Source of the DNA: a virus
DNA: 50,351 nucleotides
Reading direction: 5' to 3' (one strand)
Virus record (IMG/VR): IMGVR_UViG_3300025325_000036
Location: 1 to 50,351 of that record
This document shows positions 1 through 50,351 of this stretch, one piece after another. The translations under genes and the position numbers were made by a program. Each line of letters opens with the position of its first letter. The first letter of the stretch is position 1. The notes beneath the pieces are model-generated. The model had not been told where the DNA came from. It saw only the letters and a program-made list of their open reading frames with translations, and made no database searches.

Positions 1-138
1 GCCGCGCTGGAGGCGCGGCGAAAGCGAGACGAGGAGTACGCCCGGGCGCAAGCCGCGGTGCGGCGCCGCCGCGAGGCCGAGGCGCGAGCGCGCTACGCTG
101 CCCGACAGGAGGAACGACGAGTGAGGAGGCAAGCATGA
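1..138 (+). CDS. Arg/Glu-rich C-terminal segment (partial, start outside window)
   Basis: The frame is open from the first base to a TGA at 136-138 and encodes a highly charged Arg/Glu/Ala segment, probably helical or coiled-coil. The same segment recurs at 49578-49715, directly after and in frame with the large terminase stop. Between the two copies the first 120 bases differ at three positions, two of them synonymous third-codon changes, which argues that this frame is translated. The stop overlaps the ATG of the metallopeptidase gene. It may be the end of a small protein or a readthrough tail of the terminase; no function is recognised. Confidence 0.5.
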   Translation, partial: AALEARRKRDEEYARAQAAVRRRREAEARARYAARQEERRVRRQA

Positions 139-577
139 GCGCCGCATATCTACCCGCCCAGGATGCTCGGCGGATCGCCGCCGACCTGATCCCGGCCCAC
201 CATCCCCACCTGGAGGACGCGCCGCTGCGGTACGTGCTGCGGGAGCCGCCGGCCAAGAAGAACAACCGGGCTCGCCTGGGCGTGGCCCGCGTGGTGTCCG
301 GGCTGGGCGCCTACTTCGCAGGCATCACCACCGCCCTGTCCGGCCGCCCCTCGGTGGGGCCCTTCGGCGTGGTGGAGCTGGCGGCGACGCACTGGAATGA
401 ACTGCTGAACGATTCGCAGAGGCGGGCGCTGGTGGACCACGAGCTGTGCCACTTCGCCTACGACGGCGAGCGATTGACGATCATGGGGCACGACGTCGAG
501 GAGTTCGAGGCGGTGATCCGGCGTCACGGGCTGTGGTCCACCGACCTGTTCGACCTGGTATCGGCGGGGGCCGACCA
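1..577 (+). repeat. Diverged terminal repeat, left copy (matches 49578-50351)
   Basis: 1-131 aligns to 49578-49708 and 135-577 aligns to 49909-50351, at about 97% and 95% identity respectively by hand count. About 200 bp carrying the 66-aa gene lie between the two parts in the right copy only. The two copies would close the genome into a circle of about 49.58 kb. Confidence 0.8.
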
Positions 578-605
578 GCTGCGCCTCGAGGAGCCGCTGA
601 CGTGA
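135..605 (+). CDS. Putative phage metallopeptidase (HExxH-type)
   Basis: This 156-aa protein has a zinc-metallopeptidase HExxH signature, H-E-L-C-H at residues 102-106, followed by a conserved-looking G-H-D-V-E-E-F stretch near residue 118 that could give the third ligand. Size and layout resemble the small putative phage metallopeptidases found near terminase and portal genes in actinophages. The substrate is unknown. The ATG follows GAGGAGG (123-129) with good spacing and overlaps the upstream TGA. A diverged second copy starts at 49909. The family assignment is from memory and the motif is seen directly. Confidence 0.75.
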   Translation: MSAAYLPAQDARRIAADLIPAHHPHLEDAPLRYVLREPPAKKNNRARLGVARVVSGLGAYFAGITTALSGRPSVGPFGVVELAATHWNELLNDSQRRALVDHELCHFAYDGERLTIMGHDVEEFEAVIRRHGLWSTDLFDLVSAGADQLRLEEPLT

Positions 606-721
606 TCCGGCTGCTGGACCGCCTGGCCGTGTGGTGGCTGTGGCACCGCCGGGGCCACTCGGGTTCGTGGGTCGGCCGGTCGATCAGCCGGCCGATGGTG
701 GTGGACGACCTGGCCGAATGA
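602..721 (+). CDS. Small basic Trp-rich protein, 39 aa
   Basis: A 39-codon frame starts at a GTG that overlaps the metallopeptidase stop (GTGA) and ends at a TGA overlapping the ATG of the next gene. Both junctions fit the translational coupling seen throughout the window, which is the main support. The product has a Trp-rich, Arg-rich first half (WWLWHRR). No family is recognised. Confidence 0.5.
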   Translation: MIRLLDRLAVWWLWHRRGHSGSWVGRSISRPMVVDDLAE

Positions 722-1140
722 CGCCCGACCCTCTAGCCCTGCTGGTGGCGCTGTTCGCCGCCTACCGCCTGACCCGGTTGATCGTTCGAGACGCCTTCCC
801 CCCGGTAAAGGCCGCTCGGGACTGGGTGCTGCACCGCTGGCCGTCGGCCGACGCCGAGTTCTTCGAGGACGACGTGGTGGTGGACGATCCCGACGCTCCC
901 GAGGATGGCCGGCTGGCGGGGACCGGGGTGGCGCTGTTCCTGGCCGACGAGGGGCGCTGGCTGGCGCGCCGTCCGCACTGGCTGGGCGAGCTGGTCAGCT
1001 GCGCCTGGTGCGCCGGCGCCTACGTGTCGGCGGGGGTGGCGGCCCTGGTGCCCGGGGTGACCTGGCCCTGGGGCTGGCTGTTGGTCAGCCTGGCCCTGTC
1101 GGCCGGCGTCGGCCTCATCTCCGCCCGGTGGGAGCGGTGA
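718..1140 (+). CDS. DUF1360-like membrane protein
   Basis: This 140-aa protein has an N-terminal hydrophobic segment (residues about 5-20), a charged acidic middle, and a C-terminal hydrophobic hairpin preceded by S-C-A-W-C-A-G. A CxxC followed by a membrane segment after an N-terminal helix is the pattern I associate with DUF1360 phage/bacterial membrane proteins, whose function is unknown. The ATG overlaps the upstream stop (ATGA), and the stop overlaps the next GTG. Confidence 0.65.
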   Translation: MTPDPLALLVALFAAYRLTRLIVRDAFPPVKAARDWVLHRWPSADAEFFEDDVVVDDPDAPEDGRLAGTGVALFLADEGRWLARRPHWLGELVSCAWCAGAYVSAGVAALVPGVTWPWGWLLVSLALSAGVGLISARWER

Positions 1141-1433
1141 CCACAAAGCAGCTGTACGAGCGGCTGGCGCAGCTGGGGGCACCGCAGGCGCTGCTACCGC
1201 TACGTCGAGCCGTGGAGGTTCTGGCGGCCTTTTACGACGTGGCAACGGGTCCGATAGTGAGGGCGGTGGCCGACGCTGTGGCGGGTGAGTGGAGGGCGCT
1301 GTCCATTTACGGGATCAAGCCACCGGACGAATCCGCCTTCTGGAGCTGGCCGCGGGGTCGAACGTTGTCCGACCTGGCGTCGTATCGAGCCAGGGCAATC
1401 TGTACCCAGGCGGCTCACCTGGTGGCCGAGTGA
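1137..1433 (+). CDS. Hypothetical protein, 98 aa
   Basis: The frame starts at a GTG overlapping the previous TGA and ends overlapping the next GTG. The product has an amphipathic helical N-terminal half and a C-terminal part with WRALSIYGIKP and WSWPRG motifs. No domain is recognised. The coupled position between two likely genes supports it being real. Confidence 0.55.
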   Translation: MTTKQLYERLAQLGAPQALLPLRRAVEVLAAFYDVATGPIVRAVADAVAGEWRALSIYGIKPPDESAFWSWPRGRTLSDLASYRARAICTQAAHLVAE

Positions 1434-2131
1434 GCTGGTTCGAGAGCCAGCGGGACGCCTGGCGCCGGGTGCCGGTGGACGACCTGGGCTACCTGGACGC
1501 CGCAGACCTCGTGACGATGTCCGATGCCGAGCTTTGGGCCTTGGTCGACGAGGCCTGGTGCGCCCGCTACGGGGGCTGGCGCAACCAGGGCGACGCCTGG
1601 GTGCGGGGCCTGAACCTGGACGCCTCCGGCCGAACCGTGCTGGACTTCGGCTGCGGCCTGGGTTTGGACGCCGCCCGGCTGGGGCTGTCCGGCAACCGGG
1701 TGGTGCTGGCTGACCTCAATCCCGAGACGCTCAGGCTGGCCGACCGGGTGATGTCCCTCCTGGGCGTCGGCGCCACGGTGGCGGGCCTGGTTAAGGTGTC
1801 GGGCGACTGGCCTTACGTCACCCCTCCAGTCCCGGTCGACTCGGTGCTGTTCTCGGGGGTGCTGCACCACCTGCCCTACGCCCCCTCGGTAGTCCGCAGG
1901 GCGGCGCAGCTGGTGGGGTCGGGGGGCGAGCTGCGCGCCATGGTCTACGGCAGGACTGCCGCCGAGCGGCACGGGGCCGACTTCGTGCGGGCCATGGATG
2001 CGGTGGGGGAGTTCGCCGACTGGTACGACGCCGACCGGCTGCGCTCCTGGTTCGGGGCCTGGGTCGAGGTGGTGGAGGTGGTGTCCATCGGAGACGGCTC
2101 CTACCTGACCGTGCACATGGTCGCCCGCTGA
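1430..2131 (+). CDS. Class I SAM-dependent methyltransferase
   Basis: This 233-aa protein has Rossmann methyltransferase motifs: motif I V-L-D-F-G-C-G-L-G (about residues 69-77), a second strand V-L-A-D-L-N (acidic ribose-binding residue), and motif IV-like D-S-V-L-F-S-G-V-L-H-H-L. The acceptor cannot be read from sequence; small-molecule, lipid or sugar methylation are possible, and DNA methylation is unlikely because no DPPY-type motif is present. The GTG start is chosen because it overlaps the upstream stop; the frame stays open further upstream but would overlap the preceding gene heavily. Confidence 0.75.
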   Translation: MSWFESQRDAWRRVPVDDLGYLDAADLVTMSDAELWALVDEAWCARYGGWRNQGDAWVRGLNLDASGRTVLDFGCGLGLDAARLGLSGNRVVLADLNPETLRLADRVMSLLGVGATVAGLVKVSGDWPYVTPPVPVDSVLFSGVLHHLPYAPSVVRRAAQLVGSGGELRAMVYGRTAAERHGADFVRAMDAVGEFADWYDADRLRSWFGAWVEVVEVVSIGDGSYLTVHMVAR

Positions 2132-2159
2132 GGTCGCGAAACATTCTGTCTAAGGTGAG

Positions 2160-2188
2160 TTGACGAGCGGCCCCGGGTGTGCTACTCT
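2160..2188 (+). promoter_or_regulatory. SigA-like promoter P1 (TTGACG-17-TACTCT)
   Basis: A -35 TTGACG (2160-2165), 17-bp spacer and -10 TACTCT (2183-2188) are followed seven bases later by ATG-GGGAACGACG (ATG at 2196). Three other intergenic sites, at 13978, 19558 and 40781, share this arrangement. The predicted transcription start falls on or next to the ATG. Confidence 0.75.
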
Positions 2189-2237
2189 GTCTGTTATGGG
2201 GAACGACGGGACCAAACCCCCCGGAAAGGAAGCCGCC

Positions 2238-2432
2238 ATGACCACCGACTGGAGGGCGGACGCTGAGAAGCGCCGCCGATTCGACGACTACTTCATCGAC
2301 CTGACCCCTGACATCGACGATGCTCGGCTCAGCTGGGATGCTCGCCGGTTGCGGTTGGACGCAGCCCGATGCGAGGCCGCCCGGCGGAACGCGATTCAAT
2401 TCGGGACCGACCCGAGCTGGTACGGGCGATGA
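2238..2432 (+). CDS. Hypothetical protein, 64 aa (possible leaderless start at 2196)
   Basis: A small charged protein begins MTTDWRADAEKRRRF and has an Arg/Asp-rich helical pattern. ATG 2238 follows a GGAAAGGAAG purine tract. The frame is also open from ATG 2196, which sits at the predicted transcription start of the upstream promoter, so a form 14 residues longer translated from a leaderless message is possible. The stop overlaps the next ATG. No family is recognised. Confidence 0.6.
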   Translation: MTTDWRADAEKRRRFDDYFIDLTPDIDDARLSWDARRLRLDAARCEAARRNAIQFGTDPSWYGR

Positions 2433-2626
2433 CCCGCCACCCGGAGATCGACGTGCAGATCATCGGCCAGGACGGCAACGCTTTCCACGTTCTCGGGAAG
2501 GTCAACCGGGCTCTCAAGCGGGCCGGTCTCTCCGACGAGGAACGGGCCGAGTTCATGGCCGAGGCGACCAGCGGGGACTACGACCACCTCCTCGCCACCG
2601 TCATGGCCTGGGTCGAGGTCTGGTAA
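2429..2626 (+). CDS. Hypothetical protein, 65 aa
   Basis: The ATG overlaps the preceding TGA. The product contains a V-Q-I-I-G-Q-D-G-N-A-F segment, then helices with GLSDEERAEF, and ends in MAWVEVW. This looks like one of the small conserved phage proteins that precede replication or accessory genes, but no function can be assigned. It ends one base into the next start (TAATG). Confidence 0.6.
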   Translation: MTRHPEIDVQIIGQDGNAFHVLGKVNRALKRAGLSDEERAEFMAEATSGDYDHLLATVMAWVEVW

Positions 2627-3090
2627 TGACGACGTGGGTCTACGACGACGGCGGCCGGGCGGCCGCCGGGTTCCGGGGTGTGACGGGCGACTGCGTGGTC
2701 CGAGCCGTCGCCATTGCCACCCAGCTGCCCTACCAGCGCGTGTATGACGACTTGAACGCCCTGGGGCTGGCGGCCTGGGAGGGCCGATCGGCACGCCAGC
2801 GGGGCCATGACGCGCGATCAAGCCGGCGGCGATCGCAGTCTCGAACCGGGGTCGAGCGGGCGGTGTACGAGCCCTATCTGGCCCACTTGGGGTTTCGCTG
2901 GACCCCGACCATGAGCATCGGAGCCGGCACCACCGTGCACCTGCGGGCCGACGAGCTACTCCCCGGTCGGCTGGTGGTGGCAGTCTCCGGGCACCTGGTG
3001 GCGGTGGTGGACGGCGTGGTGCACGACCTGGATGACCCGTCTCGAGGCGGTACCCGCTGCGTCTACGGCTACTACCGGAGGGAGCCATGA
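2626..3090 (+). CDS. Papain-fold cysteine peptidase-like protein
   Basis: This 154-aa protein starts with a strand-rich segment and then G-D-C-V-V-R-A, where Cys followed by a helix resembles the nucleophile helix of papain/C39-like folds. Near the C-terminus is V-S-G-H-L-V-A-V-V-D-G-V-V-H-D, which would supply His and Asp/Asn, and it ends with a G-Y-Y motif. I remember phage proteins with the same GDCVVRA...GH pattern annotated as hypothetical. Activity (peptidase or other acyl transfer) is inference. The TAATG overlap couples it to the gene before. Confidence 0.5.
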   Translation: MTTWVYDDGGRAAAGFRGVTGDCVVRAVAIATQLPYQRVYDDLNALGLAAWEGRSARQRGHDARSSRRRSQSRTGVERAVYEPYLAHLGFRWTPTMSIGAGTTVHLRADELLPGRLVVAVSGHLVAVVDGVVHDLDDPSRGGTRCVYGYYRREP

Positions 3091-3302
3091 GACGGTCCGC
3101 CCCCCGGTCTGTGAACGGCGACGGAGACCGTTGTTGGTGGTGCCACTGTCGGATTGACGAGGATGACCCCTACCGCGGCGACGCCCCCGAGCTGGGGCTG
3201 CCAGCCGGCTGCGGCGTGGTGGTCTGCACCCCCGCCTGTCCTGCTCGGCCCCCCGGGGTCCGTGTCTGGCGCCGGGTGCGCGGCCTGGCCGTCGCCCCCT
3301 AG
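3087..3302 (+). CDS. Small Cys-rich putative zinc-binding protein, 71 aa
   Basis: It contains C-W-W-C-H-C near residues 16-21 and C-T-P-A-C near residue 47, giving a two-knuckle CxxC...CxxxC arrangement consistent with a zinc ribbon. It ends in an Arg-rich tail. The start overlaps the upstream stop (ATGA). It lies just before the portal gene; function is unknown. Confidence 0.6.
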   Translation: MRRSAPRSVNGDGDRCWWCHCRIDEDDPYRGDAPELGLPAGCGVVVCTPACPARPPGVRVWRRVRGLAVAP

Positions 3303-3325
3303 CGGTCCCCCCTACCATCCCGGTC

Positions 3326-5578
3326 GTGACCCTGGTCGGGGACCATCGCCGCCGCCGCCCTTCGGCCCTCACCGCCGCCTCCGCCCCGGCGGTGGTCGAG
3401 CGCGGGACCATACGGATGCCCACCCTCATGCTGGCGGACGACGAGAAGCTCTGGTCGTTCTACCGCACCCTGGCGGAGGTACACAACCCCATGCAGTTCA
3501 AGCGCGACGCCGCCATCCGCGCCCGCTTCCTGCCCGCCCAGCTGTCGGAGCCGGGGAACGACCCCGAGCCGACTGACGACCCCGGCGCCCTGGAGGCGTT
3601 CGAGGTGCTGGACGGGGGGCGGGGGCGCATAGCGGAAGCGGTGGGGGACTGCGTGGTGCACCTGGACGTCACCGGCATCGGCTGGCCGGTCTACCAGGTG
3701 CGCCAGAAGGCCGGTGGGCCCGACGAGGACCAGCTGGTGGTCTACGGCACCCAGGAGGTGAAGCGGGCGACCCAGGGCCGGCTGGAGCTGGTGACCGAGA
3801 ACGGTACGCGCCGGGCCGACCTCTGGCAGGTGGACCAGGCCAAGGGCGACCTGGTCGCCACCATCTGGCGCCCCTCGCCCCACAACCGGCGCCAGCCCGA
3901 CTCGCCCCTGCGGGCGGTGGCGAACGAGTGCGAGGAGTTGCTGGCCCTGTCTCGGCAGGTGCGGGCCGCCGCCTGGTCGCAGCTGCACGCCGGCATCCTG
4001 GTCGTTCCCGAGGAGACCCGGATGCCCCCGCCGCTGGCGCCCCCCCAGCCGGGTCAGCTGCCCAAGGACCCGTTCGTCGAGGACATGATGCGCGGCCTGA
4101 CCGCTCCCATCTCCGACCATGCCTCCACGGCATCGGTCCAGCCCTACGTCATGTTCGTGCCGGGCGAGTTCTCCGACCGAGTTCGGTGGATCGACATCGG
4201 CCGACGGACCACGCCCGAGGACCTGGCGCTCCGGGAGGAGCTGCGCACCCGCATCGTCATCGGGGTCAACCTGCCCCCCGAGATGATCGAGGGCCTGGGG
4301 GGCAGCAAGTACTGGAACGCCCAGCTGATCGACGCCACCGCCTACCGCCAGCACTTCGACCCGGTGGTGCTGCTGGTGCTGGACGGCCTGACCCGACAGA
4401 TATTCCAGCCGCTGCTCCGGCAGCGCCGGGTGGCCGACCCCGAGCGGTTCGTCCTGTGGCGGGACATCTCGGAGCTGACCACCTCGCCCAACCGGGTGGG
4501 CGACGCCGTGCTCCTGTTCGATCGGGGCATCATCGGCGCCCCGCCCGTGCGTCGGGTGGCCGGGTATGACGAGACCGACAAGCCCGGCGGGGATGAGAGC
4601 CCGGGGCCGGCGGGGCCGGTGGCCGAGCCCGAGGCGCCGCCGCGGGGGGGCCCGCCCGCAGCCCCGCCCAGCCCCGGGCCGGCGGTGGCGGCCGGCATGA
4701 AGTTCTCTGAATTCCAGCGGACTGATTCCCGCGCGTTAGCCCGCGCGGGAACTCGGCTGGCCGACATCGACTCCGGCCTGCTGCTGCGCCTGACCTCGGC
4801 CTCGCGAGACGCCAGTAACCGCGCGCTAGACCGCGCGGGAGCCCGGCTGCGCAACCGGGCCCGGTCCGACCGCAACCTGACCGCCGTGCTGGAAGGGGCG
4901 GAGAATCGGGAGGTGGGGCTGCGCCTGGGCAGGGGGGTGGTGGTCGACCGGCTGCAGGTGTCAGAGCAGGACCTGGTGACCGAGGCGGACTTCGCCGACT
5001 TGCGCGAGGACGCCACCCGCCGGTTGGACCGGGCGGTGGAGCAGGCGGCCGTCGAGGCGGCGGCGCTGGGCACCGAGCCGGTTCGCAACGCTGGCGAGGA
5101 AAGGTCGGCGGTGGATCGAGCGGCGGAGTTGCTGGTGGCGGCACTGCTGGCCGCCACCGTGGCGCGCCTGTTCACGGCCGGTCCCGAGGCCGATCCGGCG
5201 GAGACGGGGGAGGTGGGGGAGGCCGGCGCCCCGCCCGGCCGGGTGGTGTTGGACACCATGACGGTGGCCGGCGGTGGGGCCGTCGGGGCGGTGCCCAGCG
5301 GGCCCGGCTACGAGGCCGGGGTGGGGAACGGGCCCCGGTCCGTGGGCTGGCTGCGGGCGGGCGGGGTGGTGACCGCCGCCTATCGCTGGCGGTACGGCGA
5401 CCGCAGCGCCCGGGCCACCAACTTCGAGCCGCACCTGGTGCTGGATGCGATCGAGTTCGACCGCTGGGACGACCCGACCCTGCGCGTGGTCGGCGCCTTC
5501 CCGCGCGGGCCCGGCTACCACCCCGGCGATCACAAGGGCTGTCTGTGCGGGTTCGAGCGGGTGCTGTGGCGAACCTGA
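3326..5578 (+). CDS. Portal protein fused to MuF-like minor head domain
   Basis: This 750-aa protein appears to be two virion parts in one chain. Residues 1 to about 425 look like an actinophage portal: a W-S-F-Y...R-D-A-A-I start, then a mixed region ending with long helices around the Q-L-I-D-A-T-A-Y segment. A Pro/Gly-rich linker (about 425-455) leads to a C-terminal Arg/Ala-rich helical part and an end with H-P-G-D-H-K-G-C-L-C-G, which resembles the His/Cys end of MuF minor head proteins. The portal forms the dodecameric DNA gate; MuF domains are thought to be ejected or to aid head assembly. GTG 3326 is the first plausible start, without a clear Shine-Dalgarno, so ATG 3416 is an alternative. 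Confidence 0.8.
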   Translation: MTLVGDHRRRRPSALTAASAPAVVERGTIRMPTLMLADDEKLWSFYRTLAEVHNPMQFKRDAAIRARFLPAQLSEPGNDPEPTDDPGALEAFEVLDGGRGRIAEAVGDCVVHLDVTGIGWPVYQVRQKAGGPDEDQLVVYGTQEVKRATQGRLELVTENGTRRADLWQVDQAKGDLVATIWRPSPHNRRQPDSPLRAVANECEELLALSRQVRAAAWSQLHAGILVVPEETRMPPPLAPPQPGQLPKDPFVEDMMRGLTAPISDHASTASVQPYVMFVPGEFSDRVRWIDIGRRTTPEDLALREELRTRIVIGVNLPPEMIEGLGGSKYWNAQLIDATAYRQHFDPVVLLVLDGLTRQIFQPLLRQRRVADPERFVLWRDISELTTSPNRVGDAVLLFDRGIIGAPPVRRVAGYDETDKPGGDESPGPAGPVAEPEAPPRGGPPAAPPSPGPAVAAGMKFSEFQRTDSRALARAGTRLADIDSGLLLRLTSASRDASNRALDRAGARLRNRARSDRNLTAVLEGAENREVGLRLGRGVVVDRLQVSEQDLVTEADFADLREDATRRLDRAVEQAAVEAAALGTEPVRNAGEERSAVDRAAELLVAALLAATVARLFTAGPEADPAETGEVGEAGAPPGRVVLDTMTVAGGGAVGAVPSGPGYEAGVGNGPRSVGWLRAGGVVTAAYRWRYGDRSARATNFEPHLVLDAIEFDRWDDPTLRVVGAFPRGPGYHPGDHKGCLCGFERVLWRT
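4728..4838 (+). repeat. Two related hairpins in the portal-MuF linker region
   Basis: Perfect inverted repeats occur at 4728-4735/4742-4749 (CCCGCGCG / CGCGCGGG) and 4819-4825/4832-4838 (CCGCGCG / CGCGCGG), each with a 6-nt loop. They encode the repeated peptide motif R-A-L-x-R-A-G-x-R-L, so they may simply be a duplicated coding segment. Confidence 0.5.
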
Positions 5579-5670
5579 TGCCTAAACGCTCAAGCAAGGC
5601 GACATTTGGCGTAGAAGTTCTACAAGCAATGTTGCACTGCGTGAGCGGTCAAGTACAGTTGCGCGGCTAG
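5578..5670 (+). CDS. Possible 30-aa ORF in a low-GC patch
   Basis: ATG 5578 overlaps the portal stop (TGATG) and opens 30 codons to TAG, giving a short peptide starting MPKRSSK. Base composition is visibly lower in GC than the flanking genes, and the stretch also contains an operator-like palindrome and a promoter-like sequence. It may therefore be regulatory DNA rather than a gene. Confidence 0.25.
   Translation: MPKRSSKATFGVEVLQAMLHCVSGQVQLRG
5611..5659 (+). promoter_or_regulatory. Operator-like palindrome and promoter-like boxes
   Basis: GTAGAA-G-TTCTAC (5611-5623) is a perfect inverted repeat. It is followed by TTGCAC (5632-5637), a 16-bp spacer and TACAGT (5654-5659), a plausible sigma-70-type promoter. 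A GC hairpin follows 59 bases downstream of the -10, so a transcript could be very short or attenuated before the protease gene. Confidence 0.45.
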
Positions 5671-5717
5671 CCTCCGGCCGACGCCGAACCTACCCCATCG
5701 GCCGCCCCTCAACCACA

Positions 5718-5742
5718 GGGGGCCCGGGCTAACCGGGCCCCC
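5718..5742 (+). terminator. GC-rich hairpin, probable terminator
   Basis: A perfect 10-bp stem (GGGGGCCCGG at 5718-5727 and CCGGGCCCCC at 5733-5742) has a GCTAA loop. No U-run follows, which is common for actinobacterial terminators. It lies between the portal and protease genes. Confidence 0.65.
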
Positions 5743-5788
5743 GTCCCCTGACCCACCCGTGCCGTGCCGCCGCGGTACCCTGTCGCCG

Positions 5789-7528
5789 ATGCCGCCTACC
5801 ACGGTCGCGGAAACGATCGTCAGCCTGATCGTCGGCCACCTGGCCGCCGAGGCCCCGCCCCCGCCCGGTGTCGAGCCCAGCGCCGCCCCGCCCTTCCGGG
5901 CCTGGCTGGCGCCGGAGGGGGTGCCCACCGACGACGGCCGCTTCATGCTCCCCGGTTCGCTCTCCTGGCGCGACCCCCCTCTGCCCCTCATGTTCTCCGA
6001 CCGCACCCTGCCCGGCCACCTGCTGGCCCACTACGTGGGGTCGCTGGTGGACCTGGACCGCCGCGAGGTTGACGGTGTGTCGTGGGTGACCGCCGTGGCC
6101 GACTACGACACCGACCCCGAGGGCGTGGAGGCGGCCCGCAACGCCGCCGAGGGCCGGGTGACCGGGATCAGCATCGACCTCGCCATTGTGCGGGCCCGGG
6201 CGCGCGAGGGCGACGCGCACATCAAGGAGGAGGCCGTACGGCTGGGCATCGAGGCCGGCCGGATCACCCTGGGGGCGATCACCGCCGCCGAGGAGGAGGA
6301 CTGGCCCGAGGGCGTGTGGCTGGTGGTGGAGGAGGGCATCATCGTGGGCGCCACGCAGCTGCCCATGCCGGCCTTCGGCGAGGCCCGGGTGGAGCCCGAC
6401 GCCCTGACCGCCGCCGCCACCCCGTTCGTGGACCTGCCGCTGTCCGAGAGGGAGCGGGCCTGGGACGCCGACGCCGCCCTGGGCCGGGTGCGCACCTGGG
6501 CCAGCCGGGACGGGGGTGACGCCGAGGCCATGAACTGGTCCCGCTACCGCCGGGCCTTCTTCTGGTACGACGCCGACGACCCCGAGGCCTTCGGCGCCTA
6601 CAAGCTGCCGTTCGCCGACGTCATCGACGGCACCCTGACCGCCGTGTTCCGCGGCGTCTCCGCCGCCGCCGGCGTGCTGCGGGGCGGACGGGGCGGAGTG
6701 GACATACCTGCGGGAGATCGCGTCGCCGTCAACGCCCACGTGTGCCGCTACTACGCCAAGGCTCGGCGGGTGTACGAGGATGACGGCATCGAGTGCCCGC
6801 TGGAGCAGGCAGCCCTGCTGGCGGCCGACAGCGGCTGGTTCGACGATCCCGGCCTCACCGTGCCCACCCGGGCCAAGCGAGGCGCCGGCGGGCGCCTGGC
6901 GGGCCACGGAGCGGCCTGGGGCGCCTGCCTGGTTGGCCGGCACCCCTGCGTGCCGCCCCCGCGCAGCCGCACCGGCTACGCCCTGGCCGCCCGCGAGGCC
7001 GGTCCGGGGGGCCCGGCCGTGCCCATCTACTGGCGGGACGCCCCCGACCGACAGCGCCACGCCCCCCCGGCCCTGCACTGGTGGGAGGCCATCGACTGGT
7101 ACGAGCGCAATTGCGAGGTGGCGGGGCTGGCGGCGGTGGGCGAGGACGAGCACGGCATCTGGTGCTCGGGCGGCTGCGGACCCCAGCTCGAGGGTCGGCA
7201 CCTGTCGGGGGACTGGCGCCCCCACCCGGTGGGCCAGCGGGCGGGCTACGAACTGGTGGGGTGGTCGATCGTGGATCGGGCCGGCTTCCCGATCGCCGAG
7301 GCCATAGCGGCGGCCGACGCCGGCCTGGCGATCCTGGGCGCCGGCGAGGTCTGCGACTGCGGCGAGGACGAGGAGGACCCGCTGCGGGTCGAGGTGCGGG
7401 CGCTGGCCGAGCGGCTAGAGGGGGCCATCGCCTACGCCACCGGCGAGTACGAGCGATTCGGGGCCCGTCAGCGGGCCGACGCTGCCCTCCGGCGTCTCAC
7501 AGGAACAGTCGGAGTGGACGGGCAATAG
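5789..7528 (+). CDS. Capsid maturation (prohead) protease with long C-terminal region
   Basis: This 579-aa protein has three parts. The N-terminal 230 residues match HK97-like prohead protease organisation: L-P-L-M-F-S-D near residue 65, a G-H-L-L-A-H...V-D-G strand pair, G-I-S-I-D-L in the middle, and an acidic segment before G-A-T-Q-L-P-M-P. A middle domain contains Y-K-L-P-F-A-D-V-I-D-G and R-G-G-V-D-I-P, which I remember next to such proteases in actinophages. The C-terminal part has L-S-G-D-W-R and G-F-P-I motifs and a Cys-rich acidic stretch. It would cleave scaffold/capsid N-termini in the procapsid. ATG 5789 is preferred; an in-frame GTG at 5759 is possible. The capsid gene lies 9 kb downstream, which is unusual. 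Confidence 0.8.
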   Translation: MPPTTVAETIVSLIVGHLAAEAPPPPGVEPSAAPPFRAWLAPEGVPTDDGRFMLPGSLSWRDPPLPLMFSDRTLPGHLLAHYVGSLVDLDRREVDGVSWVTAVADYDTDPEGVEAARNAAEGRVTGISIDLAIVRARAREGDAHIKEEAVRLGIEAGRITLGAITAAEEEDWPEGVWLVVEEGIIVGATQLPMPAFGEARVEPDALTAAATPFVDLPLSERERAWDADAALGRVRTWASRDGGDAEAMNWSRYRRAFFWYDADDPEAFGAYKLPFADVIDGTLTAVFRGVSAAAGVLRGGRGGVDIPAGDRVAVNAHVCRYYAKARRVYEDDGIECPLEQAALLAADSGWFDDPGLTVPTRAKRGAGGRLAGHGAAWGACLVGRHPCVPPPRSRTGYALAAREAGPGGPAVPIYWRDAPDRQRHAPPALHWWEAIDWYERNCEVAGLAAVGEDEHGIWCSGGCGPQLEGRHLSGDWRPHPVGQRAGYELVGWSIVDRAGFPIAEAIAAADAGLAILGAGEVCDCGEDEEDPLRVEVRALAERLEGAIAYATGEYERFGARQRADAALRRLTGTVGVDGQ

Positions 7529-7885
7529 CACTCCCGTCGTCGAGAGTCGATTCCGCGAGTCGGCCATCGTCGGCCTCTCCTCAGTGAAGAACCAGCTTCC
7601 GTAGGGGGGGTCTAACTGGGCCAGCCAACCGGGCCGGTGGCCCCTCCGCAGGGTCGCCAGGGCGGCGCCGGGGCGGGTGACGCCCAACTGGTTCAACCGC
7701 AGCGCGGCCACCACCAGCTCCTCATCATCCGCCGTGTATGCGCGGTGGAGCCCGCTGCCCGGCCTGTCGTCCAACAGCCGGCTCATTCGCACCGCCAGGG
7801 CCCCGGTGGTGAGGGGCCGGTCGACGCGGCGGGCCACCCGCCGCGCCAGCTGTCGGAGGGGAAACGCTTCTTGCGTGTCGTACAC
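7415..7885 (-). CDS. Putative DNA-binding regulator (MerR-like helical region), minus strand
   Basis: A minus-strand frame of 156 aa starts at GTG 7885. Residues about 30-75 contain R-M-S-R-L-L and L-H-R-A-Y-T-A-D-D followed by a Leu-rich stretch with N-Q-L-G-V, reminiscent of MerR-type HTH proteins (YT..D, then helices with LG). It is divergent from the winged-helix gene at 7905 and shares a palindromic control region with it. The GTG lies seven bases after a -10-like TAGAAT, so the message may be leaderless. Its last 114 bases overlap the 3' end of the protease gene on the other strand, so the true end is less certain. Confidence 0.55.
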   Translation of the reverse strand: MYDTQEAFPLRQLARRVARRVDRPLTTGALAVRMSRLLDDRPGSGLHRAYTADDEELVVAALRLNQLGVTRPGAALATLRRGHRPGWLAQLDPPYGSWFFTEERPTMADSRNRLSTTGVLLPVHSDCSCETPEGSVGPLTGPESLVLAGGVGDGPL

Positions 7886-7887
7886 GT

Positions 7888-7904
7888 GTGCTATTCTATA
7901 GCAC
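7888..7904. promoter_or_regulatory. Divergent operator/promoter palindrome
   Basis: GTGCTAT-TCT-ATAGCAC is a perfect 7-bp inverted repeat with a 3-bp centre. It contains a -10-like TATTCT for the + strand (7892-7897) and TAGAAT for the - strand (7898-7893), each seven bases from a GTG start (7905 and 7885). The - strand also has TTGCGA 16 bp upstream; the + strand has only a weak TTGCGT. A dimeric repressor binding here would block both promoters. Confidence 0.7.
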
Positions 7905-8156
7905 GTGCGTACCATCGCAACGCCGGCCGACCGGGCCGCCCTCCGCATCGTGGAGGCGTGGGTCAAGGTGCACGGCTGGGCGCCGTCCTACCGGCAGCTG
8001 CTGACCCTGTTCGGGGTGCGGTCGGTGACGACGGTGGCCTGGCGGTTGCGCCGGCTGGAGACGCTGGGATGGATCGAGCGCAGCCCGGGCCAGCCCCGGG
8101 CGCTGCGGGTAACGGGGAACGACGGAGGAGGTCGTGATGGTCAATTGGACGGTTAG
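7905..8156 (+). CDS. LexA-like winged-helix DNA-binding protein, 83 aa
   Basis: Residues 10-75 read as a winged helix: a first helix with A-L-R-I-V-E-A-W, then G-W-A-P-S-Y-R-Q-L, recognition helix V-T-T-V-A-W-R-L-R-R-L-E, and the wing G-W-I-E-R...R-A-L-R-V. This is the layout of the LexA N-terminal domain without a protease domain. It probably binds the palindrome at its own start and controls itself and the divergent gene, as a repressor-type switch. GTG 7905 sits at the predicted transcription start, implying leaderless translation. Confidence 0.7.
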   Translation: MRTIATPADRAALRIVEAWVKVHGWAPSYRQLLTLFGVRSVTTVAWRLRRLETLGWIERSPGQPRALRVTGNDGGGRDGQLDG

Positions 8157-8442
8157 CACCCTGTTGCGACGGCTGCTGGAGGTGGTGGCCGACGAGTATG
8201 GGGTGGACAAGGGGGAGGTGCTGCGCAACCCCCGGATGCTGGACGCCCTGCCGGTGCCGGGCATCCAGGGCGTCCAGGGCGAGAAGTTCAGCATCACCGC
8301 CGCCGACCTGATCGGGCGGCTGCGGGATCGGGTGGTGCAGGAGACGATGCAGGGCTACCCGGCCAACCCGAAGGTGTCGATCAAGCCTAAACCGCGGCCC
8401 GTGTCGAAGAAGGACAAGCCCGAGTCGGAGGCGGTGACGTGA
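8137..8442 (+). CDS. Hypothetical protein, 101 aa, upstream of rad52-like gene
   Basis: ATG 8137 follows a strong GGAGGAGGT, itself preceded by GGGAACGAC as at several other starts in this genome. The 5' end overlaps the winged-helix gene by 20 bases. The product has helical N-terminal (TLLRRLLEVVADEYGVDKG) and central segments and a Lys/Pro-rich tail. No family is recognised. It is probably part of the recombination operon because its stop overlaps the next start. Confidence 0.6.
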   Translation: MVNWTVSTLLRRLLEVVADEYGVDKGEVLRNPRMLDALPVPGIQGVQGEKFSITAADLIGRLRDRVVQETMQGYPANPKVSIKPKPRPVSKKDKPESEAVT

Positions 8443-9275
8443 CCACTGACGTGAGCGTTGCGGATCGAGTGCAGGGGTACCTGCGGGCAGGCGGGGAACT
8501 AGCCCGAGTCGAGGGCGAAGTTGGTGGTGGTATGCCTTGGCTGGCGTCGGCCCCGGCGGTGGCTCTGGACCGGGTGCGGTGGCGCATCGACTCCAAGGCG
8601 TTCAAGGGTCGGGACGGGTTCCGGGCCCGGTATGTGCCCTACCTGGACGCCGCCCTGGTCGCCGGGCTCATGGACGCCTGGGTGGGGCCGGGCAACTGGC
8701 GGGACCTGTACGAGGACGGGGTGCTGGCGGGCAAGCCCGTGCTGTGGTGCCACGTCGAGGTCCGGGTGTCCCCGGGCGAATGGGTGCGCAAGACCGACGT
8801 GGGCGTGACCCCGTCCGGCGAGGGCCGGCGAGGTCGGGGCGAGGGGCTGCGCGAGAAGGGAACGGTGAGCGATGCCTTCAAGCGGGCGGCGTGCCTGAAA
8901 TGGGGGGCGGGGCGCAACGTCTACGACCTGCCCACGTTGTGGGGACCGGCAGAGGTGGCCGATAATGACCTGGACAAGCCCCGTGCGCCCGAGGGCGTGG
9001 CGACGGTACTGGTCCGACTGTTGAAAGAACGGGGGTTCGACACCACCGGCGTGCAGGTGGACGACGAGCCCGAGGAGCAGGAGACGGTGACCGACGCCGA
9101 GGCCGCCATGCGAGAGGTCAACGCCGCCAAGGCCCGGGTGCTGGAGGCCGCCCAGGGCGATACGGCACTCGCCAGGTCCGCTTGGGAGCGGGCGTCTGAG
9201 GACCCGTCCACCTCCACCTTTCGGGAAGTCGAGTTTCTGGCGCTCCAGCTGGTGGTGGCCGAGGTGCCGTTGTGA
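8439..9275 (+). CDS. Rad52-family single-strand annealing protein
   Basis: The 278-aa product carries the Rad52/Rad22-type pattern seen in phage recombinases: W-R-I-D-S-K-A-F, then Y-V-P-Y-L-D-A...L-M-D-A-W-V-G-P-G-N-W-R-D, a charged T-D-V-G-V stretch, and the signature S-D-A-F-K-R-A-A-C-L-K-W-G-A-G-R (about residues 144-159). Such proteins form rings that anneal complementary single strands in replication and recombination. The C-terminal third is acidic and Ala-rich and may contact single-strand binding protein. The GTG start overlaps the preceding TGA. Its neighbours include a nuclease candidate and a replication initiator. Confidence 0.85.
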   Translation: MTTDVSVADRVQGYLRAGGELARVEGEVGGGMPWLASAPAVALDRVRWRIDSKAFKGRDGFRARYVPYLDAALVAGLMDAWVGPGNWRDLYEDGVLAGKPVLWCHVEVRVSPGEWVRKTDVGVTPSGEGRRGRGEGLREKGTVSDAFKRAACLKWGAGRNVYDLPTLWGPAEVADNDLDKPRAPEGVATVLVRLLKERGFDTTGVQVDDEPEEQETVTDAEAAMREVNAAKARVLEAAQGDTALARSAWERASEDPSTSTFREVEFLALQLVVAEVPL

Positions 9276-9982
9276 TGATGCCTGCGGTCCCGGGCGGCGG
9301 CCCGGAAGTCCGAGACCGCCTGAGGCCCGGCCTGCTGCCCATCTTCGAGGCTATCGACGCCTCAATGCGGGTGGCGCCCGAGCCGCCCAGCCTGCCCGAT
9401 CTGGACGGGGGAGAGCCCCGTTGGGCCGAGCTGGTGCGGGTCCGGGAGGCGCTGGCGGCGGTGATCCGCACGGCCACCGAGATGCGCCGGTTGGCCGACC
9501 GGGAGTTGGCCGCCGAGCTGGGGCCCGGCGGAGCGGCGCGTTACGGCGAGTTCGTATATCGCCCCCAGCCCCGTCGCAGCCTGCGGGCGGTGGACGAGCG
9601 GGCCTGGTGGGCGTTCCTGGTCGAGTTGCTGGGGGTGGTGCGCGCTCGTCGGGAGCGCACCGCGGGGCTGCTGTCCCGGCTGTATCGGGCGGCCGACGTG
9701 CGGCTGACGCCCCTGGCCGAGGTGGCGGAGCTGGCGGGCCAGCAGGAGCAAACGGTGCGGGATACCTTTTTCTACTGGGAAGAAGGGCCGCTCGAGGCGA
9801 CGCCGGTGCCGCTGGACCGGGCCCCGAAATACCTGCAGAAATTGGCCGAGGGCGAGGCGCTGATCCGGCGCCTGGCCTGGCCGTCAAGCGTCGAGGGGGT
9901 CGGCCCCCGGGAAGCCGTCGGGGAAGTCGGCGACTCGGATGGTCCGCGCAGCGCAGCGGACTCCGACCCCCCCGGCGGCTAG
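9272..9982 (+). CDS. Conserved phage protein of unknown function in recombination operon, 236 aa
   Basis: The start region contains GTG-ATG-ATG (9272-9280), and the GTG overlaps the Rad52 stop. The product is helical, with R-R-L-A-D-R-E-L-A, Y-G-E-F-V-Y-R, a W-W-A-F core, and V-R-D-T-F...A-P-K-Y-L-Q near residue 185. I recall similar AP-K-Y-L-Q proteins beside phage recombinases, but not a function. Only its position suggests a DNA-metabolism role. Confidence 0.6.
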   Translation: MMMPAVPGGGPEVRDRLRPGLLPIFEAIDASMRVAPEPPSLPDLDGGEPRWAELVRVREALAAVIRTATEMRRLADRELAAELGPGGAARYGEFVYRPQPRRSLRAVDERAWWAFLVELLGVVRARRERTAGLLSRLYRAADVRLTPLAEVAELAGQQEQTVRDTFFYWEEGPLEATPVPLDRAPKYLQKLAEGEALIRRLAWPSSVEGVGPREAVGEVGDSDGPRSAADSDPPGG

Positions 9983-9991
9983 GGTCGACCC

Positions 9992-10234
9992 GTGTCCGGC
10001 ATCGCCAACCCCCGCTGGCTGAACCGCGGCGGCCGTTTCGCCCCGCGGCCCCCGGCGGTGCCCGACCCCCTGGCCGGACAGCGGGCCGACGCCATGCGGG
10101 TGGTGGCCGCGCTGGGCCACACCTGGGGGGCGCCCCACGACCGCCACGAGTGGCGAGCGGGGAGCGGTTGGCATTGCAGCTGCGGGGTCAAGGTGCGGCG
10201 GAACGGGGACGGCTACGAGGAGGTCCCGGGATGA
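9992..10234 (+). CDS. Small protein with C-terminal CxC, 80 aa
   Basis: It starts at GTG 9992, nine bases after the preceding stop, without a clear Shine-Dalgarno. The C-terminal half has W-R-A-G-S-G-W-H-C-S-C-G-V-K-V, a short strand pair with a CxC that could bind metal with nearby His residues. It overlaps the next ATG. Function is unknown. Confidence 0.55.
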   Translation: MSGIANPRWLNRGGRFAPRPPAVPDPLAGQRADAMRVVAALGHTWGAPHDRHEWRAGSGWHCSCGVKVRRNGDGYEEVPG

Positions 10235-10566
10235 TGAACCTGCGCATCGGCGTGTACGGGCGGGCGGGCGGCGGCTATGCCGCCAGCGCGAGGGAGATCA
10301 CGGTCGCCCGCGGCCTGGCTTGGCTCGAGTGGCGGGGCCACCGCTATCCGGCCCGCTCGGTCGAGGTGCGGGCGGGCGGCGGATACCTGCTGCCCCGCCT
10401 GCGCGGCGCGCCCGGCCTGTTCGCCGACCTGGACCCACACGACTACGCCGAGGGCTCCACGCCGGCCCTGATTGAACTCATCGCCTTGCCGGTTTTCGTG
10501 CTGGTGGGCCACGACGGCGAGCCGCTGGTGGACACCCCGGTCACCGTCGAGGAGTTCCCGCCGTGA
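10231..10566 (+). CDS. Hypothetical protein, 111 aa
   Basis: Two adjacent ATGs (10231, 10234) follow GAGGAGG. The product is strand-rich with repeated G-G-G-Y motifs (R-A-G-G-G-Y twice) and a hydrophobic C-terminal half, I-E-L-I-A-L-P-V-F-V-L-V-G. No family is recognised. It is coupled to its neighbours on both sides. Confidence 0.6.
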   Translation: MMNLRIGVYGRAGGGYAASAREITVARGLAWLEWRGHRYPARSVEVRAGGGYLLPRLRGAPGLFADLDPHDYAEGSTPALIELIALPVFVLVGHDGEPLVDTPVTVEEFPP

Positions 10567-11015
10567 CCGTGGACGACCTGCCGTTCTCGAAGGCTCGCCA
10601 GATCGAGCGCTCCACCTCGGCCAGCCGTTGCCCGCGCACCGGCGAAGCCCTGCGCGCCTGCCGGTGCCCCAGCTGTACCGGACGCCGCAGCCGGGCCAAG
10701 GGCAAGGCCGCCCAGCGCACCGCTCGCAAGGCCGCCGGGGTACCGGTCGCCAGGTGGGCCGGGCGGATGGCGAATGAGGAGACCTGGCCGGGCCCGTTCC
10801 GGGCCGAAGTGAAGTCCGGCGCCCAGGTGCGGCCGGCCTGGACCGCCTACCTGCGGGCCGAGGCCCAGGCGGAGGCGGCCAAGGCCGAGGGGGACCCGCG
10901 GCCATTCGTGGCGGTGCTGATGCCGGAGGGCTACGGGACGGAGGGGTTGGTGCTGCTGCGCCTGTCCGCCTGGCGCGCGCTGGACCTGGGACGATTGCCC
11001 GATGCGAATAGTTGA
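10563..11015 (+). CDS. Possible PD-(D/E)XK nuclease / Holliday-junction resolvase-like protein
   Basis: This 150-aa protein has an N-terminal zinc-like C-R-C-P-S-C cluster in a basic region (residues about 33-38). A core with R-A-E-V-K-S-G (ExK, about residue 80) follows a W-P-G-P-F segment, and then P-F-V-A-V-L-M-P and L-V-L-L-R-L-S-A-W strands. ExK followed by alternating strands and an RLxxW end matches Hjc-like or phage PD-(D/E)XK nucleases I know. The position between Rad52 and ParB-like genes fits. The assignment is tentative because the preceding Asp is not obvious. Confidence 0.45.
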   Translation: MTVDDLPFSKARQIERSTSASRCPRTGEALRACRCPSCTGRRSRAKGKAAQRTARKAAGVPVARWAGRMANEETWPGPFRAEVKSGAQVRPAWTAYLRAEAQAEAAKAEGDPRPFVAVLMPEGYGTEGLVLLRLSAWRALDLGRLPDANS

Positions 11016-11559
11016 ACCGGCTTACGAGCGGGTGCCGATAGAACGGTTGGCGCCCCACCCTCGGAACCCGCGCCGGGGCGACGTGGCGGCCATCGCCGCA
11101 TCTCTGAAGGCGCATGGGCAGTACCGGCCGTTGGTCGTGCAGCGGTCCACCGGCTACGTGCTGGCCGGCAACCACACGCTGGCCGCCCTCCGGTCCCTGG
11201 GCGCGGCCGAGGCCGAGGTCGGGTGGGTGGACGTGGACGACGACCAGGCCCTGCGCATCATGCTAGCGGACAACCGGACCGCCGATCTGGCGACCTACGA
11301 TCAGGACACCCTGGTGGACCTACTGCGGGAGCTCGACGTGCTCGATGGGCAGAAGGGTACGGGCTACGAAGCGTGGGACCTCGCCGCTCTCGTTACCGCG
11401 GCAGAATGGATCGACCGGGTCGAGCCGAATCAGCCCGCCGATCAATCCCGTCTGGACATCAACCTCGGCACCACTCGCATCATCTGCCCCGCCTGTGGGC
11501 ATTCCTTTGCCTGGAACGAGAGGGGGAAGATTGCCCCGATTCCACCTGCGACCGATTGA
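11002..11559 (+). CDS. ParB/Srx-fold protein with C-terminal zinc-ribbon half
   Basis: This 185-aa protein begins with ParB N-terminal features: V-P-I-E-R-L...P-H-P-R-N-P-R-R-G-D, then S-L-K-A-H-G-Q-Y-R-P-L-V-V and V-L-A-G-N-H-T-L-A-A. It continues with D-D-D-Q-A-L-R-I-M-L-A-D-N-R, standard for phage ParB-like nucleases. The C-terminus has C-P-A-C-G-H-S, half a zinc ribbon. There is no HTH as in partition ParB, so a DNA-modification or nuclease role is more likely than plasmid partition. Its last 29 bases overlap the Mom-like gene, suggesting the two act together. Confidence 0.75.
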   Translation: MRIVEPAYERVPIERLAPHPRNPRRGDVAAIAASLKAHGQYRPLVVQRSTGYVLAGNHTLAALRSLGAAEAEVGWVDVDDDQALRIMLADNRTADLATYDQDTLVDLLRELDVLDGQKGTGYEAWDLAALVTAAEWIDRVEPNQPADQSRLDINLGTTRIICPACGHSFAWNERGKIAPIPPATD

Positions 11560-12637
11560 CGGTCGCACCGCCCGCCTGGCCGTGGTCCGCTGGCACTATT
11601 CGGGAACGATCCCGGTGGGCAAGATGGTCAAGTTCGGGCTCTGGGAGGAGGAGCGGTTCATCGGCGCCGTGGTCTTCTCGACCGGCACCCTCGGGGTTCG
11701 CCTGGTCGGTCGGTGGTTCGAGGTTCTACCGGACCACACCGCCGAACTGAGCCGCGTCGCCCTCGGGCATCACACCGTCCCGGTGTCCCAGATCGTGCCC
11801 GAGGCCCTCAGGCTCCTACGGGTGATCAACCCGAGCCTGCGGTTGATCATCTCTTATGCCGATCCTTCCCAGGGTCATATCGGGCGAATCTATCAGGCAA
11901 TGAATTGGGCTTACTTGGGCCGCTCGGCGATCAATAACTTCTATTTTGACCCGGCCCGGGCCCGTTGGATTCACAATCGGCTCTACCACGGCGATATCCA
12001 GCCACGGCCCGGCACGCACAAGGGGGCTTGGGTCCGCAACCGGACGCTGTCCGGTTTTGGGCTCCCGATCGAGTCCCGACGGAACCAGCTTCCCGTGAAA
12101 CCGGATCGGGCGAAGTTCCGCTATGCCTGGGCCTGGGACAAGCCACTGATGAGGCGCCTCCGCCGGGCTGCCTTGCCGTATCCTGGACCCGCCGAACTTG
12201 CGGAGGAGGTCTCGAAGGTGAGACGCCGGGCTACCCGCCCGGAGGGCCGGGTCCGATCCCCGGGCTCCGCTCTGATCGAACACGACGCGCTGACCCTGGC
12301 GATTCGCGCCGTGCTCACTCCGGACCTCTTGCGGCCCGAACATCACCAAGTGGCTGGGAAGCCCCCGACGTTCGGGCACTCTTACGTGGCGGCCGAGGCC
12401 TATTACCACCTGGCCGGTGGCGCGGAATTAGGGTTGACCGTCTACCACGTCCGGCACGAGGGGACCGTCCATTGGTGGTTGCAGCTAGACGGGGTGATCA
12501 TCGACCCGACCGGAGACCAGTTCACGACGCGGGTGCCCTACGAGGCCGGCGGCCGGGCCCACTTTCTGCCGCCCTCACCTTCGGCGCGGGCCAGGACACT
12601 GATGGCTCGGATAGCGGCGGGGTCGGAATCGGTGTGA
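11531..12637 (+). CDS. Mom-like adenine-modification domain fused to a C-terminal GH(C/S)YVA domain
   Basis: A TTG start at 11531 (after AGAGGGGGAAGA) gives 368 aa. Residues 1-135 resemble phage Mu Mom, which converts adenine in DNA to an N6-carbamoylmethyl form. The motifs are W-H-Y-S, F-G-L-W-E-E-E-R-F-I-G-A-V-V-F, E-L-S-R-V-A-L and, most telling, S-Y-A-D-P-S-Q-G-H-I-G-R-I-Y-Q-A-M-N-W (about 108-126). After a basic linker, residues about 280-365 form a second domain with G-H-S-Y-V-A-A-E-A-Y-Y-H, H-W-W-L and D-P-T-G-D-Q-F. I remember it as a stand-alone phage domain with Cys where this one has Ser284. Cys/Ser-His-Asp could be a catalytic triad. The fusion is seen in the sequence; the role of the second domain is unknown. 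Confidence 0.75.
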   Translation: MPRFHLRPIDGRTARLAVVRWHYSGTIPVGKMVKFGLWEEERFIGAVVFSTGTLGVRLVGRWFEVLPDHTAELSRVALGHHTVPVSQIVPEALRLLRVINPSLRLIISYADPSQGHIGRIYQAMNWAYLGRSAINNFYFDPARARWIHNRLYHGDIQPRPGTHKGAWVRNRTLSGFGLPIESRRNQLPVKPDRAKFRYAWAWDKPLMRRLRRAALPYPGPAELAEEVSKVRRRATRPEGRVRSPGSALIEHDALTLAIRAVLTPDLLRPEHHQVAGKPPTFGHSYVAAEAYYHLAGGAELGLTVYHVRHEGTVHWWLQLDGVIIDPTGDQFTTRVPYEAGGRAHFLPPSPSARARTLMARIAAGSESV

Positions 12638-12714
12638 CCCGACCCCCGACCCGCTATGTTGGCGGTGCTACTTTCGCCGGGATCACCCTACCACCCGGCG
12701 GCGGGAGGTGCGCG

Positions 12715-12876
12715 GTGGGCCCCACCGACGAGCAGCTGGACGAGCTGACCCGAGCGGTAATACCCCTGATGGAGTATTTCGCCCTGCTCGCCCGGCGAGA
12801 CGATGACGACGAGAGCCGCTGGGTCGAACGGCAGCGCCAGTGGGACGAGCGGCTGGCGCATAGGCGGAACCCGTGA
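12715..12876 (+). CDS. Small acidic helical protein, 53 aa
   Basis: GTG 12715 follows GGGAGGTG with good spacing, and the stop overlaps the replication gene start. The product is a single long amphipathic helix pattern (DEQLDELTRAVIPLMEYFALL) followed by an acidic and then Trp/Arg-rich tail. No family is recognised. The 77 bases before it hold no other signal I can see. Confidence 0.55.
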   Translation: MGPTDEQLDELTRAVIPLMEYFALLARRDDDDESRWVERQRQWDERLAHRRNP

Positions 12877-13766
12877 GCGTTCTGCTGATGGGCCGGGTAT
12901 TCGCCCTGGCGATCCCCAAGGCCGAGAAGTTTCTGCTGCTGGCCATGGCGGACCACGCTCACGACGACGGCACCGAGGTCCGGCCCGGCATCAAGCGCCT
13001 GTCCGAGAAGACCTCCGACTCCGAGCGCAACGTGCGCCGGCTGCTCCGCTCGTTGGAGAGCATGGGCCTGCTAGCCCCCGTCGCCTACACGACCGGGGGG
13101 AGGGGGCGGGCGACCGAGTACCGGGTGCCTCTGGACCGGTTGGAGGAGGTGCTGGCAAACCCGGCCAATTTGGCCCCCTTTCCCGGAAACCCGGACACCA
13201 CGGGACCGAAACCCGGACACCACGGGACCGAAACCCGGACACGTAGCGCCCCCCAACCATCAAGAACCGTCATAGAACCGTCACTTGGGCGCGCGCGCCC
13301 CCGCGACGACCTGTGGGACCGCCTGGTGTTCTACTTCGGCAAACCGGCGAACGACGACGAGCGGGGGCTGCGCAACCGGGCGTTGAAGCTGCTGCGCCAG
13401 GCCGGCGCCACCCCCGACGAGGTGGACCGGCGGGTGGCCGCCTGGCCGGGGCTCTACGACGGCGCCACCCTGACCCCTAAGGCCCTCGCCTCGCACTGGT
13501 CGGAGCTGGGTCGACCGCCGGCGCGGGGCGCGGCCCTGACCCGGGCCAACGCCGAGAGGGAGATCGGCGACCGGCAGGCGCGCATAGACGCGTGCCAGCT
13601 GTGCGGACCCGACGGACTCCGGCACTTCGACGCGGCCGGCAAGTTGGTGGGCCGGGATAACCCTGAGGCCGTTCAGGCGGTGCGTTGTCGACACGGGGTG
13701 GGCCTCCCGACGTCTGCGCCCGTGCCGGGCGGAGAAACGGCCCTGCGGGGCCGTGAGGGGCCCTGA
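12873..13766 (+). CDS. HTH replication initiator-like protein
   Basis: The first 90 residues of this 297-aa protein match the winged-helix domain of phage replication initiators and replisome organisers: K-F-L-L-L-A-M-A-D-H-A, D-D-G...R-P-G-I-K-R-L-S-E-K-T, S-E-R-N-V-R-R-L-L-R-S-L-E-S-M-G-L-L and a G-R-G...E-Y-R wing. A repetitive linker (about 100-135) is encoded by iteron-like DNA repeats. The rest is helical with a C-Q-L-C pair near 250. It probably binds the origin within its own gene and recruits a host helicase, as lambda O does. No phage helicase or polymerase is visible, so replication must rely on the host. Confidence 0.7.
   Translation: MSVLLMGRVFALAIPKAEKFLLLAMADHAHDDGTEVRPGIKRLSEKTSDSERNVRRLLRSLESMGLLAPVAYTTGGRGRATEYRVPLDRLEEVLANPANLAPFPGNPDTTGPKPGHHGTETRTRSAPQPSRTVIEPSLGRARPRDDLWDRLVFYFGKPANDDERGLRNRALKLLRQAGATPDEVDRRVAAWPGLYDGATLTPKALASHWSELGRPPARGAALTRANAEREIGDRQARIDACQLCGPDGLRHFDAAGKLVGRDNPEAVQAVRCRHGVGLPTSAPVPGGETALRGREGP
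13187..13242 (+). repeat. Iteron-like 22-bp direct repeats, candidate replication origin
   Basis: Two perfect tandem 22-bp units (13187-13208, 13209-13230) and the first 12 bases of a third (13231-13242) lie inside the replication initiator gene. Each unit contains CCCG-N7-CGGG, an inverted repeat suited to dimer binding. A unit length near two helical turns puts all sites on one face of DNA. Confidence 0.65.
13263..13283 (+). repeat. Second short direct repeat (AGAACCGTCA x2)
   Basis: AGAACCGTCA occurs at 13263-13272 and 13274-13283, an 11-bp period of one helical turn, in a locally less GC-rich stretch just after the 22-bp repeats. It could be a second initiator-site class or the edge of a melting region. 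Confidence 0.45.
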
Positions 13767-13933
13767 TGGCCCTCCTGCTGGCGTGGGCCGGGGCACAAGC
13801 AGCCTGGTCAATCGCCCTCGACTATGACTTCGCCCCGTACGCCGGCCGACCATGGTCGGGGTGGTCGGAACTGGCTGCCATCGGTGGGGCGGTGTTGGGG
13901 ATGCTCGCCTACGGGGGACTGGGGACGATGTGA
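13766..13933 (+). CDS. Small two-TM membrane protein, 55 aa
   Basis: The ATG overlaps the TGA of the replication gene. The product begins MALLLAWAGAQAAW, has a short polar loop, and ends with a second hydrophobic segment rich in Gly (I-G-G-A-V-L-G-M-L-A-Y-G-G-L-G). The two predicted membrane helices suggest an inner-membrane protein of unknown role. Confidence 0.55.
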   Translation: MALLLAWAGAQAAWSIALDYDFAPYAGRPWSGWSELAAIGGAVLGMLAYGGLGTM

Positions 13934-13977
13934 GAGGCTGTCGTTGTCCCGATCCCGATTCGAGGGTTAGACGGGTC

Positions 13978-14006
13978 TTGACAATCGGCCCAGCGCGTGG
14001 TACGTT
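13978..14006 (+). promoter_or_regulatory. SigA-like promoter P2 (TTGACA-17-TACGTT)
   Basis: TTGACA (13978-13983), a 17-bp spacer ending GTGG, and TACGTT (14001-14006) are followed six bases later by GTG-GGAACGACG (GTG at 14013). The -35 is a perfect consensus. It drives the LPD29-like gene and probably the operon to the DNA methyltransferase. Confidence 0.8.
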
Positions 14007-14039
14007 ATGTCCGTGGGAACGACGAACGAGGAGGAACCC

Positions 14040-14468
14040 ATGAGCAAAGGCACCGTCTACTACACCCCCGGTGAGATCAGCCGCACGCTGCGAGCTGAGC
14101 TGCGGGAGCGCTTTCCCGGCCTCCGGTTCCGCCAGCGTCTGGACTCCTACTCGATGGGCGCCTCGATCAACGTGCACGTGCACCCCGATCAGGCCGACCG
14201 GCTGGAAGCGGTGCGGGAGGTGGCCCGGCGCTACCAGTGGGGCGGGTTCGACGGCACCATCGACCTCGGTTACTCGCTGTCCGCCTGGGTTGATGAGCGG
14301 GGTCGCCCGGTGGCCTTCGCCCGGTCGGCCGGCACGGTCGGCTCCCGGGGTATACACCCGGCCATCGACGATCCGGCCCCCGCCGAGGGGCTGGTGGAGG
14401 CCCGCGGGGGAGTCGACTACGTGTTCGTGGACGCCGACCCCTGGCACTGGCGGGAGGGGGCAAAGTGA
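14040..14468 (+). CDS. LPD29-like domain protein
   Basis: This 142-aa protein has G-E-I-S-R-T-L-R-A-E-L-R-E-R-F-P-G-L-R-F, then S-M-G-A-S-I-N-V-H-V, and R-R-Y-Q-W-G-G-F-D-G-T-I-D. This is the pattern I know as large polyvalent protein-associated domain 29, found in phage and plasmid proteins of unclear function, often near replication or anti-restriction genes. ATG 14040 follows GAGGAGG. An in-frame GTG at 14013, at the predicted transcription start, could add nine residues by leaderless translation. Confidence 0.7.
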   Translation: MSKGTVYYTPGEISRTLRAELRERFPGLRFRQRLDSYSMGASINVHVHPDQADRLEAVREVARRYQWGGFDGTIDLGYSLSAWVDERGRPVAFARSAGTVGSRGIHPAIDDPAPAEGLVEARGGVDYVFVDADPWHWREGAK

Positions 14469-14677
14469 GCGCCTTCAACCACCGGCTGCGCGTCATTCCC
14501 GACCGCTCGAGCTTGCAGGGCGTGTGCAGGACCGGCAAGTGCGGACGCCGGGCGGCGTTTCTGCACATGTACGACTACCTGACCGGCCGGGGGCGCGTTA
14601 CCTGGGCCGCCCGGCCCGTGTGTGAAGTGCACGCCGCCGGCGTGGCGGCCAAGCACGAGCTGGAGCCACCAGCATGA
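14465..14677 (+). CDS. Small Cys-containing protein, 70 aa
   Basis: The GTG overlaps the previous TGA, and the stop overlaps the next ATG. It has C-R-T-G-K-C-G-R-R near residue 21 and V-C-E-V-H further on, so a Cx4C...CxxH zinc site is possible. Function is not recognised. Confidence 0.55.
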   Translation: MSAFNHRLRVIPDRSSLQGVCRTGKCGRRAAFLHMYDYLTGRGRVTWAARPVCEVHAAGVAAKHELEPPA

Positions 14678-15027
14678 CCGCCGACGAGCTGACCGAGGAG
14701 CTGCTGCGCCTGTCCAGGCTGCTCGACGACGCCTTGGCCTTCCTGCGGCGGGAGACGGGGGAGTACGCCGAGGCCGAGGACGCTTACCGCATGGCCTGGG
14801 CGCTGGCCTTCCTGGAGGCGGCGGGGCCGGTTCAGGAGCGCAAGGCCAAGGCGGACCGGGCGACCTCCGACCAGCGACGCCGGGCTCACCTGTCCGAGGG
14901 TATGCGCCAGGCCGGGTTGGAGGCCGTGCGGTCCCGCCGCGCTCAACTCTCCGCCCTGCAGACGGTCGCCAATGCCCACCGGACCGAGGCCGAGCTGGCC
15001 CGTTACGGGCCGGCGGTGGAGCCGTAG
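14674..15027 (+). CDS. Helical coiled-coil phage protein, 117 aa
   Basis: It is almost wholly alpha-helical and charged, with Y-R-M-A-W-A-L-A-F-L-E-A-A in the middle and a C-terminal signature R-S-R-R-A-Q-L-S-A-L-Q-T-V-A-N-A. I remember the last motif from conserved hypothetical actinophage proteins in early operons near recombination genes. Function is unknown. Confidence 0.6.
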   Translation: MTADELTEELLRLSRLLDDALAFLRRETGEYAEAEDAYRMAWALAFLEAAGPVQERKAKADRATSDQRRRAHLSEGMRQAGLEAVRSRRAQLSALQTVANAHRTEAELARYGPAVEP

Positions 15028-15036
15028 GCTCCGTCC

Positions 15037-16230
15037 GTGGTCGTCCTCTACATCGTCGGCGACGCCCTCGCCGAAATAGCAAAGCTGCCCGCGACGTCGG
15101 TCGATTTGGTGCTCACCTCGCCTCCCTTCCTAGCACTCCGCTCCTATCTTCCTGCCGATCACCCCGACAAGGCGCTCGAGGGCGGATCGCAGGGCACGCC
15201 GGGGGAGTACATCGACTGGCTGATCGATGTCGTGGAGGCGTGCGACCGGGTGCTAGCCCCGCATGGATCGTTGGTGTTCGAGTTGGGTGATACCTATTCG
15301 GGGAGTGGCGGGGCTGGGGGGGATTATGACAAGGACGGATGGCGAGATGGACAGCCGACATGGGCCGGGTCCGCTAATCGCGTCGGGTTCAATTCTGACC
15401 CGAACGGGTTTACCGGGCGCCGCGGTCATGGCGCAGGTGGTGGTGTCGGCTGGCCCCTGTCCAAATCCCTCTCCCTCATCCCTGAACTGTTCCGCTTCTC
15501 CCTGGTGTACGGCTTCAACCCGCTCACCGGGCGGCAGACCGAACGCTGGCGACTCCGCAACGTCATCCGCTGGGTGCGCCCGAATCCGCCGGTAGGTGCG
15601 TTGGGCGACAAGTTCCGCCCGGCCACCTCGGAGTTGATGGTGTTTTGCAAATCGGCCAAGAGGTACTTCGACCTGGATGCAACCCGTGAAACGGCGAGTC
15701 TTAACACGCACGAACGCTCGGCTGCTGACCGCTACGCGAACCCCGCTGGCTCTCCCCCCCTCGACTGGTGGGAGATTCCCCCCGGCGGGTATTCGGGCGC
15801 CCACTATGCCGTTTGGCCGCCCGAGCTTCTGATTAAGCCGATCAAGGCGATGTGCCCCGAGCGGGTGTGCCGGAAATGTGGAACGCCTTCGAGGCGGATC
15901 GTGGACATTTCCTACACGCCCCATGGTGGCCCACATCAACACGCCGAGCCTAAGGCCAGCGCCGATTATGCCTTGCAGCAACGCGACGAGAATCCTCAAG
16001 CGATGACGTGGGGCCGCGCCACCAAGAACGTGGAAACCCTCGGCTGGACCGACTGCGGCCATGGTGAGGACCACTGGCGTCCCGGCCTGGTTCTCGATCC
16101 CTTCGTCGGCTCCGGCACCACCCTCATGGTTGCCCACGGACATGGTCGGGATAGCATCGGAATCGACCTGGATGAGCGGAATGTCGAACTGGCGCGGGGG
16201 CGGCTAGGGATGTTCCTGGAGGGGCCGTGA
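15037..16230 (+). CDS. DNA methyltransferase (N4-cytosine/N6-adenine, beta-type order)
   Basis: This 397-aa protein has catalytic motif IV T-S-P-P-F near residue 28 and the SAM-binding motif I D-P-F-V-G-S-G-T-T near residue 352, followed by G-I-D-L-D-E. Motif IV before motif I defines the beta order. The T/S-P-P-F/Y form is typical of amino-methyltransferases, more often N4-cytosine. A C-x-x-C in the middle (V-C-R-K-C-G) resembles a zinc knuckle. It is an orphan with no restriction partner nearby, so it probably protects phage DNA or marks it. It starts at GTG 15037. Confidence 0.85.
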   Translation: MVVLYIVGDALAEIAKLPATSVDLVLTSPPFLALRSYLPADHPDKALEGGSQGTPGEYIDWLIDVVEACDRVLAPHGSLVFELGDTYSGSGGAGGDYDKDGWRDGQPTWAGSANRVGFNSDPNGFTGRRGHGAGGGVGWPLSKSLSLIPELFRFSLVYGFNPLTGRQTERWRLRNVIRWVRPNPPVGALGDKFRPATSELMVFCKSAKRYFDLDATRETASLNTHERSAADRYANPAGSPPLDWWEIPPGGYSGAHYAVWPPELLIKPIKAMCPERVCRKCGTPSRRIVDISYTPHGGPHQHAEPKASADYALQQRDENPQAMTWGRATKNVETLGWTDCGHGEDHWRPGLVLDPFVGSGTTLMVAHGHGRDSIGIDLDERNVELARGRLGMFLEGP

Positions 16231-16412
16231 CCTGGGACATTGCCGGTTGTCTCGACTGCGGGCACGCGCTGGTCGACCATCGGCCCTACCACGTCCACCC
16301 CGGGCCCCGCATTCCGCGGCTCGAACCGCCCGGGAAGACAGGGCATCGACTGACTGACAGGGTCGGGCGCCGCCGCCGGGGGGTATTGCTGCCTGAGCCC
16401 CGCCGCCGCTAA
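16227..16412 (+). CDS. Small protein with CxxCxH motif, 61 aa
   Basis: GTG 16227 overlaps the methyltransferase stop. It contains C-L-D-C-G-H near residue 8 and further His residues, with a very Arg-rich C-terminus. The CxxCGH suggests metal binding, but the second half looks low in information and could be non-coding. Confidence 0.4.
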   Translation: MTWDIAGCLDCGHALVDHRPYHVHPGPRIPRLEPPGKTGHRLTDRVGRRRRGVLLPEPRRR

Positions 16413-16413
16413 C

Positions 16414-16429
16414 CTTCGATTCGTCGAAG
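16414..16429 (+). promoter_or_regulatory. UUCG-tetraloop hairpin upstream of the capsid gene
   Basis: CTTCGA-TTCG-TCGAAG forms a 6-bp stem closed by a TTCG tetraloop, an exceptionally stable RNA hairpin. It lies in the 118-bp leader before the major capsid gene and could be a terminator for the upstream operon, an RNA stabiliser, or a processing site. Confidence 0.45.
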
Positions 16430-16530
16430 CGGCCCAGCCGGACGCGTAGCGCCGGGGCCGCGGCCGGAGGACGTGGTCCCCTCGGTCGGACACCAGCCAC
16501 CTTGAACCGCGCAGCGGAGGGAGTCCGGCC

Positions 16531-18111
16531 GTGAACTTCGATGACCTACTGCAACAGGGCGCTGGAGCCATCGCCGACGCCGACTTGATCGCCACCCGCG
16601 ACGCCGTGGCCGCCGAGGCCCGTCGATTGGGCGAGGAGTTCGATGCCGCCCCCGACCCGGTGGCCGCCGCCGGCCGCATCGAGGCCCTGGTGGCCCTGGT
16701 GGGCGCCATGGACGAGCGGCTGCGCGCCGCCGCCCAGGCCCGCCTGACCGTTGCCGCCGCCCTCGGCCGCATCGCTCCCCCGCCCCTGCCGGCCGAACCG
16801 CCCGCTGGGGCCACCTCCGCTCCCATGACCACCACCGATCCGCAGGCGGCCATCACCGCCGCGGTGTCCCGCCCCCGCCCGGCCGACCCTGAGCCCCCGG
16901 AGCCGTCCAGGGGCGGCCCGGCCATCGTCGCCGCCGCCGGGTCCTCCGTCGTCGAGGTCGGTGCCCCGTTCCGGGACCGCGTGGACCTGGGCCGGGAGAT
17001 GAACGCCCGCTACGAGCGGCTGCACCCCGGCGACCGCGGCCGCGTGCAGGCCGTGGTGGCGGTGGTGGACCGGCCCGAGCGGGAGCTGAAGCTGGACCTG
17101 GACGCCCAGGCCAACGTGCTCGCCATCGAGGACATGCAGCGGCGCCTGCAGCGGGCGCCCAGCCCCGAGGCGATCACCGCCGCCGCCGGGCCCTATTGCG
17201 CCCCGGCCGAGCCGGTGTACGACTACTTCGATCTGACCCCGGGCGGCCTGCTGCGGCTGCCGTCGGCGGACGCCCCCCGCGGCAAGCGCATCTACCCGGT
17301 CAGCACCGACTTGGCGGACATCACCGGGGATTGGGCCTCCATGATCGGCTCGCAGACCAGCCCCAAGCCCTGCTACCTGGTGCCCTGCGGGGACACGGTG
17401 GAGGCGGCGGTCAACAGCTACCCGATCTGCCTCCGCTGGGACAACACCACCGGGCGGTTCTACCCCGAGCGGGTGGCGAAGATCACCGCCGACACCATCC
17501 GGTTCGGCGAGTTTGTGGTGCAGAACGCCCTGGTCGACATCATCGAATTGCCGGCCACCTCCGAGACGGTGAACGCGCAGAACAGCGGCGGCGGCTTCGT
17601 CGTCGGTCTGGTCCGGGCCATCCGCCACGGCGCCGCCTACTTCCGGCAGAAGCACTACCTGCCGCCCGACTTCCGGCTGGAGGGCATCCTGCCCGCCTGG
17701 GTCCCCAACGCCATCGCCACCGACATCGTCACCCGCGACGCCACCCTGGACTTCGCCAGGACGTTCGAGGCGACGGTGGCGGCGCTGTCGGCCGACAACA
17801 TCACCTGGCAGTTCATCAACGGCTGGCAGGTGGTGCCCAAGACCGGGTTCGAGAACGTCAACGCCGGGGCGGGCCTCCGGGCGATCCTGTTCGCCCCCGG
17901 CACGCTGGTGCGGCTGGACGGCGGGGCCATGAACCTGGGCGTGGTCCGGGACTCCAACCTGAACCCCGACAACCAGTTCGAGACGTTCGTGGAGACGTGG
18001 GAGGGCCTGGTGCGGATCGGGCCGGCCCCGGTGCGCATCGTCAACATCGAGATATGCACCTCGGGCGGCACCGGCGACCGCGAGCTGGTCCTCTGCGGCT
18101 CCGGCTCCTAG
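16531..18111 (+). CDS. Major capsid protein with N-terminal scaffold-like region
   Basis: This 526-aa protein has an N-terminal 150 residues that are Ala-rich and helical with a Pro-rich linker, like the delta/scaffold domain removed by the prohead protease. The rest resembles HK97-fold actinophage capsids: an E-L-P-A-T-S...V-G-L-V-R-A-I-R-H-G-A-A-Y-F-R-Q-K-H segment followed by L-P-A-W-V-P-N-A-I-A-T-D-I. A C-terminal strand region, G-A-M-N-L-G-V-V-R-D, precedes F-V-E-T-W-E-G. The GTG start follows GGAGGGAG at a slightly long spacing. A GC hairpin downstream probably ends the transcript. Confidence 0.8.
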   Translation: MNFDDLLQQGAGAIADADLIATRDAVAAEARRLGEEFDAAPDPVAAAGRIEALVALVGAMDERLRAAAQARLTVAAALGRIAPPPLPAEPPAGATSAPMTTTDPQAAITAAVSRPRPADPEPPEPSRGGPAIVAAAGSSVVEVGAPFRDRVDLGREMNARYERLHPGDRGRVQAVVAVVDRPERELKLDLDAQANVLAIEDMQRRLQRAPSPEAITAAAGPYCAPAEPVYDYFDLTPGGLLRLPSADAPRGKRIYPVSTDLADITGDWASMIGSQTSPKPCYLVPCGDTVEAAVNSYPICLRWDNTTGRFYPERVAKITADTIRFGEFVVQNALVDIIELPATSETVNAQNSGGGFVVGLVRAIRHGAAYFRQKHYLPPDFRLEGILPAWVPNAIATDIVTRDATLDFARTFEATVAALSADNITWQFINGWQVVPKTGFENVNAGAGLRAILFAPGTLVRLDGGAMNLGVVRDSNLNPDNQFETFVETWEGLVRIGPAPVRIVNIEICTSGGTGDRELVLCGSGS

Positions 18112-18135
18112 ACCACAAGCTCACATGAGGCGGTA

Positions 18136-18158
18136 GGGCCCCCGGCGCTGGGGGGCCC
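18136..18158 (+). terminator. GC hairpin after the capsid gene
   Basis: GGGCCCCC (18136-18143) pairs with GGGGGCCC (18151-18158) over a 7-nt loop, 25 bases after the capsid stop. There is no U-tract. It is a probable terminator insulating the abundant capsid transcript from the glycosyltransferase gene. The rest of 18112-18261 is GC-rich and shows no other clear signal. Confidence 0.65.
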
Positions 18159-18261
18159 CGCCGCGCTAGGGTGGGAGGCGGACCCGGAAAAGCCCCCCGC
18201 CATCCCCCCATACCCCCCACTCCCCGGCGGGGGCCCGGGCCCCTAGTTATCCTTCCGGGTC

Positions 18262-19272
18262 GTGCGGGTCCTGGCCTACGTGCACAAGTACCCGCCGGCC
18301 CACAACGCCGGCGCTGAGTTCACCCTGCACCACCTGCTGCGCCACCTGCAGGGGTTGGGGCATGAGGTGCGGGTCCTGAGCCGGGACCAGACCGGGGCCG
18401 ACGGCTACCAGGGCGTGCCGGTGCGTTCGCGCGTGAACACCCGGGCCGTGCATGAGGCGTTCTCCTGGTGCACGGTGGCCGTGACCCACCTGGACGTCAC
18501 CCGGTTTGCCGTGCAGCTAGCCCTGCGCCACCGCAAGCCGCTGGTGCACTTGACCCACAATCACCGCCAGTTGGCCTACCACCGGGTGACCCCGGTGCTG
18601 GGCCGGGCGGCCGCCCTGGTGGTGCACAACAGCCGTTGGCTGGCCGAGATGATCGCCTGGCCGGGCGCCTGGTGCGTGCTGCACCCGCCGGTGCCCCCCG
18701 AGGCCTACCGGGCCGAGGGGCCGCACGACCGGGTGCTGTTTTCCAACCTGACCGCGGCCAAGGGGGCGCCGCTGGTCTACGCCCTGGCCGCCGCCCTGCC
18801 CCGGGTGCCCTTCCTGTTGGTGCGGGGGGCCTACGGCTACCAGCTGGAGCCTCCCGAGCTTCCCAACGTCGAGGTCGTGGCCCACCGCCCCGACTTCGCC
18901 GCCCACCTGGCCCGGGCCTCGGTCGTGCTGATGCCGTCCGCGTACGAGTCCTGGGGGCGGGTGGCGGTGGAGGCCGGATGCGCCGGGGTGCCGGCGGTGC
19001 TGTCCACCGCCCCGGGTCTGGTCGAGTCGATGGGACCGGCGTCGGTGGTGGTGCCGGTGGTGTCAACCCCGGACGGCTCGGTGGTGGCCGGGCGCGAGGT
19101 GGAGGGGGTGTCGGGCGGCCCCGAATCGGTGGCGGCCTGGTCCAGGGCGCTGGTGTCGATGCTGGCGGATCGGGAGCGGGCCGGGGCCCGGGCGCGGCGT
19201 CGGGCCGAGGAGCTGTGGGGCGTGACCCAGGGCCAGCTGGTGGAGGTGGAGGCGCGGATGGCGGCGCTGTGA
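18262..19272 (+). CDS. GT4-family (GT-B) glycosyltransferase
   Basis: This 336-aa protein starts V-L-A-Y-V-H-K-Y-P-P-A-H-N-A-G-A-E, the typical acceptor-loop start of GT4 enzymes. Later it has S-N-L-T-A-A-K-G, V-V-A-H-R-P and the donor-binding M-P-S-A-Y-E-S-W-G-R-V-A-V-E-A-G-C-A-G-V-P, with the E-x7-E-like pattern of retaining GT-B enzymes. It probably transfers a sugar from a nucleotide donor to a virion protein, DNA base or host glycan; the acceptor is unknown. GTG 18262 has no strong Shine-Dalgarno. It is coupled to whiB. Confidence 0.8.
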   Translation: MRVLAYVHKYPPAHNAGAEFTLHHLLRHLQGLGHEVRVLSRDQTGADGYQGVPVRSRVNTRAVHEAFSWCTVAVTHLDVTRFAVQLALRHRKPLVHLTHNHRQLAYHRVTPVLGRAAALVVHNSRWLAEMIAWPGAWCVLHPPVPPEAYRAEGPHDRVLFSNLTAAKGAPLVYALAAALPRVPFLLVRGAYGYQLEPPELPNVEVVAHRPDFAAHLARASVVLMPSAYESWGRVAVEAGCAGVPAVLSTAPGLVESMGPASVVVPVVSTPDGSVVAGREVEGVSGGPESVAAWSRALVSMLADRERAGARARRRAEELWGVTQGQLVEVEARMAAL

Positions 19273-19532
19273 GCCCCGAGTCGGAGGCGCTGCTGGAGGT
19301 GCTGGAGGAGGAGGAGTTCGGCTGGCGGTCCCGGGCCGCCTGCCGGGACAAGCCGCGGGACTGGTTCATAGCCCCGCCCCGGGGAGGCTACCGGGAGGGC
19401 CAGGCCGTGTGCCGGGGCTGCGAGGTGCGGACCGAGTGCCTGGGGTTCGCGCTGGAACGCCGGATCACCTGCGGGCTGTACGGGGGTCTGTCGCCGCGGG
19501 ACCGGGAGCGGCTGGCGCGGGTGGCCTGCTGA
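19269..19532 (+). CDS. whiB-like: WhiB-family iron-sulfur transcription regulator
   Basis: This 87-aa protein carries the four cluster cysteines of WhiB proteins: Cys25, Cys48, Cys51 and Cys57, in a C...CxxCxxxxxC layout. It also has the G-L-Y-G-G-L-S turn (G-V/I-W-G-G in most relatives, here Tyr for Trp) and the R-D-R-E-R-L basic end. WhiB proteins bind an Fe-S cluster and the primary sigma factor, and are restricted to actinobacteria and their phages. It may redirect host transcription or act in superinfection control. The GTG overlaps the glycosyltransferase stop. Confidence 0.9.
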   Translation: MSPESEALLEVLEEEEFGWRSRAACRDKPRDWFIAPPRGGYREGQAVCRGCEVRTECLGFALERRITCGLYGGLSPRDRERLARVAC

Positions 19533-19557
19533 GCCAAACCTTTTTTAGAACTACGGC

Positions 19558-19586
19558 TTGACACCCGGCCCGGTCTGTGGTATCGT
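19558..19586 (+). promoter_or_regulatory. SigA-like promoter P3 (TTGACA-17-TATCGT)
   Basis: TTGACA (19558-19563), a 17-bp spacer ending GTGG and TATCGT (19581-19586) are followed seven bases on by ATG-GGAACGACGAAC (ATG at 19594). A run of six T (19541-19546) just upstream may end the WhiB transcript. Confidence 0.8.
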
Positions 19587-19632
19587 GTCGTGCATGGGAA
19601 CGACGAACCACCACCGATCCGAGGAGGTCACA

Positions 19633-19776
19633 ATGATCGCCGCCATCTTGACCGATTCACGATACACCCTTGCAACGGACCGACGCTCCGTGGGGGCGAT
19701 GTCTCGCCAATCGTTGTCGGTGATCGAGCTTGGCACCAGAGCTTGGCTCGCACTCCACTACGGCAGGGGTGACTGA
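19633..19776 (+). CDS. Small hypothetical protein, 47 aa
   Basis: ATG 19633 follows GAGGAGGT (19621-19628). The frame is also open from ATG 19594 at the predicted transcription start, which would add 13 residues. The product starts MIAAILTDSRYTL and ends LALHYGRGD. No family is recognised. It is coupled to the Cys-rich gene after it (TGATG). Confidence 0.5.
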   Translation: MIAAILTDSRYTLATDRRSVGAMSRQSLSVIELGTRAWLALHYGRGD

Positions 19777-19892
19777 TGGATGGAATCTGCAAGTGCGGCC
19801 ACGCCTACGACGACCACGACTGCTACTTCGGCGGTGAGGGTGGCGGGTTCTGTTTGATGCCCCGCTGTCCCTGCCAAGCGTTCGACGGATGA
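19776..19892 (+). CDS. Cys-rich mini-protein, 38 aa
   Basis: A short frame between overlapping stop/start pairs encodes six cysteines and several histidines: C-K-C-G-H near the start, D-H-D-C in the middle, and C-L-M-P-R-C-P-C near the end. It is a likely zinc-binding mini-protein. Its small size leaves room for doubt, but the coupling on both sides supports it. Confidence 0.5.
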   Translation: MDGICKCGHAYDDHDCYFGGEGGGFCLMPRCPCQAFDG

Positions 19893-20080
19893 CGCTCGAG
19901 TTCGGCGTCCACGTCAACGTCCAGCGGGTGAGCGGCAAGTTCGTCTCCCGCGACGACATCGCCGACGCCATCCTCGAGGCGCTGGACCAGGCCATCTCGG
20001 ACTTGGACCTCGCAGGCCTGGGGGTCGACGGTGATAGCGAGTACGAGGTGGTGGAGTCCAATGTGGAGCCGGGGTCGTGA
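19889..20080 (+). CDS. Hypothetical acidic protein, 63 aa
   Basis: The ATG overlaps the preceding TGA. It has a strand start (EFGVHVNVQRVSGKF) followed by a helix with D-D-I-A-D-A-I-L-E-A-L-D-Q-A and an acidic C-terminus. It looks like a compact alpha/beta domain. No family is recognised. Confidence 0.55.
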   Translation: MTLEFGVHVNVQRVSGKFVSRDDIADAILEALDQAISDLDLAGLGVDGDSEYEVVESNVEPGS

Positions 20081-20140
20081 CCCTGGAGCCGTGTGAGCGC
20101 CGCCCTGCGGCCCGCTGCGGCCCGGTAGCCTTCCACCCCG

Positions 20141-21082
20141 GTGTATGACGCCCACGCCTCCCGGGTCCAGTACGTGGACCACCTGGCGCCCGTGTGGCGG
20201 GCTCTGCCGGGCCGGGCCTTCACCGTCGCCGACTCTGCCCTGGTTCGACGGGCGTCGGCGCGCGGCGTCACCGCGCGGGTGGGCGCGCCGGCGGGCGACC
20301 TGCCGGTGCTGGTGGCCTCGCACCGGGACGAGCTGTTGGTGCCGGGGCCGATTCTTTTCCTCGAGCACGGGGCGGGCCAGCACTACGGCGGGGTCGATGC
20401 CAGCGGGGAGGGCGTCGGCCGGCCCCGGGTGGTGCTGTACCTGGCGCCGAACCCCGCGGTGGCCGCCCGCACCGGCGCGGTCATGCCCAACGCCTGCACG
20501 GCGGCGGTGGGCTGCCCCAAGCTGGACCGCTGGCTGGGCTGGGTGCCCAGCGGCCGGCCCGAGCCGGTGGTGGGCCTGGCCTGGCACTGGCCCAGCCGCA
20601 GCTGGCCGGAGGCCATGTGGGCCTATCCCCACTACCGCGGCGTCCTCGCCCCCCTGGCGCGCCGGTATCGGGTGCTGGGGCACGGGCATCCCCGGGTCTT
20701 CGGGCATCTCATCTCGGATTACCGGCGGGCGGGGATCGAGGCGGTGGCGGACCCCGAGCAGCTGCTCACCAACATCGACCTGCTGGTGGCCGACAACACC
20801 TCGGTGCTGTTCGAGGCGGCCGCCGTCGGGCTTCCGGTGGTGGTGCTGGACGCCCCGTGGTACCGGCGGGGGGTCGAGCACGGGCTGCGGTTCTGGACCT
20901 GGGCGGACGTGGGGCCCCGCATAGGCCGGGCCGCCGACCTGGCGGGGGCGGTGGAACGGGCGTGGGCCGAGCGGGAGGCCTACCGGCCGGTCCGCGAGGC
21001 GATGCGGGCGGAGGTGTACGGGGCCTGGGACGGGCGGGCGGCCCAGCGGGCGGCCCAGGCCATCTCCGAGGCGATAGGCTGA
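20141..21082 (+). CDS. TagF/CDP-glycerol glycerophosphotransferase-like GT-B protein
   Basis: The second half of this 313-aa protein resembles the glycerophosphotransferase fold of teichoic-acid polymerases: F-L-E-H-G-A-G-Q-H-Y (compare the HG motif), A-V-G-C-P-K-L-D-R, and N-I-D-L-L-V-A-D-N-T-S-V-L-F-E-A-A-A-V-G-L-P-V-V-V-L-D. It lacks the membrane-binding N-terminal region of full TagF, and the substrate could be another nucleotide-activated group. It starts at GTG 20141. Together with the GT4 gene it makes a small glycan-transfer cluster. Confidence 0.65.
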   Translation: MYDAHASRVQYVDHLAPVWRALPGRAFTVADSALVRRASARGVTARVGAPAGDLPVLVASHRDELLVPGPILFLEHGAGQHYGGVDASGEGVGRPRVVLYLAPNPAVAARTGAVMPNACTAAVGCPKLDRWLGWVPSGRPEPVVGLAWHWPSRSWPEAMWAYPHYRGVLAPLARRYRVLGHGHPRVFGHLISDYRRAGIEAVADPEQLLTNIDLLVADNTSVLFEAAAVGLPVVVLDAPWYRRGVEHGLRFWTWADVGPRIGRAADLAGAVERAWAEREAYRPVREAMRAEVYGAWDGRAAQRAAQAISEAIG

Positions 21083-21086
21083 GAGG

Positions 21087-21175
21087 GCCGGGCGGCGCGG
21101 CAGCACGGGGGAGGTGCGCCCCGACGCTCAATCGGGGAGGCCGTGGGTTCGGAATCCCGCCCGCGAGGCCCGGCA
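21087..21175 (+). other. Cloverleaf-like structured element, tRNA-like remnant or leader RNA
   Basis: GCCGGGC (21087-21093) pairs perfectly with GCCCGGC (21168-21174). Inside are GGCGC/GCGCC (21094-21098/21116-21120), CCGA/TCGG around a 7-nt loop (21121-21135), and GTGGG/CCCGC around TTCGGAAT (21143-21160), close to a T-arm. But the T-loop has 8 nt, seven extra bases precede the 3' acceptor strand, and the base before the anticodon-like triplet is not T. It is therefore not a functional standard tRNA. It lies in the 136-bp gap before the virion gene at 21219. Confidence 0.3.
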
Positions 21176-21218
21176 CTGACCCCTCCGGCGCGGTGCGCCC
21201 CCCTACCATCGGTTGTCG

Positions 21219-22100
21219 ATGGCTCGCCTTCGTGCTTTGGTCCGCCCCCCGTTGCCCGAGTCGCTGCGCGGCAACCTGGTCTCGGCCGTGGGTACCGTCG
21301 AGGTGCCGACCGAACGGTGGCGGGGCCAGGGCATCACCTACCGGCCCCACCGCTACGTCGCCGGCGCCGCCTACGCCGTGGACCCCGATTGCGGCCCCCA
21401 CACCACCCCGACCGTCGCCCCGCCGGCCCTGGTGGAGTGGGACGACGTGGTGCTGACCTGGGAGGAGACCTGCGCGGCCTTCACGCCGGCTGACCTGGCC
21501 GACCTGCGCGAGCGGGTGCGGCAGGATTTCGAGGCGCAGTTCAGCCACAAGCTGGAGGGGGTGCTGTGGACCAACAAGGTGGGCGGGGTTGACCTGGCGA
21601 CCAGCCACCCCAACGTCGGCCTCGCCTCCACCGGGGTATCAACCCTGGTCTTCGGGGACCCGGTGGGGGTGATGACGGCCTGGCGTGGCTTGCTGCGCCG
21701 TATGTCGACGTGCCTGGGTGGGGCCCGGGGCGTGATTCACGTTCCCCAGTGGTCCACCGGCTATCTGGACTATTACGGGTTGATCATCAAGGAGGGAACC
21801 CGGCTGGTGGGCACCAGCTCGGACCACATCGTGGTGGCCGGCACCGGCTACACCGGCTCGGGGCCGGGCGACGTGGCCCCGGCGGCCGGCAACGCCTGGT
21901 TCTACGCCACCAGCATGGTGGAGGTGCGGCGCGGCGCGGTGGAGGTGCCGGCGCTGGACCCCGAGAACGTCGACCGGGTCGACAACTCCGTGGCCGTCTA
22001 CGGAACGGCCCCCGCCCTGGCATCCTGGGACCGGGCTTGCCACCTGGCCGTCGAGGTCTGCTTGGAGGACCCGGGCCCGCTCTGCGCCGAAGGGTCCTGA
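21219..22100 (+). CDS. Putative virion structural protein after capsid
   Basis: A 293-aa product starts MARLRALVRPPLPES. Proteins with this start are common just after capsid genes in actinophages, in my recollection, as head-associated or capsid-like proteins. The middle has G-A-R-G-V-I-H-V-P and a long strand-rich region G-T-S-S-D-H-I-V-V-A-G-T-G-Y-T-G-S, and the end is acidic. It could belong to a second encapsulin-like or minor capsid component. A TTG at 21213 is an alternative start. Confidence 0.55.
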   Translation: MARLRALVRPPLPESLRGNLVSAVGTVEVPTERWRGQGITYRPHRYVAGAAYAVDPDCGPHTTPTVAPPALVEWDDVVLTWEETCAAFTPADLADLRERVRQDFEAQFSHKLEGVLWTNKVGGVDLATSHPNVGLASTGVSTLVFGDPVGVMTAWRGLLRRMSTCLGGARGVIHVPQWSTGYLDYYGLIIKEGTRLVGTSSDHIVVAGTGYTGSGPGDVAPAAGNAWFYATSMVEVRRGAVEVPALDPENVDRVDNSVAVYGTAPALASWDRACHLAVEVCLEDPGPLCAEGS

Positions 22101-22109
22101 GGTGGACTG

Positions 22110-23123
22110 ATGGCCGTCCTCCGCGTCTGTGGGTTCGACACCCTTCCGGCGGCACCCTATCCGTTCGCTGCTGGCGTCGGAGGGTCTATCGGCTCCGCTC
22201 TGCGGGTCGGTCATGGGGGCTCTTGGGCCTATAACGGCGAGGCCATCGTTCTCGGAGCGGCCGAGGAGGACGACTTCATCGTGCTCGGCTCAGATATTCA
22301 ACCCAACGTGAGCACCCGCGGGTGGGCTTTTCGAGGTGACGATGGCGCGGTTACCCATCTCTCGGTGGTCTACGACAGCACGCTGAGTAGATGGCAGGTG
22401 TACCGAGGAACGATCGCTGGTACCCTCTTGGGTTCGAGCCCGGCCAACTCTCACGTTGGAGGATCGACGGTCAAATACCTTGAGGTCAGGTTCCGGATCG
22501 CAGATGCCGCGGCGGGGTTCGTGGGATTGTGGTTGGACAATGTTCAGGTGCTCGACCTGACGGGAATCGACACCAGGAACGGGGGGGTGGACGCCCTGAT
22601 CGACAACATCGTCCCCGCCACTGTTGCCCTCCTGAACATCGACAACCTGATCGTCATCAACGAGCAGGCTGGCAACGGAGCAGTCGATCGGGTCGGATCA
22701 ATCTTCGTGCCGGCCAAGCGTCCCAACGGCAACGGGGCCACCACGACCTGGGACGGCTCCGACGGCAACCAGATCGACAACTACCTCCTGGTCGACGACC
22801 CCGCCTCTAACAATGACGGCGACACCACCTTCGTCGAGACCTCCGTTGCCGAGCTGGAGCAATATCTAATCGCCGACATTTCGGAGACCCCGGTGACGAT
22901 CGTGGCGGTCGACGCCATCTTGATCGCCAGGGATTCACTGGCGGGCGGCAACTCGGCGCGACCCGGGATGCGGGTCAACGGCACGAACTACCCCGGGGCC
23001 ACCGCCGTTCTCACCGGCTCCTACGCGGCCTACGGGAAGGTGTGGGGCGTCTCGCCCGACACCGGGGTGGCCTGGACCCGGGCCGAATACAACGCCTCCG
23101 AGCTTATCAACGAATCGCTGTAG
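22110..23123 (+). CDS. Virion protein with lectin-like jelly-roll domain
   Basis: The first 200 residues of this 337-aa protein alternate strands in the manner of concanavalin/LamG-type folds (W-A-F-R-G-D-D-G-A-V-T-H-L-S-V-V-Y-D, Y-L-E-V-R-F-R-I, V-G-L-W-L-D-N-V-Q). The C-terminal 130 residues, with S-I-F-V-P-A-K-R-P-N and R-P-G-M-R-V-N-G, match a family often found as minor tail or appendage proteins. It is probably a surface-exposed carbohydrate-binding virion component. Confidence 0.65.
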   Translation: MAVLRVCGFDTLPAAPYPFAAGVGGSIGSALRVGHGGSWAYNGEAIVLGAAEEDDFIVLGSDIQPNVSTRGWAFRGDDGAVTHLSVVYDSTLSRWQVYRGTIAGTLLGSSPANSHVGGSTVKYLEVRFRIADAAAGFVGLWLDNVQVLDLTGIDTRNGGVDALIDNIVPATVALLNIDNLIVINEQAGNGAVDRVGSIFVPAKRPNGNGATTTWDGSDGNQIDNYLLVDDPASNNDGDTTFVETSVAELEQYLIADISETPVTIVAVDAILIARDSLAGGNSARPGMRVNGTNYPGATAVLTGSYAAYGKVWGVSPDTGVAWTRAEYNASELINESL

Positions 23124-23132
23124 GCAGGCGGC

Positions 23133-24077
23133 ATGGCTCGCCGCACGACCCAAGAACTCGCCGAGGTAGCGCTTCAGTCGGCCCTGCGCCGCACCACGCA
23201 AGAACTTGCCGAAGTGGCGCTTCAATCGACCCTGCGCCGCACCACCCAGGAACTCAGCGAGGTCGCGCTTCAATCGACGCTGCGCCGGACCACTCAGATT
23301 CTCTCCGAGGTGGCGATCCTGGTCGCCTCCCTGCCCCTTTCGGAGACCTTCACCGGCACCAACGGGGCAGCGTGGAATAACGACAACTGGGTCACCTCCG
23401 CAGCGAGCGGCGGCGGATCGGTCACCATCCAGACCAACCGGGGTCGGGAATCCGGTACTGCCGGGGTCGCCAACTCGGGGGGTCGGGCAGTATCCCGTAA
23501 AGGCGGTCGGGTCAACCAGGAGGTAACCGGCGACCTCCAATTGTGCGACACCACCGAGCCCTGTCGAATCGACCTCTGGCTCCGGGCTTCCGGGGATTGG
23601 ACCGGGCTGGACACTCCCACCGACGGTTACGGAGTGCGGTTGCCCGCCGACTCCTCGACCGCCCAACTGATCAAATCGGTGGCAGGTGTCGAGACGGTCC
23701 TGGCCTCAGCCACCTGGCCACGCGATCTGGTCTTGAAGTCGTGGCGGTTCCAGACCTTGGGTGTGAATATCCGGTTTCGCATCTGGAACCAAGCCGACGC
23801 CGAACCAACCACCTGGCTATTCGACGTCCAGGATTCCAGCACCGGGGGGGTGGGCGTGTTCCAAGTCGCCTACGTCTGCCCGACCGCGCCCACTGGTGGA
23901 ACCTGTGCCGATTATGACAACATCGGCGGGAACGACCTTTACGCTGCTCTCGGTTCCGCCTCACCACGAGGAACGGCCTCGGGCACCGTTGTTGTGCCAT
24001 CTGTGCCTCCGCCCTCGGGTGGGACCGGCGAGTCCCGGCCCGCTCGGGCCGTCCGCCGACGGCGGCGCCGGGGCTGA
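23133..24077 (+). CDS. Virion/fibre protein with four 16-residue N-terminal repeats
   Basis: This 314-aa protein starts with four near-identical repeats of R-R-T-T-Q-E-L-A-E-V-A-L-Q-S-(A/T)-L, probably a helical oligomerisation stem. A strand-rich domain follows, F-T-G-T-N-G-A-A-W...W-V-T, a lectin/jelly-roll-like pattern seen in phage appendages, with L-W-L-R-A-S-G-D-W and G-Y-G-V-R-L-P. It ends with a Pro/Ser linker and an Arg-rich tail. It is probably a trimeric fibre or receptor-contact protein. Confidence 0.6.
   Translation: MARRTTQELAEVALQSALRRTTQELAEVALQSTLRRTTQELSEVALQSTLRRTTQILSEVAILVASLPLSETFTGTNGAAWNNDNWVTSAASGGGSVTIQTNRGRESGTAGVANSGGRAVSRKGGRVNQEVTGDLQLCDTTEPCRIDLWLRASGDWTGLDTPTDGYGVRLPADSSTAQLIKSVAGVETVLASATWPRDLVLKSWRFQTLGVNIRFRIWNQADAEPTTWLFDVQDSSTGGVGVFQVAYVCPTAPTGGTCADYDNIGGNDLYAALGSASPRGTASGTVVVPSVPPPSGGTGESRPARAVRRRRRRG
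23139..23330 (+). repeat. 48-bp coding tandem repeat, four copies
   Basis: Four consecutive 48-bp units encode the RRTTQEL(A/S)EVALQS(A/T)L stem. The copies differ mostly at synonymous positions, showing an old duplication kept by selection on the protein; the fourth is more diverged (ILSEVAILVASL). Confidence 0.85.
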
Positions 24078-24115
24078 CCCTTTGCCGGGGACGTCCGGCA
24101 TTACGCTTCGGCCCC

Positions 24116-24742
24116 GTGAGCGACTTCTCTGACTTTCTCGAGCTCGAGATTCTTGACCACATCCTCGGCACCACCGACTATCCGTTGCCGGTGCCCTTCT
24201 GGTCCCTCCACAACGGCCACCCGGCGGAGACCGGGGCCAACGAGCTGACCGGGGGTTCCTATGCCCGCCAAGCGATAGCCTTCGGGGCTGCCGCCGCCGG
24301 TGCTGCCGCCAATACCGCGGTCGAGGAGTGGGACCTCACCGGGGTCACCGGGTCGACCATCTTCTTCCTCGGGGAATGGGATGCCGTCAGCGGGGGCAAC
24401 TTCATGTGGGCCGTACCCCTTGGTGGCACCCCGGCCACCTTTGTCGCCACCAACGCCGGCGACGTCTTCACTTCTTACGCCCACGGGTACTCGAACGACG
24501 ACCGCGTCTATCTCAAGCGGGCTTCGGGTTCGGCCCTCCCGGCCGGACCATCCGAAGACACGCTCTACTTCGTGATCTCGGTGACGGCCGATACCTTCCA
24601 AATCTCCACAACCCAAGGTGGCGGCGCCGTGGTCCTTACCACCGATGGGGAGGGGATCGCGGTCCGGGTCGTCGGCAAGGCGTTTAACCCCGGCGACCTG
24701 TTCCGGGTGGGAATTGGCGACCTCGACGTAGCGATCGACTGA
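24116..24742 (+). CDS. Putative tail fibre/appendage protein, 208 aa
   Basis: The product starts SDFSDFLELEILDHILGTTDYPLP, then W-S-L-H-N, G-A-N-E-L-T-G-G-S-Y-A-R-Q-A-I-A-F-G-A-A. This is the pattern of a widespread phage virion family with an L-G-T-T start and a G-G-S-Y-A-R-Q core. A second strand-rich part (W-A-V-P-L-G-G-T-P, F-Q-I-S-T-T-Q-G-G) follows. It starts at GTG 24116; TGATG couples it to the next gene. Confidence 0.65.
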   Translation: MSDFSDFLELEILDHILGTTDYPLPVPFWSLHNGHPAETGANELTGGSYARQAIAFGAAAAGAAANTAVEEWDLTGVTGSTIFFLGEWDAVSGGNFMWAVPLGGTPATFVATNAGDVFTSYAHGYSNDDRVYLKRASGSALPAGPSEDTLYFVISVTADTFQISTTQGGGAVVLTTDGEGIAVRVVGKAFNPGDLFRVGIGDLDVAID

Positions 24743-25218
24743 TGGCCCGCGGCATCTATACCGTCACGTTCTCGCAGGTGTCCTTCACCACAGCAGGGAC
24801 TACCTGGGATTTCTTCGAGTTTGATGCCGCAGCCGACAAGCCCATCGAGCTTATGAGCGTGTTCATCGGCAACAAGACCGAGGTCGGTGACGCAGCGGAG
24901 GAGATGGTTGCTTACGCCATCATCCGTGGGCACACGACGACCGGTAGCGGCGGTGCGGCCGTAACGCCGAGACCGCTCGATCCCTCCGATGGTGCTGCGT
25001 CCTTTGCTGCCGAGGCCGCCAATGACACGATCGCCTCGGCAGGTACTGCACTGTTCCTCCACGAAGATACCTTCAACGTCCGAACTGGGCTTCAACTGAT
25101 TCTGCCTCCGGACATGCGGTCCATCACCCGCGGTGCCGACCTGTTGGTCGTGAGGATGCTGTCCACGTTGACAGATGATGTGACTTTCTCTGGAACCGCT
25201 TACGTTCGAGAGTTGTAG
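24742..25218 (+). CDS. Virion-associated protein, 158 aa
   Basis: It begins MARGIYTVTFSQVSFTTAG and has alternating strands with a W-D-F-F-E-F segment and an acidic middle, then L-F-L-H-E-D-T-F-N-V and a C-terminal T-F-S-G-T-A-Y-V-R-E-L. Its position and beta-rich character suggest a minor tail or decoration protein. No specific function is recognised. Confidence 0.55.
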   Translation: MARGIYTVTFSQVSFTTAGTTWDFFEFDAAADKPIELMSVFIGNKTEVGDAAEEMVAYAIIRGHTTTGSGGAAVTPRPLDPSDGAASFAAEAANDTIASAGTALFLHEDTFNVRTGLQLILPPDMRSITRGADLLVVRMLSTLTDDVTFSGTAYVREL

Positions 25219-25230
25219 GCGGGGTGGCCG

Positions 25231-25944
25231 ATGGCCTCCCCGGTGGTCGTCAGTCGCAGCACACCTTCGGCGGTAACCACCGCCGGAACCAGCCATACCG
25301 TCAACCTCCCCGGCTCGCTGGTAGCAGGGAACCGGCTCGAGATTCTCTTTGCGGTCATGGCCCCGACCGCCACCCCATCGGCGACCAACTGGACCCACGA
25401 CACCGCCTTCGTCACCACCGTCGGAACTGCTCAGGCGGTCCATCGCCTGTTCAAGATATCGAACGGGGCGGAGGGTGCCACGGTCACGGTCACCACTACC
25501 GCCAGTACCAAGAGCGCCCACACCGCCTATCAGATATCGGGGGGTGGTGAGGGGTACGGAGGCACCGGAGCGACCGGCACCTCCGGACCCAACACGGCCA
25601 ATCCGCCCTCGGTGTCAGTGGTGGGCGGTCCGAAAGATGTGTTGTCGATCGCGGTGATGGCGATCGAGGGGGAAGTATTCACCGGGACCGGGGCGCCTGC
25701 CTCCTACACGAACCTACTGACGGCCAACACCGGGACCGGCGGGGCGGTGACCGTCAACGGGATGATTCAGACCGCCGAGCGGGCCGAAACCGCGGTCTCG
25801 ACGGTTGATCCGGCTGTGTTCTCGCACACCGCCAACGATGACTGGGTGGCCCAAACGCTGGTTATCCCCCAACAAGAGAGCATTGCTTTTCCTCGCAATG
25901 ATCGAAAGACCGTCCCAATGAGGGTGCCCGAGGTGTCCTGGTGA
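25231..25944 (+). CDS. Beta-rich virion protein, 237 aa
   Basis: It is Thr/Ala/Gly-rich with regular strands (A-S-P-V-V-V-S-R, H-T-V-N-L-P-G-S-L-V-A-G-N-R-L-E-I-L-F-A-V) typical of surface-appendage proteins from phages and secreted proteins. A Gly-rich hinge is near residue 105. The stop overlaps the start of the repeat protein gene. Receptor or glycan contact is inferred from context only. Confidence 0.55.
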   Translation: MASPVVVSRSTPSAVTTAGTSHTVNLPGSLVAGNRLEILFAVMAPTATPSATNWTHDTAFVTTVGTAQAVHRLFKISNGAEGATVTVTTTASTKSAHTAYQISGGGEGYGGTGATGTSGPNTANPPSVSVVGGPKDVLSIAVMAIEGEVFTGTGAPASYTNLLTANTGTGGAVTVNGMIQTAERAETAVSTVDPAVFSHTANDDWVAQTLVIPQQESIAFPRNDRKTVPMRVPEVSW

Positions 25945-26873
25945 GTTGGCAGGGCTATCGCCCGCCCATCCCCCGGAAACGGTGGATCGGCACGGCCTTC
26001 GTCCAGCCGGTCGTCACCGGCGACGCTCTTGGCTTTGCTTCGCCGCAGGGGATCGCCGCCGGTGCCGTCGTGCGTTTGGCGTCGGCCCTGGGAACCGGGT
26101 CGCCGCAGGGGCTGGCGACCGGCGCCGTCATTCGGCTGGGTTCGGGTCTCGGCGCGGCCTCGCCGCAGGGGATCGCCACCGGCACAGTCGTCCATACGAG
26201 CATCGTCCTCGGTTCGGCTTCCCCCTCCGGCGTCGGGGCTGCCATCGTTGTCCATTCGGCAACGGCCTCGGGTACGGCCTCGCCACAGGGAGTATCGGGG
26301 GGCGGCTTCATCCTCACCGCCTCGGCCCTCGGCTCGGCTTCGGCGAGCGGAGCGGCGAGCGGCGTCCGGGTCCTGGTTGCGGTCGCTCTCGGCACGGCCT
26401 CCCCCCAAGCAATCGGTTCGGCCGTGGTCGTCCTGGTCAGTTCGGCCCTTGGCGGCGCCTCTCCATTCGGGGCTGCCGCAGCCGTGGTCGTCCATACCGG
26501 GTCGGCCCTCGGCACCCTGTCTCCCTTCGCCGCCGGCTCGGGTGTCGTAGTCCACTCTGGCACCGCCGACGGGCGCGCCTCCTTGATCGGGGTCGGTCTT
26601 GCCATCGTCGTCCATCCGGCCTCCGCCGACGGTCGGGCCTCCCCCTTCGGAACGGCGACCGGAGTCATCGTCGGGGTGGTGGTCCATCTCGGCTCGGGTC
26701 TCGGCACCGCCTCGGCCTTCGGGTCGGCCGTCGGGTTGGCCATCCCGGCTGCGCCGCAGCTGCTGCTGCTGACCGTGACGCTGGGCGGGGCGACCCTGAA
26801 CGCAGACCTCGTCGGGGCGACCCTGAACGCAGACCTCGTCTCCCCGACCCTGGCGGTTACCCTCCGGCCCTAG
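25941..26873 (+). CDS. Solenoid-like repeat protein, twelve approx. 20-residue repeats
   Basis: This 310-aa protein is nearly all tandem repeats with consensus A-L-G-x-A-S-P-x-G-x-A-x-G-x-V-V-x-x-x-S, from residue 29 to about 272. Ten units are exactly 20 residues and one is 24. Gly, Ala and Ser dominate, and the hydrophobic Val pairs recur, suggesting a thin beta-solenoid or fibrous stalk. The N-terminus (SWQGYRPPIPRKRW) is the probable virion anchor. The end has the duplicated G-A-T-L-N-A-D-L-V. It is probably a tail-fibre or capsid-fibre shaft. Confidence 0.7.
   Translation: MSWQGYRPPIPRKRWIGTAFVQPVVTGDALGFASPQGIAAGAVVRLASALGTGSPQGLATGAVIRLGSGLGAASPQGIATGTVVHTSIVLGSASPSGVGAAIVVHSATASGTASPQGVSGGGFILTASALGSASASGAASGVRVLVAVALGTASPQAIGSAVVVLVSSALGGASPFGAAAAVVVHTGSALGTLSPFAAGSGVVVHSGTADGRASLIGVGLAIVVHPASADGRASPFGTATGVIVGVVVHLGSGLGTASAFGSAVGLAIPAAPQLLLLTVTLGGATLNADLVGATLNADLVSPTLAVTLRP
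26025..26756 (+). repeat. 60-bp coding tandem repeats (about 12 units)
   Basis: DNA units of 60 bp (one of 72 bp) underlie the 20-residue protein repeats. Several units share GCCTCGCCGCAGGGG-like segments, so recombination between units could change the copy number. Confidence 0.85.
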
Positions 26874-27173
26874 ATGGCCAACACCTACGCCTTCGGCCAG
26901 ACGGTCATCCCGCGGCTGCGGTTCAGGGACCGCAACGAAGCGCTGGTGGACGTGACCGGCATCACCGTTGACATCGCCCCCCCGGTGTCCCCCCCCTACA
27001 CCTACACCACGCCGTTCGACCACCCCAGCACCGGCATCTACGAGTTTCCCATCGACGGGAATGAGGCGGGCATCTGGCGGGGCGAGGCCTGCGGGGTAGT
27101 GGCCGGCGACGGCACGGCCTGCGACAAGTTCGTGTTCTGCGTCGAGTCCGAGTTCGTGGTGGTGGAGTCCTGA
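26874..27173 (+). CDS. Small beta-sandwich virion protein, 99 aa
   Basis: It has R-L-R-F-R-D-R-N-E-A-L-V-D-V-T-G and later Y-T-T-P-F-D-H-P-S-T-G-I-Y-E-F-P-I-D, the layout of the Ig-like/BppU-type proteins often encoded next to head-tail connector genes. The C-terminus is F-C-V-E-S-E-F-V-V-V-E-S. It follows a TAG directly and overlaps the next ATG. Confidence 0.6.
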   Translation: MANTYAFGQTVIPRLRFRDRNEALVDVTGITVDIAPPVSPPYTYTTPFDHPSTGIYEFPIDGNEAGIWRGEACGVVAGDGTACDKFVFCVESEFVVVES

Positions 27174-27937
27174 TGCTCTGCGTCCCCTGGACCACCTACC
27201 AGGAGCTGGCGAACTGCGGGTGCGGGGCGGAGGAGTTGGACGTCGACAGGGTCGAGGAGCTGATAGACGCCGCCTCCGAGGCGCTGCACCTGCTGTCTAA
27301 CTCCCAGTTCACCGGCCCCTGCACCACCGTCTACCGGCCCTGCCACTCGGCCTCCTCGTCGGCCTTGGACTGGTGGGGCAGCCCCACCGTGCCGGTGCGC
27401 CAGGACGGCGCCTGGCTGAACCTGGGGCCCTGCGGGTGCGGGGCCTGGGGCCCGGCCGGCTGCACCTGCGGCTGCGCCGCCCTCCACCTGCCGGTCGATT
27501 ACCCCGTCGGCGTGGTGGTGCGCGAGGACGGGGTCGTTTTGGCCGCCAGCGCCTATCGGCTGGCCGGCCGGGAGCTGCACCGGGTCACGGGCGCCTGGCG
27601 GTGCTGCCAGGACCTGTCGCTGTCCGACACCGAGGTGGGGACTTGGTCGGTGACTATCACCCACGGCCTGGACCCCCCGGCGCTAGGCCGGCTGGCGGCC
27701 CGGGACCTGGCCGCCGAGCTGGTGAGGGCCTGCCGGGGAGTGGAATGCCGGCTGCCGGCGCGCACCACCGCGGTGGTGCGCCAGGGGATCAGCTATGAGT
27801 TGGACCCGGCCGGGCTGGCGGAGGGGGCGGTGGGAATCTACTCCGTGGACCTATTCCTGGCCGCCGTCAACCCCGAAGGTCGTCGGGCCGGCCGGTCCAG
27901 CTTCGCCTCGCCGTCGCTGCCCGAAACCTGGGGGTAG
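27173..27937 (+). CDS. Head-to-tail adaptor (connector) protein
   Basis: The N-terminal helical part of this 254-aa protein has V-E-E-L-I-D-A-A-S-E-A-L-H-L-L-S, typical of gp6-like adaptors that line the portal. A Cys-rich insert follows (C-T-T-V-Y-R-P-C, G-C-G-A-W, C-T-C-G-C). The C-terminal half has the actinophage adaptor signature R-Q-G-I-S-Y-E-L-D-P and I-Y-S-V-D-L-F-L-A-A-V-N-P. The latter is the best evidence, from memory of the family. Confidence 0.75.
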   Translation: MLCVPWTTYQELANCGCGAEELDVDRVEELIDAASEALHLLSNSQFTGPCTTVYRPCHSASSSALDWWGSPTVPVRQDGAWLNLGPCGCGAWGPAGCTCGCAALHLPVDYPVGVVVREDGVVLAASAYRLAGRELHRVTGAWRCCQDLSLSDTEVGTWSVTITHGLDPPALGRLAARDLAAELVRACRGVECRLPARTTAVVRQGISYELDPAGLAEGAVGIYSVDLFLAAVNPEGRRAGRSSFASPSLPETWG

Positions 27938-27945
27938 GGCTGACC

Positions 27946-27973
27946 CTTGACGGCGGGGTCCCCGTCGTATAGT
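27946..27973 (+). promoter_or_regulatory. Candidate promoter for tail protein gene
   Basis: CTTGAC (27946-27951), a 16-bp spacer and a strong -10 TATAGT (27968-27973) precede a 28-base leader with AGGAG and ATG 28002. It does not share the GGAACGACG leader of the other promoters, so it may be a late-class promoter. Confidence 0.5.
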
Positions 27974-28001
27974 GGCCCGGCCCGATCCTTAGGAGTCGTG
28001 A

Positions 28002-28697
28002 ATGCCACCGCAGGCCGGACCGTTCGTAGTCAAGGGGCTGCTCGCCGTCCGGGCCAGCCTGCTGGCCGAGGACGGGACGCCGCTCTGCGCCCTCGACGAC
28101 GGGTCCGCCTGGACCCCCTGCCCGATCTCCCTCGCCACCGCCCGCCAGGCGACCGCCGACAGCACCACCGAGCTGAAGTGCGGCGACGGCACGGTGGCCG
28201 ACCAGGAGACGATTCAGGGCGTGGTGACCGGCGACCAGATCACCCTGGTGATCGCCAAGCAGGACTTCGAGACGATCAGCCTCCTAACCGGGTCCGACCC
28301 TATCTTTGACCCCCTCGACCCCACCCGGGTCATCGGCTTCCAGGACCCCCAGGTTGACGAGCAGGCGCCGCCGGTGGAGTTCAACGCCTGGGCGCGCAAC
28401 CGGTCCAACAATGCCCCGGCCGGTTCGCCCTATCAGTACCTGCGCCTCACCTGGCCGTTCGCGAAGTTCCGACTCGGCGACGACTCGGTGGGCGCCGACT
28501 ACCTGCAGCAGACGCTGATCGGGCTCGCCACCCCCAACAACAACATCGGGGGCGGCGTTTGGGACGACTTCCCCGTGAACGCCAACGGCCGCTATCGGTT
28601 GCGCTGGGCGACCTCCTTCGTGCCCCTGGCGAGCGCCACGCCCTACAGCCTGTCGCCGTCCGGCGGCTACCTGGACACGCCGGCCTGCCTGTCGTAG
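28002..28697 (+). CDS. Putative major tail protein
   Basis: This 231-aa beta-rich protein has a G-P-F-V-V-K-G-L-L-A-V-R start, E-L-K-C-G-D-G-T-V and Q-D-F-E-T-I-S-L-L-T-G in the first half, and Y-L-R-L-T-W-P-F-A-K-F-R-L-G-D in the second half. It then ends with a G-L-A-T-P-N-N-N loop. This matches the tail-tube proteins I know from actinophages in overall pattern. It has its own promoter candidate and a strong AGGAG, fitting high expression. It lies before the neck protein, a slightly unusual order. Confidence 0.6.
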   Translation: MPPQAGPFVVKGLLAVRASLLAEDGTPLCALDDGSAWTPCPISLATARQATADSTTELKCGDGTVADQETIQGVVTGDQITLVIAKQDFETISLLTGSDPIFDPLDPTRVIGFQDPQVDEQAPPVEFNAWARNRSNNAPAGSPYQYLRLTWPFAKFRLGDDSVGADYLQQTLIGLATPNNNIGGGVWDDFPVNANGRYRLRWATSFVPLASATPYSLSPSGGYLDTPACLS

Positions 28698-28701
28698 CGC
28701 C

Positions 28702-29112
28702 GTGGGCGTCCTGGCCGATGCCCTGGAGCGGCGGCTGCGCCTGGCGACCCCCCGCCTGCAGGGTCGGGTGCTGGTCGAGCTGCGGCGGGCTGCCCCGAAA
28801 AAAACCCGCCAGCTGCAGGACTCGATCCGCGTCAGGGCCCGCTACGCCGCCGGCCTGTTGACCGTGACGGCGGAGGCCCCGGTGGTGCAGGCGGCCACGA
28901 CCGAGCGCGGGGCCCGGGCCCACGTCATCACCACCAGGCCGCCCAACCGTAAAGCCCGCAGCGGTCGGGGCCGGGGGGCGCTGCGATTCAAGGTCGGCGG
29001 CAAGACCCTATATCGGCGCCGGGTGAACCACCCGGGCAACCGACCCAAACCCTGGTTCTTCCCCACCCTTCGCCGGTGGGGGTCATTCCTGTCGGACGAG
29101 TTAGCCCGGTAG
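28702..29112 (+). CDS. HK97 gp10-like neck/head-closure protein
   Basis: This 136-aa basic protein has R-A-A-P-K-K-T-R-Q-L-Q-D-S-I in the first half (the A-P-V-D-T-G-x-L-R-x-S equivalent). The C-terminus has N-H-P-G-N-R-P-K-P-W-F-F-P-T-L, the hallmark of gp10-type neck proteins. It would connect the adaptor to the tail tube. It starts at GTG 28702. Confidence 0.75.
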   Translation: MGVLADALERRLRLATPRLQGRVLVELRRAAPKKTRQLQDSIRVRARYAAGLLTVTAEAPVVQAATTERGARAHVITTRPPNRKARSGRGRGALRFKVGGKTLYRRRVNHPGNRPKPWFFPTLRRWGSFLSDELAR

Positions 29113-29121
29113 GGTGTTGCC

Positions 29122-29553
29122 ATGCCCTGGCAGGACTTCGGGACCGGGCTGGTGACGGCGGTCTCCGACGCCGTGGCCGCCTCAGGCCTCACGGTGCTGC
29201 TGGGGGCGTTGACCGCCGGCGAGGTGGCGCTGGAATGCACGAACCGCTCAGACGAGGCCCTGGTGGCCGCCTGGCTGTCGGAGGTGACGCCGGAGGCGGT
29301 GACGGTGAAGGGCGCCCACACGCCCCTGCCCACCTGGACCCTGCGGGTGGCGCGGTGCGTGGTCGACCCGGTGGGGAGCGCGGCGGGGTGGCACGACCTG
29401 GTGGAGACGGCATGGTGCGCCGCCACCGCCTACCTGGCCGCCTGTGACCCCCCGGCCACGATGGGGGCCCTGACGGTCGCCGCGCCGTCGGGCGGGGTGG
29501 TCTACGCTGATCTGACCGTCACGGTTGAGGACGGCTGCCTGGAGGAGGTCTGA
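29122..29553 (+). CDS. Tail terminator-like protein
   Basis: A 143-aa product lies between the gp10-like and chaperone genes, where siphoviruses encode the tail terminator. It is alpha/beta, with V-A-L-E-C-T-N, W-L-S-E-V-T-P and a strand pair V-V-Y-A-D-L-T-V-T-V-E. No diagnostic motif is visible, so the call rests on position and size. ATG 29122. Confidence 0.5.
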   Translation: MPWQDFGTGLVTAVSDAVAASGLTVLLGALTAGEVALECTNRSDEALVAAWLSEVTPEAVTVKGAHTPLPTWTLRVARCVVDPVGSAAGWHDLVETAWCAATAYLAACDPPATMGALTVAAPSGGVVYADLTVTVEDGCLEEV

Positions 29554-29555
29554 GG

Positions 29556-29966
29556 GTGGATGAGAACGAGCGCCCCGAACCGATCACGTTTTGGCCCGAC
29601 GGTGGGGTGACCCTGCGGTTGCGGACCCGGACGGTGGAGGTGCCGGCCCCCACCCTGGCCCACCTGGAGGCCATATTCGCCTACGAGGACCGGGTGGTGC
29701 AGCGGCTGACCGCCACGCCCAACGGATCGAAGGGCAAGGGGAAGGTCAAGCCCGAGACGGTGCAGCTGCCCTGGACCTTCTTCGCCGAGAAGTTCGCCGA
29801 GGTCCTACGCATCGCGCTGGACGAGCCCGAGGGGGAGGGATCGGTGACGCCGCAGGAGCTGCCGGCCTGGGCGGTCAAGAAGCCGGCATACGACCGGCTC
29901 ATCGACCACTGGCTGACCGTCCCTTTCGACTATACGCCCCTCGAGGCGACGATCCCGACGACGTGA
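29556..29966 (+). CDS. Tail assembly chaperone (gpG-like)
   Basis: This 136-aa protein immediately precedes the tape measure region. It has R-T-V-E-V-P-A-P-T-L-A-H-L-E-A and a Lys/Gly-rich loop, then a helical part. Its 3' end carries the slippery heptamer C-CCT-TTC in the zero frame, and a second frame at -1 is open from 29591 through 30208. This organisation, G followed by a G-T fusion, is conserved in siphophage chaperones that bind the tape measure protein during tail assembly. GTG 29556. Confidence 0.75.
   Translation: MDENERPEPITFWPDGGVTLRLRTRTVEVPAPTLAHLEAIFAYEDRVVQRLTATPNGSKGKGKVKPETVQLPWTFFAEKFAEVLRIALDEPEGEGSVTPQELPAWAVKKPAYDRLIDHWLTVPFDYTPLEATIPTT
29921..29927 (+). promoter_or_regulatory. 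Programmed -1 frameshift slippery site (CCCTTTC)
   Basis: C-CCT-TTC lies with CCT and TTC as zero-frame codons, the canonical X-XXY-YYZ phase. A -1 slip would read CCC TTT then CGA CTA and continue to the stop at 30208, giving a G-T type fusion of about 217 aa. Confidence 0.65.
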
Positions 29967-30208
29967 CCCCGCCCCGCCCCTGGCGGTCGGCGGTGGGCGA
30001 CATCTACCGGGCCCTGTACCCGCTGTCCCCGGTGGAGGTGGACCGGCTGCGCCCCTGGCAGATAGGCGAGCTGCTGGTCCGGCCCGAGCAGCGGGATTAC
30101 GAGGAGGTGCTGGAGAACGAGGCGCGGCCGCAGCCCACCCCCGAGCAGATGGAGGAGCGGGTGGCCCGGTACCACGCCAGGAGGGCGGAGCGGGATGACC
30201 CGAGTTGA
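29963..30208 (+). CDS. Second tail assembly chaperone ORF (T part)
   Basis: The frame is -1 relative to the upstream chaperone. It can be reached by frameshifting at 29921 or by a GTG (29963) overlapping the first stop. The 81-aa segment has Y-R-A-L-Y-P-L-S-P-V-E-V-D-R-L-R-P-W-Q-I-G-E-L-L and an acidic, Pro-rich end, typical of actinophage T segments. The frameshift fusion is the more likely product. Confidence 0.65.
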   Translation: MTPPRPWRSAVGDIYRALYPLSPVEVDRLRPWQIGELLVRPEQRDYEEVLENEARPQPTPEQMEERVARYHARRAERDDPS

Positions 30209-30286
30209 CGACCGGCCTGAGGCGTGACACCCTGGCTCATCGTCGGTTAGCCCTTCTCGATCATTCCTGACACCTAGCATCGGGCC

Positions 30287-33200
30287 GTGCCCGAGGGCCT
30301 GCGCGCCGAGCTGATCCTGGACGCCCGCCGGGCGTTGGCGACGGCTGATGACGTGGAGCGACGGCTGCAGGCCGCCGTCTCCGACCTGCGGGTCAGTCTG
30401 GACGCCACCACCCTGTCCTCGGCGCAGCGGCAGCTGGCCGGCATCGAGGTGGGGGTGGTGGTGGACCGCGACGACGTGGCCCGGGTTCGCAACACCCTCG
30501 ATCAGCTGGTGCTGGACGTCGACGTGGACGAGGCCGGGGTGCGCCGGCTGTCGAGCGAGATTTCGGAGGCCGCCCGGTCGGCGGACACGCTCGAGGACCA
30601 GCTGGCGGGGGCCAACCGCGAACTGCGGGAGGGCGCCACCCGGGCGGGGCGCCTGGACGAGCAGCTGGACCAGGCGGCCGCCGCCGCCGGGCTCACGGCC
30701 GCCTCGGTGGCCGGCATCTCGGCCGCCGGAGCATCGGGCGCCGCCGGGCTGGCCGGGGTGACCGCCCAGACCGGGGGCCTGGTGGCCAACCTGGCCCTCC
30801 TCAAGGGCGCCTCACAACAGGGGCTGGGCGCCGTGGTGCAACAGGGCTCATTGTCGGCCATCGAGCTGGAGAAGACGGCTCTAGCCGCCACCGTGGCCGG
30901 GCTGTCCCTCGGCTCCATACGCCTGGACCCCGGGGCGGTGAGCCGGGTGGGCGAATTGACGGACGACGTGGCCCGCCTGCGGGCCACCGCCATTACCGCT
31001 CCCAACCTGGAGCGCCAATTGGGCATCAACGCCGCCGCCGCTGCTGCCCCAGCCGCCGCCTCCGGGTTGAAGGGGATCGGGGTGGGGCTGGCCGCGGTGG
31101 GGGCGGGCTTTGCCATATCGGCCGTCCGCAACCAGCTGCAGCTGGCGGTGGGGGCCGCCTCCGACCTGGCCGAGTCGACGTCGAAGTCGCAGGTGGTGTT
31201 CGGCCGCAACCTCCAACTGGTGCGCCAGGGGTTGGGTGACACGACCCGGACCGTGCTGCTGTCCGAGCAGGCGGCGCTGGAGGCGACCGCCACGTTCGGC
31301 AACCTGTTTTCCGCCTTGGGGTTGGGCCAGGCCGAGGCCGCCAACCTGTCCCCGGCGGTGGTGCAGCTGGCTGCCGATCTGGCGTCCTTCAACAACCTGC
31401 GGGTGGAGGACACGCTGGTCGCCATCCGCGCCGGCCTGGTGGGCGAGGTGGAGCCGCTGCGCAGGTTGGGCGTGGCGATCAACGCCGCCAACGTGGAGCA
31501 GCGGGCCTACGAGCTGGGGCTGGGCCGGGTGGGAGAGGAGCTGTCGGAGGGCGCCAAGGTGCAGGCCCGTTGGAACCTGATCCTGGAGCAGACGGGCGCC
31601 GCCCAGGGGGACGTGGCACGCACCGCCGAGGGCTATGCCAACACCCAACGCCGGGTCAACGCCGAGATCGAGGACTTTCGAGCCCGGTTCGGCGAGGCCA
31701 TCCTGCCCGCCTTTCAGGAACTGCTGGCGGTGGCGCCACAGGTGGTGGACCAGCTGGAGCAGCTGGTGCCCTCCCTGGTCGCCATCATCGACGTGGGAGC
31801 CAAGCTGGTGCCGGTGTTCGTGGAGGGGTTCAAGGCGATCGTGGAACCGCTGGAGGAGGTTGACAGATTCTTCGGGAGCGTCGGAGCGGCGGTGCGGTCG
31901 GCCTTCGGGGACCAGGCCCAGGGCCGCATCCTCGCCTTCAACAACGCCCTGGACCGCCTGGACGACGCCTTGGAGGCCGGAGAGGACCCGGCCGAGTCGC
32001 TGGGCGCCTCGCTGGGCAGCCTGGCCGACAAGGGCCTCCTGACCGCCGACGCGCTGGTGCGCCTCGGGTCCCGGGCCGGGTTCAGCAAGGACGAACTGTT
32101 GGACTTCGGGCGCGAGGTGGCGGCGTCTGGACAGGCGATGGGGCTGACGGAGGGCCAGGTCAGGGCCATCGCCGATGCCGTCTCGGTGCTGACCGGGCAG
32201 CTGGGGCCTGACATAGAGGCGGTGCGCCAGCAACGAATCGAGTTTGAGCTGCTGGGGAAGGTGCGGACGCCGCAGGTGTTCGTGGACCTGCCAGCCCTGC
32301 TGGAGGCGGTCCGGGTCAAGCAGGCGGAGTTCGTCGAGCGGTTCCGGGAGGGCATCGACGTGCTGGCGGAGGCGCCGGAGGTCTTGGACGTCTCGGCCAA
32401 GCAGATCGTGGCGAACCTCACCGAGCAGGTGAACGCCGCCGCCGAGTTTCAGGCCAACCTGGTGCGCCTGGTGGCGGCCGGCCAGGACGACCTGGCCCGG
32501 GAGCTGAGGGAGAAGGGGCCCGGCGTGGCGGGGGCCCTGGTGGAGTTCCTAGAGGACCCGACGCTGGCGGCGGAGGCCGAGCGATTGGCCGAGGGGCGGG
32601 GGACCGCCATCAGCCGGGGCATCGCCACCGGACTGTCCAAGGAGCTGGTCAACCTCCCGGAGTCGGCGAAGGCCGGCCTGGACGCCCTGAGCCAATTCCT
32701 CTCCGATCCGGCGGTGTTCAGCGCCGTCGAAACGGCGGTGCGGGGCGGAGCGATCTCGGTGGGCGTCGGCTTCCGGGACCAGTTGGACGCCGAGTTTGGC
32801 CTGTTGACCCAGGGCTCCCCGGTGCTGCGCGCCCAGGTGGTGGCCCTGATCAGGGGGGCCGACCTGCCTCAGGCCGTCAAGGACTCGGTGCTGGCCGCCT
32901 TCGCCGCCACGGATGTGTTGGACATCGTCGAGGAGGCCGGGGAGACGCTGGCGTCTCGCTATATCAAGGGTCTGAAGGGACCGGGCGGCCTGGCGGTGTC
33001 CTCGCCGTCCAAGGTCATGATCGCCCTGGCTAAGCAGGTGGCGAAGGACTTCGCCGGCGAGTTCGAGAAGTCCTTCGCCCTGGACGTGCCCGATTCCGCC
33101 ACGGCCGGCATCGCCTCCGACCTCACCTCTGGTTCGGCCCGGTTCCGACTGCGCCAGGCGGGCGGCACGCTGGCGAACGCCGTGCTGGAGGGCATACGGT

Positions 33201-33712
33201 CGGCGCTGGACCAGGCGGCGCTGCAGCCGGAGGTGGAGGAGCTGGCGTCATCGTTCACCACCGCCGGGCCGGCCTTCGCCCAGGCCCTGGGGAGCGCCCT
33301 AGATTCCGCCGACCTGTCGAACGTGATCGTGGACTCGGTGCGCGACGCCTTCGGCGGGCTGACCGTGACGGCGGTGGCCGAGGACGCCGGGACCTCGGTG
33401 GCCCAGGCGTTCTTGAAGGGAATCAGGGGACCCGGGGGTCTGCAGATATCCTCGCCCTCCAAGGTGATGATCGAAATAGCCCGCCAGGCGGTCTCGGACT
33501 TCCGGGCCGCCGCCCAGCTCGAGCTGTCGTCGGGTCTCGCCGTTTCCCTGCCCGTGTCGGGGGGCCTGCGGGGCGTCACCCCGGCCGCCGCGGTCGGCGG
33601 CCCGGTGGTGAACCTGACCGTCATCGGCTCCGGCGACCTGACCCGGGGGGCGGCCCGCGGGGCGGCCATAGCCGGCCAACTGGTGTCGCTGATGCGGGTG
33701 GTGCGCCGGTGA
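30287..33712 (+). CDS. Tape measure protein
   Basis: This 1141-aa protein is the longest in the window and lies after the chaperones. It is Ala-rich and helical, with coiled-coil N-terminal 120 residues, Ala/Gly-rich hydrophobic segments at about 140-180 and 250-280, and a central R-A-G-L-V-G-E-V-E-P-L-R-R-L-G-V motif common in tape measures. The C-terminal third has two copies of the G-P-G-G-L...S-S-P-S-K-V-M-I segment (about 910-925 and 1051-1066). At roughly 1.5 angstrom per residue it predicts a tail near 170 nm. GTG 30287; the 78-bp gap before it shows no clear signal. Confidence 0.85.
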   Translation: MPEGLRAELILDARRALATADDVERRLQAAVSDLRVSLDATTLSSAQRQLAGIEVGVVVDRDDVARVRNTLDQLVLDVDVDEAGVRRLSSEISEAARSADTLEDQLAGANRELREGATRAGRLDEQLDQAAAAAGLTAASVAGISAAGASGAAGLAGVTAQTGGLVANLALLKGASQQGLGAVVQQGSLSAIELEKTALAATVAGLSLGSIRLDPGAVSRVGELTDDVARLRATAITAPNLERQLGINAAAAAAPAAASGLKGIGVGLAAVGAGFAISAVRNQLQLAVGAASDLAESTSKSQVVFGRNLQLVRQGLGDTTRTVLLSEQAALEATATFGNLFSALGLGQAEAANLSPAVVQLAADLASFNNLRVEDTLVAIRAGLVGEVEPLRRLGVAINAANVEQRAYELGLGRVGEELSEGAKVQARWNLILEQTGAAQGDVARTAEGYANTQRRVNAEIEDFRARFGEAILPAFQELLAVAPQVVDQLEQLVPSLVAIIDVGAKLVPVFVEGFKAIVEPLEEVDRFFGSVGAAVRSAFGDQAQGRILAFNNALDRLDDALEAGEDPAESLGASLGSLADKGLLTADALVRLGSRAGFSKDELLDFGREVAASGQAMGLTEGQVRAIADAVSVLTGQLGPDIEAVRQQRIEFELLGKVRTPQVFVDLPALLEAVRVKQAEFVERFREGIDVLAEAPEVLDVSAKQIVANLTEQVNAAAEFQANLVRLVAAGQDDLARELREKGPGVAGALVEFLEDPTLAAEAERLAEGRGTAISRGIATGLSKELVNLPESAKAGLDALSQFLSDPAVFSAVETAVRGGAISVGVGFRDQLDAEFGLLTQGSPVLRAQVVALIRGADLPQAVKDSVLAAFAATDVLDIVEEAGETLASRYIKGLKGPGGLAVSSPSKVMIALAKQVAKDFAGEFEKSFALDVPDSATAGIASDLTSGSARFRLRQAGGTLANAVLEGIRSALDQAALQPEVEELASSFTTAGPAFAQALGSALDSADLSNVIVDSVRDAFGGLTVTAVAEDAGTSVAQAFLKGIRGPGGLQISSPSKVMIEIARQAVSDFRAAAQLELSSGLAVSLPVSGGLRGVTPAAAVGGPVVNLTVIGSGDLTRGAARGAAIAGQLVSLMRVVRR

Positions 33713-34488
33713 GCGGCTGTTCGCGCCTGCGCCTGGCGACCGAGACGCTGGACGGCGTCTACCACCTCCACCCCTACAGCTGGGACGGCCTGTGGGGGTT
33801 CCCCGGCCGCCGGGGCGTCAACGTGCCGGTGATCGGGCGGCCGGGCTCCTACCGGGTCGAGGGCAAGGAGACGGAGGAGCGGATCGCCACCCTGGGCATT
33901 CAGATACGCCGGCGCAGCTCGACGGGGACCATCACCCTCCCGGGGGGGGCGTGCGAGCACGTGGAGGCCAACCAGGACCTGATACTGGGCCTGATGGGGT
34001 CCGACGACCTGCAGACGCTGGAGTGGGACGGGTGCGACGGGGTGATGCGCTACCTGGAGGTGGAGTTCGTGGAACCGGCTCCCATAGCCCACGTGGGGTT
34101 GGAGCGACAGCTGCCGGTGGTGCTGCGGGCCCCCTATCCGTATTGGCGGGAGGCCGACGTGTCCAGCCCGATCACCGGCGGGCCCACCAACGTCAACCCC
34201 GGCGGCAACGCCCCGGTCGAGGACTGCACCCTCTCCTTCGCGGCGGCGGGCCGCATCACCAACGCCCTGGGGCCCGAGCACGTGGAGGTGGACCCGGCCC
34301 TGGGGGACGGCAACCCGGTCGCCTTCGACTGCCTCACCGGGTCGGCCGTCCAGACCGGGGTGGAGGCGGCCAAGACGATCGTGTCTATCGGGAGCGACCG
34401 GCTGTTCCGCCTGAAACCGGCGGTCAACAACCCGTTGACGGTGACGGCGGGCACCGTGACCGTGACCCACCGGCCCACCTGGTGGTGA
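33709..34488 (+). CDS. Distal tail protein (Dit-like)
   Basis: This 259-aa beta-rich protein directly follows the tape measure gene, which it overlaps by four bases (GTGA). It has the usual Dit-like hub features: an H-L-H-P-Y-S-W-D-G-L-W-G-F start, a G-T-I-T-L-P-G turn, and a C-terminal galectin-like half with V-L-R-A-P-Y-P-Y-W. It would form the baseplate ring that joins the tail tube to the Tal-like protein. Confidence 0.7.
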   Translation: MSGCSRLRLATETLDGVYHLHPYSWDGLWGFPGRRGVNVPVIGRPGSYRVEGKETEERIATLGIQIRRRSSTGTITLPGGACEHVEANQDLILGLMGSDDLQTLEWDGCDGVMRYLEVEFVEPAPIAHVGLERQLPVVLRAPYPYWREADVSSPITGGPTNVNPGGNAPVEDCTLSFAAAGRITNALGPEHVEVDPALGDGNPVAFDCLTGSAVQTGVEAAKTIVSIGSDRLFRLKPAVNNPLTVTAGTVTVTHRPTWW

Positions 34489-34519
34489 TGCGCGGGATTC
34501 CGCGCAGGGTTGGCGGCTG

Positions 34520-37500
34520 ATGGGCTGGCGCGTCGAGGTCTGGACCCACCCCTCCACCGGCACCTTCGAGCGGCGGATCGCCAAGCTGCCGGTGATCGAA
34601 CAGTCGATCACCTACCGGCGCACGGCCGGGCCGGGCGAGGTCCGCCTGACCATCCCGCCCCGCTACCCCCAGGTGGGCCAGCTGCTGCGCCGGGACCCGA
34701 TCACCAAGGCGAACGAGCACAGGTCGGTGGTGCGGGTCTATCGGGACGGTGACCCGGCCAACCAGCCGTCGCTGGAGTTCGTGCCCACCAACCTGCCCGA
34801 CGTTATCTCGTCATCCACCAAGCCCATCGAGGTGACCGGCGAGCCCCTGCTGTCGGCGTTCCTCGGCGACGCCTTCGTATGGGCCTGGGATCACCCCGCC
34901 TACCAGTTCCCCGACTGGGTGTGGGGCGGCCCCAACCTGCTGCAGAACCCGGGGTTCGAAGAGGGGGTGCCCCGTCCGGGGATTTTCGCCGTGACGGTGG
35001 TGGGCGCCACCGGCGGGACCCTGACCATGACCTACAACGCCGCCACCACCGGGGCCATAGCCTGGAACGCCGACGGCCCAACGGTGGCCGCCGCCCTGCT
35101 GGCCCTGGCCACCATCGATGACGTCCAGGTAACCGGGACGGGCACCATCACCGATCCCTGGGTGGTGCAGATCGACGCGCCGCCCGGCCAGTTCGTCCTC
35201 ACCGTGAACGGGGCCGGCCTGACCCCGGCGGGGCCGGGGGTGTACGTCTATTCCGAGACTCGCCAGCTGGGGGCGGTGGGCATCCCCAGCGGCTGGACCA
35301 AATCGCTGTTGGGCCCGGACTTCACCGTTCTGCACGGGGAGCAGGACCTGGACAGCTTCCGCCTCACGGTGCCCCCGGGCGAGCCGGCGGACACCGGCAC
35401 CTACGCCATCTACTGGAACCCGGTGCCCGAAGCGTTCCCCGGCATTCAGCAGCTGGTGGCGGTGGGGCCGGGCTGGCCTCTCTACGGGGCCTCCATACGA
35501 ACCCGGCCGCTGGTGGCCTCCGACCGCTGGGTCATCGTGGTGCGGGATCGGGACGAGAACCTGATCTCGGACCGCTTCGCCACCACCCTGGCGGCCGGCG
35601 TCTACTCGGACCTGGCCGTCGCCACCCCGTACTACGTGGTGCCCCAGGGCGTGACGCAGGCCATCTTTCGCACCGCCTGGGAGGGGCCCAGCGGCGGGGG
35701 GGCGGCCGTGCAGCAGGACAACGCCTTCCTGGGCGTGGGGATGCCCAAGGCCACCTGGGGCAAGATCGTGCGGGAGCTGCTGGACGACTGCGTGCTCAAC
35801 CACGCCGCCGACGTCCCGGCGCGGGTGGCCCTCGACTTCCTCGACTACTCCGGTTTCAGCGACACTCTGGACTCGGCCGGCAACGCTTGGGTGCGCGAGG
35901 AGTCGTTCACGGTCCAGCGCGGCCAGACCATGTTCCAGGTCGTGCAGGCGGGGCACGAGCAGTTCGGGTACCTGGCCCGTATTGTGCCCAAAGCCGTGCC
36001 GGTGGGGAACCTGACCCACGACCTGGAGCTGTTCAACCCCGGCGGCATGGGCCAAAGCCCGCCCACCCGGCACCTGATGGTCGGGGCGGGCGTGACGGCG
36101 GGGCCGATAAGCCACGGGTCCCTGGCGGGCAACGCCGTGCTGGTCGAGGGTTTCGGGGGCCTCATCTCGCGCGCCGAGGACGCCGCCTCAATAGCGGCGG
36201 CGGGGCGGATCGAGCGCTACGTGCCGGCGGCTGAGGCGACCGCCCAGGATTCGGTGGACGCGGTGGCGACAGCCAACCTGGCCGAACTGGCCCGCCAGGG
36301 CCTGGGGATCACGCTCGAGGTGATCGAGGGGTCGCTGCCGAACCCCGGCGGGCTGCCGCTGCTGCCCCTGGTCAGCCCGGGGCTGGGGCTGGACGACGAG
36401 GTCTGGATAACCGTGCCCGGCCTCATGACCAGGGAGGTGCACCGCCTGGAGGCCGCCACGCTGTCGTGGACGGGCGGGATGCGCCAGGCGCACGGCTCCG
36501 TGGCCTTCTCGTCGGAGTCCCTGGACGAGGAGGCCGCCCTGCGGGAGGCCACCCGCATCATGTTCGCCCGCTTCGTCTCCCAGCCGCCGCCCGAGATGGC
36601 GAAGACCCCGGTGGCCGTCAACGCCGCCACCGGCCTGATGATCGACGTGAGCGGTGAAGCAGGAGGGTTCACCGTGCGCGTGGCCGCCCACGATGCCAAC
36701 CCGCTCTCCAAGGCGGCGGCGGACTTCGTCTGCACCGGCACCTCGGCCGACCCCCATGATGAGGTCACCTTCCGCCTGGCCGTGCTGACGGTGCTGGGAC
36801 AGGGGGACCTGGTGCGCGCCCTCCACAGCGTGCGGCTGCTCCTATCGGAGGGGTCCTTTTACCTGGGCGCCACCCTGAAGGGACTGGACATCGACTTTCC
36901 GGTCGGCTCCGACGCGTCGGTCCTGATCGAGGGCATGGGGGCCGATCAGACCTACATCGTCGCCCCCAAGGACCAGGATTGCATTGGCTCCGGGGGCGTA
37001 CACGGCAATACCTGGCTGGTCGGAATCTCGAACCTCCGGTTGGTGCCGCGGACCGGGGGCGATTCCGGGGGCGCCTCGACCTCGGGCGCAGGCCTGGTGT
37101 GGAGCACAAACCAGACCTCGAACCAATTCGTCCGTCACGTGCACTTCGGGGATTTCCCCGGGGCCAACCTCGAGATCACCGGGGCCGCCGGGGCCGACCC
37201 CACCACCACGCTGTGGGTGGAGGGCTGCCATTTTTTGCGGGGTGGGACCGTCGCCACCTGGTCGGTCCGGCTCCTCGATGGGACCTTCGCCTTCCTCAAC
37301 AATCGCATCGAGGACGCCACGGGGATCGGGCTCCTGCTCAGCTCCACCGAGCGCACGATCGTGACCGGCAACTTCTTCCGCTCCTGCGTCACCGGCGTCC
37401 TGGTGGAGACCGTGTCGTCGGCCTACATCTACGGCAACCTCCTCCGGGTCTGCGGGGTCGGGATCAAGGTGGATGCCACCGGGGCGGTGGTCGTGGTGGG

Positions 37501-37840
37501 CCCGAATTACCTGGACAGCAACACGGGACTGGACGTCGACATAACCACGGCGGGTCACCGGGCGGTTGGGAACGTGCTGCGCAATCCCGGTGCGTCTACC
37601 TACGCGGTGGCGGCCGGCTCCACCTGGGAGGGCCACCGCAACCAGGGCAGCGGCACCATCGCCGGCGGCTCGACCTTCGTCACCATAACCCACTCTCTGG
37701 AGATCGCCCCGGGCCTGGTGCTGGTCATCCCCAAGGCGCAGGAGACGCTGTGGGTGACCAACGTCACCGCCACCACCTTCGACGTGAACCGGCCGGGGGC
37801 GGTCGGGGCGCTGGACTTTTTCTGGACCGCCGCCCAGTAG
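34520..37840 (+). CDS. Tal-like baseplate protein fused to a C-terminal beta-helix
   Basis: Residues 1 to about 690 of this 1106-aa protein fit actinophage minor tail/Tal proteins: a W-R-V-E-V-W-T start, Y-R-R-T-A-G-P-G-E-V-R-L-T-I-P, a carbohydrate-binding-like insert with N-P-G-F-E (about 149-153), and an R-L-E-A-A-T-L-S-W end. Residues about 740-1050 show the regular N/G/S turns of a right-handed parallel beta-helix: V-L-I-E-G-M-G-A-D-Q-T, L-N-N-R-I, V-T-G-N-F-F, I-Y-G-N-L-L, V-V-G-P-N-Y. The C-terminal about 50 residues are a small cap. The beta-helix is likely to bind or cleave host surface glycan. ATG 34520. Confidence 0.75.
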   Translation: MGWRVEVWTHPSTGTFERRIAKLPVIEQSITYRRTAGPGEVRLTIPPRYPQVGQLLRRDPITKANEHRSVVRVYRDGDPANQPSLEFVPTNLPDVISSSTKPIEVTGEPLLSAFLGDAFVWAWDHPAYQFPDWVWGGPNLLQNPGFEEGVPRPGIFAVTVVGATGGTLTMTYNAATTGAIAWNADGPTVAAALLALATIDDVQVTGTGTITDPWVVQIDAPPGQFVLTVNGAGLTPAGPGVYVYSETRQLGAVGIPSGWTKSLLGPDFTVLHGEQDLDSFRLTVPPGEPADTGTYAIYWNPVPEAFPGIQQLVAVGPGWPLYGASIRTRPLVASDRWVIVVRDRDENLISDRFATTLAAGVYSDLAVATPYYVVPQGVTQAIFRTAWEGPSGGGAAVQQDNAFLGVGMPKATWGKIVRELLDDCVLNHAADVPARVALDFLDYSGFSDTLDSAGNAWVREESFTVQRGQTMFQVVQAGHEQFGYLARIVPKAVPVGNLTHDLELFNPGGMGQSPPTRHLMVGAGVTAGPISHGSLAGNAVLVEGFGGLISRAEDAASIAAAGRIERYVPAAEATAQDSVDAVATANLAELARQGLGITLEVIEGSLPNPGGLPLLPLVSPGLGLDDEVWITVPGLMTREVHRLEAATLSWTGGMRQAHGSVAFSSESLDEEAALREATRIMFARFVSQPPPEMAKTPVAVNAATGLMIDVSGEAGGFTVRVAAHDANPLSKAAADFVCTGTSADPHDEVTFRLAVLTVLGQGDLVRALHSVRLLLSEGSFYLGATLKGLDIDFPVGSDASVLIEGMGADQTYIVAPKDQDCIGSGGVHGNTWLVGISNLRLVPRTGGDSGGASTSGAGLVWSTNQTSNQFVRHVHFGDFPGANLEITGAAGADPTTTLWVEGCHFLRGGTVATWSVRLLDGTFAFLNNRIEDATGIGLLLSSTERTIVTGNFFRSCVTGVLVETVSSAYIYGNLLRVCGVGIKVDATGAVVVVGPNYLDSNTGLDVDITTAGHRAVGNVLRNPGASTYAVAAGSTWEGHRNQGSGTIAGGSTFVTITHSLEIAPGLVLVIPKAQETLWVTNVTATTFDVNRPGAVGALDFFWTAAQ

Positions 37841-37866
37841 CTCCGCCTACGACCGGGCCGCCACCC

Positions 37867-38235
37867 TCAAGCCGTTCGGCGCCGGGCCGCCGCGGCGATA
37901 CGCCGGCGGGCCAGCCAGGAGTGGATTGAACCGGCCAGGGTCAGGACTGAGATGAAGATGAGCCCCCACACGATGCCGGTGGAGACGGGGCGGGGGCGGG
38001 GCGGGGGGTAGGCCAGGGCGAGGGCGGCGAGGACCGTCGCCACCACTTGGCTGGCGCCACGGAGGCGTTCGTGGATGGCATCGGCTCGCAGCAGCAGGGG
38101 CAGCAGCCCGTCGAGCCCCTGGCGGTCGGCCGCCCGCCGGTCGGAGCGGATGGCGCGCAGCATGGTGGCCGACAGGACCAGGCCGATCAGCCCCGCCCCC
38201 CCGAACAGCACGGCCTCGATCAACGCCTCCCCCAT
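37867..38235 (-). CDS. Minus-strand membrane protein, 122 aa
   Basis: It has an N-terminal hydrophobic segment (I-E-A-V-L-F-G-G-A-G-L-I-G-L-V-L-S-A), a charged middle, and two more hydrophobic segments with L-A-A-L-A-L-A-Y and V-W-G-L-I-F-I-S-V-L-T-L-A, then an Arg-rich tail. Its start overlaps the upstream minus-strand gene by 16 bases. It converges with the Tal gene. It may be a holin or holin-partner, which is inferred from the lysis genes next door. Confidence 0.55.
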   Translation of the reverse strand: MGEALIEAVLFGGAGLIGLVLSATMLRAIRSDRRAADRQGLDGLLPLLLRADAIHERLRGASQVVATVLAALALAYPPPRPRPVSTGIVWGLIFISVLTLAGSIHSWLARRRIAAAARRRTA

Positions 38236-38465
38236 CGCCTTTCAGCGGCCTCGATTCGAGCCTTTAAGACCTCGGTCTCGGCCTCGGCGTCGGCCCTGTC
38301 CGGGTCCGGCGGGCCCTCCGGCCGCACGACCACCGTCATCGTCACCAGGACGGCGGTCAGGGCCAGGGCCAGCACCAGGGCGGCCGCCCAGGCAGTCCCG
38401 GTAGAGGCGGCTAGGCCCACGGCCAGCAGGACGCCGACCGCCACGCCGGCCAGCAGGCGCCTCAC
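38220..38465 (-). CDS. Minus-strand two-TM protein, 81 aa
   Basis: The GTG at 38465 overlaps the TGA of the preceding minus-strand gene. It has two hydrophobic segments near the start (L-L-A-G-V-A-V-G-V-L-L-A-V-G-L and A-A-L-V-L-A-L-A-L-T-A-V-L-V-T), followed by a charged helical tail with an R-I-E-A-A-E-R-R-W end. This is a holin-like topology. Confidence 0.55.
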   Translation of the reverse strand: MRRLLAGVAVGVLLAVGLAASTGTAWAAALVLALALTAVLVTMTVVVRPEGPPDPDRADAEAETEVLKARIEAAERRWGRR

Positions 38466-38680
38466 CGTTCCTCCGACGCCGGGGATATGAGGTCCACCGC
38501 CTTGGCCGTCAGCCTGGTGTTCTCCAGGGCGTGGGTCCGCCAAAAGTCCTTCTCGGCCACCGTCCGCCGGTGGACCCGGCCCGGCACCCACCACTCCTTC
38601 AGGGCCCCCCACACGATCGTCACCAGCAGGCCGACCACTCCTCCCGTCTGCACCACCTGGTTTAGCCCCTCGAGGTCCAC
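38462..38680 (-). CDS. Minus-strand single-TM protein, 72 aa
   Basis: GTG 38680 begins a short protein with one membrane helix (G-G-V-V-G-L-L-V-T-I-V-W-G-A-L) followed by W-W-V-P-G-R and a charged helix with E-N-T-R-L-T-A-K-A-V-D-L. The layout is like small phage holins or spanin-like partners. It leads the three-gene minus-strand operon and diverges from the lysozyme-like gene at 38773. No minus-strand promoter is obvious. Confidence 0.55.
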   Translation of the reverse strand: MDLEGLNQVVQTGGVVGLLVTIVWGALKEWWVPGRVHRRTVAEKDFWRTHALENTRLTAKAVDLISPASEER

Positions 38681-38733
38681 GGGCGGGAGGGTAGGGACGG
38701 GGGGGCCGGTCGGGGGGCTAGGGTTGCCCTCGT

Positions 38734-38748
38734 CCCCGACCGTCGGGG
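38734..38748. promoter_or_regulatory. Hairpin in the divergent intergenic region
   Basis: CCCCGA-CCG-TCGGGG is a perfect 6-bp inverted repeat between the minus-strand membrane operon (start 38680) and the secreted lysozyme-like gene (start 38773). It may be an operator for both, or a leader hairpin 18 bases before the Shine-Dalgarno sequence. Confidence 0.4.
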
Positions 38749-38772
38749 GCCACGCACCCGGAAGGAGTGCCC

Positions 38773-39387
38773 GTGCGCAAGACGGCCATCATTCTCGTTA
38801 CCCTGTCACTGTTCGCCGCCGTAGCCCACGTGGGGCCCGCTGCGGCCCCCGTTACGGCCCCGGCCCGGGAACCCCACCCACCCGTCCTCCGCCGGGCTGC
38901 GGTGTTCAGGGCGCCCGATTCGGTCATCTGGACCTTCGCCTGGGATGAGTCCGCCGCCGCCGAAGCCGGGGCGCTGGCGCGGGGGTTGCAAATCCGCCAG
39001 GAACGGCGACTACAGGATGAGGGGGGTGAGGACGTGAGCCCTGCCGCTCCGGCGGAGGCAGTCAATGGTCCCCCGCGGCCCGCACCCGCCCCCCTCGCCT
39101 CCGAAACCCTGGTGGCTTTGCTCGCCGCCTACTTCGCCCCCGCCGACGTGGAGCGGGCGCTGCGAATCGCCTGGTGCGAATCCCGCTACGACGTCAACGC
39201 CACCAACCCTTGGTCGGGGGCCATGGGCCTGTTTCAGCACATGCCTCAGTATTGGGTCGACCGCTCGGCGGCGGCCGGCTGGGCCGGGGCCTCGGCTTAC
39301 GACCCGGAGGCCAACGTGGCGGTGGCGGCCTGGCTCGCCTACTCGGACGGGTGGCGCCACTGGAAGGCCTCGGCTGCCTGCTGGTGA
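38773..39387 (+). CDS. Secreted lysozyme/transglycosylase-like protein
   Basis: This 204-aa protein has an N-terminal signal peptide pattern (R-K-T, hydrophobic I-I-L-V-T-L-S-L-F-A-A-V-A, then small residues). After a low-complexity Pro/Glu linker, residues about 120-204 form a lysozyme-fold domain: R-I-A-W-C-E-S-R-Y (catalytic Glu), N-P-W-S-G-A-M-G-L-F-Q-H and W-R-H-W-K-A-S-A-A-C-W. It would cut peptidoglycan glycan strands outside the membrane. GTG 38773 follows AAGGAG; GTG 38767 is an in-frame alternative. Confidence 0.75.
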   Translation: MRKTAIILVTLSLFAAVAHVGPAAAPVTAPAREPHPPVLRRAAVFRAPDSVIWTFAWDESAAAEAGALARGLQIRQERRLQDEGGEDVSPAAPAEAVNGPPRPAPAPLASETLVALLAAYFAPADVERALRIAWCESRYDVNATNPWSGAMGLFQHMPQYWVDRSAAAGWAGASAYDPEANVAVAAWLAYSDGWRHWKASAACW

Positions 39388-39413
39388 CGGTCCCCGGACC
39401 GTAACCTGGGCCC

Positions 39414-40292
39414 ATGAAAACCCAGCAGGCCCGGGTCGCCTTCGCCGAGCACATCACGGGGTTCTGGAAGGCCGGGGCGGAATACGGGAAGCCCCACGGG
39501 CTCGCCTCGCTGCTGGTCCCGGTCGAGTTTTTGACCACGCTCCGGCCCTCCGGTCGGCTGTCGCTGCTGGTGCACCCCACCGCCGCTCCAGCCTTCCAGG
39601 CCCTGGCGTCGGTGCTGCTGTTCCACGACTACGCCATCCGGGAGTGGGCGTCGGGCACCCTGGCCTGGCGCAACATCACCGGCGCCTCTCGAGCGCGGAT
39701 CGACGAGCAGGTGCGCACTCAGCGCCCGCTGGCGACCTCGCTGCATGCCCACGGGGTGGCGGTGGACCTCAATCCGTCGGTCAACCCCTACGGGTCCACC
39801 CGCACCGACATGTCCGCCGAGATGGTCACCCACGCCCTGGGCATCCGGACCGCCGCCGGCGCCCGGGTGTTCGTGTGGGGCCGGGACTTCCGAGACCCGA
39901 TGCACTGGCAGGCCACCGCCGTGGCGACCCGGGCCGAGCTGGAGGCGGGGATCGAATCGCAGACCGTCCCCGGCTGGTCGCGGTACCTATCCTGGGCGGG
40001 AGAGCAGGAGGACGAGTTGACGCTGCGCAAGGGCGACAGGAACGAGCTGGTGGGGTTCTACCAGGCGGCGCTGAACGCCTGGCCGAACCGTCCCTTCCAG
40101 CTCCTGGCCGAGGACGACGTGTTCGGCGACGCCATGGAGGCGGCGGTTCGGGCCTACCAGGCGGCGGCTCGGGTGGAGCAGACGGGGGTCATCTCGGGCG
40201 CCCTGGCCCCGGTGCTGGCCCGCTATCACCCCGAGATTTCAGGCGGCGCCCCGCACAGCCATGCGGGCACCGCCGCCGTGACGGTGTCCTGA
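39414..40292 (+). CDS. Endolysin: M15 (VanY-like) peptidase plus peptidoglycan-binding domain
   Basis: The first 170 residues of this 292-aa protein are an M15-type L,D/D,D-peptidase with S109-x-H111-x-x-G114-x-A116-x-D118, and a third ligand H164 in P-M-H-W. From about residue 200 a peptidoglycan-binding domain follows: L-R-K-G-D-R-N-E-L-V...Y-Q-A-A-L-N, V-F-G-D-A-M-E-A-A-V-R-A-Y-Q. It cleaves cross-link peptides at lysis. It has no signal peptide, so it needs a holin. ATG 39414. Confidence 0.85.
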   Translation: MKTQQARVAFAEHITGFWKAGAEYGKPHGLASLLVPVEFLTTLRPSGRLSLLVHPTAAPAFQALASVLLFHDYAIREWASGTLAWRNITGASRARIDEQVRTQRPLATSLHAHGVAVDLNPSVNPYGSTRTDMSAEMVTHALGIRTAAGARVFVWGRDFRDPMHWQATAVATRAELEAGIESQTVPGWSRYLSWAGEQEDELTLRKGDRNELVGFYQAALNAWPNRPFQLLAEDDVFGDAMEAAVRAYQAAARVEQTGVISGALAPVLARYHPEISGGAPHSHAGTAAVTVS

Positions 40293-40307
40293 TCAAAGGA
40301 GGTCGAG

Positions 40308-40688
40308 ATGATGAGGTATCTGCAGGTCGTGGCCGAGCCGGGGGTGGTGTCCGCCGCCGTGGTGGTGGGCATCGTCCACGCCCTCGGCTCAATAATCAAA
40401 CAGGCGGTGGCCCGAGTGCGGGCCTGGTGGCCGAAGTTGGACGGGGGCTGGGTGACCGCCTTCGCCATCGGTGTCGGCACCCTGGCGTCATTTCTGTTCT
40501 CGCTCCGGGTCGCCAGCGCCATCAACGAGCTGGTGTCATCGGCGGTGGGGTCACAGATCACCCTCCGGGCCCTGCCGGAGGCGGTTGAGTACCTGATCGC
40601 TGGCACCTGGATAGCCCTGCGGGCGGGGTTCCTGGCCGACCAGCAGGCCGCCAGCACGCTAACCCTCCCGGTCGTCGGCCAGGACTAG
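40308..40688 (+). CDS. Holin candidate, 126 aa
   Basis: It lies just after the endolysin with an excellent AAAGGAGGT and ATG-ATG. It has an N-terminal hydrophobic segment (V-V-S-A-A-V-V-V-G-I-V-H-A-L), a second one (V-T-A-F-A-I-G-V-G-T-L-A-S-F-L-F-S-L), and a third weaker one near I-A-G-T-W-I-A-L-R. The topology and place fit a holin. A strong terminator hairpin follows. Confidence 0.65.
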   Translation: MMRYLQVVAEPGVVSAAVVVGIVHALGSIIKQAVARVRAWWPKLDGGWVTAFAIGVGTLASFLFSLRVASAINELVSSAVGSQITLRALPEAVEYLIAGTWIALRAGFLADQQAASTLTLPVVGQD

Positions 40689-40734
40689 GCTTCAGCGCCT
40701 ACGGCTGGGCTCCTCCGGGGGCTCGTCGTTCCCA

Positions 40735-40769
40735 CCGGGGGGCCCGCCTTAAGCAAGCGGGCCCCCCGG
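40735..40769 (+). terminator. Strong GC hairpin terminator after lysis genes
   Basis: A perfect 13-bp stem (40735-40747 / 40757-40769) encloses a 9-nt loop, followed by TAATTAT. It ends the lysis operon and insulates it from the promoter that begins 12 bases later. Confidence 0.8.
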
Positions 40770-40780
40770 CTAATTATCGG

Positions 40781-40809
40781 TTGACGCGCTGCCCACCCCG
40801 TGGTACAGT
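40781..40809 (+). promoter_or_regulatory. SigA-like promoter P4 (TTGACG-17-TACAGT), leaderless
   Basis: TTGACG (40781-40786), a 17-bp spacer ending GTGG, and TACAGT (40804-40809) are followed by six bases and ATG 40816, the gene start. There is no room for a Shine-Dalgarno sequence, so translation from the transcript's 5' end is the simplest reading. Confidence 0.8.
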
Positions 40810-40815
40810 GTCGGC

Positions 40816-41148
40816 ATGGGAACGACGCTGAAATCCTACGCCGGAATTCTGACCTGGCGGGTCGACCTAAACCTCATCGATCTGGCCGTGCGCCGGTGCT
40901 TAGAGGCGGTGCGTCTGGTGCGGGTGGGCGACCCCTTCTCCTGGTTCGAGGCCGAATTGATGCGCATGGCCGAGCCCGACGGCGACGACGCCGCCCGGCT
41001 GGCCTATTGGGCCTGTCACCGCATTCCCTCCGGCATCGGGCTGGGGCTGGCGCATCGGGCCTACGACTGGGAGCGCAGCCGGGCCACGGTGGCGGTGCTG
41101 CTGCGGCTGCGGCGCCGACGCTTGCGGGTCCGCGCGGAGCGGTTATGA
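40816..41148 (+). CDS. Hypothetical protein from a leaderless transcript, 110 aa
   Basis: It starts MGTTLKSYAG, where ATG-GGA-ACG-ACG is the shared start element of this phage's promoters. The product is helical, with a Leu/Arg-rich N-terminal half (D-L-A-V-R-R-C-L-E-A-V-R-L-V), W-F-E-A-E-L-M-R-M and a C-terminal Arg-rich helix. No family is recognised. It opens the accessory operon after the terminator. Confidence 0.65.
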   Translation: MGTTLKSYAGILTWRVDLNLIDLAVRRCLEAVRLVRVGDPFSWFEAELMRMAEPDGDDAARLAYWACHRIPSGIGLGLAHRAYDWERSRATVAVLLRLRRRRLRVRAERL

Positions 41149-41555
41149 CCAGCCGGCACTCCGAGCAGTTCCTGCGGGCGACCCTGGCCCGCTACTACGA
41201 CGCCGAGGCCGGCCGGCTGCTGGAGGTGAGCCGCGAGCGGGCCCGGCAGATGCGGCTCGAGATGGGCGTGCCGCGTCCCCCCGACCGCCGGTCGGTGACC
41301 CGCAAGCGGGTGGTGGAGCTGCTGCGCCAGGGGGTAGCTCCCAAGGTGGTGGCCCGGGCGGTGGGGCACGACCCCAGCTGGGTCCGCAAGATCGGGCGGG
41401 CGGCGGGGTGGAAACCCCGGCCGGCCGCGCTGGCCCCCTGCGGAACTCGGGCCGCCTACGAGCGGCATCGGCGCCGGGGGGAAGCGGTAGACGTTGAGTG
41501 CAACGCCGCCAACAACGCGCGGCGACGGGAACGACGACGAGGAGGTGCGAGGTGA
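41145..41555 (+). CDS. HTH DNA-binding protein with C-terminal Cys motif
   Basis: This 136-aa basic protein has two HTH-like helices: V-S-R-E-R-A-R-Q-M-R-L-E-M-G-V and V-V-E-L-L-R-Q-G-V-A-P-K-V-V-A-R-A-V-G...W-V-R-K-I. The C-terminus, A-P-C-G-T-R-A-A-Y-E-R-H-R-R-R-G-E, resembles a motif common in actinophage regulators, which usually has CxxC after it; here only a single later Cys is left (E-C-N-A-A-N-N). It could be a transcription regulator of this operon. Confidence 0.6.
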   Translation: MTSRHSEQFLRATLARYYDAEAGRLLEVSRERARQMRLEMGVPRPPDRRSVTRKRVVELLRQGVAPKVVARAVGHDPSWVRKIGRAAGWKPRPAALAPCGTRAAYERHRRRGEAVDVECNAANNARRRERRRGGAR

Positions 41556-41761
41556 CGACCGGGGAGCTTTCCCTGTTGCGCTGCGGAGCCTGCGGGGGAC
41601 TGACGTTCGAGGTGCACGACTGGTCCGCCATGACGGGCCGGTGCACCGCCTGCGGCGAGTCTTGCGGGGCGTGTCGGGGTTCGGGCTGGGTGTGGGTGGC
41701 CGGGCCGGAAACGGGCGACGCCGTCCCCGAGGTCTGCCCCCACCTGCTGGTGCGGTCGTGA
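41552..41761 (+). CDS. Zinc-ribbon protein, 69 aa
   Basis: It has R-C-G-A-C-G-G and, later, R-C-T-A-C-G-E-S-C-G-A-C-R-G-S-G, so several CxxC pairs that fit one or two zinc ribbons. GTG 41552 follows GAGGAGGT, preceded by GGGAACGACG as at other starts. Function is unknown; such small zinc proteins often bind host regulators or nucleic acid. Confidence 0.6.
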   Translation: MTTGELSLLRCGACGGLTFEVHDWSAMTGRCTACGESCGACRGSGWVWVAGPETGDAVPEVCPHLLVRS

Positions 41762-41976
41762 GCGGCCGGGCCATCATGTGGGCGGGCGTGCTGGGCACCT
41801 ACCTCTGGCTGGCGGTCCTGACCGGGCGGCTGCTGCGCGACCGCATTCGGGCCCGCCTGTTCGATCGTCTGTGCGAGGGCTGCGAGGTACGCCCCTGGCG
41901 GGTGGCGCTGGAGGATGCCGGCGAGCTGTGGTGGCTGTGCACCGGCTGCGCCGAGGCTTGGTCGGTGAAGCCGTGA
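41758..41976 (+). CDS. Membrane-anchored zinc-binding protein, 72 aa
   Basis: It has one N-terminal membrane helix (I-M-W-A-G-V-L-G-T-Y-L-W-L-A-V-L), followed by basic residues and a C-terminal C-E-G-C-E-V...W-W-L-C-T-G-C-A-E, giving a CxxC...CxxC zinc ribbon on the cytoplasmic side. GTG overlaps the previous stop. Function is unknown. Confidence 0.55.
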   Translation: MSGRAIMWAGVLGTYLWLAVLTGRLLRDRIRARLFDRLCEGCEVRPWRVALEDAGELWWLCTGCAEAWSVKP

Positions 41977-42236
41977 GCCAGGCCAGCCTGATACTGGGGA
42001 TGCTGTGGCGGGCCGGCCCCCGGGGCGTCTGCACCCGGGAGCTGCTGGAGCGGAGGATGCCCCGGTACGCCGCCCGCATTCACGACCTGCGGCGCCGGGG
42101 CCACGCCATCATCACCATGGACTGCGACGACCTCGATCACGGTCACCGCACCCGCCAGGTGCGCTACGTGTTCACGCCGCCCGGGCCGCCGATACTGCCG
42201 GCGGGGGCGCTGGCAGTCAGGTTGTCCCAGCCGTGA
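41973..42236 (+). CDS. Small winged-helix protein, 87 aa
   Basis: It has I-L-G-M-L-W-R-A-G-P-R-G-V-C-T-R-E-L-L-E-R-R-M, then R-Y-A-A-R-I-H-D-L-R-R-R-G-H-A-I, which reads as helix-turn-helix plus wing and resembles small phage HTH proteins annotated in late accessory regions. It is probably DNA-binding. GTG 41973 overlaps the upstream stop. Confidence 0.6.
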   Translation: MSQASLILGMLWRAGPRGVCTRELLERRMPRYAARIHDLRRRGHAIITMDCDDLDHGHRTRQVRYVFTPPGPPILPAGALAVRLSQP

Positions 42237-42469
42237 GGTGGTCGCTGCTGCTGTGGCCCTTGGTCGGGCTGCTCACCCTCGTCACCGCGATCGGCATATT
42301 CATAATCCTGGGCGTCGCCTTTAGGTGGGCGGTCGGGGGGTTCACCGGGAGGCGGGGACGGGACCACTGGCTGCCGGACGTCATGACGGGCTGCGGGGTC
42401 GTCGTCGCTCTGGTCCTGCTGGGCGTCCTCGGCGGCCTCGTGGTCGGCAGCCTGATGGGGCCCGGGTGA
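42233..42469 (+). CDS. Two-TM membrane protein, 78 aa
   Basis: It has two long hydrophobic segments: L-L-L-W-P-L-V-G-L-L-T-L-V-T-A-I-G-I-F and C-G-V-V-V-A-L-V-L-L-G-V-L-G-G-L-V. They are separated by a basic loop with F-T-G-R-R-G-R-D-H-W. It is coupled to its neighbours by overlapping codons. Function is unknown. Confidence 0.55.
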   Translation: MRWSLLLWPLVGLLTLVTAIGIFIILGVAFRWAVGGFTGRRGRDHWLPDVMTGCGVVVALVLLGVLGGLVVGSLMGPG

Positions 42470-43089
42470 CCTGTCCATACCGCAAGCGCACCTGCGCGCC
42501 GGTGTCCGTGGTCGGGGCCGCCGGCCTTCTGTACGACCTGTGGACCACCGCCGAGGTCTGGCTGCACCGCCACGACCATCGCCGGTGCTTGCCGGCGGGC
42601 GCCGGTTGGTGGCACCCCGACGATGATCCCGTTGATCTGCACCTGGAGCCGGAGGTTTACACCTACGCCCGACACCCCCTGCAGCTGCGGTGGCCCGGGG
42701 CCTGGCGGGTGGTGGCGTCGTCGCTGTTGCTGGTCAAGACCAGCCGGCACCAGGTCGAACTGGTGACCGAGGCGCTGTTCCGGCGCTACGCCGAGCCGGT
42801 GGACCTGCGGATGGCGGAGGGTGAGCTAGAGCGGCTGCTGGGACCCCTGGGCCTGGCCGCCAACCGGGCCCGCTACCTGCGGGCGATGGGCCTGGCCTGG
42901 CATCAGTTGGTTGAACCCCTGGGCGTGAGGCCGCCGGCGGAGTTCGTGGCGGGCCTGCCCGGCTGCGGCCCCTACGTGGTCCAGGCCTATCGCATCTTCG
43001 CCCTGGGGGAGAACCTTGAGCCGGAGACGGTGGGCGACCCCGTGCTGCGGCTGCACCTGGAGTTGCGGCGGGCTAGGGTGCCGCGGTGA
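42466..43089 (+). CDS. HhH-GPD DNA-glycosylase-fold protein lacking the usual catalytic Asp
   Basis: From residue 75 this 207-aa protein matches the helix-hairpin-helix GPD superfamily of base-excision glycosylases: W-R-V-V-A-S-S-L-L-L-V-K-T-S, L-G-L-A-A-N-R-A-R-Y-L, and the hairpin F-V-A-G-L-P-G-C-G-P-Y-V-V-Q-A-Y-R-I-F (161-178). MBD4-like relatives have Asp in G-x-Y-x-x-D-A-Y-R-I-F; here it is Gln173. An Asp further on (V-G-D-P) may or may not replace it. It may be a binding-only protein for modified or mismatched bases, or a divergent enzyme. GTG 42466. Confidence 0.65.
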   Translation: MTCPYRKRTCAPVSVVGAAGLLYDLWTTAEVWLHRHDHRRCLPAGAGWWHPDDDPVDLHLEPEVYTYARHPLQLRWPGAWRVVASSLLLVKTSRHQVELVTEALFRRYAEPVDLRMAEGELERLLGPLGLAANRARYLRAMGLAWHQLVEPLGVRPPAEFVAGLPGCGPYVVQAYRIFALGENLEPETVGDPVLRLHLELRRARVPR

Positions 43090-43607
43090 CCCGACGGCAT
43101 CTGAACAACCGCGTGCCACGACACAAGCGTGTGTCCAAACGGGAGCGGGATGCTCGGGCGCTGGCCTTCGCCGCCACCCTGCTGCAGAGGGCCCTGGCGG
43201 GGGGGCATACGGTGGTGGGCGTCTTCCCGGTGGAGGGTGGCGGAGTTTCCTATCACTTCGCTTACACGGTGGGCCGGTGCCTGCGGGGCTGGCCCGAGCT
43301 GATCGCCACCGGCGTTTCCAACCTGGGCGACGCGCTGCTGAACTGGGTCGACGCTCACTGGGATGCTCACCCCGGCCCGGGGGTCCGCTGGCCGGTGTCC
43401 GAGGGCGCCATCATGACCGTGCCGGTGCCCGAGGACCAGCGTGACGACCACCTGACCATGGTGCAATCGCTGCGGTTCGGGCCGGGCGTGCCGGCGGACT
43501 GGTCCGCCTTGCAGGTGGTGTGGCGGACCGACGCCGGCCTGTGGCCCTGGGACCTCTCGGACCCGACCCTGCCGGTGCTGGCCGGCCCGGACTGGCGGCC
43601 GGCGTGA
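43086..43607 (+). CDS. DUF4262-like protein
   Basis: This 173-aa protein has G-V-S-Y-H-F-A-Y-T-V-G-R, W-P-E-L-I-A-T-G-V-S, V-Q-S-L-R-F and L-Q-V-V-W-R-T-D-A-G-L-W-P-W-D, which follow the DUF4262 pattern (FAYT+GL...HPEL...LQ+VWPD..G.WPWD). DUF4262 proteins are widespread in actinobacteria and their phages; the function is not known. It is coupled to the glycosyltransferase gene. Confidence 0.75.
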   Translation: MTRRHLNNRVPRHKRVSKRERDARALAFAATLLQRALAGGHTVVGVFPVEGGGVSYHFAYTVGRCLRGWPELIATGVSNLGDALLNWVDAHWDAHPGPGVRWPVSEGAIMTVPVPEDQRDDHLTMVQSLRFGPGVPADWSALQVVWRTDAGLWPWDLSDPTLPVLAGPDWRPA

Positions 43608-44410
43608 CCATCACGGCGGAGGCCGTTCACGGCGGCGACATCGTGCGCCTCTCAGAGGAGGAAAAACGCGCTCTGGTCGAATCGTTTGAGGTCGACCCCC
43701 GATCTCGTCCCCCCGAGTTGTCGGTCTGCTGCCCCACCCGGGGCCGCCCCGACGCCTTCGGCGCCATGGTGGAATCGGCGTTCCTAGACCCGGGGGCGCG
43801 GGTGGAGGTGGTGGCGTACGTGGACGATGATGACCCGGCGCTGGACCTCTACCGCTCGGTGGTCGCCGGCTGGGCCGAGGTGCGCCTGGTGGTGGGGCCC
43901 CGCCAGGTGCTGAGCGGGTGCTGGAACGACTGCGCCGCCGTCGCCCGGGCCCCGTTGCTCATGCTGGGCGCCGACGACCTGCGCTTCCGCACCTGGGGCT
44001 GGGCCGACGTGTTCAGCCGTACCTTCGCCGCCTTGCCCGATCGCATCGCCTACGCCTACGGGCGGGACGGCCACTGGGACCGCGTGCTGGGCACCCACGG
44101 GGTGGTCAGCACGGCTTGGGTTGAGGCGGTGGGGTACTTCTGCCCCCCCCACTTCGGCTACGACTACAACGACGCCTGGCTGCACGAGGTGGCGCGGGAG
44201 GTGGGCCGGGCCGTCTACCTGCCCTCGGTGCTGACCGAGCACATGCACCCGGCCTTCGGCAAGGGTGCCTGGGACCAGACCCACGCCGACCGGGCCCGCT
44301 GGGGCCCCCAGGAGGCCATGGACCTGCTGTACGGCTCGCTGGTGGTCGAGCGGCAGGCCGACGCCCGCAAGCTGCTGACGGCGATGGGCGACCCGTTGGA
44401 CGGTGACTGA
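43604..44410 (+). CDS. GT-A-type glycosyltransferase
   Basis: This 268-aa protein has L-S-V-C-C-P-T-R-G-R-P-D-A-F (the start of GT-A folds), V-V-A-Y-V-D-D-D-D-P, a G-C-W-N-D segment, and M-L-G-A-D-D-L-R-F (DxD-type divalent-metal site), followed by an acceptor region with F-G-Y-D-Y-N-D-A-W-L. It probably uses a nucleotide-sugar. With the methyltransferase and dehydrogenase that follow it forms a sugar-decoration cluster; the acceptor is not known. Confidence 0.75.
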   Translation: MTITAEAVHGGDIVRLSEEEKRALVESFEVDPRSRPPELSVCCPTRGRPDAFGAMVESAFLDPGARVEVVAYVDDDDPALDLYRSVVAGWAEVRLVVGPRQVLSGCWNDCAAVARAPLLMLGADDLRFRTWGWADVFSRTFAALPDRIAYAYGRDGHWDRVLGTHGVVSTAWVEAVGYFCPPHFGYDYNDAWLHEVAREVGRAVYLPSVLTEHMHPAFGKGAWDQTHADRARWGPQEAMDLLYGSLVVERQADARKLLTAMGDPLDGD

Positions 44411-44512
44411 GGAGGTCGCCTGAGTTAACAAATAGGTCAAAAGTCGAACGAAATTGTGAAGGAGAAATGACCGAATGCTTGAGCGCTCAGCTGTTGTGAG
44501 GGTGGGTTCCTG
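44411..44512 (+). promoter_or_regulatory. Low-GC intergenic stretch with a possible leader peptide
   Basis: It is clearly poorer in GC than its surroundings (TTAACAAATAGGTC and AAAGTCGAACGAAATTG). It includes GAAGGAG-AA-ATG (44467), which would open a 10-codon peptide, and overlapping short frames running into ATG 44513. This may be a promoter or translational control region for the methyltransferase-dehydrogenase pair. No clear -35/-10 pair is visible. Confidence 0.35.
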
Positions 44513-45091
44513 ATGGGCTCGGACGCCTATCTCCTGGTCGACCGGGCGCCGTCCGGCGCGCTGCTGCTGGAGGTGGGAACCGGGCGTTGGTCCACGCCGC
44601 AGCTGGCCCGTTTCGCCGAGGCGCGGGGCACGGCGCTGTTCACCGTTGACCCGAACTCCCAGGCGCTCCTGTGGGCCGCGGAATTTCGGGCGGCGGTGCC
44701 GGTGCTGGCGCGGGCCGAGGCGTGGCTGCCGCCCATGCGATACCTGGCCTTCGGCTTCGCCTGGCTGGACGGGTCCGACTGGCCCTACCCGGACCTGCTC
44801 CCCGGCTACGAGCGGGACGTGCGGCTGCGGTACGAGGAGCTGGGCCTGGAATATTCGGCGGAGGCCTCCGCCGCCTCGCACCTGGCGATCGCTCGAGCCC
44901 TGGCGCCCATGCTGGTGCCCGGCGCCGTGGTGGTCTTCGACGACACCTGGTTCGGGGATTGGGGCGGGCCTGACCTTGACGGCAAGGGTCGTGACGCGGT
45001 GCCCTACCTGCTGGGCCAGGGATTGGCGTTGTTCGACGATGTTCCCGACGGGCCCGGCCACCAGGGCTACGTGGCGCTGGTGGTGCCATGA
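44513..45091 (+). CDS. SAM-dependent methyltransferase-like protein
   Basis: This 192-aa protein begins with a sugar/antibiotic-methyltransferase-like pattern: L-L-L-E-V-G-T-G-R-W-S-T, then L-F-T-V-D-P-N, and later V-V-V-F-D-D-T-W-F (metal-binding Asp pair) near residue 145. It fits class I methyltransferases of the type acting on sugars or small hydroxyl groups. ATG 44513; it is coupled to the dehydrogenase gene. Confidence 0.6.
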   Translation: MGSDAYLLVDRAPSGALLLEVGTGRWSTPQLARFAEARGTALFTVDPNSQALLWAAEFRAAVPVLARAEAWLPPMRYLAFGFAWLDGSDWPYPDLLPGYERDVRLRYEELGLEYSAEASAASHLAIARALAPMLVPGAVVVFDDTWFGDWGGPDLDGKGRDAVPYLLGQGLALFDDVPDGPGHQGYVALVVP

Positions 45092-46386
45092 GGATCGGGT
45101 GGATCGGGCTGGGTCGCCTGGGGCTGCCCTGCGCCGCCGTGCTGGCGACCCGGCACCGGGTGCGGGGCTACGACCCGCGGAAGCCGGCGCTCGGTCCCTG
45201 GGAGGCGGGGCTGGGCGACCTGTTGGACGAGGTGGGGTTGCCGCCCGCCACCTTCGGCCACATCATGCGAGAGGTCCTGGACGGCACCACTCGACAGGAG
45301 TACTTGGTCTCCGTTGACTCGCCGGCTGAGGCGGTCGAGGGCGTCGATGCCGTGTTCGTGGCGGTGCAGACCCCGCACGAGCCGGCGCTGGACGGCACCC
45401 ATCCCGACGATGGTACCCGGGCGGACTTCGAGTACGGGTACCTGTTGCAGGCGGTGCGGGAGGTGGTGCCGCACATGAAGCCCGGGGCAGCTCTGGTCAT
45501 CGTTTCCACCGTGCTGCCCGGCACCACCGAGCGGCTGATCCGGCCGCTGGTGCCGCCCTGGGTCACCCTGGTCTACTCGCCGAGCTTCATCGCCCTGGGC
45601 TCCGCCATAGCCGACTACCGCAACCCTGAGGTCATCCTGTGTGGGTCTTCATCCGCCGATCGCGAGCGGGCCGTGGGCGTGCTGTGGGAGGTCTTCGACG
45701 GGGTGGTGCAAGGCGGTCCTGGGCACCTGATCTACGCCTGCTCGATTCCCTCGGCTGAGCTGGCAAAGGTGGCGTACAACACGTTCATCGGGGCCAAGCT
45801 GGCCTTCGCCAACACCGTGGCGCAGCTGGCCGACGCCACCGGGGCCGACGCCGACGAGGTGCTGGGGGTGGTGAAGCGGGCGACCGACCGGCTCATCTCC
45901 CCCGCCTACCTGTCGGCCGGCCTGGGCGACGGCGGGGCCTGCCACCCGCGGGACCAGCTGGCCCTGTCCTGGCTGGCCCGTCGCGTCGGGGCCTACGACC
46001 TGTTCTCGGACCTGATCGCCCAGCGCGAGGCGCACTCGGCCTGGATCGCCGACGTGGTGGCCCACTGGGCGAAGATGAGCGGGTTGCCGGTGGTGCTGTT
46101 GGGCACCGCCTACAAGGCCGGGTCCACCTTGGACGACGGCTCCCCCGCCCTGCTGCTGTTGAGCCAGATCGCCACTCGGTTGTCCGCGGCGGCGCAAGAC
46201 CCGCTGGTCTTCTCCGACCGGACCCTTCCCCCTTCCGGGACGGGGCGGGCGGTCTATGTGCTGGGGGTGGCCCATGAGGAGTACCGGGAGTTGGACCCGG
46301 TCCCGGGCTCGGTGGTCATCGACCTTTGGGGCATCGTCCCGGCGCGGCCGGGGGTCACCCTGGTGAGGCCGGGGAGGCGAGGATGA
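45088..46386 (+). CDS. UDP-glucose/GDP-mannose dehydrogenase family protein
   Basis: This 432-aa protein has an N-terminal Rossmann fold (I-G-W-I-G-L-G-R-L-G-L-P), a central dimerisation helix with E-L-A-K-V-A-Y-N-T-F (K227, N231), and the catalytic loop G-G-A-C-H-P-R-D with Cys285 (in place of G-G-S/A-C-F-P-K-D). This is the layout of NAD-dependent four-electron dehydrogenases that make nucleotide uronic acids. The C-terminal domain carries Y-K-A-G-S...G-S-P-A. The product would be a sugar donor for the glycosyltransferases nearby. Confidence 0.8.
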   Translation: MRIGWIGLGRLGLPCAAVLATRHRVRGYDPRKPALGPWEAGLGDLLDEVGLPPATFGHIMREVLDGTTRQEYLVSVDSPAEAVEGVDAVFVAVQTPHEPALDGTHPDDGTRADFEYGYLLQAVREVVPHMKPGAALVIVSTVLPGTTERLIRPLVPPWVTLVYSPSFIALGSAIADYRNPEVILCGSSSADRERAVGVLWEVFDGVVQGGPGHLIYACSIPSAELAKVAYNTFIGAKLAFANTVAQLADATGADADEVLGVVKRATDRLISPAYLSAGLGDGGACHPRDQLALSWLARRVGAYDLFSDLIAQREAHSAWIADVVAHWAKMSGLPVVLLGTAYKAGSTLDDGSPALLLLSQIATRLSAAAQDPLVFSDRTLPPSGTGRAVYVLGVAHEEYRELDPVPGSVVIDLWGIVPARPGVTLVRPGRRG

Positions 46387-46607
46387 AGGTTGTGCGTCGA
46401 TTGCTGGAGCGGTGGGCGGTGCTGTTCCTGACCCGGCAGTTCCCGGGCAAGGCGGTTCTGATTGGACGGTCACCGCCGGGCGGATGGTGGTACGCCCCTA
46501 CCGACCAGGAGCGACCTCGCGTGGCGGTGGGCACGCCGCCCAAGCCGGTCATGGAGTGGTCAGAGCGTCGTCTCCGTCGGTGGTTGAAGCGGCACCCACA
46601 GCCATGA
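46383..46607 (+). CDS. Small basic protein, 74 aa
   Basis: ATG 46383 overlaps the dehydrogenase stop. The product is basic, with a helical start (M-K-V-V-R-R-L-L-E-R-W-A-V-L-F-L) and a P-P-G-G-W-W-Y-A-P motif, then a Trp/Arg-rich end. No family is recognised. Confidence 0.55.
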   Translation: MKVVRRLLERWAVLFLTRQFPGKAVLIGRSPPGGWWYAPTDQERPRVAVGTPPKPVMEWSERRLRRWLKRHPQP

Positions 46608-46620
46608 CGTGGGATCGACC

Positions 46621-46641
46621 GGCATAGTATGCCCCCTTTTT
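46621..46641 (+). terminator. Palindrome followed by T-run (GGCATAGTATGCC...TTTTT)
   Basis: GGCAT-AGT-ATGCC (46621-46633) is an inverted repeat followed by C3T5 (46637-46641), a weak intrinsic-terminator layout. Because the palindrome is symmetric and contains a TATA-like centre, it could also be an operator. Confidence 0.45.
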
Positions 46642-46680
46642 CCACTATTCGGCGACGGGCCGGAGGGCGGGCGGCGGGAA

Positions 46681-46700
46681 CCGGGCATCCTCCTGCCCGG
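46681..46700 (+). terminator. GC hairpin in 46608-46757 gap
   Basis: CCGGGCA (46681-46687) pairs with TGCCCGG (46694-46700) around a 6-nt loop. With the preceding palindrome it occupies a 150-bp gene gap and probably separates the glycan operon from the packaging operon. Confidence 0.5.
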
Positions 46701-46757
46701 GCCGGCGGTGGTCTGATGCAGGGCCCCGCCGGCGCCCGCCGTCCTAATCTTCCACCT

Positions 46758-46949
46758 GTGAGCCTGGTGCTGACCGTCCCCTGCTGCGCTGTGTGTGGCT
46801 CCGACGACCTGGCCGAACCGACGGTGCGTCAGGATGCTCTGTTCCGCCATGGCGGTTATGGGGAGACCCGGGCGGTGGCGCTGCGGGTCTGCGGGACCTG
46901 CGGGGCGGCCACGGTGCGCCAGGTCAAGTCGGAGAGGCCGCCGCGGTGA
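46758..46949 (+). CDS. Zinc-ribbon protein, 63 aa
   Basis: GTG 46758 starts MSLVLTVPCCAVCGSDD and contains V-P-C-C-A-V-C-G...V-C-G-T-C-G, a CxxC...CxxC zinc ribbon. The frame extends upstream to ATG 46629, but that would cross the hairpins, so the short form is preferred. The stop overlaps the next GTG. Function is unknown. Confidence 0.55.
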   Translation: MSLVLTVPCCAVCGSDDLAEPTVRQDALFRHGGYGETRAVALRVCGTCGAATVRQVKSERPPR

Positions 46950-47092
46950 GGTACCGGCTGTCGGACCTCGTTCCTCACGAACCCCCGGGAGGCTGGTGGC
47001 GGCTGTTGCGGGGCGGGCCGCGGGCGTGGGGCGAGTACCTGTGGGCTGAGCGGTGCTATTTCCAGGACGTTCGACGGCGTGGCCGTGGCTGA
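46946..47092 (+). CDS. Small Trp/Arg-rich protein, 48 aa
   Basis: The GTG overlaps the preceding stop. The product has P-P-G-G-W-W-R-L-L-R-G-G-P-R-A-W-G-E-Y and an Arg-rich end. It overlaps the small-terminase start by 14 bases. There is no recognised family, but the coupling and position suggest a real small gene. Confidence 0.5.
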   Translation: MRYRLSDLVPHEPPGGWWRLLRGGPRAWGEYLWAERCYFQDVRRRGRG

Positions 47093-47705
47093 CGGCACGC
47101 CCTGGGAGCGCCAGAAGGGCGAGTCGACCAAGGCTTTCGAGGGGTTCCGCACCTATCGGGACTTGGGCGCCGGCCGGTCGCTGGTGGCCGCCGCCAAGGC
47201 CCTGGGCAAGAACAAGGCAGTGCTGTCGGAGTGGTCGATGCGCCACGAGTGGGTGCGGCGGGTCGACGCCCACGACGCCAACGAGGACCGGGTGCGCCGG
47301 GCCGCCCACCTGGCCGAGGTGGAGCGCATGGCTGCCCGCCACGCCACCGCCGCCCAGGCCACCCAGGAGGCCGTCATGGCCCCGGTGCGGGCCGTGCTGG
47401 AACGCCTGCGGGCCGACCGCGAGAAGGAGTCCACGGAATTCTTGGACGCCCTGACCTCGGGCTCCCCCGCCGCCGCCATGGAGCTGGCGCTGGCCTCCGC
47501 CGGTCGGCTGCCCGCCCTGCAGGCCGCCGAACGCCTGGCCCGGGGTGAACCCACCGAGATTATCCGGTCGGCCTCGGTGGTGGTGGAGGCCCGGTCGGTG
47601 GAGGACCTGGCGAAGACGGTGGAGGCGCTGGCGGTGGCCGGGGTATTGTCCCTGCCGCTGCCCGACCTCGAGGTGATCGAATCCCAGGAGGTGGAGACGG
47701 CATGA
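47079..47705 (+). CDS. Terminase small subunit
   Basis: The N-terminal 70 residues of this 208-aa protein match the HTH region of actinophage small terminases: G-E-S-T-K-A-F-E-G-F-R-T-Y-R-D-L-G-A-G-R-S-L, then L-G-K-N-K...L-S-E-W-S...W-V-R-R-V-D-A-H-D. The rest is coiled-coil-like, fitting an oligomeric ring that recognises packaging DNA. GTG 47079 (or GTG 47085). It is separated by two small genes from the large subunit. Confidence 0.75.
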   Translation: MAVADGTPWERQKGESTKAFEGFRTYRDLGAGRSLVAAAKALGKNKAVLSEWSMRHEWVRRVDAHDANEDRVRRAAHLAEVERMAARHATAAQATQEAVMAPVRAVLERLRADREKESTEFLDALTSGSPAAAMELALASAGRLPALQAAERLARGEPTEIIRSASVVVEARSVEDLAKTVEALAVAGVLSLPLPDLEVIESQEVETA

Positions 47706-47875
47706 GATACGGATGGGTGGTGTTGAGCGCCGCAGCCGGCGCGGCCGTGGGCGCTCTACTGGCGGCCTGGGCCGAGGGAAGCTGGCGCCGGCCGCAGGTG
47801 GTCGAGTTCGGGGCGATCTGCGCCGCCTGCGGCGGGTTGATCAGCCTGCTGGCGGTTTCGGGGTGGCTCTACTGA
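47702..47875 (+). CDS. Small two-TM membrane protein, 57 aa
   Basis: ATG 47702 overlaps the terminase stop, and the TGATG at the end couples it to the next gene. It has two hydrophobic segments (V-V-L-S-A-A-A-G-A-A-V-G-A-L-L-A and C-G-G-L-I-S-L-L-A-V-S-G-W-L). Function is unknown. Confidence 0.55.
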   Translation: MRYGWVVLSAAAGAAVGALLAAWAEGSWRRPQVVEFGAICAACGGLISLLAVSGWLY

Positions 47876-48177
47876 TGGCGACCTACGAGGAGGTGGTCGC
47901 CAACGCGGTGGCCTGGCAGCGCCAGAAGCGCGAAGATGGCAAGCGGACCCGCTATGACGCCGCCTGGGCGCAGCGGTTCATCGGCGCCGGCTTGCACCCG
48001 GTGACCCGTCTGTCGTTGCGGGGTGACGCCGAGACGTGCGGGACCTGCATTCATGCCGTGGAGGTGGGCGGGCACGCCAGGGACTATTGGAAGTGCGACC
48101 TGCGCATCACGTCATCCGAGGCCACCGATATACGGCTGCGATGGCCGGCTTGCGTGAAATGGCACCCGAAGGGGTGA
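47875..48177 (+). CDS. Zinc-binding protein between terminase genes, 100 aa
   Basis: It begins MATYEEVVANAVAWQ and has a C-terminal C-G-T-C-I-H-A-V, K-C-D-L and D-I-R-L-R-W-P-A-C pattern, a CxxC...C...C arrangement. I recall phage proteins of this type annotated as hypothetical, with the P-A-C-x-x-W end. It may be a packaging accessory. Confidence 0.6.
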   Translation: MATYEEVVANAVAWQRQKREDGKRTRYDAAWAQRFIGAGLHPVTRLSLRGDAETCGTCIHAVEVGGHARDYWKCDLRITSSEATDIRLRWPACVKWHPKG

Positions 48178-49547
48178 CGGCCTGGGCTGAGCGCATAACG
48201 GCCCTGCCCGTCGACCGGCGCGCCGCTCTGGAGCGGGCGCTGTCGGTGGAGTTGCCCCGCTACGTGCCGGTGCGGCCGTTCCCGAAGCAGATGGCGGCCC
48301 TGCTGCTGGTGGACTGCCTGGAGGTGCTGTACGGGGGGGCGGCGCGGGGGGCTAAGACCTGGTGGTTGCTCATGGAAGCGCTGCGCTACGCCGACCGCCG
48401 GGGGTACGGCGCCCTGCTGCTGCGGAACACCATGACCGACCTCGAGCAGGAGCCCGACGGGTTGGTCCCGCTCTCGAAGACCTGGCTGGAGGACACCGAC
48501 GCCGCCTGGCACCCGGGCAAGGGGGGCGGGGGCTACTGGCGGTTCCCCGCCGGCGCCACCCTGTCGTTCGGGTACCTGAAGGACGCCGACGATCACCGCC
48601 GCTACAAGGGCGTGGCCTGGCAGATGATCGGTATCGACCAGGCCGAGGAGATCAGGTCGGCCCAGTACCTCTACATGTTCAGCCGCCTCACCCGTCCGGC
48701 GGGCTCCGACCTGCCCCTGCGGTTCCGGGCCACCGCCAATCCCGGGGGGCGGGCCCACGACTTCTTGGTCGAGCGGTTCGACCTGCTGGCGCAGGGCCCC
48801 GATCCCCGCACCGGCCGGGCCTTCATGCCGGCGCGGCTCGAGGACAACCCCGGGGTGGACCAGGCCGCCTACGAGCGGTCGCTGGCCGAGCTGCCGGAGG
48901 TCGAATACGCCCAACTGCGTCACGGCGACTGGGGGGTGACGGTGGCCGGGGCCATGTTCAAGGTCCAACACCTGGCCGCCGCCATGGACTGGCCCAGGGA
49001 GGCCAGGCTGGTGCGGGCCTGGGACCTGGCGGCCACCGAGGCCGTGCCGGGCACCGACCCCGACTACACGGTGGGGGTGCTGCTGGCCCGCCGGGGCGAG
49101 GAGGAGTGGGTGGTGGACGTGATGCGGGACCGGGTGGCGCCCGACGGGGTCGACCGGATGATGGCCGCCGCCGCCCTGGGGGACGGTCAGAACGTGCCCA
49201 TCGTGGTCGAGCAGGAGGGGCGGTCGGCGGGCCGCCGCGAGGTGGCCGCCATACGCCGGGCCCTGCGGGGTCACCGGGTGTACGGGGTGCCGCCGGTGGG
49301 GACCAAGCCCGAGCGGGCGGCACTGGCGGCCAAGTGGGTGAACACCGGGCGGGTCTACCTGCTGCCGGGCGCCTGGGTGCCCGAGTTCGTGTCGGAGCTG
49401 CGGTCGTTCCCGCAGCGGTCGGGCCACGACGACCAGGTGGACGCCTTCGCCCTGGCCCATAATTGGCTCGACGGCCGTGGGCAGGGCCTGGCGGTGGGGG
49501 GCCAGATAGCCGCCGGCCGGATACCGGAGGAGCAGAGCATGGGCTGA
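48174..49547 (+). CDS. Terminase large subunit
   Basis: The ATPase domain of this 457-aa protein has Walker A G-G-A-A-R-G-A-K-T (54-62), a Walker B segment M-I-G-I-D-Q-A-E-E-I (D155, E158), and an A-T-A-N-P-G coupling motif. The C-terminal RNase H-like nuclease has R-A-W-D-L-A-A-T-E with D-P-D-Y-T and a terminal G-H-D-D-Q-V-D-A-F. It powers DNA packaging and cuts the concatemer. GTG 48174 is chosen because it overlaps the preceding stop; ATG 48141 or 48159 are alternatives. The TGA (49545) is followed by an open frame of 55 codons. Confidence 0.85.
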   Translation: MTAWAERITALPVDRRAALERALSVELPRYVPVRPFPKQMAALLLVDCLEVLYGGAARGAKTWWLLMEALRYADRRGYGALLLRNTMTDLEQEPDGLVPLSKTWLEDTDAAWHPGKGGGGYWRFPAGATLSFGYLKDADDHRRYKGVAWQMIGIDQAEEIRSAQYLYMFSRLTRPAGSDLPLRFRATANPGGRAHDFLVERFDLLAQGPDPRTGRAFMPARLEDNPGVDQAAYERSLAELPEVEYAQLRHGDWGVTVAGAMFKVQHLAAAMDWPREARLVRAWDLAATEAVPGTDPDYTVGVLLARRGEEEWVVDVMRDRVAPDGVDRMMAAAALGDGQNVPIVVEQEGRSAGRREVAAIRRALRGHRVYGVPPVGTKPERAALAAKWVNTGRVYLLPGAWVPEFVSELRSFPQRSGHDDQVDAFALAHNWLDGRGQGLAVGGQIAAGRIPEEQSMG

Positions 49548-49715
49548 GGCGAGACCAAGGTCCGCCCCGAGGACCGGGCCGCGCTGGAGGCGCGGCGAAA
49601 GCGAGACGAGGAGTACGCCCGGGCGCAAGCCGGGGTGCGGCGACGCCGCGAGGCCGAGGCGCGGGCGCGCTACGCTGCCCGACAGGAGGAACGACGAACG
49701 AGGAGGAGAGGATGA
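49548..49715 (+). CDS. In-frame Arg/Glu-rich extension after terminase stop
   Basis: The terminase frame continues past the TGA for 55 sense codons, rich in Arg, Glu and Ala, to TGA 49713-49715. No ATG, GTG or TTG occurs in this frame before GTG 49635. GGAGGAG-ATG (ATG 49539) lies before the stop, and reading on from it would need readthrough of, or a change in, the TGA. The copy at 1-138 is 97-98% identical over its first 120 bases, with most changes synonymous. It may be a readthrough tail, a mutated fused gene, or a sequencing error at the TGA. Confidence 0.5.
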   Translation, partial: GETKVRPEDRAALEARRKRDEEYARAQAGVRRRREAEARARYAARQEERRTRRRG

Positions 49716-49912
49716 TCTCCGAATATCGACAGCGAGCCCTGTGGCGCGGCGGCGGACTCAGCTGGCCGATCCGTCTGCGGCTGCTGCTGCTCATACCGGG
49801 TTCGCGGGCATGGAATGGGTGGGTTCGGAACTTCACCGCTCGGCTGGAAGGGTTCGCCAACTACGAGGCTGAGACGACCGAGCCCGAGGCCGTCCCGGCG
49901 CCCGAAGCATGA
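49712..49912 (+). CDS. Small protein with hydrophobic segment, 66 aa (absent from the copy at the start)
   Basis: ATG 49712 follows AGGAGGAG, preceded by GGAACGACGAACG. The product starts MISEYRQRALWRGGG, has a W-P-I-R-L-R-L-L-L-L-I-P segment, and an acidic tail with P-A-P-E-A. Its stop overlaps the metallopeptidase ATG. In the homologous stretch at 1-135 this gene is missing, so it is an insertion/deletion difference between the two copies. Confidence 0.6.
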   Translation: MISEYRQRALWRGGGLSWPIRLRLLLLIPGSRAWNGWVRNFTARLEGFANYEAETTEPEAVPAPEA

Positions 49913-50351
49913 GCGCCGCATATCTACCCGGCCAGGATGCTCGGCGGATCGCCGCCGACTTGATCCCGGCCCACCATCCCCACCTGGAGGACGCGCCCCT
50001 GCGGTACGTGCTGCGGGAGCCGCCAGCCAAGAAGAACAACCGGGTTCGCCTGGGCGTGGCCCGGGTGGTGTCCGGGCTGGGCGCCTACTTCGCCGGCACC
50101 ACCACCGCCCTGTCCGGGCGCCCCTCGCTGGGGTCCTTCGGCGTGGTGGAGCTGGCGGCGACGCACTGGAACGAGCTGCTGAACGACTCGCAGAGGCAGG
50201 CGCTGGTGGACCATGAGCTGTGCCACTTCGCCTATGACGGTGAGCGTCTGAGCATCATGGGGCACGACGTGGAAGAGTTCGAGGCGGTGATCCGGCGTCA
50301 CGGGCTGTGGTCCACCGACCTGTTCGACCTGGTATCGGCGGGGGCCGACCA
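49909..50351 (+). CDS. Second copy of putative metallopeptidase (truncated by window end)
   Basis: It is the same protein family as 135-605, with the H-E-L-C-H motif intact. By hand count about 24 of 443 bases differ, mostly at synonymous sites; visible changes include A8G, A47V, I64T, V74L, P76S, R97Q and T115S. It is cut by the end of the window. Either a duplicated gene or, more likely, the other end of a circular genome from a slightly different strain. Confidence 0.75.
   Translation, partial: MSAAYLPGQDARRIAADLIPAHHPHLEDAPLRYVLREPPAKKNNRVRLGVARVVSGLGAYFAGTTTALSGRPSLGSFGVVELAATHWNELLNDSQRQALVDHELCHFAYDGERLSIMGHDVEEFEAVIRRHGLWSTDLFDLVSAGAD

Follow-up and report, generated by a model that had tools for sequence, protein, structure and literature searches.

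The locus raises the question of which activated sugar a phage makes and uses when it encodes a glycosyltransferase, a methyltransferase, and a nucleotide-sugar dehydrogenase side by side, and whether this dehydrogenase is a UDP-glucose dehydrogenase (UGDH). It is found in one IMG/VR virus record (IMGVR_UViG_3300025325_000036), the 50,351 nt of which are herein called the window. The host of the virus is probably to be found among soil actinobacteria.

Architecture of the gene cassette

The cassette consists of three genes on the plus strand: a GT-A glycosyltransferase (43604–44410, 268 aa), a class I SAM-dependent methyltransferase-like protein (44513–45091, 192 aa), and a nucleotide-sugar dehydrogenase (45088–46386, 432 aa). 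These consecutive genes had been predicted from the letters of the DNA and are borne out at these positions, with open frames, coding-like codon usage, and homologs for each. The glycosyltransferase starts with a GTG codon that overlaps the stop of the upstream gene, and the start of the dehydrogenase overlaps the stop of the methyltransferase (ATGA). At the DNA level, none of 50,697 phage records matched the 5-kb region.

Fold and catalytic residues of the dehydrogenase

The dehydrogenase matches the Pfam families UDPG_MGDP_dh_N (PF03721, 59.4 bits) and UDPG_MGDP_dh (PF00984, 67.9 bits), both above the cut-off. The UDP-binding C-terminal domain (PF03720) is matched by 31 of 43 members of the clade described below and has no match in the window protein, the fold of which aligns over its full length. 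The score against NCBIfam TIGR03026 is 150.4 bits and, hence, below the cut-off of 189.8. PHROG 9148 is matched with an E value of 8e-62, as it is by 43/43 clade members scanned. The predicted structure (pLDDT 89.7) has a UGDH as top PDB match (3vtf, Z 37.6). The canonical catalytic residues Thr118, Lys204, Asn208, Cys260, and Asp264 are all kept as Thr141, Lys227, Asn231, Cys285, and Asp289. The catalytic loop GDGGACHPRD (45925–45954, plus strand) contains Cys285 as the nucleophile, exactly where the original prediction had placed it in GGACHPRD, and Asp289 as the base; Asp281, His286, and Arg288 are specific to the clade. Fold, NAD site, the catalytic Cys, Lys, Asn, Asp, and Thr, and the N-terminal and central domains are shared with the UDP-glucose 6-, GDP-mannose, and UDP-ManNAc dehydrogenases (PMC4794789).

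That the gene is a dead remnant, or cargo without a function in this phage, is scarcely credible: the frame is intact, clade-invariant residues are kept, and the start is overlapped with the methyltransferase stop, to which only the rarer states Ser166 and Leu170 and a longer N-terminal domain in the window member can be opposed.

A remodelled clade of nucleotide-sugar dehydrogenases

In 229 published nucleotide-sugar dehydrogenases, which cover all three characterised groups, Glu141 and Asn287 never vary. Tyr10 is 98% conserved and has been assigned to thioester hydrolysis, as has Glu145, and Glu141 has been given a loop-holding role (PMC4794789). The window protein and 142 other viral and cellular sequences form a clade sample of 143, across which two of the 18 universal residues of the literature are replaced and the other 16 kept. 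The active-site Cys, Lys, Asn, Asp, and Thr are retained in the clade. Asn287 is Arg in 143/143 sequences (Arg313 in the window), and Tyr10 is Lys in 134/143 (Arg10 in the window). The segment SPSFIALG (45577–45600, plus strand) stands for the canonical NPEFxxEG, with Glu141 replaced by Ser166 and Glu145, which is also changed in the clade, by Leu170 (human E161 and E165). The loop reads GDGGxCHPRD, its D, C, H, R, and D occurring in 143/143 sequences; herein, Asp281 replaces the aromatic residue of GxGG, and His and Arg occupy the positions Cys+1 and Cys+3. Glu141 is present in 44/44 and 110/110 canonical enzymes, a count that is partly circular in the two-class residue sorting, where Glu141 itself was used, and not circular in the motif-only search, which gives a clean split (absent in 113/113 remodelled, kept in 110/110 canonical viral enzymes). 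In the two-class sorting, too, none of the sequences with His at Cys+1 has Glu141.

In a quick tree, the clade is monophyletic (SH-aLRT 100, stem 0.93). Judged by its sequences, it is separate from the canonical UDP-Glc, GDP-Man, and UDP-ManNAc dehydrogenases and largely viral. The sister sequence (L144) already has the states Lys10, Met145, and Arg288 and keeps Glu141. Cultured carriers of the remodelled enzyme are the phages HTVC008M, with gp162, and Bellamy, with gp227, as well as Rhizobium leguminosarum ATCC 14479; the R. leguminosarum protein is WP_112908837.1. The exact remodelled motif occurs in at least 1/396 Actinomycetota genomes, a pattern that misses the gene-bearing Streptomyces A012304 (L131, G001). 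No solved structure was found for any clade member, and the open-access literature yielded no study of the clade and no enzyme assay.

Phage-borne enzymes annotated as UDP-glucose dehydrogenase are already known from PHROG 9148, Pelagibacter phage HTVC008M, and Synechococcus phage Bellamy. The HTVC008M and Bellamy enzymes carry the remodelled residues like the window enzyme, and the label of PHROG 9148 is not supported by these residues. A uronate-donor gene had been thought less usual in a phage; motif scans for canonical and remodelled classes, in which the matches listed are lower bounds for both, show that such genes are common in viruses. What holds of the original prediction is a phage sugar-donor enzyme next to a glycosyltransferase in a probable actinophage; its assignment as a UDP-glucose dehydrogenase is not supported, as the enzyme lies outside the canonical group and replaces two invariant residues. 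For the same reason, a uronate product is inferred rather than read off.

An ordinary, merely diverged UGDH that gives UDP-glucuronate to the adjoining glycosyltransferase is conceivable but unlikely. It would explain the UGDH fold over the whole length and the kept catalytic Cys, Lys, Asn, and Asp, and it is opposed by the position outside the canonical clade, the TIGR03026 score, the replacement of residues invariant in all three characterised groups, and the loop residues beside the catalytic Cys, altered in all 143 sequences.

Neighbouring genes and the end of the reaction

Compared with canonical viral UGDHs, remodelled loci are enriched in sugar-modifying neighbours, namely DegT, carbamoyltransferase, NadE-like, and radical SAM genes. 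Carbamoyltransferase and NadE-like genes are among the neighbours at HTVC008M/Bellamy-type loci. NadE-like amide-forming ligases occur at 10/119 remodelled loci versus 0/119 canonical loci. This bears on a distinctly unlikely alternative, in which the residues for hydrolysis are gone and the end chemistry differs, the reaction stopping at the aldehyde or the thioester acyl group being passed to an amine, for example as a uronamide. The Lys or Arg in place of Tyr10 is consistent with it, as is the loss of Glu141, the human equivalent of which was crystallised with a thiohemiacetal when mutated to Gln (PMC3184952, PDB 3KHU). However, NadE-like proteins could just be a source of NAD or come into play once an ordinary uronate has formed, His286 beside the Cys could act as a base, and the window has no NadE-like neighbour. 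In a wider form, the clade would be a new nucleotide-sugar oxidoreductase that releases no free uronate, with acyl transfer to an amine or another acceptor or a stop at the aldehyde, and that channels its product to a bound glycosyltransferase; this is just as doubtful.

The glycosyltransferase and its link to the dehydrogenase

The glycosyltransferase matches PHROG 14945 ("glycosyltransferase", E 2.7e-38). No Pfam match was obtained, the cut-off of Glycos_transf_2 not being reached, and its homologs match weakly. Its AlphaFold model (pLDDT 91.9) has GT-A enzymes as best PDB matches, namely WrtF (Z 18.5 over 192 residues) and the chondroitin polymerase K4CP (Z 18.1). With many further GT-A entries matched as well, the modelled protein has a GT-A fold. 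The Asp pairs D74/D76 and D124/D125 are invariant across 33 homologs and form the acidic motif for donor and putative metal binding.

Glycosyltransferase homologs lie near the dehydrogenase in 46 of 106 non-redundant groups, a sample biased to relatives of the window, and in 23 groups the gene is directly adjacent on the same strand within 60 nt. In the unbiased motif-only sample, this link is weak (8/119 versus 1/119); with a glycosyltransferase at 8/119 of these loci, linkage as a universal rule was rejected, and it is lineage-specific. Some Streptomyces phages carry glycosyltransferase homologs where the dehydrogenase was not found.

A further link is provided by the C-terminal tail of the dehydrogenase (about residues 382–432; 46231–46383, plus strand), which is homologous to a segment on the N terminus of glycosyltransferases in one phage group. 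A profile of the last ~45 residues matches glycosyltransferases of the loci L059, L063/L068, L067, and L079 (E 1e-19 to 1e-22), which are homologous to that of the window; the dehydrogenases of these loci lack the tail. Within the group, the dehydrogenases are 69–82% identical, and an unrelated gene follows the shortened dehydrogenase. The transfer represents a single event within one phage group, and the window itself lacks it. Four to five weak dehydrogenase-profile matches that at first appeared spurious are glycosyltransferases bearing this tail. The move of the tail suggests that dehydrogenase and glycosyltransferase work together.

Two more transferases had been placed in the same pathway, a GT4 enzyme at 18262 (PF20706, 54 bits) and a Glyphos_transf enzyme at 20141 (25 bits, cut-off 22). 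Both are real by Pfam and form a separate conserved pair, and the shared pathway finds no backing in co-occurrence with the dehydrogenase module. No dehydrogenase was found in 17 other GT4-bearing records (18 when one that is a piece of the same phage as the window is counted), a weak test as many are fragmentary, and no GT4 was found in 20 dehydrogenase-bearing records, many of them fragments, with positive controls that worked.

The methyltransferase and possible acceptors

The methyltransferase has Methyltransf_24 as its sole Pfam match (22.9 bits, below the cut-off of 26.3) and carries a motif I-like LLLEVGTG. In six groups of loci, homologs are encoded close to the dehydrogenase gene, and one relative also matches Methyltransf_24. 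It is probably a sugar O-methyltransferase.

Among known systems, the DNA glycosylation cluster of Bacillus phage SP-15 resembles the window in having a phage uronate-donor enzyme with glycosyltransferases nearby: SP-15 encodes a UGDH and glycosyltransferases, and its DNA bears phosphoglucuronolactone (PMC5977210). A pathway of this kind, with glucuronate on a hypermodified uracil, is very unlikely here. The window does have other DNA-modification genes, one for a homolog of Mom and one for an N6/N4 DNA methylase, but neither product requires a sugar; the SP-15 enzyme is canonical (NPEFLAEG, GFGGSCFPKD); and no thymidylate-synthase-like or hydroxymethylase gene, and no such base pathway, was found among 29 window proteins compared with PHROGs, a set in which small genes are not all included. 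Actinophage virion glycosylation is known from the capsid glycans of mycobacteriophages Che8 and Rita (cited in PMC11256854). These phages share actinophage glycosyltransferases with the window; PMC11256854 mentions no dehydrogenase.

Proposed mechanism

The favoured reading, with somewhat better than even confidence, takes the dehydrogenase to be NAD-dependent, to act on a nucleotide sugar as a member of a new group, and to feed the glycosyltransferase, such that a single activated sugar is both made and used by the cassette. The enzyme would bind NAD+ and a nucleoside-diphosphate sugar and, judged by its residues, would oxidise the C6 alcohol via a thiohemiacetal and thioester at Cys285, with Thr141, Lys227, Asn231, and Asp289 also taking part. 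The site for sugar binding and thioester release is rebuilt in the clade, with Glu141, Glu145, Tyr10, Asn287, and the GxGG aromatic replaced and Asp281, His286, Arg288, Arg313, and Lys/Arg10 gained. Therefore, either a sugar nucleotide other than plain UDP-glucose is the probable substrate, or the product is released by different residues, His286 for example. The loss of Glu141 may, given its loop-holding role, be structural rather than chemical. The product would most likely be an NDP-uronic acid or one of its derivatives and would be handed to the GT-A enzyme, a probable binding partner of the dehydrogenase. O-methylation of the sugar may fall to the methyltransferase, and the likeliest acceptor would be the host surface or a protein of the virion.

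Implications

"UDP-glucose dehydrogenase" is the default annotation in phages and feeds claims on uronic-acid glycans and auxiliary metabolism. At the level of residues, a widespread branch bearing this label lacks residues that are described as invariant for the characterised groups, and its substrate, perhaps also its chemistry, may therefore differ from what the label implies. With carriers in culture, the question is directly testable, and the cassette enzyme may yield a sugar that nobody has identified so far.

Active site of the nucleotide-sugar dehydrogenase

Three consecutive plus-strand genes, encoding a GT-A glycosyltransferase (43604-44410), a putative class I methyltransferase (44513-45091) and a dehydrogenase (45088-46386), were found where the original prediction placed them. 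The dehydrogenase had been read as UDP-glucose-dehydrogenase-like. Judged from its sequence, it is not a canonical UDP-glucose dehydrogenase: it keeps 16 of the 18 residues that are invariant in 229 nucleotide-sugar dehydrogenases (PMC4794789), the other two being replaced, and it belongs to a separate, largely viral clade with a GDGGxCHPRD loop, whose members share this 16/18 pattern.

The similarity sample comprised 80 viral loci found by similarity and 58 cellular loci found by profile, with canonical enzymes from 16 of these cellular genomes as the comparison set. The 143 remodelled sequences retain the catalytic Cys (Cys285 in the window), Lys, Asn, Asp and Thr. The Glu141 position is mostly occupied by Phe or Tyr and at times by Ser, Ala or Gln, and that of Asn287 by Arg in every sequence (Ser166 and Arg313 in the window), whereas both residues are kept in 44/44 canonical enzymes. 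Glu145 gives way to Met in 140 sequences and Tyr10 to Lys in 134. All 143 have Asp as the GxGG residue, His at Cys+1 and Arg at Cys+3. Tyr10, found in 98% of the published nucleotide-sugar dehydrogenases, is assigned to the final thioester hydrolysis (PMC4794789), and the E161Q mutant of human UGDH was crystallized with the thiohemiacetal intermediate (PMC3184952, PDB 3KHU). Since class sorting in this sample used Glu141 and loci were recruited by overall similarity, the test was repeated on viral contigs picked solely because their DNA matched a catalytic-loop pattern. Among the matches listed, 113/113 GDGGxCHPRD contigs lack Glu141 and carry Arg at 287, and 110/110 canonical-loop contigs keep Glu141.

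In a quick tree, the remodelled enzymes form one clade (support 100) on a long stem, and none of the solved structures checked falls inside it. Its sister, L144 from Candidatus Electryonea clarkiae, combines three of the remodelled states (Lys10, Met145 and Arg at Cys+3) with a retained Glu141 and aromatic loop, making it by sequence a plausible intermediate between the two states. The window enzyme groups first with locus L009 and next with other viral sequences and the Streptomyces contig L131. The genomes of cellular carriers encode several further nucleotide-sugar dehydrogenases; hence, the remodelled enzyme is an addition and not the housekeeping one. A plasmid-borne member lies near a class I methyltransferase in Rhizobium leguminosarum ATCC 14479. 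In viral contig IMGVR_UViG_3300002925_000022 (L073:6799-7851), a 351-residue intein directly precedes the catalytic Cys of a remodelled dehydrogenase, as judged by Intein_splicing (slightly below cut-off) and LAGLIDADG_3 matches.

Gene neighborhood and proposed partner enzymes

The glycosyltransferase product (268 residues) matches PHROG 14945 and gave no match in Pfam. Its predicted model (pLDDT 91.9) resembles GT-A enzymes, scoring highest against WrtF (Z 18.5), followed by the K4CP chondroitin polymerase (Z 18.1). All 33 homologs compared share Asp74/Asp76 and Asp124/Asp125, and homologs also occur in 63 Streptomyces phage records. A DUF4262 protein (43086-43607; 43 bits) ends where the glycosyltransferase gene starts, at its start codon. 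The methyltransferase has a sole, sub-threshold match, to Methyltransf_24; from its gene position, it is reasonably read as a putative sugar O-methyltransferase. The 102-nt gap before it (44411-44512) is A+T-richer than the genome and a possible promoter.

In the similarity sample, a homolog of this glycosyltransferase lies near the dehydrogenase in 46 of 106 non-redundant groups; in 23, it is on the same strand and at most 60 nt away. The pairing is lineage-specific, because the motif sample shows a weak difference (8/119 remodelled versus 1/119 canonical loci among the matches listed). In the motif sample, also among the matches listed and with 119 loci per class, the remodelled loci have more DegT aminotransferases (21 versus 5), carbamoyltransferases (18 versus 2), NadE-like ligases (10 versus 0) and radical SAM genes than the canonical ones, and fewer SDR epimerases (20 versus 49). 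In longer viral cassettes (L016, L022, L023, L029 and L075), a DegT aminotransferase and the glycosyltransferase accompany two dehydrogenases of one superfamily: the remodelled one and a shorter one.

In loci L059, L063/L068, L065-L067 and L079, the dehydrogenase is ~45 residues short at its C terminus, and the missing tail is found at the glycosyltransferase N terminus (E 1e-19 to 1e-22) wherever the sequence includes that gene's start. The tail-bearing gene lies 1 to 2.5 kb upstream; downstream of the shortened dehydrogenase, L059, L063 and L079 have a different gene. A whole-record search returned the same arrangement. As the carriers are relatives (identity 69-82%), the transfer counts as a single event. 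It suggests contact between the two proteins, in which the glycosyltransferase would complete the last domain of the dehydrogenase.

Two further transferases had been joined to this pathway: a GT4 glycosyltransferase (18262-19272), just after the major head protein gene (16531-18111), and a CDP-glycerol glycerophosphotransferase-like protein (20141-21082). They appear instead to be a separate pair, conserved in loci L417-L421. In the records searched, no dehydrogenase of the window's type accompanied this GT4 type, nor the reverse, and controls worked. The GT4 homolog of Streptomyces phage TurkishDelight lies between the capsid and major tail genes. The pair may glycosylate the virion separately from the dehydrogenase cassette.

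The virus

The record (50,351 bases, G+C 71%) encodes small (47079-47705) and large (48174-49547) terminase subunits, a portal (3326-5578), a head-tail adaptor and a tape-measure-like protein. The window shares with several related phages a dehydrogenase gene placed between or next to those of the terminase subunits. WhiB proteins are actinobacterial; an actinobacterial host is likely because of a WhiB-like gene (40800-41555) and a related cassette adjoining a terminase in L131. Positions 1-577 and 49578-50351 form an imperfect direct terminal repeat (identity 93-95%); thus, circular permutation is probable, giving a genome of about 49.6 kb whose join varies among strains. Contig IMGVR_UViG_3300025327_000125 (L414), 100% identical to 12262-25269 over 13 kb, is the same phage in another record. 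The phage also encodes an N6/N4 DNA methylase (15037-16230) and a Mom-family DNA modification protein (11345-12637); the latter matches PF25680 (120 bits) and weakly resembles YunG in its C-terminal part.

Proposed function

Most likely, the dehydrogenase would oxidize a nucleotide sugar at C6 with NAD, and the adjacent GT-A enzyme would use the product. The remodelled active site argues against assuming UDP-glucose as substrate and glucuronate as product. Bacillus phage SP-15 glucuronates its DNA (PMC5977210); its dehydrogenase is canonical, unlike that of the window. Capsids are glycosylated in mycobacteriophages (cited in PMC11256854), and in pelagimyophages such genes were read as modifying the host O-chain (PMC7029224). 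As acceptors of the sugar here, the virion and the host surface are about equally probable, and DNA is improbable.
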